Positions 1 to 24,726 of a stretch of 24,726 nucleotides of DNA are shown one piece after another. The stretch covers positions 1 through 24,726 of the IMG/VR virus record IMGVR_UViG_3300006916_000359; one strand, given 5' to 3'. Within the stretch, counting starts at the first letter, position 1, and every line of letters starts with the position of its first letter. The translations under genes and the position numbers were made by a program. Source of the DNA: a virus. The notes beneath the pieces were generated by a model. That model worked only from the letters and a program-made list of their open reading frames with translations, did not search any database and was not told the origin of the DNA.

Positions 1-2
1 AC

Positions 3-1784
3 AACGCGATGATTAGCGCTGGTCTCAAGAACGTGGCCATGCAACGTGCGCTCAATAACATGGAGACACTAGGTATGTCTCGGCGAGTCACTGACCGAGA
101 AAGCAGCAACCCGGCTGTCGTCACATACTACGAGGATGGTAACAAAGTCTTCATGGACCTCGCCGGAGAGGACGGTAGTGTTACCGACTTCAACCAGCGC
201 ATGTTCATGGCACTGTCGTCGTTCAGTCCTCCGCAACTTACCGGCCTGATGGACATCGTGCAGAAGGTGACCGGCATCTTCCGTAACGCCATCACACTGG
301 CTCCGAACTTCATGCTGGCCAACCTCATCCGTGGTGACATTGCTGGCTTTGTTACTGTGACAGAGGGGCAGAAGCCAATCTTCGGAACACTGAAGGGCTT
401 CAAGAACGTGCTGCAAAACGACAGTGTGTCGGAGGAGATGAAGGCCATCTCTGGTGTGGGTGGCTATGCATACGGGCAGGACAGCCGCGACTTTGCCAAC
501 GTGTTTAAACGCAAGATTGACCCGCAGACCAACGTGGTTGCCCAGCTTCGCAAAGCAATCGACGGTTTGCAGGATGTCGGTGAGGCATCAGAATTGTCCA
601 CACGCGATGGCATCTACCGCGCAACACTTGAGAGGACCGGGTCCAAGACTGAGGCAGCCTACCAAGCCCTGAACCTCGTCAACTTCAACCGTCGTGGCAA
701 TCCACAGACACGGGCCGGTCAGGTTCTGTCTCTCCTCATCCCGATGGTGCCGTTCCTCAACGCTCGTATTCAAGGCCTCTACAGAACAGGCACAGCACTG
801 GCTGGCAAAGAGGCGGACCAGAGGAAGGCCATTGCTCGTATAGGTATGCTCAGTGCCGTGTCCACTGCCATCTGGGCGCTGTCTTCTGGCGATGACCGGT
901 GGGATGATGAACCGCTCTACAGGAAGATGAACTACCACATCCTGTATGCTGGCGATTACCGCATCCTCATCCCGAAGGCCTTCGAGGTTGGTGTTCTGGC
1001 GCAGACGCTGCCGGAGGTTGTCCTCGACGTTATCTCTGGGCAAGAGGGCGGCAAGTATGTGGCTGACGCAGCGGCGCACACGTTCTTCAACACCTTCTCG
1101 TTCAACCCAATCCCGCAGGTCATTCGTCCGACCCTTGAGGTTTACACGAACTACGACTTCTTCCGTGGCCGGGAGATTGAGAGCGGTCGCCTTCAGAACC
1201 TGCCGAAGGGACAACGTGCTGACACCACCACGTCGTCGGTCCTCCAAGGCATTGGCTCTGTAACTGGAGACACCTTGGGCCTTAGCCCTGTTCAGCTAGA
1301 AGCTCTGGTGCGCGGCCACCTCGGTACGCTGGGCATCCTGTCCCTGAACACCATCGACACAGCCCTGTCCAGTGCCGGTCTCATCCCGGCAAAGCCAGAT
1401 GGTGTGATGCCCGGTGGCGACATCCTTGGCATCAACCGCTTCATCCGTGAGGGTGCTGACCCATCCAACAAATGGGTGGGTGAGGTTTACGACCTGCGCC
1501 GCGAAGCCAACGAGATTTACACTGGCGTCCGTGCGCTGCGTGAATCCGGGCGGCGCGAGGCAGCCCGTGAACTGATGACGGAGAACCGGAAGCTCCTGTC
1601 TGTCCGTCGCTCGGTCAACAAGCTGGCAGACAGCCTGTCCAAGATTACCAAGCAGATTAACCGTGTCCGTGACAACGCGACGATGTCCTCTGCCGACAAG
1701 AAAGACCGGCTCAACACCCTCATCAACCGCAGGAATCAAATCGCGGAGCGGGTGGAAAGATTATTGGACAGAGCAGGAAAATAA
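3..1784 (+). CDS. large virion/polyvalent protein, LPD38-like C-terminal part (5' partial)
   Basis: The reading frame is open to the left edge, so this is the C-terminal part of a longer protein; the first ATG seen is at 9. About 590 residues are visible. The region with APNFMLANLIRGD, the stretch FNRRGNPQTRAGQVL, the segment around NYHILYAGDYRILIPK and the proline-rich FNPIPQVIRP look like the LPD38 domain at the end of very large phage polyvalent or internal virion proteins, which are packaged and enter the host with the DNA. The last 100 residues are charged and helical, likely coiled coil. It sits upstream of the lysis genes, as the last structural gene often does. Family assignment is from memory of motifs; the exact virion role is inferred. 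Confidence 0.7.
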   Translation, partial: NAMISAGLKNVAMQRALNNMETLGMSRRVTDRESSNPAVVTYYEDGNKVFMDLAGEDGSVTDFNQRMFMALSSFSPPQLTGLMDIVQKVTGIFRNAITLAPNFMLANLIRGDIAGFVTVTEGQKPIFGTLKGFKNVLQNDSVSEEMKAISGVGGYAYGQDSRDFANVFKRKIDPQTNVVAQLRKAIDGLQDVGEASELSTRDGIYRATLERTGSKTEAAYQALNLVNFNRRGNPQTRAGQVLSLLIPMVPFLNARIQGLYRTGTALAGKEADQRKAIARIGMLSAVSTAIWALSSGDDRWDDEPLYRKMNYHILYAGDYRILIPKAFEVGVLAQTLPEVVLDVISGQEGGKYVADAAAHTFFNTFSFNPIPQVIRPTLEVYTNYDFFRGREIESGRLQNLPKGQRADTTTSSVLQGIGSVTGDTLGLSPVQLEALVRGHLGTLGILSLNTIDTALSSAGLIPAKPDGVMPGGDILGINRFIREGADPSNKWVGEVYDLRREANEIYTGVRALRESGRREAARELMTENRKLLSVRRSVNKLADSLSKITKQINRVRDNATMSSADKKDRLNTLINRRNQIAERVERLLDRAGK

Positions 1785-1891
1785 CTTTCTTACAAAAACA
1801 GTCACCAGAATCAGCAAAATCGTAGAATTAACGGTGAAAGGAGCGGACAGCGCATGAGCGCACGGCATGAGCGCACGTCCGATTCGCCGTT

Positions 1892-2089
1892 ATGTTTTAC
1901 GCCAGCTTACTGCTGTGCGGGTTACTTACAGGGGAGCCTCAGTGCATCCAAGCGGATGACACCCGTGGCCCGTACAAAACAAAAGAGCAGTGCGAAATAA
2001 GAATAGGCCAGATGGTCTCTCAGGTCAGTGTTCAGGTTCCATGGATGAAGGTTCAAGGCTGGCGCTGCCAACAGCACAAGGGAGTCTGA
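1892..2089 (+). CDS. small exported or membrane-anchored protein of the lysis region
   Basis: This is a 65-residue protein with a hydrophobic N-terminus (FYASLLLCGLLTG) that could be a signal sequence or anchor, followed by a polar part with paired cysteines (Cys17 in the QCIQADDTRGPY region, then EQC and WRC). It ends two bases before the holin start, and the holin Shine-Dalgarno AAGGGAG lies in its last codons, so the two are probably coupled. Its own ATG has no clear ribosome-binding site. Similar small proteins occur beside phage holins, but I do not recognise a named family. A spanin-like or accessory lysis role is only a guess from position. Confidence 0.5.
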   Translation: MFYASLLLCGLLTGEPQCIQADDTRGPYKTKEQCEIRIGQMVSQVSVQVPWMKVQGWRCQQHKGV

Positions 2090-2090
2090 T

Positions 2091-2471
2091 TTGTTCCAAG
2101 CATTGATTGGTCCGCTGGCGTCGCTGGCGGGGACCTTCCTTGAGGGACAGGTTTCTAAAACCAAAGCCAAAGCAAACCTTGCTCAGACAGAGGCAGAGGC
2201 CAAGGCAGAGGTTATGAAGAGTGCCGCTATGCATGACAGCAAGTGGGAACTCATCATGGCCGAAAGTACCAAGTCGTCCATCAAGGACGAGGTGGTCACT
2301 CTGGTTATTCTAGTACCTGTAATCCTGTGCTTCATCCCCGGCATGGAAGATGTGGTGAAGAACGGCTTCGACAGACTGGCTGAGTTGCCGGAGTGGTACA
2401 CCTATTTGCTTTTCCTTACATGCTCTGCGGCGCTCGGCATCAGGTCACTGGACAAATTCAAGAAAAAATAA
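2091..2471 (+). CDS. holin, GTA-type three-TM-like
   Basis: The protein has 126 residues and starts at TTG, preceded by AAGGGAG at suitable spacing. Residues 1-60 are amphipathic and rich in Ala, Lys and Glu. Two hydrophobic segments follow, around VVTLVILVPVILCFIPG and WYTYLLFLTCSAALGI, and a lysine-rich tail ends the protein (KFKKK). This matches the 'holin of 3TMs, for gene-transfer release' family common in alphaproteobacterial phages and gene transfer agents. It would permeabilise the inner membrane so that the lysozyme encoded downstream reaches the wall. The stop TAA overlaps an ATG of another frame at 2471. Family identification is fairly firm; the mechanism is from family knowledge. 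Confidence 0.8.
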   Translation: MFQALIGPLASLAGTFLEGQVSKTKAKANLAQTEAEAKAEVMKSAAMHDSKWELIMAESTKSSIKDEVVTLVILVPVILCFIPGMEDVVKNGFDRLAELPEWYTYLLFLTCSAALGIRSLDKFKKK

Positions 2472-2519
2472 TGTGGGACATGCACGACCACACCACTCCT
2501 GAACAGGCAAGGAAGAACT

Positions 2520-2729
2520 ATGGCCGAACTCACAATGGAACGGTTCCTGAAGTGGAAGATTTTGCCCCGTCTGATGATGGCGGTGATGACGTGGATGTAT
2601 ATGGAAACGCTGTGGTGGTTCCAAGCTCTGCCCCCAGATGCAATGACCACACAGGCCGCCGGACTCACTGCCACCGTGACGGGTGCGATGACTGGTGCTT
2701 TTGCTGTCTGGCTGGGGCATGAAAAATGA
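2520..2729 (+). CDS. small two-TM membrane protein, possible second holin
   Basis: The protein has 69 residues with two hydrophobic stretches (LPRLMMAVMTWMYMETLWW and AAGLTATVTGAMTGAFAVWL) joined by a short polar turn, the shape of a small holin or antiholin. A good Shine-Dalgarno (AAGGAAG) precedes the ATG. The last codons overlap the next start in an ATGA arrangement, so the downstream gene is coupled. A different frame from 2471 to 2722 overlaps it entirely, but the membrane pattern and RBS favour this one. Membrane location is read from the sequence; lysis function is inferred from neighbours. Confidence 0.6.
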   Translation: MAELTMERFLKWKILPRLMMAVMTWMYMETLWWFQALPPDAMTTQAAGLTATVTGAMTGAFAVWLGHEK

Positions 2730-2908
2730 CCCCAACATGGGTTCTCATATTGGTGACCGCAGTCACTCCCTTCGAGTTTGAGGTAACGCCCCTCATGCAT
2801 GTAGACACCATGGCCCAGTGTTACTTCCAGTCAACTGTCGCTGAGTTCGACATGGCTCAAGAAGAAAACCACAACAAGGAACTTCTCTGTATCCGTGTCG
2901 AGGAATGA
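2726..2908 (+). CDS. small protein with hydrophobic N-terminus
   Basis: The protein has 60 residues and overlaps the previous stop by ATGA. Residues 4-15 (TWVLILVTAVTP) are hydrophobic and could be a short anchor or signal. The remainder is acidic with two cysteines (QCYF and LLCIRVEE). Its size, N-terminal anchor and cysteine pair resemble the gene at 1892-2089, so the two may be distant relatives or both export-type accessory lysis proteins. I do not recognise a family. It overlaps the start of the methyltransferase-like gene by 14 bases. Confidence 0.5.
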   Translation: MTPTWVLILVTAVTPFEFEVTPLMHVDTMAQCYFQSTVAEFDMAQEENHNKELLCIRVEE

Positions 2909-3410
2909 ACACGATTTCTACCCGACACCAGTGTCTATTGTTACAGCGCTGCTGGACAATCTAGGCTGGGGTGAGTGTGCGATGTGGGAGCCGTGCGCTG
3001 GTGACATGCGCGTGGTTCACATGATGAAGGAGCGTGGCCATGTTGTGCTTCACGGTGACATCCAGACCGGCAAGGACTTCTTCGATTACAAGCAAGCCCT
3101 GACCCCCAACCTAATTACCAATCCCCCCTTCAGGCCCATCAGACAGTTCATAGACCACGCCTTCGACATCGGGGTGCAGCGCATGGCCTTGGTGTGTCCA
3201 GAGCGCCTGTGGGCTTGCAAGAAGGGCAGGGAACAGTTTGCCAGACACAGGCCGTCCCGCTTCATCAATATGGACTGGCGTGAAGATTACCTCGGCAAGG
3301 GCGGGAAGCCTGACCGAGCGTTGGCCGTCTCAATCTGGGACAGCCCTGACAACGAAACAACAAGCTATGAAATATGGAGCAAGCCAGATGGACATCGACA
3401 AGCTGCGTGA
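2895..3410 (+). CDS. DNA N6-adenine methyltransferase-like protein
   Basis: The protein has 171 residues and starts at GTG. The early segment MWEPCAGD is a motif I-like S-adenosylmethionine site, and the later TNPPFR is the (D/N)PP(Y/F) catalytic motif of amino-methyltransferases acting on adenine N6. The N-terminal FYPTPVSIVTALLD is typical of small phage members. It is short for a stand-alone adenine methyltransferase and has no obvious target-recognition domain, so activity is not assured. It lies unusually inside the lysis cassette and overlaps the lysozyme gene by 23 bases at its 3' end. Likely roles are protection from host restriction or marking of phage DNA; the target is unknown. Confidence 0.7.
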   Translation: MSRNEHDFYPTPVSIVTALLDNLGWGECAMWEPCAGDMRVVHMMKERGHVVLHGDIQTGKDFFDYKQALTPNLITNPPFRPIRQFIDHAFDIGVQRMALVCPERLWACKKGREQFARHRPSRFINMDWREDYLGKGGKPDRALAVSIWDSPDNETTSYEIWSKPDGHRQAA

Positions 3411-3831
3411 AGAGATTGCCGCCGACGAGGGACGCCGTAACGAGGTGTACCTTTGTAGTGAATCAAAGCGGACGGTTGGCATCGGTCATCTGATTACAGC
3501 GGATGACCCAGAGTGGCCGATGGAGGTGGGTGACAGCATCACCGACGAGCGTGTTGACGAGATGTTTGACACCGACATTGCTGTGACGATTGACGACTGC
3601 CAGCTAATCTTTGATGACTTCTCGTTTATGCCGGAACAAGCGCAAAGAGTATTCGCAAACATGTGCTTTCAACTCGGAAGGCCGCGTTTAAGCAGGTTTA
3701 AACGCAGCATCAAACTGGCCAACGAAGGCAAGTGGCTCGAATGCTCAAAAGAAATTTTGGATTCCAGATGGGCGAAGCAAACCCCGAACAGGGCTATGCG
3801 GCTCAGTAATCGGCTGGCGCAAATTAGCTAA
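3388..3831 (+). CDS. endolysin, GH24 T4-type lysozyme
   Basis: The chosen ATG is 8 bases after GGAG and gives 147 residues. The N-terminal part reads ADEGRR, then VYLCSES, then RTVGIGHL, which aligns with the T4 lysozyme active site (DEG, Asp20, TIGIGH). The catalytic Glu and Thr are kept, and the central Asp position is Cys, giving an E-C-T triad as in several phage lysozymes. It would cleave the peptidoglycan glycan strand between MurNAc and GlcNAc. No signal peptide is visible, so it depends on the holins encoded upstream. It is the last gene of the plus-strand lysis block and faces the integrase gene. Confidence 0.85.
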   Translation: MDIDKLREEIAADEGRRNEVYLCSESKRTVGIGHLITADDPEWPMEVGDSITDERVDEMFDTDIAVTIDDCQLIFDDFSFMPEQAQRVFANMCFQLGRPRLSRFKRSIKLANEGKWLECSKEILDSRWAKQTPNRAMRLSNRLAQIS

Positions 3832-3835
3832 AAAT

Positions 3836-3948
3836 GGTAGCAAAGGGGTGTTAAGCCTCTGATTTATATGGCTTGCTGTCGTCCCACTCCGACCACATAC
3901 CTATATATAAATCAATAACTTATACCCCCCTTGCTACCGATTTGCTAC
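3836..3948. other. candidate phage attachment site (attP)
   Basis: This 140-base gap between convergent lysozyme and integrase genes holds repeats expected for integrase binding. GTAGCAA is at 3837-3843, and inverted copies TTGCTAC are at 3931-3937 and 3942-3948. The bases TCCCACTCCGACCA at 3882-3895 look like the 3' end of a tRNA (acceptor strand, discriminator A and CCA), the usual bacterial target of tyrosine integrases. An AT-rich tract follows at 3898-3922. The position next to the integrase 3' end fits an attP. The core limits and the host tRNA (a proline-type ending is possible) are inference. Confidence 0.45.
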
Positions 3949-3969
3949 GAAGCAAGAGAAGCACGAGAA

Positions 3970-4992
3970 TTACAGGAAGTTTTGCAACATCCGATTCGAG
4001 TGTTCCTGTGCCTTGCCCATATAGTCTGGATGGAAGTGTGCGTAGTGTTGTTCTGTGATGACGACACTGGCGTGGCCAAGCTGTTTTGAAATCTGGACCA
4101 TGTCCACACGGTGCTTTGCAGCCATGGTTGCCCACGTCCTTCTCAGGTCATGCCACCACAGATTATCAAGTCCCGCCCTCGCTCGGACCAGCGTCCACTT
4201 ATGATGAAGCACGGGCGCTGTAACCTTTCGGCCACTCTTCTCCACCACATACCCTGACACCGAGCGGTCACAGGCATCCTTCAACACAGGAATAATCGCA
4301 TCTGGTATGAGTACAGTTGCTCTGCCTTTCCGCTTACCCCGGAGGTCGGGGTTGTGAAAGTTCAGATGGTTCGCCGCCCAGTCCACGCGCTCAACCCTTA
4401 GGTCCAGTATCGCGCTTTTACGCTGGCCTGTTGAGATGGCCAAAAGAAAAGCCAAGCGAAACCAGTCCTCTTCTTGTTGGGTCACCCTGTTCAGTTCAAT
4501 CAGGTTGTCCTCTGAGGCAGTCACGGTTCTCTTCTTCACCGTAGGCGTGAACCAGATTTTCTCTGGCGGCGTTTTCAATAACTGTCCTGAGGCAGGGTTT
4601 TGCGCCCAGCTAAGTGCGGAGCGGAGGTCTGTAATCTCACGCGACACAGAGGCCTCGCTCACTTCCTGACGACGTTTCCTGATGAATGCATCAACTGCTT
4701 CTGACATGTTGTATGGGTCAAGGTGACCAAACTCTGCGCGGAGCTTTCTGGTTTGGCTGGCGATTTTAGTGATGTCACCACCTTCCTCCCGCTTCTTTAT
4801 CTCCCACGCATCCAGCACGTCAGAAACCAGTACGATGTTCTTTGGGGAATCTAGCTCCCCTAAGAACTCTTTGGCCCAGACTTTCGCTTGAGCCTTTTCT
4901 GTGCAGCCAGTGCTGATGGTTGTCGGCTTACCTTCCGGCCCTTTGTACCTGAGGTGCCAGATTGTTTTTCTTTTAATAAAGTTTGGTTCCAT
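3970..4992 (-). CDS. int: tyrosine site-specific integrase
   Basis: The protein has 340 residues, the usual size of phage tyrosine recombinases. The N-terminus up to about residue 80 resembles an arm-binding region, residues 80-170 a core-binding SAM-like domain, and the rest the catalytic domain. Catalytic residues visible are Arg in STGQRKSAIL, His and Arg in WHDLRR, His in LGHAS and the nucleophilic Tyr in EQHYAHF. It would integrate and excise the phage at attP, just downstream. The gene start lies inside the 3' part of the excisionase-like gene in another frame, so the two are probably co-expressed. Assignment is firm. Confidence 0.93.
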   Translation of the reverse strand: MEPNFIKRKTIWHLRYKGPEGKPTTISTGCTEKAQAKVWAKEFLGELDSPKNIVLVSDVLDAWEIKKREEGGDITKIASQTRKLRAEFGHLDPYNMSEAVDAFIRKRRQEVSEASVSREITDLRSALSWAQNPASGQLLKTPPEKIWFTPTVKKRTVTASEDNLIELNRVTQQEEDWFRLAFLLAISTGQRKSAILDLRVERVDWAANHLNFHNPDLRGKRKGRATVLIPDAIIPVLKDACDRSVSGYVVEKSGRKVTAPVLHHKWTLVRARAGLDNLWWHDLRRTWATMAAKHRVDMVQISKQLGHASVVITEQHYAHFHPDYMGKAQEHSNRMLQNFL

Positions 4993-5174
4993 GAATTCAC
5001 TCCTAGTTCCATTTCGAGGACCGCATATTTAGGGATGCGGAGCCGGTTGGCAATCGTCAGACTGTCTAACCGGCCATCCTTCGCCATGTTATGTATCGTC
5101 TTTTCATGGATGCGCCATCTCACAGAAAGTTCCTTTGGGGTGAAGTATGCGACATCTGTCTCAAGATTTGTCAT
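4860..5174 (-). CDS. excisionase-like helix-turn-helix protein
   Basis: The start at 5174 gives 104 residues. Residues 10-55 (FTPKELSVRWRIHEKTIHNM, then GRLDSLTIANRLRIPKYAV) match the MerR-type helix-turn-helix of phage excisionases and DNA-binding HTH_17 proteins. The C-terminal part is basic and low in structure. The gene overlaps the end of the upstream gene by 14 bases and, unusually, the start of the integrase by 133 bases in a different frame. The overlap could mean the true protein ends near the HTH domain in relatives. The likely role is control of excision direction, with possible repression of the integrase. Confidence 0.65.
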   Translation of the reverse strand: MTNLETDVAYFTPKELSVRWRIHEKTIHNMAKDGRLDSLTIANRLRIPKYAVLEMELGVNSWNQTLLKEKQSGTSGTKGRKVSRQPSALAAQKRLKRKSGPKSS

Positions 5175-5610
5175 AAGACTTTTTCCATTCTTTGAAGCGG
5201 TCAACAAGATTGTCGAGCCTCTGCCGTGCCTCCTTCTTGTAAGGGTCAGACAATTCCGCTCGACTTTCGATTTGGAGTTCCGCCTTCATAGCCATGGCGG
5301 CTTGCTCTACATTATGAGCGCCCAAGAATGACTGGAAGCTCTCGTCCTTACAGAGCATCCCGGCACGGGCGACGTATTTCTTGAGGGGGTCATCTGCGGA
5401 CTGCACAAGTTCCGGGTTGTCGTAGTCCAGCGCCTTCAGCCCTATGGCCAGTGGTGTCCCCGGCTGCGCGTGAATGAGCCAGTCCGCTGCTCCAAACTCT
5501 GCGACCGTCAACGTAAGCTGCCACATACCATCATTGGTCTGGCGCATGTTGTGCTTCTTAGCCTCAAACCCAGAGACGTTTGTAAAGGCGTGATGTGGAA
5601 CCGGCTTCAT
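5161..5610 (-). CDS. conserved-looking phage protein of unknown function
   Basis: The protein has 149 residues. The middle (LTLTVAEFGAADWLIHAQPGTPLAIGL) could form a beta-rich core; the C-terminal half is helical, charged and likely coiled coil (ESRAELSDPYKKEARQRLDNLVDRFKEW). There is no signal or membrane segment. I do not recognise the family. It is the first gene after a terminator-like hairpin and a structured leader, and lies directly upstream of the excisionase-like gene, with which it overlaps. A role in recombination, excision or DNA metabolism is suggested only by position. Confidence 0.55.
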   Translation of the reverse strand: MKPVPHHAFTNVSGFEAKKHNMRQTNDGMWQLTLTVAEFGAADWLIHAQPGTPLAIGLKALDYDNPELVQSADDPLKKYVARAGMLCKDESFQSFLGAHNVEQAAMAMKAELQIESRAELSDPYKKEARQRLDNLVDRFKEWKKSYDKS

Positions 5611-5631
5611 ACCAACCTCGTTTAAACAAGC

Positions 5632-5684
5632 GCGGGACGGAGGAGTGCATCACTAAGTAAAAAGTGCAACAACCGCCGCCCCGC
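5632..5684 (-). other. structured 5' leader hairpin
   Basis: On the minus strand, 9 bases (GCGGGGCGG) pair with CCGTCCCGC, including one G-U, around an inner hairpin GCACT/AGTG(C). The G-U pair becomes an A-C mismatch on the plus strand, so the minus RNA is the better folder. The structure starts about 20 bases upstream of the gene beginning at 5610, and a GTTTAAAC site (5620-5627) lies between. It could be a regulatory leader or a stabilising structure; function unknown. Confidence 0.35.
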
Positions 5685-5729
5685 TATCCCGTGCCTTCGT
5701 CCTTCTTCAGGCCTACTCACACAGGAATT

Positions 5730-5769
5730 AGAAGAGGGAGGAGCGCATTACACACACTACGCCCCTCCC
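5730..5769 (-). terminator. intrinsic terminator-like hairpin after the HNH gene
   Basis: In the minus-strand RNA, GGGAGGGGCG pairs with CGCUCCUCCC (about 10 pairs, one G-U) and is followed by UCUUCU. This fits a weak intrinsic terminator or attenuator between the SSB/HNH block and the integrase block. The rest of the 5611-5897 gap is GC-rich with several short inverted repeats and no convincing gene. Confidence 0.45.
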
Positions 5770-5897
5770 AAATTAAACCGCTCGGAGTAGCATCCCGCGT
5801 ACACGGAGCGACGAACTAATGACGGAAGTGGCAACTGAGGTGGCGGAGCTAGGCTCGACGCCGAGGAACAGGGGACCACTCCAATCTTTCGCCAGAC

Positions 5898-6233
5898 CTA
5901 GTCCGAAGGCCTGTTAACCATCCCCTGTTCCCACCTTCCAAAGTTCTTCATGGCTTCATCCATTGGGTCTATTCCGTTGTCCGCCCAGAACAGCTTCTCT
6001 CCAAGCGGGTCATTGTGCAGACGGTGATGGCACCCACCACAAAGTGGAACCGTCCAGTTGTCTCCGACTTTCCTGCCCATTCCCGACGGCTCTGCGTAGG
6101 TGATGTGATGGGCGTGGACTGGCGGAGAGGTGCCGCAGACGAGGCAGGGAAGCTGGCGAACAAACCCTAGAAAAGCCGCCGACCTCACAAGCCTCGTCTT
6201 AGGCGAGACACTCCTAGAACGGAATGTCGTCAT
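5898..6233 (-). CDS. HNH-type recombination-associated nuclease
   Basis: From the ATG at 6233 the protein has 111 residues. The motif CLVCG, then HAHHITY, then NWTVPLCGGCHHRLH is a compact HNH/treble-clef fold with two CxxC pairs that would bind zinc and a catalytic His in AHHI. It resembles the small DUF968/Ref-like nucleases of phage recombination modules. The start overlaps the SSB-like gene by about 20 bases, and a GTG further upstream is possible. The context with SSB-like protein, Erf and exonuclease supports a role in recombination or Holliday-junction processing, but the substrate is not deducible. Confidence 0.7.
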   Translation of the reverse strand: MTTFRSRSVSPKTRLVRSAAFLGFVRQLPCLVCGTSPPVHAHHITYAEPSGMGRKVGDNWTVPLCGGCHHRLHNDPLGEKLFWADNGIDPMDEAMKNFGRWEQGMVNRPSD

Positions 6234-6639
6234 CCATGACCTCACTCGCCGATGAAGCGGCTGTTGTAGACAGAGCGGGGGAGGAACCGCTTGTACCGTT
6301 CATCTTGAGTGGGGCCATGGAAACCGCAGTGAACTTGTTGCCCTGATTGGACACCTTCGAGCGGAACCAGACCTTCTTGTCCCCGACCGGGAAGTTCAAC
6401 TTCCCATCATAATCGGAGTCCTTGTCGCTCTTCTTCTCGGTCTGGAACATGTTCCCGACCTTGAGGTAGGTCTCGAAGATTTGTTTCTCACCACCGGTCT
6501 GCTTGTCCGGGATGGTGGACTGAACAATAACCATTCGGTATTCAGTCCCGTCGATGTCCACAGGGCCAGCCCTGAGAATCTTTTCGGTGCGCGGAGCAAA
6601 CAATGCACCGCTGTTCGTGTTGTCATATTGTTCAGCCAT
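6214..6639 (-). CDS. single-stranded DNA-binding-like protein
   Basis: From the ATG at 6639 (GGAG just upstream) the protein has 141 residues. The last residues are MDDDIPF, the acidic tip by which SSB proteins recruit partners. They are preceded by a Ser/Ala/Thr-rich linker and an N-terminal domain of about 100 residues that could be an OB fold. The domain sequence is not clearly the bacterial SSB family, so this may be a divergent phage SSB. The start overlaps the Erf stop (ATGGCTGA), which couples translation. Role: coating ssDNA made by the exonuclease so that Erf can anneal it. Confidence 0.7.
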   Translation of the reverse strand: MAEQYDNTNSGALFAPRTEKILRAGPVDIDGTEYRMVIVQSTIPDKQTGGEKQIFETYLKVGNMFQTEKKSDKDSDYDGKLNFPVGDKKVWFRSKVSNQGNKFTAVSMAPLKMNGTSGSSPALSTTAASSASEVMDDDIPF

Positions 6640-7333
6640 TGCCTGTCTCCTTCTTGGCGGCATTGATTTGCTGCACCACTTCTGAGTGGAGCATCGCGTC
6701 GAACTCTTTCAGTTCGGAAAGCTCTGTCTGGATTGCGACGACGTATTTCTGGACCTCGTCGGACTTTACGCCCTCAAGGTCGGCGAGGATTTTGTTCTGC
6801 CAGCCGGTCCACCAAGCGTAGTCTTTCTTCTTGAACTTCTGCGGCTTCGACATGATGGGTACGATTTTGCTGTCGCCATCAACCGTGTCGTCCGCATCAA
6901 CATCCTCACCGCCAGAGGCTACGCCAAGCGCAGCAGAGAGACTGTAGCGCTTGTAGTATGTGAGGACTGAACCCTGCTCCTGCGGACTGATGTCGTTGTT
7001 CGCGAACTGTGTAGAGAAGACCAGCACTGCGTCATGTCCGGCAAGTATGGTCTGCACCCGACCCTTACTTACGGTCTGAGACAGGTAAATCTTCTCCCTA
7101 TTCAGTGCAGGACGCACTATGTCGATGATGCTGGACAGGTCAGCGTATTGGTAGCTGTAGGACCGGCCCTGCCGCGTACTGACGGTCACCGTCTTTGTTT
7201 CGGGGATTGCCTTGAACTTTGACTGTGCCGAGGCCAGCGCCGTAAACAGCGCACTGGCATCACCGATGATTTGGAAGTCAGTTTGAATGACATCTGGCAA
7301 ATCAAAGTCTGGCGCAAACTCTATAGATTCCAT
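6632..7333 (-). CDS. erf: ERF-family single-strand annealing recombinase
   Basis: From the ATG at 7333 (behind AGGAGG) the protein has 233 residues. The diagnostic ERF signature is present: SYSYQYADLSSIIDIVRPAL, then QGSVLTYYKRYSLSAALG with the following acidic GGEDVDADD. ERF proteins form rings and anneal complementary ssDNA in phage recombination. The C-terminal region is helical and charged. The gene overlaps the exonuclease by 13 bases and the SSB-like gene by 8, so exonuclease, Erf, SSB-like protein and HNH protein form one translationally coupled recombination unit. Confidence 0.88.
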   Translation of the reverse strand: MESIEFAPDFDLPDVIQTDFQIIGDASALFTALASAQSKFKAIPETKTVTVSTRQGRSYSYQYADLSSIIDIVRPALNREKIYLSQTVSKGRVQTILAGHDAVLVFSTQFANNDISPQEQGSVLTYYKRYSLSAALGVASGGEDVDADDTVDGDSKIVPIMSKPQKFKKKDYAWWTGWQNKILADLEGVKSDEVQKYVVAIQTELSELKEFDAMLHSEVVQQINAAKKETGNG

Positions 7334-8187
7334 AGGTGCTTCTCCTCCTGCCACTGAGCGCACCACTCAGCGACGCCACAATAGTTGTTGGTGCAGCGAA
7401 TGGGCGTGGCTGGACGATGGTCCACATGACCCTTGCCCTTGAGAGCCACCTCAAGGAACGACTCGGCTTCGGCCTTGTTGTCGAACACCTTGGTGGCACG
7501 TTTCGCTTTTGGTTTATGGACGGCCCACTTGTCGTCACGCATCCAGCGCTCGTCTGGGCTGCACTCAGGCAGGTCGTCACCCACAATCTGACGCAGACGG
7601 CTGTCAATCCAATCGTCTAGTTCGTCCGGGTCACGCATCGGAACGTCGTATTCTACGATGGGTGTGGGCGGGTAGTTTTCGGACAGCTTTGAGCGGCTCT
7701 CCATCCAGTCCTTAAAGATGGCAACAACCTTGAGGCCGGTGACATCGTAGCCAGCCTGTCGGGCCAGCGCGGCTTGGATGTTAAGCTGGTCGTAGTACTC
7801 GTCCAGTTGGTTGTGTTTAAACGTGGGTACGACTTTGTAGTCGCCGATTGTCCACGTCTCGTCTCCATTAGGGATTAGGGCGTCAAGCTGCCCTGAATAT
7901 GAAAGCCCCGACTTGCTCACCCCATACAGGCGACGCTCGACATGCCAGCCAAGGCCCTCACCATACTCCTCAAGAATGTTGTGAACCGCAGTCCCCAGCA
8001 AGGCAGACACACGGCGTACCGCGCTCTCCTGCATGTCAGCAAAGTACTCCTTGCGGAGCTTTGTGACGCGGACTGGCTTGATGATGGTGGTTGCTGACGC
8101 AACTACGTCAATCCCTTTCTCGTACTTGTCATCAAAGATGGCAGAGCGGAAAGGTTCTGGGACAAGATGTGAGTCGATTAACTTCAT
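7321..8187 (-). CDS. PD-(D/E)XK exonuclease, Cas4/RecB-like, with likely Fe-S cysteines
   Basis: The ATG at 8187 gives 288 residues. The core reads LLGTAVHNILEEY, then SGQLDALIP and WTIGDYKVV, which supply the His, Asp and (D/E)xK residues of the PD-(D/E)XK nuclease fold. Cysteines in PECSPDERW and the C-terminal RCTNNYCGVAEWC could hold a 4Fe-4S cluster as in Cas4/AddB-type nucleases. It would resect DNA ends to give the ssDNA used by Erf. A sigma70-like promoter lies just upstream, and its -10 is only about 8 bases from this ATG, so the message may be leaderless or nearly so. An upstream TTG at 8223 is part of the -35 and is unlikely to be the start. Confidence 0.82.
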   Translation of the reverse strand: MKLIDSHLVPEPFRSAIFDDKYEKGIDVVASATTIIKPVRVTKLRKEYFADMQESAVRRVSALLGTAVHNILEEYGEGLGWHVERRLYGVSKSGLSYSGQLDALIPNGDETWTIGDYKVVPTFKHNQLDEYYDQLNIQAALARQAGYDVTGLKVVAIFKDWMESRSKLSENYPPTPIVEYDVPMRDPDELDDWIDSRLRQIVGDDLPECSPDERWMRDDKWAVHKPKAKRATKVFDNKAEAESFLEVALKGKGHVDHRPATPIRCTNNYCGVAEWCAQWQEEKHLWNL

Positions 8188-8194
8188 ATGTCCC

Positions 8195-8223
8195 TGAATA
8201 TGAGACACTGATGCGAAAGTCAA
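8195..8223 (-). promoter_or_regulatory. sigma70-type promoter for the recombination operon
   Basis: On the minus strand TTGACT (8218-8223) is separated by exactly 17 bases from TATTCA (8195-8200). Transcription would start about at the ATG at 8185-8187, predicting a leaderless exonuclease mRNA. Confidence 0.6.
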
Positions 8224-8261
8224 GAAATAAAAGGCACCTTGCGAAGAAACACGAGATGCCT
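8224..8261 (-). terminator. intrinsic terminator of the repressor gene
   Basis: In the minus RNA, AGGCAUC (8255-8261) pairs with GGUGCCU (8232-8238), seven pairs including one G-U. It is followed by UUUAUUUC. It lies 30 bases after the repressor stop and separates it from the recombination promoter. Confidence 0.6.
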
Positions 8262-8290
8262 AAAGGTGTTCTTTCTACAAGTGAGGTGTT

Positions 8291-8977
8291 TTATTCCATG
8301 TCGGTATAGCGACCGACAACCCTGCCATGAGTCAAAAGCTGGTGCTTTGAGAAAAACCTACTTTCAAAGCCCAACGTATGAGCTTTAGTCCCGTTTGGCC
8401 ACATGCTAACGACACCCATTTTGCCGTCTAGGTCTGATTGATACATATAATTGACATATAACTGCGCCTCACCGGGCCAAGAGTTGACATACATCGCACC
8501 TATCGTCACCTCGGTTACGGACATGTCGATTGTGAGCAGGTCACCCTTCATAATATTAGGCTCGTAATGGTCACTATTCATAGGGGCCATCAGTAAGTCG
8601 GCAACATCAAGCTCCGAATATGAGGGGGCCGAATAAAGTTTTTTCGACATGTCTGTAATATCATTGAGATGGCCAAACCGATGAATAGTTTTAGGTGCTT
8701 TGTAGTCTTCCTGTATGTCAGACAAGCCCAGCAGCCAGTCGGCTGATACGTTCAACCTTTCGCAAAATTCTTTAAGCGTTCCAAGGTCTGGGTGAACCGG
8801 CCCCTTGAACACATGATTAACTGTGCGTGGGTCTTTGCCTATCGAAAGAGCGAACTGTCGTTGAGACAAGTCAAGCTGCTTGAGTGCCTCATGCAGCCTT
8901 TCCCTAAAAATGGGCAAATCCGTTTTGACGCCTTTACGCATGGGTTCAGCATTCTGTGTGTTATTAACTATAGCCAT
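8291..8977 (-). CDS. CI-type repressor, XRE HTH plus S24-like domain
   Basis: The ATG at 8977, preceded by AGAGG, gives 228 residues. Residues 20-80 form an XRE helix-turn-helix (LSQRQFALSIGKDPRTVNHVF, then LKEFCERLNVSADWLLG). The C-terminal half (IMKGDLLTIDMSVTEVTIGAMYVN) looks like the beta-rich S24/LexA-type domain. A clear catalytic Ser-Lys pair for RecA-stimulated self-cleavage is not obvious, so induction may work differently. It faces the replication genes across a 130-base divergent control region with candidate operators, and has its own terminator. It would maintain lysogeny. Confidence 0.85.
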   Translation of the reverse strand: MAIVNNTQNAEPMRKGVKTDLPIFRERLHEALKQLDLSQRQFALSIGKDPRTVNHVFKGPVHPDLGTLKEFCERLNVSADWLLGLSDIQEDYKAPKTIHRFGHLNDITDMSKKLYSAPSYSELDVADLLMAPMNSDHYEPNIMKGDLLTIDMSVTEVTIGAMYVNSWPGEAQLYVNYMYQSDLDGKMGVVSMWPNGTKAHTLGFESRFFSKHQLLTHGRVVGRYTDME

Positions 8978-8993
8978 GTTATGCCTCTGTTTT

Positions 8994-9059
8994 ATTTCAA
9001 ATTTCAAGGTGTGCAAGAATACTGCCAGACGCTTGATGTCTCACAATATTTCCTATAAA
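8994..9059 (+). promoter_or_regulatory. divergent immunity/replication control region with candidate operators
   Basis: The gap between repressor and VRR-NUC genes carries a tandem repeat ATTTCAA at 8994-9007, TGCAAGAATA at 9012-9021 and AATATTTCCTA at 9045-9055. A plus-strand promoter candidate is TTGATG (9033-9038) with TATAAA (9054-9059), spacer 15. For the repressor, TTGCAC with TAAAAC 16 bases further on is possible on the minus strand. Two of the words recur beside the promoter at 23725. Operator function is inferred. Confidence 0.45.
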
Positions 9060-9106
9060 AGGACAAATGACAAGGTGAACAGAAGCAGAACGTAAGACAT
9101 AAAGAC

Positions 9107-9559
9107 GTGAAGAGACCGCAGAAGAAAACTTCTACATCTAAGAATCGCGCAGCAAAAACAAGGCGTGAGCCAGAGTTCTTGCTTCAGGTCTCTATAATTG
9201 ACGCCTTAAAAAAAATTCTTTCTGCATCTGTTTGTTTTACTGCATTCCCTGCTGGCGGCGGTGGTCGGGTGAGGGGTGCTAAACTCAAACGTGCGGGTCT
9301 CAATCCCGGATGGCCAGACATTCAGTTCATTGCACACGACGGTAAGTACTACGGCATGGAAGTGAAGACGCCGAAAGGTCGCCTTTCTCCAGCGCAGCGT
9401 AGCCTTCACCAGCGTCTTGCTGAGAACGGCTGCGACGTTGTCGTAGTCCGCTCAGTCGAGGAAGCAATGGACGCCGTGAATGGATGGAAGCTCACAAGAG
9501 CTAGATTTAGAGTCCGAACAAAGACTCTGGAAAGCTGTAGTTCTGCAAGCTCTGCTTGA
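9107..9559 (+). CDS. VRR-NUC domain nuclease
   Basis: The GTG start gives 150 residues, and the first 25 are basic and unstructured. The VRR-NUC signature follows: LNPGWPDIQF with the catalytic Asp, then GMEVKTPKGRLSPAQRSLHQ with the ExK pair, and finally CDVVVVRSVEEA. Such single-domain proteins occur beside phage replication genes and may cut branched DNA, as the FAN1-type domain does. It is the first gene of the plus replication operon and is followed by an out-of-frame overlapping gene. The basic C-terminal tail after GWK may be truncated in relatives. Assignment is firm; the substrate is not known. Confidence 0.82.
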   Translation: MKRPQKKTSTSKNRAAKTRREPEFLLQVSIIDALKKILSASVCFTAFPAGGGGRVRGAKLKRAGLNPGWPDIQFIAHDGKYYGMEVKTPKGRLSPAQRSLHQRLAENGCDVVVVRSVEEAMDAVNGWKLTRARFRVRTKTLESCSSASSA

Positions 9560-9869
9560 TGCCTCAGGCCAGTCGCGTGGCATGTCCATGCGGTGGCCGG
9601 AATGGAAGCACAAGAGCATAGAAGCACAGGCTCTTCGCTGGTTTCTCAGTGAAGAGGAGGAGGAGGACTTCCTCTCTGTGTGTGAGTTCGCCGGTATTGA
9701 TGCTCGCGTAATCAGGAATTTTGCAAAGCGGCTCGCCAAAGGTGAGCCGGAAGCAAAGCTCCTCGTTGTCCATTTTCGCGACTCTTTTTACCGCAAGAGA
9801 CGCAGCTACCTAGAGGAAGAGCAAGCACATGAACACCATGATGATGGGTCCGACCCTCCCGATTTCTGA
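9480..9869 (+). CDS. hypothetical phage protein, helical with acidic tail
   Basis: The ATG gives 129 residues and overlaps the VRR-NUC gene by 80 bases and the NrdJ gene by 41 bases. The segment SIEAQALRWFLSEEEEEDFLSVCEFAGIDARVIRNFA looks helical, and its second part could be a helix-turn-helix. The C-terminus is rich in His and Asp. I do not recognise a family. The central HTH-like part suggests DNA binding, but this is weak. Its place between a nuclease and ribonucleotide reductase suggests a replication or nucleotide-metabolism accessory. Confidence 0.5.
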   Translation: MDGSSQELDLESEQRLWKAVVLQALLDASGQSRGMSMRWPEWKHKSIEAQALRWFLSEEEEEDFLSVCEFAGIDARVIRNFAKRLAKGEPEAKLLVVHFRDSFYRKRRSYLEEEQAHEHHDDGSDPPDF

Positions 9870-11523
9870 AGAAATTGACAAGATGAAGTACCGTGGCGAC
9901 GGTGAAGACTTCGCCGGTAAGGTTTACCGTATCTCCGCAACACTTGCAGACAATGACGACCACCGCGTGGCGCTGAAGGACATCCTTGGCAACATGCGCT
10001 TTCTGCCAGCGGGTCGAGTGCAGACCGACATTGGTTCGCCCCGGCAGGTAACAGCGTTTAACTGCTTCGTCAGCGGCATCATCGAAGACTCGATGTCATC
10101 CATCATGGAGAAGGCAACCGAGGCCGCCGAGACCATGCGCCGTGGCGGTGGCATCGGCTACGACTTCAGTCGCATCCGTCCGCGTGGTGATTGGATTAAG
10201 TCTTTGGACAGTCGTGCATCAGGGCCAATCAGCTTCGCTCACATCTTTGACGCCGTGTGCGGCACCATCTCAAGTGCAGGTCACAGACGTGGCGCTCAGA
10301 TGCTCGTTTTGCGCGTGGACCATCCCGATGTGGAGGAGTTCATCACCTGTAAGAACAACAGCGACAAGCTGACCGGCTTCAACATTTCAGTCGGTGTGAC
10401 GGATGAGTTCATGCAAGCGCTGGAGACAGGCACACCGTTCCAACTCAAGTTCGAGGGCAAGGTCTATAAAGAGGTGGACCCGGTCGAGCTTTGGGAAAAA
10501 ATTATGAGAAGCACATGGGACTGGGCAGAACCGGGTGTGCTGTTCCTCGACACCATCAATAAGTACAACAACCTGTGGTACTGCGAGACGCTCGAAGCGA
10601 CGAACCCATGCGCCGAGCAGTGTCTGCCGCCGTATGGCGCGTGCCTCTTGGGCAGCTTCAATCTCACACAGTATGTTACACACAGCGGTGACTTCGACTA
10701 CGACCAGATGAAGAAAGACATTCATCATGTAGTCCGGGCCATGGACAATGTGATTGACAAGACGAGCTACCCGCTGCCCCAGCAGAAGCAGGAAGCCAAG
10801 AACAAGCGTCGCATGGGGCTGGGTGTTACAGGCCTTGCAAACGCCGGTGAGATGATGGGACTGCCATACGCAACAGAGAAGTTCCTCGACTTCCAGCGTA
10901 AGGTTCTGGCCTGTCTGCGTGACGAGTGCTACACGGCATCCGCTATGCTGGCAGCAGAGAAGGGTGCGTTTCCGATGTTTAAACGCGACCTGTACCTGCA
11001 AGGCGAACACATCAAGTCGCTGCCGGAGCGGGTCCGCAATCTCATCCAGCAGCATGGCATTCGCAACTCGCACCTGACAAGCATCGCCCCGACGGGAACC
11101 ATCTCCCTGTCAGCCGACAACGTGTCGTCCGGTATTGAGCCGCCGTTCTCTCTCTTCTACGACCGGACCATCCAGACATTCGACGGTCCAATCGTAGAGC
11201 GCGTCGAGGACTATGCCTTCGCTCGTCAGGTCTCTGGCCGCACAGCCAATGAGATTGAGGCGTCGGAACACATGAGCGTTCTGCTCGTTGCTCAAGAGTA
11301 TATCGACTCAGCTTGCTCCAAGACTTGCAATGTGGGTGACCACGTCAAGTTCGAGGAGTTCAAGAAGCTGTACTACGATGCATGGAAGGGCGGCGCGAAA
11401 GGGTGTACGACGTTTCGGGCCAGCGGCCAGAGGTTTGGCGTTTTGAACGAGGTCAAGGAAGAGGAGCAGAAAGCAGAGGCTTGCTTCATCGACCCAGAAA
11501 CAGGCATGAAATCCTGCGAATAG
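9829..11523 (+). CDS. nrdJ: class II (adenosylcobalamin-dependent) ribonucleotide reductase
   Basis: The protein has 564 residues. It reduces ribonucleotides to deoxyribonucleotides for phage DNA synthesis in the cytoplasm. Cys79 (FNCFVSG) and Cys272 (ACLLGSFNL) are the likely redox pair of the barrel; NPCAEQ at 259-264 gives the Asn, thiyl-radical Cys261 and Glu of the active site. Cys552 and Cys563 near the C-terminus match the tail cysteines that receive electrons from thioredoxin. No separate radical subunit gene follows, which agrees with class II. It is somewhat shorter than many NrdJ enzymes, as is common in phages. The gene starts inside the preceding frame. Confidence 0.9.
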   Translation: MNTMMMGPTLPISEEIDKMKYRGDGEDFAGKVYRISATLADNDDHRVALKDILGNMRFLPAGRVQTDIGSPRQVTAFNCFVSGIIEDSMSSIMEKATEAAETMRRGGGIGYDFSRIRPRGDWIKSLDSRASGPISFAHIFDAVCGTISSAGHRRGAQMLVLRVDHPDVEEFITCKNNSDKLTGFNISVGVTDEFMQALETGTPFQLKFEGKVYKEVDPVELWEKIMRSTWDWAEPGVLFLDTINKYNNLWYCETLEATNPCAEQCLPPYGACLLGSFNLTQYVTHSGDFDYDQMKKDIHHVVRAMDNVIDKTSYPLPQQKQEAKNKRRMGLGVTGLANAGEMMGLPYATEKFLDFQRKVLACLRDECYTASAMLAAEKGAFPMFKRDLYLQGEHIKSLPERVRNLIQQHGIRNSHLTSIAPTGTISLSADNVSSGIEPPFSLFYDRTIQTFDGPIVERVEDYAFARQVSGRTANEIEASEHMSVLLVAQEYIDSACSKTCNVGDHVKFEEFKKLYYDAWKGGAKGCTTFRASGQRFGVLNEVKEEEQKAEACFIDPETGMKSCE

Positions 11524-11604
11524 AAGGAAATAGGCGAAAGGGTTGCAGCGTGAGAAAGGTTATGTCATAACGAGCCATATTAATTCGTATATGGGGAGTA
11601 AATC

Positions 11605-11844
11605 TTGCATCAAAATGAGATAATCACGCTCGTTCCAAGGACAGCATTCAGGTCACAAGACATTGAGCTTTCTAAGGACGCTGCACTTCTTTGCACTGCC
11701 ATTGCAACCTTCACATGCACAACACTAGACGGCCTTCGGCCCCATGTGCCTCTCAACCACGTCAGGTTTGACGCCGCAACCAGAGAGCTTCAGGCAAAGG
11801 GGCTTCTGCCTAAGGCGGAAGAATCAAGCCATGCCAAGGGCTGA
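11605..11844 (+). CDS. small protein of unknown function in the replication operon
   Basis: The TTG start is supported by GGGGAG seven bases upstream, and the product has 79 residues. There is an internal hydrophobic-Cys/Thr stretch (AALLCTAIATFTCTTLDGL) and a helical C-terminal part (FDAATRELQAKGLL) that could be a winged-helix fragment. It overlaps the next gene by 14 bases. The preceding 80 bases have no gene. I do not recognise a family; it may act with the replication protein that follows. Confidence 0.5.
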   Translation: MHQNEIITLVPRTAFRSQDIELSKDAALLCTAIATFTCTTLDGLRPHVPLNHVRFDAATRELQAKGLLPKAEESSHAKG

Positions 11845-12532
11845 AGGCTGGTTCAAAGTTCATCGTGGATGGATGGAGAACCCCGTCTTCAAGGATGATT
11901 CGGAGCGGCTCTGCTGGCTTTGGCTCATTGAGAAAGCGGCGTGGCAAGACACCCAACACAACATCCATGGCGCACGTTGCGACGTGCCGCGCGGTTCCCT
12001 GTTCATCACCCAGAGATGCATTGCCACACGCTTTCGTTGGTCAACCAACAAGGTCGGTCGCCTTCTGTCCCGTCTCGAAAACGAAAACATGATTGAATAC
12101 AAGACGGAAGCAGGAAAGGGACAAATAACTATCTGTAATTACGACAAATATCAGCATAGTGAAAGCAAGATGGAAGCAGAACGGGAGCAGGAACAGGGAC
12201 ACAAAAAGAAGAACTCTTTAAAGAAGAAAGAAAGAAGTAGTCCCAGTGTCTCTGAATATGGCTCACATTGGGACAGGTTCAAATCCATGTACCAGTCTGT
12301 ACCCAAGAACAACTGGACCTCGAAGGATGAGGTTGTGCAGCGCTCCTTCCTGAGGGCTGTCGAACAGGACGGTGCTGATGCTGTGCTGGTGGCGGTGGAG
12401 TTGTATGTGCAGGACTGCATCACAAACAGCAGACCGGCCTACAACCCGTACAACTTCTTCTCAAAGGGACACTACAAGACATGGCTCAACCAGCCAGCCA
12501 AGCCTCGGTATGAAGACAGGATGTTTCTATGA
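11831..12532 (+). CDS. phage replication protein, winged-helix/DnaD-like organisation
   Basis: The ATG at 11831 gives 233 residues. Residues 1-100 (GWFKVHRGWMENPVFKDD, then RGSLFITQRCIATRF, then NKVGRLLSRLEN and ICNYDKYQ) are the familiar winged-helix N-terminus of phage replisome organisers and helicase loaders. A basic Lys-rich linker follows (KKKNSLKKKE). A C-terminal region of about 80 residues (HWDRFKSMYQSVPKNNW to NPYNFFSKGHYKTWL) may bind partner proteins. It likely recognises an origin and brings in the primase-helicase encoded next. The last codons overlap the next start (ATGA). Confidence 0.68.
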   Translation: MPRAEGWFKVHRGWMENPVFKDDSERLCWLWLIEKAAWQDTQHNIHGARCDVPRGSLFITQRCIATRFRWSTNKVGRLLSRLENENMIEYKTEAGKGQITICNYDKYQHSESKMEAEREQEQGHKKKNSLKKKERSSPSVSEYGSHWDRFKSMYQSVPKNNWTSKDEVVQRSFLRAVEQDGADAVLVAVELYVQDCITNSRPAYNPYNFFSKGHYKTWLNQPAKPRYEDRMFL

Positions 12533-12807
12533 CGCGGGACGACTTCATCGCAGAGCATGACATCCATGGACTGAGGCCCGGACGGCTTTGGCAAAAGGTG
12601 TACTGCCCCAAGTGTCAGGGCCAGAGGAAAAATAACAAGAGGGACAAACCTCTCGCTGTAAAGATGGAAGGAGAAGAGATTTATGTCTGCTGTCACCACT
12701 GCGGCTGGCGTTCAGGAGCCGGTTTCAAACGAGATGATTCGGTTTCTCGAAGACAGGAAGCTGGACACGGACATCGCTCTGCGCCTCGGCGTACATGGTA
12801 CACATGA
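12529..12807 (+). CDS. primase zinc-ribbon protein, split from the primase-helicase
   Basis: The product has up to 92 residues. Two pairs of cysteines (CPKC, then CCHHC) form the zinc ribbon found at the N-terminus of T7 gp4-type primases, where it reads the primer-initiation site. After GWRSGAG the frame runs into low-complexity sequence, while the matching continuation lies in the +1 frame, which encodes the Toprim and helicase domains. So this is either a stand-alone zinc-ribbon subunit or the first half of a frameshifted protein. It overlaps the previous gene by ATGA and the next by 125 bases. Confidence 0.7.
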   Translation: MTRDDFIAEHDIHGLRPGRLWQKVYCPKCQGQRKNNKRDKPLAVKMEGEEIYVCCHHCGWRSGAGFKRDDSVSRRQEAGHGHRSAPRRTWYT

Positions 12808-14188
12808 GCGCATCACGTTTCCCTTCATCAAAGGCGGCGAGGTCGTCAACAACAAGCACCGGCGTTTAAACGAGAAGAACTTCTTCCAAGATGCTGGTGG
12901 GGAAAAGTGTTTCTGGAATTACGATGTCATCACAGACAGGACGCTAGCGCACCAGCCCCTAATCATAACGGAGGGTGAGTGTGATGCATTGGCGGCAGCG
13001 ACTGCCGGGTTTGTCCGGGTGGTCTCGTGTCCCGATGGCGCACCTACGCAATCACTCGCGGACGACCAGCATTCTCGAAAGTACAGCTTTCTGGATGACG
13101 CCTACGATGACTTGCTCGACGTGAAGGAAATCATCCTAGCCACCGATGACGATGGGCCGGGGCAAATCCTGCGTGATGACTTGGCCAAGCGGCTGGGGAA
13201 GGGGCGTTGCAAATGGGTGCGCTACCCGAAGGGATGCAAGGACCTGAACGACGCGCTGATGAAGTACGGCGTGGCCGGTGTGAAGAAAGCCATTGAGGAA
13301 CATAGCAAATGGATGCCAGTCTCTGGTGTCTACAAGATGTCCGACCTTCCTCCCAGCCCATCAAGACCCACCTACGCATTGGGCATGGGTGCCTTCGATG
13401 ACCACATGAAAATCAGGCTGGGTGACTTTGCGGTTTGGTCCGGTGTCCCCGGCCATGGCAAATCGTCAGCGGTGAATCACATCTGTTGCAAGATGGCCGA
13501 CCAGCATAGTCTCAAGACTATATTTGCCAGCTTCGAGCAGAACCCGCAGGACGACCACCGGGAGAACCTCGAAATCTGGTGGCTTGAAGAGCATGGTGGT
13601 GGCGCTAACTTTACACCGGGCGGTGTGCCGCGCTTCAAGGACGACGCGCAGCGCCAGCAATGCCACGCTTGGATTGACCGCAACTTCTTCTTTCTCTACC
13701 CGGATGACGATGAGTTTCCAACTGTGGACTACATCCTTGAGCGGGTGGCGACGGTCATCTTGCGGCATGATGTGAACATCGTGGTCATTGACCCATGGAA
13801 CGAGGTCGAACATGAGGTGGGCAACAAGCAGTCCACCCATGAATACACGTCACTGGCCATCCGTAAGTTCAAGAAGTTTGCAAAGAAGTGGGGTGTCCAC
13901 CTAATCATCGTGGCGCACCCGACTAAAATCAAAGCTGAGATGCGGGACAAACCCATCACCCTATACGACATTGCTGACACGGCAAGCTGGGCCAACCGGT
14001 GCGACCTTGGCGTCATTGTGCATGCAGAGAGCGACGGCATCATGGCGGTGCTGGTGGTAAAATCTAGGTATCACAGAAAGATTGGAAAGCCGGGTGTCAA
14101 ACGGTTCCAGTTCACCCCGCTCGACAATCATCTTCGCATCCTGCCAGAAGAAGAGGGCGTGTTCTTTGAAAAATTCCCCAAAAAATAA
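12683..14188 (+). CDS. T7 gp4-like primase-helicase (Toprim plus RecA-like helicase)
   Basis: The protein has 501 residues from an ATG with a strong AAGGAG 8 bases upstream. A Toprim-like primase part shows ITEGECDALA (about 95-104) and ATDDDGPG (about 153-160). A hexameric DnaB-type helicase part has Walker A GVPGHGKSS at 254-262, the Walker B region VVIDPWNE and the H4-like IIVAHPTK. It would unwind the fork 5' to 3' and make primers. It lacks its own zinc ribbon, which is encoded just upstream in another frame; T7 also makes a zinc-less form from an internal start, though in the same frame. Confidence 0.85.
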   Translation: MSAVTTAAGVQEPVSNEMIRFLEDRKLDTDIALRLGVHGTHERITFPFIKGGEVVNNKHRRLNEKNFFQDAGGEKCFWNYDVITDRTLAHQPLIITEGECDALAAATAGFVRVVSCPDGAPTQSLADDQHSRKYSFLDDAYDDLLDVKEIILATDDDGPGQILRDDLAKRLGKGRCKWVRYPKGCKDLNDALMKYGVAGVKKAIEEHSKWMPVSGVYKMSDLPPSPSRPTYALGMGAFDDHMKIRLGDFAVWSGVPGHGKSSAVNHICCKMADQHSLKTIFASFEQNPQDDHRENLEIWWLEEHGGGANFTPGGVPRFKDDAQRQQCHAWIDRNFFFLYPDDDEFPTVDYILERVATVILRHDVNIVVIDPWNEVEHEVGNKQSTHEYTSLAIRKFKKFAKKWGVHLIIVAHPTKIKAEMRDKPITLYDIADTASWANRCDLGVIVHAESDGIMAVLVVKSRYHRKIGKPGVKRFQFTPLDNHLRILPEEEGVFFEKFPKK

Positions 14189-14663
14189 GCGAGAGGTCAT
14201 CGACACTGACCAAGGTTCCTTTCAGGTTGTGTGGGTTGAGAAATATAAATCCACACTGAAGCGAAGGGACCAGCGCCAGATTGACCGGGCGCACCTACGC
14301 GGTCAGTTGTCCGAACAGGATTACGACATTGCGAATTGGTGGTGGAACCTCGCATACACCGCCCAGCTTCACGGCTCGGTGCAGTCCCAGCTTGGCCGTT
14401 TAAACAGCGTCAGGGGTTCGGGTGCGCGGGTGTACTCGAACAAAGAGGTTGAGGCCAGAGCCATCCTGAAAAAGCTACGTCGGTTCGTGGTCGAGCGCTT
14501 TGGCCCGACGGCACACGAACTGCTGGAGGGTTTCATTATTTACGATTGCTCCATCCGGGAGTTCTCGGACATCAGCGGGAACACAAACCGGACAGGACTG
14601 TCAAAGCTGTTGAAAGAAAGTCTGAAATCAATATACGAACACCAGCATTTATTCTCGCGCTAG
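14166..14663 (+). CDS. HTH-like protein at the end of the replication operon
   Basis: A TTG at 14166 behind GAGGG, or a GTG near 14229, would start this gene. The frame from TTG gives 165 residues. The N-terminal half is basic (KSTLKRRDQRQIDRAHLRGQ). The C-terminal 70 residues (LKKLRRFVVERFGPTAHELLEGFIIYD to LLKESLKSIYEHQ) are helical and recall the DUF6456/sigma region 4-like C-terminus of alphaproteobacterial HTH proteins. It overlaps the helicase stop, and an intrinsic terminator follows. A role in transcription control is possible, but the assignment is tentative. Confidence 0.5.
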   Translation: MKNSPKNKREVIDTDQGSFQVVWVEKYKSTLKRRDQRQIDRAHLRGQLSEQDYDIANWWWNLAYTAQLHGSVQSQLGRLNSVRGSGARVYSNKEVEARAILKKLRRFVVERFGPTAHELLEGFIIYDCSIREFSDISGNTNRTGLSKLLKESLKSIYEHQHLFSR

Positions 14664-14701
14664 ACGCACCGGTGTGTTACACAGCAATCGGAGATGGAAA
14701 T

Positions 14702-14714
14702 CTCCATTAGGGTT
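14702..14714 (-). repeat. orphan copy of the AACCCTAATGGAG leader
   Basis: The full 13-base leader used by the minus-strand accessory genes is present, but no gene follows on that strand. Its GGAGA is directly paired with UCUCC in a hairpin (six-base loop), which would hide the Shine-Dalgarno. It may be a relic of a lost gene. Confidence 0.6.
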
Positions 14715-14749
14715 GAGGGCAGGGGTGGTTCCCTGCCCTCTTTCTTTTT
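14715..14749 (+). terminator. intrinsic terminator of the replication operon
   Basis: GAGGGCAGGG (14715-14724) pairs perfectly with CCCTGCCCTC (14731-14740) around a six-base loop and is followed by TTTCTTTTT. It ends the plus-strand operon. The hairpin may also mark the 3' end of the convergent minus operon. Confidence 0.85.
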
Positions 14750-15143
14750 AGAACCAGCGCTTCAGAATCTGGGACACGCGCTGCTTTGAGACGCCAACAG
14801 TTCTGGCGACCTCCGCTTGACGCATCCCCTGACCGGCAAGGTTCACAACCTCATAACGCTTCGAGCCGTCTGGCACACGCCACCCACCGGGTGGGCGCAT
14901 CTGTACGCCAGCCTCAATGAGGTAGCGCCTGACAGTCGCGCCAGCCACGCCATGTTTCTCACCGATTTGGAGCAGAGTTAAGCCATGCTCGTAGTCGGTA
15001 ATTAACTGGGCGGCCTGTTCCGGCGTGAACTTTCTGGCTCGACCGGGACTGCGCTTTCTCGCAGGTGCAGGTAGACACTTGGCCAGTTGCTTGCGCTGGC
15101 TGGCGGGTAAGTATTTCAATATTGCGTGAAGCTGTTGCTCCAT
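14748..15143 (-). CDS. helix-turn-helix DNA-binding protein
   Basis: The ATG at 15143, behind AAGGA, gives 131 residues. After a basic N-terminus, residues 40-75 (FTPEQAAQLITDYEHGLTLLQIGEKHGVAGATVRRYLIEAG) form one resolvase/Hin-type helix-turn-helix. Residues 95-128 (GMRQAEVARTVGVSKQRVSQILKRW) form a second. It is the promoter-distal gene of the ribozyme operon and probably a regulator of phage or host genes. The start codon lies within CCTAATGGAG, a 10-base match to the operon's leader, here used as the coding start itself rather than as the ribosome-binding site. Confidence 0.7.
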   Translation of the reverse strand: MEQQLHAILKYLPASQRKQLAKCLPAPARKRSPGRARKFTPEQAAQLITDYEHGLTLLQIGEKHGVAGATVRRYLIEAGVQMRPPGGWRVPDGSKRYEVVNLAGQGMRQAEVARTVGVSKQRVSQILKRWF

Positions 15144-15212
15144 TAGGCATTCCTTCCTTTGTTCTTTCGAGAAATAAACGATGCCGTTCCCATGCGGCAT
15201 CTTCATGTGGCG

Positions 15213-15398
15213 TCAGTGGTTCAAACTTTTCCATTCAACAATCTCCGCTTCGATTGCAGGGCCGATGAAAAGAAGGCTTAGAATCATTCCAAAGAACGCC
15301 AGCCATACGACAGTCTCGAAAAGAAAACGGCCCAGACGTTTAATTCTGGACCGCTTCCTTGTTTCGATGACTGCATTGGTCATTACAAACTTAGTCAT
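15213..15398 (-). CDS. small single-TM membrane protein
   Basis: The ATG at 15398 with GGAGG upstream gives 61 residues. A basic segment (ETRKRSRIKRLGRF) is followed by one hydrophobic helix (VVWLAFFGMILSLLFIGPAI) and a short acidic tail, which predicts cytoplasmic N-terminus topology. It overlaps the preceding gene by a few bases. No family is recognised. Small inner-membrane proteins of this kind in lysogenic accessory regions may affect host physiology or superinfection, but nothing here shows which. Confidence 0.5.
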   Translation of the reverse strand: MTKFVMTNAVIETRKRSRIKRLGRFLFETVVWLAFFGMILSLLFIGPAIEAEIVEWKSLNH

Positions 15399-15771
15399 CA
15401 CTCACCTCCTCGACAGGCATGCCCTTGGGATTGTCGAATATCCAATCCCACTCAAGTGCGTCGGTGATGACGACCCAATCTTCTTCATTGCGCTCCCATG
15501 CTAGGGCCGTGTTGCCCAGAGAGAAGTGGTAGCAGAATGACTTGAACGAAATTAGCGCAGACAGATGGTCTTCAAAGAAAAGCATCACGCCCTTGTCTGT
15601 GACATAACCCTTATCAGGCTGCTTGTGTGGACAATAAAGCTCACCCTTGTTGAAGGTTTTGTGCAAGTCGAACCAGTCAGACTTGGGAACGCCATCTTCC
15701 GTTCCATGCCAAAAATTCCGGCAAATCGTATGTGACAGGTCCATGCAATCGTCGGTGGTAAATAACACCAT
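15391..15771 (-). CDS. hypothetical protein behind the arfA ribozyme
   Basis: The ATG at 15771 is 10 bases after GGAG of the conserved leader; an ATG at 15780 is too close to it. The product has 126 residues with no signal or membrane segment and is rich in Trp, Asp and His (SHTICRNFWHGTEDGVPKSDW, then ALEWDWIFDNPKG). Several Cys and His (CMD, CRN, YCPHK) could bind a metal, but no clear motif is formed. I do not recognise a family. Its message would begin at the HHR1 cleavage site, so its level may depend on that ribozyme. Confidence 0.5.
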   Translation of the reverse strand: MVLFTTDDCMDLSHTICRNFWHGTEDGVPKSDWFDLHKTFNKGELYCPHKQPDKGYVTDKGVMLFFEDHLSALISFKSFCYHFSLGNTALAWERNEEDWVVITDALEWDWIFDNPKGMPVEEVSDD

Positions 15772-15781
15772 GGGTTTCATT

Positions 15782-15794
15782 CTCCATTAGGGTT
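15782..15794 (-). promoter_or_regulatory. AACCCTAATGGAG leader/RBS of the gene at 15771
   Basis: The leader overlaps the arfA stop codon (AACCCTAA). Its CCC and the bases before it also form the outer stem II strand of HHR1. Confidence 0.8.
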
Positions 15795-15975
15795 CGATGG
15801 TGACTGCCATCGTCAGACACTGGGCATCACCCCAGCATGACCGGACCGGCATCTGCCGGTCACGGTTTCGGCCTTTTCGTGAATACGAACCCTTGCCCTT
15901 CCGCGCTTTGACCACGCGGGTCTTGAACACTGGCGACCGGACAGTAGCCGCCAGTGCGTTCTTGCGTTTAAACAT
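15787..15975 (-). CDS. arfA: ArfA-like alternative ribosome-rescue factor with a ribozyme in its ORF
   Basis: The ATG at 15975 overlaps the previous stop (TGATG) and follows GAGGGAG; the ORF has 62 codons. Residues 6-36 (NALAATVRSPVFKTRVVKAR, then KGKGSYSRKGR) match E. coli ArfA ([20 protein letters not shown], then KGKGSYMRKGK). ArfA enters stalled ribosomes lacking a stop codon and recruits RF2; the basic KGKGSY..RKGK tail lies in the mRNA channel. Codons 27-62 also contain a type II hammerhead ribozyme whose cleavage site is in codon 46, ten residues after the conserved tail. Cleavage would leave a non-stop message and a truncated but probably complete functional core. In E. coli the same outcome is reached by RNase III cutting or termination within arfA. 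Confidence 0.85.
   Translation of the reverse strand: MFKRKNALAATVRSPVFKTRVVKARKGKGSYSRKGRNRDRQMPVRSCWGDAQCLTMAVTIEP
15790..15892 (-). ncRNA. HHR1: type II hammerhead ribozyme inside arfA
   Basis: Read on the minus strand: outer stem II GGGUUCG/CGAACCC (7 pairs), inner stem II GCC/GGC, then GAAA. Stem III is CCG..CGG plus GACCGGC/GCCGGUC with loop AGAU and one bulged U, followed by UC and the cleavage point (between 15839 and 15838). Stem I is AUGCUGGG/CCCAGUGU (8 pairs, two G-U). Then come CUGACGA and one extra U before stem II. Stem II is the open end, so the form is type II. A competing hairpin CGAUGG/CCAUCG could switch it off. Predicted from pairing only. Confidence 0.78.
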
Positions 15976-16484
15976 CACTCCCTCTGCACGGCTCCGATTG
16001 CAGCCGCGTCCATTGCTGTTGCTGTTTTTCTTTGTGCCATCCACCCGAATGGGATTTGCACCGGCTCACCTTTGTCCTTGGTGACCGGCACTAGGATGTG
16101 AAACTGGTTCGAGCAATCGACCAGCCTGTCTTCATCAGGGTACAGCATCATCCCCTCGTAGTGCGGACCGCACAGTTGGGTTTTGATTTGCTGAAGCTCC
16201 CGCCAGTCCATGAGGTGGGACCGGTCCACCGTCCTGATGGACAGATGCATGACACGAATCCAGTTCTCGTCTGGACAGGCCATGTCATCCACATCAGGGT
16301 CCAGAATGACAACGTACTTGTCATTCCGGTAATGCTTCCACCGCCGGGTGCGGTGCCATTCTTTGATGGCAGTCCGCTTTGGCACCTCAAAGCCAGCCCT
16401 CGCGCACTTGTTCATGTACTCGCGAACAAATGTGTTCCGGTCCTTGGCTTTGGTCTCAGATTCAAACTCGACCAGAGGCTCCAT
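15975..16484 (-). CDS. phage protein, DUF7694-like
   Basis: The product has 169 residues. The segment WIRVMHLSIRTVDRSHLMDW, then LQQIKTQLCGP and MLYPDEDRLVDCSNQFHILVP matches a widespread phage family in which RVMHLSI, WRxLQxIK, ELYPxxxRLVD and NxYHL are conserved; I know it as DUF7694. Function is unknown. The first 55 residues are basic (RTAIKEWHRTRRWKHYRND). Gene start and end overlap the neighbours by 1 base each, so it is in a tight unit with the genes at 16484-17106 and arfA. Confidence 0.6.
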   Translation of the reverse strand: MEPLVEFESETKAKDRNTFVREYMNKCARAGFEVPKRTAIKEWHRTRRWKHYRNDKYVVILDPDVDDMACPDENWIRVMHLSIRTVDRSHLMDWRELQQIKTQLCGPHYEGMMLYPDEDRLVDCSNQFHILVPVTKDKGEPVQIPFGWMAQRKTATAMDAAAIGAVQRE

Positions 16485-16858
16485 CAGTCACTCCCCCATG
16501 GCACAACGGTAATCTGTGGCCGTGGTGGGTTGCCGCCCATGTCGCCAAGGAAGAAGGTCTTGGTTGCCGCCCAGTCGAGCGACATCTTCGGTGCGACCGT
16601 CTCGCCCTCGGCGTCAGTGCCTACCAGAAGGCCGTAGCCAGCCAGTGGGTGAGGGTGTCCCATGACGGCGAAGTATTCCTGCCCCTTCTCTCGGAACAGC
16701 CCTTCGTCATCGACATAGATGACATCGCCATCGGCGCTGCCAATGTAGGCAACGTCGAAATACTGGCAGTCCAGTATGTTTGAGATGTCATGGTATTTAC
16801 CGGACCATTCAATCTCGCGAATCTCTTTCTCGAATGGGTCAATCAGAAACGCCTTCAT
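16484..16858 (-). CDS. hypothetical phage protein
   Basis: The product has 124 residues and overlaps the previous gene by ATGA. It begins FLIDPFEKEIREIEW, contains VIYVDDEGLF and the glycine-rich HPLAGYGLLVGTDAEG, and looks like a compact alpha/beta domain without membrane parts. The pattern 'DPFEKxI .. VDDEGL .. G.GLVVG.D' recurs in phage accessory regions and may correspond to DUF3846-like proteins, but I am not sure. Nothing indicates catalytic function. It is the second gene of the four-gene message released by HHR2. Confidence 0.5.
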   Translation of the reverse strand: MKAFLIDPFEKEIREIEWSGKYHDISNILDCQYFDVAYIGSADGDVIYVDDEGLFREKGQEYFAVMGHPHPLAGYGLLVGTDAEGETVAPKMSLDWAATKTFFLGDMGGNPPRPQITVVPWGSD

Positions 16859-17106
16859 GCTCCGGCCCCTTTCCCGCAGATGGCCTCTTCCGCCAGTTCT
16901 GCGATAATGAAGTTGGCCTTCGTCTTTGACAGGCTGGCCTGACTATCCATTGGCGACAGGCCAATGTCAGACGCGCTCTTGTTTGTCTTTGAGAGGAAGA
17001 ACAGGATGGACTGAACCTGACGCTCAGTCGCTGGTGTCTTTTCCCAAGCCACGGCCCGGTTTCTGGCCATGTTTAGGGACGTGCGTTCAGTAGCAATATC
17101 TACCAT
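16855..17106 (-). CDS. hypothetical protein, first gene after HHR2
   Basis: The ATG is 7 bases after GGAG of the leader, which fixes the start. The product has 83 residues, soluble and helical (ATERQVQSILFFLSKTNKSA, then SKTKANFIIAELAEEAICG). The second part could be a small DNA- or protein-binding helical bundle; no family is recognised. It opens the unit 83 aa - 124 aa - DUF7694-like - arfA, all joined by overlaps of 1-4 bases. Confidence 0.5.
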   Translation of the reverse strand: MVDIATERTSLNMARNRAVAWEKTPATERQVQSILFFLSKTNKSASDIGLSPMDSQASLSKTKANFIIAELAEEAICGKGAGA

Positions 17107-17113
17107 TGCGTTA

Positions 17114-17126
17114 CTCCATTAGGGTT
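17114..17126 (-). promoter_or_regulatory. AACCCTAATGGAG leader/RBS
   Basis: It supplies the Shine-Dalgarno GGAG 7 bases before the ATG at 17106 and lies 10 bases after the HHR2 hairpin. Confidence 0.85.
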
Positions 17127-17136
17127 GTTGGATTAT

Positions 17137-17211
17137 GTAGCGAGACGCTACGACTGCGGCCCAGTCGGGCCACAGTTTCGCTGGTGTCTCACGCCAGCAT
17201 CGTCAGGTAGC
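17137..17211 (-). ncRNA. HHR2: type I hammerhead ribozyme
   Basis: Minus strand: stem I GCUAC/GUAGC; core CUGACGA plus one extra U; stem II GCUGG/CCAGC with loop CGUGAGACA; GAAA; stem III CUGUGGCCC/GGGCCGCAG (9 pairs) with loop GACU; then UC and cleavage between 17152 and 17151. GUCUC follows stem I and is complementary to GAGAC of loop II. After cleavage GUAGC can pair with the downstream GCUAC (17137-17141). The UGA stop of the upstream gene is part of the CUGACGA core. Confidence 0.88.
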
Positions 17212-17436
17212 TTTCTTCATGCGTTTAAACTTGAAACGAAAGTGAAGAACCTTCCGGCCATACCAGAGCCGCTGATAGACATTGCTCCGGGCAAAGCCGT
17301 AGATGCCAAACTTGGACGGCCTTCTAAACCGCTTCCAAACCAGTACCTTGTAACCAAAAAGGGCGAGGTACCCCCCGCCCAGTTCTTCCCATGGATTCGG
17401 CCATGTCGTTGGGATGTCCAGTTTAGTTTTCTTCAT
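17203..17436 (-). CDS. small basic protein
   Basis: The ATG at 17436 with GGAGGAA upstream gives 77 residues. The protein is strongly basic and aromatic (VLVWKRFRRPSKFGIYGFARS, then QRLWYGRKVLHFRFKFKRMKK), so it may bind nucleic acid or the membrane surface. The N-terminus (IPTTWPNPWEELGGGYLALFGY) is more neutral. No family is recognised. Its stop codon TGA lies in the HHR2 core, so terminating ribosomes sit on the ribozyme. A GTTTAAAC site (17223-17230) lies in the last codons. Confidence 0.55.
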   Translation of the reverse strand: MKKTKLDIPTTWPNPWEELGGGYLALFGYKVLVWKRFRRPSKFGIYGFARSNVYQRLWYGRKVLHFRFKFKRMKKAT

Positions 17437-17611
17437 AGATTCCTCCAGCTTTCTGATTGGCACGTTCAAGGTGACGCACCAACATTTCCGCGCGTTGTTC
17501 GAGGGTGAAATCTGTCGGTGAGTTGTCCACCCACGCGCTGTTCTTCTCCTCCCATGGGAGGGATTGGACCTGATGCAACAGGTCATAGGCCATAGCCAGT
17601 TCGCGGTTCAT
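17423..17611 (-). CDS. small helical protein
   Basis: The ATG overlaps the preceding stop (ATGA), and GGAGGA lies upstream. The product has 62 residues, acidic and helical (LAMAYDLLHQVQSLPW, then TLEQRAEMLVRHLERANQKAG). It ends by overlapping the next start. No family is recognised; it could be a small antitoxin- or anti-host-type protein, but nothing specific shows this. Confidence 0.5.
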   Translation of the reverse strand: MNRELAMAYDLLHQVQSLPWEEKNSAWVDNSPTDFTLEQRAEMLVRHLERANQKAGGIYEEN

Positions 17612-18237
17612 GCTGCGTCCTCCTTCCAGAACTCATGCGCGTGACCCAGTTTCTCTGGATAAATCCCATCCTTGCCGTCGCTATCTACGAAAAGCTGAAG
17701 CGCAGCCTCGTAACGACCGCCCAGCATCTTGTAGTTCATCAAGGTGATTGATGGGTCATGGCCAAAGAGGTGGTCCTCTGTGATGTCAAAGGTGACGACC
17801 TTTTTAATCTGCGACGGTGGAATCTTGCCCATGTGAGCAAAGGTTCCCAGAGCTTCCTGTGACCACCACGCCATGCCGGGATAGTCCGGCGCGTTATTGC
17901 GCCAGAACGCGGTCCTGTCCTCAAGCGACAACTCATTCAGCCAGAGAAACTCTTCGTCCATCCACCTCTGTTGAGCCAGCGCATCCTCGTCGGCCACAAA
18001 ATTGCCGGGGTAGGGGTCTACTTCAATCACGACGCCGCGCAGTTTCTTGCCATTCCGCTGCTTCACTATCGTTGCAGCGGCTGTGGCGTAGTAGATGGCG
18101 TAGGCTGTTGTCAGGTATACGCGGTCAGTTGCAGAAGGGAACTCCTTCCACACGCCCTTGCGCTTGCCGCGTGGAATCAGGCCATGCTTTTCGATGCTGT
18201 TTAAACAGTTCTCAGTAGTCCCGTGAAAGTACCTCAT
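17608..18237 (-). CDS. ADP-ribosyltransferase-fold-like protein
   Basis: The ATG at 18237, 7 bases after GGAGG, gives 209 residues. The N-terminus MRYFHGTTENCLNSIEKHGLIP, then DRVYLTT with AIYYATAAA, has the pattern HGT..NxxSIxxxGLxP...VYLT seen at the NAD-binding start of ADP-ribosyltransferases and Tpt1/KptA-like enzymes. RGVVIEVD may be the next strand. A convincing late catalytic Glu/Gln is not obvious. If active it could modify a host protein or nucleic acid, as phage ARTs do, or remove a 2'-phosphate from RNA. The fold is inferred from motifs. It contains a GTTTAAAC site at 18199-18206. Confidence 0.55.
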   Translation of the reverse strand: MRYFHGTTENCLNSIEKHGLIPRGKRKGVWKEFPSATDRVYLTTAYAIYYATAAATIVKQRNGKKLRGVVIEVDPYPGNFVADEDALAQQRWMDEEFLWLNELSLEDRTAFWRNNAPDYPGMAWWSQEALGTFAHMGKIPPSQIKKVVTFDITEDHLFGHDPSITLMNYKMLGGRYEAALQLFVDSDGKDGIYPEKLGHAHEFWKEDAA

Positions 18238-18407
18238 TTCCGCACCTCCTCGACAATCACCGGCCACCAGAAGATGATGATGCCAGAGATGCCCATGACA
18301 AAGGTCTCAGGGTCAGCGCCATGCGTAACGAACATGGCGTCGAACAATGAGGCCAGCATCAGAGCCAGCCCCAGAACGTGGGTAAAGATTTGTGTTGGTG
18401 TCGTCAT
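18234..18407 (-). CDS. small two-TM protein
   Basis: The ATG at 18407 is the likely start, because an in-frame ATG at 18422 is part of the leader AATGGAG. The product has 57 residues with two hydrophobic helices (THVLGLALMLASLFDAMFV and FVMGISGIIIFWWPVIV) and a short basic-acidic end. It overlaps the ART-like gene by ATGA. It is probably an inner-membrane protein; no family is recognised. Confidence 0.5.
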   Translation of the reverse strand: MTTPTQIFTHVLGLALMLASLFDAMFVTHGADPETFVMGISGIIIFWWPVIVEEVRK

Positions 18408-18416
18408 AAGACGGTC

Positions 18417-18429
18417 CTCCATTAGGGTT
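18417..18429 (-). promoter_or_regulatory. AACCCTAATGGAG leader/RBS
   Basis: It sets the start of the two-TM protein at 18407, about 9 bases after GGAG, and directly follows the 3' hairpin of HHR3. Confidence 0.85.
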
Positions 18430-18430
18430 A

Positions 18431-18503
18431 GTAGCGAGACGCTACGACCGGAGCCTCGCGGCCCCGGTTTCGACGCTGTCTCACGGCGTCATCATCAGGT
18501 AGC
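18431..18503 (-). ncRNA. HHR3: type I hammerhead ribozyme
   Basis: Minus strand: stem I GCUAC/GUAGC; CUGAUGA plus extra U; stem II GACGC/GCGUC with loop CGUGAGACA; GAAA; stem III CCGGGGCC/GGCUCCGG with the GNRA tetraloop GCGA; UC and cleavage between 18446 and 18445. GUCUC after stem I pairs with GAGAC of loop II. The downstream GCUAC (18431-18435) can form a post-cleavage hairpin. The upstream stop TAG shares its G with stem I. Confidence 0.9.
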
Positions 18504-18745
18504 TAGAATGGTACGTCGTCATCGTCGGGTTGAACCGGCGCTGGCGTGGCGGTTTGCCCGGCCAGCATTTGCCGGTACTCCTCGTCGGTCCCCTGCCATT
18601 CAGATTCGGGATGCGGCACCGGTGGCCCGGAGTAGTGCGGGTTCGGATACCAGACATCCCGGTCTGAAAGCACCCACGCCCAGTCAGGGTTTTGTTCCCC
18701 GATGGCGTAGGCATACTGGCGGTCAGCCTCTGCAATGTGGTTCAT
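18503..18745 (-). CDS. small protein with SSB-like C-terminal tail
   Basis: The product has 80 residues and overlaps the previous gene by ATGA. There is no OB fold: the first 60 residues are polar, Trp- and Pro-rich (NPDWAWVLSDRDVWYPNPHY, then PPVPHPESEWQGTDEEY). A Pro/Ala/Gln linker follows, and the protein ends in DDDDVPF. That end copies the acidic tip of SSB (DDDIPF) by which SSB recruits exonuclease I, RecO, RecQ, PriA and others. It may bind these proteins in competition with host or phage SSB, or recruit them. The stop abuts stem I of HHR3. Confidence 0.6.
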   Translation of the reverse strand: MNHIAEADRQYAYAIGEQNPDWAWVLSDRDVWYPNPHYSGPPVPHPESEWQGTDEEYRQMLAGQTATPAPVQPDDDDVPF

Positions 18746-19038
18746 GCCTTTGCCTCCTCCAGATAGCCGATGATTTCGTCGGCCTTGTCAGAGATGTCAG
18801 ACAGCCAGCCCTCAATCTCACTGTCGGCATATTCGAGGCTGTTGATGGCCTCCTGTGCGGCCTCGCCCTTGTCACTGTACTGAAGGCTTTCGGGCATGTT
18901 GTCGAAGGCGTCCTGTTCGTCACAGACGATGCCCCCGACATCTTCCTGCATCTCCTGCACAAGAGCGGTCATCTTGTTTTCGATGTATTGGATTTCGCCA
19001 ATCACTTTGTCGATGGCTTTGCGACGGTCTTTATTCAT
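18742..19038 (-). CDS. acidic coiled-coil phage protein
   Basis: The ATG at 19038 is 6 bases after GGAG, and the product has 98 residues. It is acidic and helical throughout (AIDKVIGEIQYIENKMTALV, then AFDNMPESLQYSDKGEAAQE, then EEAKA), with the pattern AFDNxPESLQxSxxGEAxQEAI known from many hypothetical proteins of phages and Rhodobacterales. It likely forms a helical hairpin or coiled coil. Function is unknown. It forms a two-gene unit with the SSB-tail protein, between HHR4 and HHR3. Confidence 0.6.
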   Translation of the reverse strand: MNKDRRKAIDKVIGEIQYIENKMTALVQEMQEDVGGIVCDEQDAFDNMPESLQYSDKGEAAQEAINSLEYADSEIEGWLSDISDKADEIIGYLEEAKA

Positions 19039-19044
19039 TGGTTT

Positions 19045-19057
19045 CTCCATTAGGGTT
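19045..19057 (-). promoter_or_regulatory. AACCCTAATGGAG leader/RBS
   Basis: The leader continues GGAGAAACCAATG, the same spacing as at 19501 and 20126. A GTTTAAAC site (19058-19065) separates it from HHR4. Confidence 0.85.
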
Positions 19058-19065
19058 GTTTAAAC

Positions 19066-19140
19066 ACAGCGAGACGCTGCGACCGGGGCCGGGTTGGCCC
19101 ACGGTTTCGACCGGGTCTCAGTCGGTCATCATCAGGCAGC
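19066..19140 (-). ncRNA. HHR4: type I hammerhead ribozyme
   Basis: Minus strand: stem I GCUGC/GCAGC (changed in register with HHR2/3); CUGAUGA plus extra U; stem II GACCG/CGGUC with loop ACUGAGACC; GAAA; stem III CCG..CGG plus GGGCC/GGCCC, bulged U and loop AACCC; UC and cleavage between 19081 and 19080. GUCUC after stem I pairs with GAGAC of loop II. The downstream GCUGU (19066-19070) can re-pair with GCAGC. The upstream gene reads through the core and stops inside loop II. Confidence 0.88.
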
Positions 19141-19285
19141 TAATATTCTCAAGCTGGCGGCGCAGCTTGGTGCAGTCTTCACCAAGGCGCTCCGCCTTCT
19201 TTAGCTTCTTCTTCAGCGTGACAAACGTCCGGCGCTTGTCACGGTGGACGGCACAGTGCCGCTCGTAGATTCTCTTGCGTTTCAT
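19118..19285 (-). CDS. small basic protein whose 3' codons enter HHR4
   Basis: This 55-residue frame starts at an ATG that overlaps the previous stop (ATGA). It is highly basic and helical (KRKRIYERHCAVHRDKRRTF, then VTLKKKLKKAERLGEDCTKL), so it may bind nucleic acid. The last residues ISCLMMTD are encoded by stem I, the CUGAUGA core and the first stem II strand of HHR4, and the stop is in loop II. Coupling to the previous gene and the fitting overlap support it as a real gene. No family is recognised. Confidence 0.55.
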   Translation of the reverse strand: MKRKRIYERHCAVHRDKRRTFVTLKKKLKKAERLGEDCTKLRRQLENISCLMMTD

Positions 19286-19494
19286 TTCGCAGTCTCCACC
19301 CTCAACCGGGCCTCGGCGTCAGCGAGGCTGTCATGCTCGGCGACGAGCCACTCGTTGCGGTTCTCGTCCACCTCGACCACCCAGTGGACCGGCTGGTCAT
19401 CGCGGATGGCGGGGTGGATGTAGAAGCCGACCGGGCGCTTGCCGATGTGCTTGTTGAGGGACTGGATGTGCTTACGCAGTTTTTCGATGTTCAT
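19282..19494 (-). CDS. hypothetical protein, about 70 residues
   Basis: The ATG at 19494 follows GGAG of the leader by 6 bases. After a short basic helix (NIEKLRKHIQSLNKHIGKRP) comes a beta-rich part (VGFYIHPAIRDDQPVHWVVEVDENRNEWLVAEHDS) and a final helix (ADAEARLRVE), the look of a small double-stranded-RNA-binding-like or DUF2188-like alpha/beta fold. The family is not certain. It forms a two-gene unit with the basic 55-residue protein. Confidence 0.5.
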   Translation of the reverse strand: MNIEKLRKHIQSLNKHIGKRPVGFYIHPAIRDDQPVHWVVEVDENRNEWLVAEHDSLADAEARLRVETAK

Positions 19495-19500
19495 TGGTTT

Positions 19501-19513
19501 CTCCACTAGGGTT
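19501..19513 (-). promoter_or_regulatory. AACCCTAGTGGAG leader/RBS (A-to-G variant)
   Basis: This is the leader with ATGGAG changed to GTGGAG; the Shine-Dalgarno GGAG is unchanged. It serves the gene starting at 19494. No hammerhead precedes it. Confidence 0.8.
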
Positions 19514-19525
19514 TTCTTGCATATC

Positions 19526-19565
19526 CTGGGTCAGGCCCAGAGGGTCGGGGAATTACTCCCCGACC
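19526..19565 (-). other. double hairpin in place of a ribozyme
   Basis: Minus strand: GGUCGGGG/CCCCGACC (8 pairs, 19543-19565), which contains the upstream UAA stop in its loop and stem edge, then CUGGG/CCCAG (19526-19540). No CUGANGA or GAAA core is present. It sits where the other gaps have hammerheads and may serve as a processing, pausing or 3'-stabilising structure. Confidence 0.5.
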
Positions 19566-20116
19566 GGCACGAGGCGGTCATGCGCCATGTCAGACTGGCA
19601 TACAGGGCAGGACACACCACCGACCTCGTCTATGGCGAATTGCAGATGCTTGCGGGTTGTGCGGAAAGCAAAGCCGCAGTCAGCGTCGCTGCACAAAGCC
19701 TTCATCATGCGGGTGGACTGCTTCTTGATTTTGGTCACGTCCAGCGACTCATGCGGGTAGGTGTTGCAGTAGTCACCGCCGGGTACATCGACTTTGAGAA
19801 TCACGCGCCGGTCTTCCACAATTTTGTGGATGTAGCGCATGGCGTCCCAGACAGCCTGTCGGGCGTCTTCGGCGTTGTCGATGGTGGGATTGATGAACAC
19901 TTCCCACTTGCCACCCGTGGACTGGTCCGGTGTGTAGACCTTGGCGTTCTGCTTGCCGCCCCGGCAGTTGTAGCCGAATCCGCAGGACAGTTTCACGTCA
20001 GCCTTGACGAAGCCGACACTGTGCCAGACTTGGCGCGACAGTGTGCATTCATGGTTTGAGGCCCAGTACATCAGGTCATCAAATGTGGCTTGCAGCCACT
20101 CTTCACGGTTTTGCAT
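19553..20116 (-). CDS. SprT-like zinc-ribbon protein lacking the HExxH site
   Basis: The ATG at 20116, 8 bases after GGAG, gives 187 residues. The pattern VKLSCGFGYNCRGGKQNAKV, then YTPDQS...GGKWEVFINPTID, then a C-terminal FAFRTTRKHLQFA and CPVCQSDM matches phage SprT-like proteins (SCGFP, WSPE, FEIFISP, HELVHA, RTTRKWL, CPVC). Here the helix that should read HELVHA is WDAMRYIH, so the catalytic Glu and first His are gone. It would keep the DNA- or protein-binding fold without protease activity. The family link is from memory of motifs, and loss of the site is read directly. Confidence 0.6.
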   Translation of the reverse strand: MQNREEWLQATFDDLMYWASNHECTLSRQVWHSVGFVKADVKLSCGFGYNCRGGKQNAKVYTPDQSTGGKWEVFINPTIDNAEDARQAVWDAMRYIHKIVEDRRVILKVDVPGGDYCNTYPHESLDVTKIKKQSTRMMKALCSDADCGFAFRTTRKHLQFAIDEVGGVSCPVCQSDMAHDRLVPVGE

Positions 20117-20125
20117 TGGTTTTTT

Positions 20126-20138
20126 CTCCATTAGGGTT
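20126..20138 (-). promoter_or_regulatory. AACCCTAATGGAG leader/RBS
   Basis: It precedes the ATG at 20116 and lies immediately after the HHR5 hairpin (20139-20155). Confidence 0.85.
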
Positions 20139-20213
20139 ACGGTATTGGCTACCGCGACCGGGACCATGACGGCCCCGGTTTCGGCCCCAGCCACAGGGCC
20201 ATCATCAGGCGGT
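20139..20213 (-). ncRNA. HHR5: type I hammerhead ribozyme
   Basis: Minus strand: stem I ACCGC/GCGGU; CUGAUGA plus extra U; stem II GGCCC/GGGCC with loop UGUGGCUG; GAAA; stem III CCGGGGCC/GGUCCCGG (8 pairs) with loop GUCAU; UC and cleavage between 20156 and 20155. AGCCA after stem I is complementary to UGGCU of loop II, replacing the GUCUC/GAGAC pair of HHR2-4. ACCGU (20139-20143) can re-pair with GCGGU. The upstream stop TGA lies in the core. Confidence 0.9.
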
Positions 20214-21077
20214 TTCGTACTCCGAATAGGACCGGAGGACGTTCTTGATTTGGGCCTCAAAGACCTTCATCGCACCGTCGAGGGTGCCGCACATGTCGTG
20301 CGTGTCATTGATGGCCGGGACGCGGAAGATAGTGTCGCCGTCGAACATGCGGAGCGGGTACTGGTCAGCGGAGCCGTAGCTCGAACCCCAGCCGCCCATC
20401 GCGCGACCGCAGCTTGCCCACATGTCGGCAAACTGTTCCTTGACGCGCCAGTGAATGCGGCGGTGCATGGATGCGTGAGCCAGCGCAAAGGCAAGGCCGG
20501 GATAGTCGAACGGCTGGTCTGATTCCTTGACCCGCACCCTGACGCTGCATTCCTTGCCGCTAGCTTCGGTGCAGAAACCCATCCAGATTTCGCAGCGGAT
20601 GCCCTCGGCTTCGATGCATTCGACATAAGCCAGAAGCGCCGCGCCGTAATTCATAATCTGGTCTGCCTTCACACCAGCATGGCGGGAGCCGTCCACCACC
20701 AGTCGCAGGACCGATGGCTTGGTGACCTCGTCGTATTGCATCATGCAGTCAGGCATGCCAGCGCAATACATTGGCACGTTAGGGCTGAACCCGGCCACGT
20801 CATGCAGCACCTCGCGTATAGGCGCACGGTCCAGACGCTGGATGCCGCTGTCGGTCAGCGCGGCCAGTTTGACCATGCCGTCATGCCAGCCGTTGATGGC
20901 AAGGTCTGCGGCCTCGTCATAGGACGCCGTGCCGGTAAACTTGGTGCGCTTGGCGTTTTGTTCCTCGCTCACGGTAAATTTAGTCTGTTCGCGTGGCATG
21001 TTGCGGACAGCCACCATGTCGCGGACGTTGTCGAACTCGACGTGGACCTCGTTGCCGGTTTGTTTCAAGATTCGCAT
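20205..21077 (-). CDS. VWA-like partner of the MoxR ATPase
   Basis: The product has 290 residues, with ATG 9 bases after GGAG of the leader. The centre reads VLRLVVDGSRHAGV, resembling strand one and the MIDAS region of a von Willebrand A domain, though the DxSxS motif is incomplete (DGSRH). NYGAALLAYVECIEAEGIRCEIWM looks like the following helix and strand. Phages often carry such proteins beside a MoxR/CbbQ-type AAA ATPase, and the pair is thought to remodel protein complexes. Its stop TGA is inside the HHR5 core. Confidence 0.65.
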   Translation of the reverse strand: MRILKQTGNEVHVEFDNVRDMVAVRNMPREQTKFTVSEEQNAKRTKFTGTASYDEAADLAINGWHDGMVKLAALTDSGIQRLDRAPIREVLHDVAGFSPNVPMYCAGMPDCMMQYDEVTKPSVLRLVVDGSRHAGVKADQIMNYGAALLAYVECIEAEGIRCEIWMGFCTEASGKECSVRVRVKESDQPFDYPGLAFALAHASMHRRIHWRVKEQFADMWASCGRAMGGWGSSYGSADQYPLRMFDGDTIFRVPAINDTHDMCGTLDGAMKVFEAQIKNVLRSYSEYETA

Positions 21078-21085
21078 AGCGAAAC

Positions 21086-21098
21086 CTCCACTAGGGTT
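21086..21098 (-). promoter_or_regulatory. AACCCTAGTGGAG leader/RBS (A-to-G variant)
   Basis: Its GGAGG is the Shine-Dalgarno of the VWA-like gene at 21077; it follows the HHR6 hairpin by about 8 bases. Confidence 0.8.
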
Positions 21099-21106
21099 GT
21101 GTAAAC

Positions 21107-21182
21107 AGGGATAGCTTTCCCAGACGATGACCGGGTGCCGGTCACCGTTTCGGCTGGTAGCAAGCCAGCCTCGTCAGTGGGA
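21107..21182 (-). ncRNA. HHR6: type I hammerhead ribozyme with canonical core
   Basis: Minus strand: stem I UCCCA/UGGGA; CUGACGA with no inserted base; stem II GGCUGG/CCAGCC (6 pairs) with loop CUUGCUA; GAAA; stem III CGGUGACCGG/CCGGUCAUCG (10 pairs, one G-U) with loop CAC; UC and cleavage between 21123 and 21122. Released GGGA can pair with UCCC downstream (21107-21111). GCU in loop II can pair with AGC after stem I, a weaker version of the pseudoknot. The upstream stop TAA directly abuts stem I. Confidence 0.92.
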
Positions 21183-22367
21183 TTACATCGCCGCCTTGAC
21201 CTTGTTGACGATGTCAGGCGACAGGCCCTTCCAGATGGTGGCGTCCTCGACACGGTCACGCGACAGGCCAGCGGCCAGTCCTTTGCAACCGTTGATGATG
21301 GCGCGGGTGCCGACAACGTGCTTGGTGGCCGTCTTCTCGACAGCGCGGCGGACGTTGTGGACATATTCAACCCAGCCGGGGTTGGCCTCGCCCAGTTTGA
21401 ACTCCAGCCCAGTGTCGTAATCGACAGGGACCGAAACAAACCGGTCCAGCGACGCGCCGTCCAGTTGATTGCGTCCGGCATAGACACGGTCAGCGCCCCG
21501 GCCATAGGTGTTGGCCGCAGCCAAGCATACGAAATCCGGGTGGCGCTCAACCGAACCGTCTGGGAAATCATGGTGGCCGTTGGCCAGCGCTGCGTTGAAC
21601 GCCACAATGGCCTGAGGGTGCGAGGCGTCGATTTCATCGAACAGGAAGACGCCGCCGTTCTCGTAGGCGTCGCGGAACGATGTGCGGACATAGTTGCCGT
21701 TGGCGTCCATGTAGCCGTTCAGTTTGAACACGTTATCGACAGCGCCGGTGAAATAGAACTCCCGGCCCAGTGCCTTGGCAATGTGCATCCCGGCGGTGGT
21801 CTTGCCGGAACCGGCAGGGCCAACCATCAGCGGGTGGCAACCAGCGTTCACCCATGTCAGCAATTCCGCCAGCGCCGGGTGTGCCATGTCGATTTTCTCG
21901 ACGCCAGCCGGTGCGCGGTATTCGAGGGTGACCACCTTGTGCTGCACGGTCTCGGCTTTGGCCATTTCGTCAGCGACAATGGCGCGGACCTGTTCAGCAT
22001 CGACGGCACCGCCAGCCAACTTGCCAATCAGGCTTGCCAATTGCTCGGCATCATCACCGGACACGCGAACCGCTGCCGGTTCAGCCGGGACCGGCTCAAG
22101 TTGCGGCGGGGTCACGGTTGGGGCTGTGCCTTCGCCGTATCCCTCGGACACGACGATGGCGTCCAGATTCGTCATGGCGTCGCGCAGGTCTTCGAGGCTG
22201 CGGTCCGGCTTCATGTCCGCCGACGTGAAGCGGTGGCCGTCGCTGGTTTGCAGCGCCTTGGCAATCGGCGTGGCCTCGGCGAGGTCCAGCCCGGTGAACT
22301 TGCGAATCTGACCGTTCAGCAGGACGGTCTTGTTGGTGGCATTCGACAGAGTGATTTCTGTAAGCAT
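21183..22367 (-). CDS. MoxR/CbbQ-type AAA+ ATPase
   Basis: The ATG at 22367, behind the leader GGAG, gives 394 residues. The first 150 are a poorly conserved, partly Pro/Glu-rich N-terminal region. Walker A is GPAGSGKT at 183-190 and Walker B VFLFDEID at 240-247; a sensor-like AAANTYGRG and an Arg-finger-like LDRFVSVPVDYD follow. This is the CbbQ/NirQ/MoxR class, which works with VWA-domain partners, here the next gene. It is the first gene of the operon, behind a type III hammerhead. The substrate is unknown. Confidence 0.85.
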   Translation of the reverse strand: MLTEITLSNATNKTVLLNGQIRKFTGLDLAEATPIAKALQTSDGHRFTSADMKPDRSLEDLRDAMTNLDAIVVSEGYGEGTAPTVTPPQLEPVPAEPAAVRVSGDDAEQLASLIGKLAGGAVDAEQVRAIVADEMAKAETVQHKVVTLEYRAPAGVEKIDMAHPALAELLTWVNAGCHPLMVGPAGSGKTTAGMHIAKALGREFYFTGAVDNVFKLNGYMDANGNYVRTSFRDAYENGGVFLFDEIDASHPQAIVAFNAALANGHHDFPDGSVERHPDFVCLAAANTYGRGADRVYAGRNQLDGASLDRFVSVPVDYDTGLEFKLGEANPGWVEYVHNVRRAVEKTATKHVVGTRAIINGCKGLAAGLSRDRVEDATIWKGLSPDIVNKVKAAM

Positions 22368-22375
22368 TGGTTGGT

Positions 22376-22388
22376 CTCCATTAGGGTT
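22376..22388 (-). promoter_or_regulatory. AACCCTAATGGAG leader/RBS of the ATPase gene
   Basis: The leader touches the 3' strand of stem III of HHR7 (ACACAA). GGAG is 8 bases before the ATG at 22367. Confidence 0.85.
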
Positions 22389-22462
22389 TGTGTTTCGGTG
22401 CTGCCGCACCCAAGGCCGCACTATGCGGCTCATCAGCAACCCGGCGTCAGGGTTGGACACAA
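22388..22462 (-). ncRNA. HHR7: type III hammerhead ribozyme candidate in the operon leader
   Basis: Minus strand: stem III UUGUGU/ACACAA (6 pairs, open end), C and cleavage between 22456 and 22455, stem I CAACCC/GGGUUG with loop UGACGCC, then CUGAUGA, a 33-base stem II region and GAAA. Stem II is irregular: GCCGCA/UGCGGC and GGUGC/GCACC are two hairpins in a row, so the second would be stem II and the first an insertion after CUGAUGA, at the place where HHR1-5 carry one extra U. Stems I and III are perfect; activity is less certain than for HHR2-6. Confidence 0.65.
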
Positions 22463-22698
22463 GGACCGGCGTGGCGCATCTGGGCCAATTCATGGCCGGT
22501 CCTGTCAGTGTTTGTGTTTGCTTACCTTCCCGCATGTCTCCATGCCGGTCTTATCGCCGCCTACAATCTCAGCGTTTCGCGTGCCGCCCCAGCAAGGCCA
22601 GCCCTGTGTCGGACTGACCCCATACGCCGCCGGGTGGGGAAGGTGACTGCGTCGTGTGCTTTGGGGGGCAGCAGAGCCGGGCGTGGGTACCAACATCG

Positions 22699-22753
22699 CG
22701 ACGCTCCCGGTAGGCCGGTCTCCGGCGCGGCTGCCAGCCGCTGGGGAGCGTCG
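22699..22753. other. three-way-junction structure upstream of the ribozyme operon
   Basis: Ten bases CGACGCTCCC (22699-22708) pair perfectly with GGGAGCGTCG (22744-22753). They enclose hairpin GCCGG-TCT-CCGGC (22714-22726) and directly adjoining hairpin GCGGCT-GCC-AGCCGC (22727-22741). It can fold on either strand. It lies in the 500-base gap 22463-22974 between divergent units, where I see no convincing gene. It may be a structured RNA, a replication element or a protein site. Confidence 0.55.
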
Positions 22754-22819
22754 TCGCCGTGGCGGTCAGGGCCTGTCTGGGTGGCGACAACTCCGTTGAT
22801 GGGCCAGAACGTGAGATGC

Positions 22820-22825
22820 TGTCAA
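22820..22825 (-). promoter_or_regulatory. possible -35 of the accessory operon promoter
   Basis: A perfect TTGACA on the minus strand is the best promoter element upstream of HHR7, but the base run 16-18 positions further has no good -10. If used, the leader would be about 430 bases and would include the three-way junction and HHR7. Confidence 0.25.
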
Positions 22826-22974
22826 CCCTTTTATTTCGTATCGTGTCTCTTTTTCTTGCATACCCCGGTAGGCCCGACAGGGCCGTGGCCCTTGCTGTTC
22901 AAGCATCACAGGCCGTTTACACGGTAGAATGGGTAACAACCCAGTAGAGGGGCCAGTAAGAGGGAAATAGAGAC

Positions 22975-23445
22975 ATGACCACCCGAAACGACCATGGTTT
23001 GACGGTTAAACAAGAGCGATTCGTTCAGGCCTATGTCAGGACCGGAAAGGCAAGCGAAGCCTACCGTGAATCGTATGACGCCGAAAAGATGAAGCCAGCC
23101 ACCGTCTGGACCGAAGCCAGCCTATTGCTCGACAACCCAAAGGTCGCCGCGAGGGTGGAACGGCTAAACGCCGAGATTGAGAAGAAAAACCGCCTGAATG
23201 GGGACAAACTCAGGGAAACCGTCAGGACACAGCTGCTGCATGAGGCCCAGACAGCCGAAACCGCCAGCGCTCGCATTGCTGCCCTGAAACTGTTGGGTGA
23301 ATTGACCGATGTTCAGGCCTTTGGACCGCAACGTATTGAAACAGAACAGAAAATCACGACTGCACAACAGGCTGCGGACCAGCTAGACGACGCACTGGCA
23401 GCAGCACTGACCGACCCAAACGTAGTCCAACTGTTTGAAAAGTAA
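22975..23445 (+). CDS. terS: terminase small subunit
   Basis: The product has 156 residues, with AAGAGGGAAATAGAGAC before the ATG. The N-terminus (LTVKQERFVQAYVRTGKASEAYRESY) is the helix-turn-helix start of Terminase_2/XtmA proteins, followed by ARVERLNAEIEKKN and a helical oligomerisation part. It recognises the packaging site and loads the large terminase, which would be encoded beyond the window. It begins the plus-strand late region, divergent from the accessory operon. Assignment is good from the conserved KQxxFVxxYxxxGxAxxAYRxxY pattern. Confidence 0.82.
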   Translation: MTTRNDHGLTVKQERFVQAYVRTGKASEAYRESYDAEKMKPATVWTEASLLLDNPKVAARVERLNAEIEKKNRLNGDKLRETVRTQLLHEAQTAETASARIAALKLLGELTDVQAFGPQRIETEQKITTAQQAADQLDDALAAALTDPNVVQLFEK

Positions 23446-23724
23446 CGGTTTGTGTCCCCTAGAGGAGGGGAGTCGGAGAAAAACGGCCCGGAGGTGGCGC
23501 GAAAAGAATCAGAAGGTGTCGCGGGTGGGGACCCCCTGCACGGACACGCGCACACACACGCGTATACATACTATTACACACCAACAATTACCCAAAAATC
23601 CTGAGAGGTATGGCCGTTTTCCTGCCTCTACCCCCTAAAAACGGGTCAAGTGCGCTTGGGTCCCATACCCCCCATAGGTATTTCCTGCGTATTTTTCGCA
23701 AGTATGCAAGAATATTTCCTACTT
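23446..23724. other. 280-base gap after the small terminase gene, no gene seen
   Basis: The stretch holds several short inverted repeats and a CA/CG-alternating run (about 23540-23575), but no convincing ORF. Near its end are TGCAAGAATA and AATATTTCCTA, also present in the immunity region. Its position next to terS makes it a candidate packaging (cos/pac) region, which is inference only. Confidence 0.3.
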
Positions 23725-23753
23725 TTGACAAATAAATAGAGATGTTCTATCTT
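23725..23753 (+). promoter_or_regulatory. strong sigma70-type promoter
   Basis: TTGACA (23725-23730), a 17-base spacer and TATCTT (23748-23753) match a consensus promoter. Transcription would start near 23760 and run into the genes at 23852 onward. Confidence 0.7.
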
Positions 23754-23796
23754 TGTTCCTGACTTATCGGCGGTGCAAGTCGAGAAGTCTGGTCCA

Positions 23797-23841
23797 GAGG
23801 GGCAGGGTCGTCGCTACCCACCAGCCCTGCCCCTCGTTTCT
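23797..23841 (+). terminator. attenuator-like hairpin or end of a short RNA
   Basis: GAGGGGCAGGG (23797-23807) pairs perfectly with CCCTGCCCCTC (23825-23835), 11 pairs around a 17-base loop, followed by GTTTCT. It is only about 40 bases after the promoter start and 16 bases before the next gene. It could end an RNA of about 80 bases or attenuate the late operon. Confidence 0.55.
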
Positions 23842-23851
23842 AGGGGGTTAT

Positions 23852-24040
23852 ATGTGGTGTTTTTTGGATGAAGGCAGTCTGAAGGTAGATGTCTCCCTTG
23901 CCGGGGAGTGGTTTGCCGAGGCTGTAGACCAGTTAATCCACGCTGACGTGGATGAAGACGACGTTCCCTTCCTTTTATTCCTGTGCGGTGCCGAAGCGGC
24001 GCTGAGAACGCAGGAGCAGAGAGATGAGGTGCTTCACTGA
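23852..24040 (+). CDS. small acidic protein
   Basis: The ATG, 6 bases after AGGGGG, gives 62 residues. The protein is acidic and helical (SLAGEWFAEAVDQLIHADVD, then VPFLLFLCGAEAALRTQEQR). The stop overlaps the next ATG (TGATG). No family is recognised. It is the first gene after the strong promoter and hairpin, so it probably belongs to the lytic programme. Confidence 0.55.
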   Translation: MWCFLDEGSLKVDVSLAGEWFAEAVDQLIHADVDEDDVPFLLFLCGAEAALRTQEQRDEVLH

Positions 24041-24231
24041 TGGGCCGTCCACACGTCATTAACGAGCCGAGGAGGACGTACAACCTCCTCTTTAGTGTCC
24101 GCGACTACGAGAAGCTGCGGAAAATTAGTCACGAACTGAGCAAGGCGAATGGGTTTCATGTGTCCATCGCGCATCTCATTCGAGAGGGAGCGAAGTCGGT
24201 AATTGCGTTCTACGAGGAAGAGAAAAAGTGA
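24040..24231 (+). CDS. small ribbon-helix-helix-like protein
   Basis: The product has 63 residues. A short beta strand (RTYNLLFSVRD) followed by two helices (YEKLRKISHELSKANG and SIAHLIREGAKSVIAFYE) is the layout of ribbon-helix-helix DNA-binding proteins such as Arc/CopG. It would act as a dimer binding an operator. The gene overlaps its neighbours at both ends. The fold is inferred from pattern; the target is unknown. Confidence 0.55.
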   Translation: MGRPHVINEPRRTYNLLFSVRDYEKLRKISHELSKANGFHVSIAHLIREGAKSVIAFYEEEKK

Positions 24232-24523
24232 CCCGAAGGTTAGCAGGGCCACCGAGTGGCTTACATGCGCCGGTTGCGGAGAGCGGTTCCAAGCCCGTGA
24301 TAACGACTGGGTCGCACTCGCGACAGGAGCGTTTGTCCACCACGGTGGTCGATGGGGGAAGAGTTGCCATGACGCCTATTCAGCAGAGTACCGAAAGCAG
24401 TCCGAAGCAGGAGCGCCACGAGGAGTACATGCGGAGACGCAAGCGGGAGGAGAAGCGGCGGCTGAAGGCTCAACGCGCCTACGAGAAAGCCAAGAGGAGT
24501 TCCTCGAAAGAGTGTGGGGATGA
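24203..24523 (+). CDS. zinc-ribbon-like small protein
   Basis: A TTG start at 24203 gives 106 residues. An N-terminal CAGCGERF, followed about 35 residues later by CHDAY, may bind zinc. The C-terminal half is Ala/Gly/Glu-rich and is overlapped by the DUF3310 gene in another frame, so the true protein may be mainly its first 60 residues. It is a plausible coupled gene, but the overlap with the next gene makes the end uncertain. Confidence 0.4.
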   Translation: MRSTRKRKSDPKVSRATEWLTCAGCGERFQARDNDWVALATGAFVHHGGRWGKSCHDAYSAEYRKQSEAGAPRGVHAETQAGGEAAAEGSTRLRESQEEFLERVWG

Positions 24524-24726
24524 GCGTCGTCGTCAGGCAGACCTCCAGTCTGACGCGCTCGAACAGGCTGGCAAGGAAGCATACGGCTATGTGGACATGG
24601 TCAACAGTCCCTCCCACTACAACCAGTCCGGCATTGAGTGCATCGACGCGATTGAGGCCATGACCGGCGACGGCTTCGAGTACCACCTCCAAGCGACATC
24701 CGTAAAATACATCTGGCGCTACCGCT
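24370..24726 (+). CDS. DUF3310 protein (3' partial)
   Basis: The frame from ATG 24370 is open to the right edge. The first 75 residues are highly charged (EEYMRRRKREEKRRLKAQRA). Then comes the DUF3310 signature: VNSPSHYNQSGIECIDAIEA, then FEYHLQATSVKYIWRYR, which normally continues to a Lys. Members occur in many phages as stand-alone domains or joined to nucleotide kinase-like parts, and their function is not established. Identification of the domain is firm; the exact start is not. Confidence 0.8.

Follow-up and report, generated by a model that had tools for sequence, protein, structure and literature searches.

Type I hammerhead ribozymes between phage genes: a covarying loop II pseudoknot and a predicted hairpin at the 5' end of the cleaved message

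The minus strand of the viral record IMGVR_UViG_3300006916_000359 carries five type I hammerheads (HHR2 to HHR6), which by their sequence are ribozymes predicted to be self-cleaving and whose loop II forms a pseudoknot with the tail 3' of stem I. Covariation among relatives indicates that this pseudoknot is real, and its type is already known. Less expected is that, according to folding models, the pseudoknot bases can refold into a hairpin at the 5' end of the message that cleavage produces, much as in the engineered part RiboJ. We propose, as their probable function, that these ribozymes process mRNA between cistrons, the pseudoknot acting before the cut and the product hairpin after it.

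The window, i.e. the whole stretch of DNA analyzed here (24.7 kb), is a virus record with integrase, ribonucleotide reductase and primase/helicase. From about 22.5 to 14.7 kb its minus strand encodes small proteins, mostly of unassigned function, plus a CobS-like AAA protein (phrog_249) and a DUF7192 protein. A megablast comparison with the known phages of a phage collection gave similarity to ribonucleotide reductase only and no near relative of the window. In IMG/VR, the 6-kb contig L366 duplicates part of the window (100% identity) and the 7-kb contig L367 is a relative, with 58% identity across the AAA protein. L366 was also the sole match to the DUF7192 protein, and blast searches of known phages with the relatives returned unannotated faecal phage records only, or no match. 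The leader AACCCTARTGGAG is found in nine exact copies on the minus strand, each shortly 5' of start codons; 11 matches are found when up to two mismatches are allowed, versus 0.8 expected. The copy after HHR2 (AACCCTAATGGAG, 17114–17126, minus strand) contains a Shine-Dalgarno-like GGAG, and the further exact minus-strand copies start at 14702, 15782, 18417, 19045, 19501, 20126, 21086 and 22376. Candidate hammerheads at the leaders 14702 and 19501 were rejected, as ordinary hairpins are present there, and a scan for the leader-plus-hammerhead pattern gave two matches, both due to chance and lacking a hammerhead.

Each of the five type I hammerheads lies shortly 5' of the leader and a start codon, and the type I core (CUGANGA ... 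GAAA ... UH), with an open stem I and three stems, is complete in all of them. HHR2 (17137–17211, minus strand, as for all motifs below) reads GCUAC-CUGACGA-U, a 19-nt stem-loop II, GAA, stem III and a C at the cleavage site, followed by GUAGC-GUCUC-GCUAC, that is, the 3' strand of stem I, the pseudoknot tail and a downstream repeat of the stem I 5' strand. HHR3 (18431–18503), HHR4 (19066–19140), HHR5 (20139–20213) and HHR6 (21108–21182) share this type I organization. HHR1 (15799–15873), of type II, also precedes a leader, and its loop I GGUGA can pair with the tail UCACC. A type III-like motif (22389–22461) lies 5' of the CobS-like AAA gene; its stem II is irregular and forms no simple helix, and its activity is doubtful. 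The orthologous site of L367 (about 5160–5215) is a regular type III hammerhead with a regular stem II. HHR1 to HHR5, but not HHR6, have an extra U separating A9 from stem II, which was overlooked in the preliminary description of this DNA; it is common among relatives (82 of 118), although three of the five patterns used to collect these required it.

The Rfam models Hammerhead_1 (RF00163), Hammerhead_II (RF02276) and RAGATH-1-hammerhead (RF03152) describe the same class of ribozyme. HHR1 nearly reaches the Hammerhead_II threshold (34.8 bits, gathering score 37). For HHR2 to HHR5 no type I match was obtained, either at the gathering score or at E-values up to 10, and HHR6 matched RAGATH-1-hammerhead weakly (28.4 bits, gathering score 56.3). 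None of HHR2 to HHR6 reached the Hammerhead_1 gathering score, which is the threshold of a curated model and not a defining biochemical criterion. On six loci with many type I copies, Rfam gave a single Hammerhead_1 match and most copies fell below threshold, so the models miss most such ribozymes in the loci checked. Matches to snoU13, SAM_alpha and similar families were considered to be chance.

A comparative set of 164 distinct type I hammerheads was gathered from 94 contigs by degenerate scans of viral contigs and one genome scan, filtered with a structural scanner that evaluates the core and three stems (score of at least 15; 14 in the window). The scans required G both after the cleavage site and at the base of stem II, as well as fixed stem III bases, and put no demand on loop II or the tail; extra copies were taken from the flanks of matches free of the above demands. 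The genome scan found type I copies in L680 only, and thus no cultured host. With the same scanner and score, reversed sequences gave no match in 6.6 Mb. Stems I and II are paired in 97.6% and 100% of cases, both partners vary in 9 of 10 pairs, and covariation was found in all stems as well as in the pseudoknot.

The preliminary description had proposed that loop II of HHR2, HHR3 and HHR4 contains GAGAC and that GUCUC directly follows stem I. Exact minus-strand coordinates bear this out: 17186–17190 with 17142–17146 in HHR2, 18478–18482 with 18436–18440 in HHR3, and 19115–19119 with 19071–19075 in HHR4. The compensated change that it reported for HHR5 also holds, as all five pairs are changed and compensated in UGGCU:AGCCA (20189–20193 with 20146–20150); stem-loop II has 18 nt here instead of 19, which moves the register by one. 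The GCU/AGC said to be kept in HHR6 is indeed there (GCU at 21163–21165), forming a weaker pseudoknot that in the common register reads U-A, (U.U), G-C, C-G, U-A. The HHR6 orthologue at L367:6430 has GGUU:AACC. The contact is thus 5 bp long in HHR2 to HHR5, with GAGAC:GUCUC as its long form, and 3 contiguous bp in HHR6, for a loop-to-tail criterion of at least 3–4 bp. Since the strands of HHR2 to HHR4 are identical, they were counted as one observation. The evidence from the window alone is modest; together with the relatives it is decisive.

Among 119 hammerheads, loop II forms at least four Watson-Crick pairs with its own tail in 54% of cases, versus 16% with swapped tails and 12% on the upstream side, and the mean length of pairing differs between own and swapped tails with z=13.4. 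With one hammerhead per contig, the figures for at least four pairs are 45% versus 8%. A single fixed register accounts for the contact in the subset whose stem-loop II has 19 nt (59 distinct sequences): hairpin positions 9, 10 and 11 pair with tail positions 5, 4 and 3, with 93–95% Watson-Crick pairs and z values of 7.4, 6.5 and 11 for these three central pairs. The 11:3 pair is seen as C-G, G-C, U-A and A-U (31% pairing expected, z=11). When the register is moved by one or two positions, pairing across positions 8–12 falls from 74% to 18–32%. In an alignment of 17 sequences chosen to span the diversity, in which stem III was reduced to a stub and the extra U omitted, the covariation score was 0.80 versus 0.31 for shuffled sequences (reached in 0 of 500) and at most 0.25 for slid ones. 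The earlier interpretation of this 3–5 bp pseudoknot as the tertiary contact between stems I and II is supported by this covariation and by published kinetics of a related type II pseudoknot: passages of Perreault et al. (2011, PMC3088659) report that breaking the pairing lowers the rate about 20- to more than 100-fold at 0.5 mM Mg and that compensation restores it. This interpretation leaves out that these tail bases also make up the loop of a competing product hairpin, and is to that extent incomplete.

The GUCUC of HHR2 sits within the inverted repeat GUAGC-GUCUC-GCUAC, a fact overlooked in the preliminary description. Beyond the tail of HHR2 to HHR5 the sequence of the stem I 5' strand recurs, as also in GCAGC-GUCUC-GCUGU and GCGGUA-GCCAA-UACCGU (HHR4 and HHR5), and the same is usual among type I copies generally. 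In HHR2 the repeat GCUAC (17137–17141) is the 3' arm of the product hairpin GUAGCG-UCU-CGCUAC, with the tail bases in its loop region; the repeat arm of HHR3 is at 18431–18435. In HHR4, compared with HHR2 and HHR3, stem I (GCUGC/GCAGC) and the repeat arm (GCUGU) are altered together. The product hairpin of HHR6, GGGA-AAGCUA-UCCC, is one base off the cut. Cleaved mRNA could thus begin flush with a hairpin whose loop carries the pseudoknot bases; the predicted pairing probability of the first five product bases is 0.98–1.00 in HHR2 to HHR5 and 0.78 in HHR6 (calculated on the L366 copy, with one unpaired base).

A product hairpin was scored when at least four wobble-weighted pairs started from the first base, with the 3' arm beyond stem I. 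With one hammerhead per contig (n=94) it was found in 62%, versus 22% with shuffled tails and 19% with tails exchanged between hammerheads of different stem I (19–24% over the controls), and no resample reached the observed mean. The mirror-image control upstream gave 6%. Pairing of the first five product bases also exceeds that obtained with dinucleotide-shuffled tails (p=2.7e-07 per contig). Allowing 0–2 unpaired 5' bases gives 76% versus 39%, and the excess is smaller for copies with a stem I other than GCGG (37% versus 14–18%). Type II copies have a product hairpin in 1 of 27, versus 11% expected (Fisher p=2e-8 versus type I), a comparison that is imperfectly matched as type II copies have a shorter open stem, in most cases of 3 bp. 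In hammerheads of types II and III the 3' product starts with a closed stem I, while a type I product would start single-stranded. The restriction of the excess to type I fits this topology.

It could be argued that these are ordinary type I hammerheads with a known kind of pseudoknot, and that the downstream repeat is functionless and results from base composition or shared ancestry. Such pseudoknots are indeed documented in the passages of PMC3088659 cited above, the flush hairpin is missing by our criterion in about 38% of contigs, and the contrast in swaps of tails within a contig is too weak to decide (own 61%, swapped 46%), in part because the stem I sequences of one contig resemble each other. 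Against this explanation, composition-preserving shuffles and swaps leave a large excess, the type II copies of comparable phages lack the hairpin in all cases but one, and the repeats follow changing stem I sequences in the window and in L057, where the repeat arm tracks stem I in all five hammerheads. We regard it as rather unlikely.

The position of the ribozymes between genes is consistent with a role in mRNA processing. Within 90 nt after the cut, a start codon that has a Shine-Dalgarno-like motif and opens a frame of 30 codons or more is found in 70% of cases, versus 19% for random positions. Upstream, 153 of 162 type I copies have a reading frame of 50 or more codons that terminates close to the ribozyme, and in none of these 153 does the stop lie after the cut. 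This absence suggests that the cut separates messages while the upstream one retains its stop codon. The upstream stop codons within the core were overlooked in the preliminary description: the UGA of the invariant CUGA is itself the stop in 43 of the 162 copies, including HHR2 and HHR5; in HHR5 it ends the upstream DUF7192 gene (20205–21077). As 18% of all CUGANGA motifs in the same contigs terminate such frames, this enrichment is modest; a stronger signal is that no stop lies past the cut.

By nested folding, leaving the pseudoknot aside, the ribozyme and hairpin states of the window copies are within about 2–3 kcal/mol of each other (up to about 2.3), so that the pseudoknot and the cut can tip the balance. 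When pseudoknot energy is omitted, the hairpin is part of the minimum-energy fold of uncut HHR2 to HHR5. Over all copies it is favoured before cleavage in 37%, and in 1% once pseudoknot stacking is added, an estimate that omits the loop penalty and is an upper bound for the pseudoknot. Plausibly, the state that cuts is protected by the pseudoknot, and the cut unlinks the strands and so shifts the balance to the hairpin. The hairpin could also slow cleavage if it formed first. A second alternative starts from this competition: the hairpin would be a regulatory off-state opposed to stem I and the pseudoknot, with cleavage depending on upstream translation or another signal. The two structures exclude each other and, as long as the RNA is uncut, have almost the same energy, and a ribosome terminating at the core UGA would cover the ribozyme. 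On the other hand, the ribozyme is preferred in 99% of cases by the stacking estimate (loop penalty omitted), no conserved ligand pocket or signal element was seen, and the ribozyme is transcribed ahead of the repeat. We consider this explanation somewhat less likely still than that of a functionless repeat. Finally, that HHR2 to HHR6 are chance or decayed sequences without activity, as their Rfam scores and the extra core U of HHR2 to HHR5 might suggest, is very improbable given 164 distinct matches versus none in reversed sequences, covariation in all stems and the pseudoknot, and the frequency of the extra U in relatives.

Intercistronic mRNA processing with two successive structures is thus our preferred reading. 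Sequence statistics provide the hammerhead cores, the pseudoknot covariation, the hairpin excess limited to type I and the placement relative to stop and start codons; cleavage itself, its timing, the strand exchange and the effects on release and stability belong to the model. HHR2 to HHR6 would cut a polycistronic phage transcript between a stop codon and the Shine-Dalgarno sequence of the next gene. Before the cut, loop II would pair with the tail 3' of stem I, and this pseudoknot would dock stems I and II and prevent refolding of the tail. Once cleavage has occurred, the stem I 3' strand would swap its partner for the downstream copy of the 5' strand, giving a hairpin at or adjoining the new 5'-OH end. 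Its formation would release the ribozyme half and make cutting irreversible. The upstream message would retain its own stop codon, and the downstream one would gain a structured 5' end resisting 5'-dependent decay, with the hairpin staying clear of the ribosome-binding site, as in RiboJ by design. 5'-OH ends are open to attack by some RNases regardless of a hairpin. In a broader formulation, to which we give about even chances, phage type I hammerheads would be two-state cassettes in which the pseudoknot stabilizes the state that cuts and cleavage sets off a strand exchange built into the RNA, so that the ribozyme is released and the downstream message is capped by a 5'-flush hairpin of the same bases; this would be a natural counterpart of RiboJ, unneeded in types II and III, where the product already has a closed stem I.

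A product hairpin limited to the topology with an otherwise single-stranded product start, together with stops always before the cut, points to intercistronic mRNA processing with end protection. A processing role of hammerheads thereby becomes testable with simple mutants, and a natural source of compact RiboJ-like parts is suggested. According to passages of Perreault et al. (PMC3088659), what bacterial and phage hammerheads do was still an open question in 2011; a later answer was not found in the searchable literature. Neither was a description of the product hairpin (subscription journals and preprints were mostly outside coverage), and as far as could be searched, a mutually exclusive product hairpin of type I phage hammerheads is apparently undescribed.

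The hammerheads of Perreault et al. have the same core and the same pseudoknot between loop and 3' tail, which the consulted passages of PMC3088659 describe in all three types, in about 40% of representatives. These passages also describe prophage clusters flanking single genes, with a proposed processing of long transcripts to gene-length mRNAs; they make no mention of the downstream repeat, the product hairpin or the stop codon within the core. The 5'-terminal stem-loops of ompA and papA are similar in that a base-paired 5' end is proposed (works cited in PMC3997798) to block 5'-dependent decay; unlike them, the phage end would result from ribozyme cleavage and bear a 5'-OH. A parallel in design is RiboJ, the sTRSV hammerhead plus a 23-nt hairpin (PMC6206723, PMC8794103), which likewise cuts itself and leaves a hairpin 5' of the ribosome-binding site; expression is higher with it, and the terminal hairpin was suggested to stabilize the mRNA (PMC6206723). 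RiboJ is engineered and its hairpin comes after the ribozyme, whereas the phage hairpin is predicted to form from the 3' strand of stem I itself and the pseudoknot tail.

The leader AACCCTARTGGAG, a repeated sequence lying shortly before start codons, occurs at nine minus-strand sites in the window and is also present in L366, a 6-kb IMG/VR duplicate (100% identity), and in L367, a 7-kb relative (58% identity over the AAA protein). Its conservation extends well past the Shine-Dalgarno. The sequence AACCCTAAT constitutes one part of this leader. The leaders at 14702-14714 and 19501-19513 (minus strand) are without a hammerhead, and ordinary strong hairpins are located before each on the same strand: GAGGGCAGGG..CCCTGCCCTC ahead of the former, GGTCGGGG..CCCCGACC and CTGGG..CCCAG ahead of the latter.

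In the type I hammerheads HHR2 and HHR5, the core CUGANGA supplies the UGA stop codon of the upstream gene (17203-17205 and 20205-20207, respectively, minus strand). Across contigs, 43 of the 162 type I copies share this use of the core UGA. A possible 62-codon frame (15787-15975, minus strand) spans the type II hammerhead HHR1, which would cut through it. This frame is probably not a real gene; if it were, a stop-less message would result. Another contig, L208, carries ten type II hammerheads spread over 7.5 kb (6400-13960, minus strand).

Upstream of the CobS-like AAA gene lies a type III-like hammerhead (22389-22461, minus strand), in which two tandem hairpins, not a single helix, occupy the stem II region. 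With it, all three hammerhead topologies would be found within the window ahead of the same leader. At the matching site, L367 has a regular type III hammerhead.
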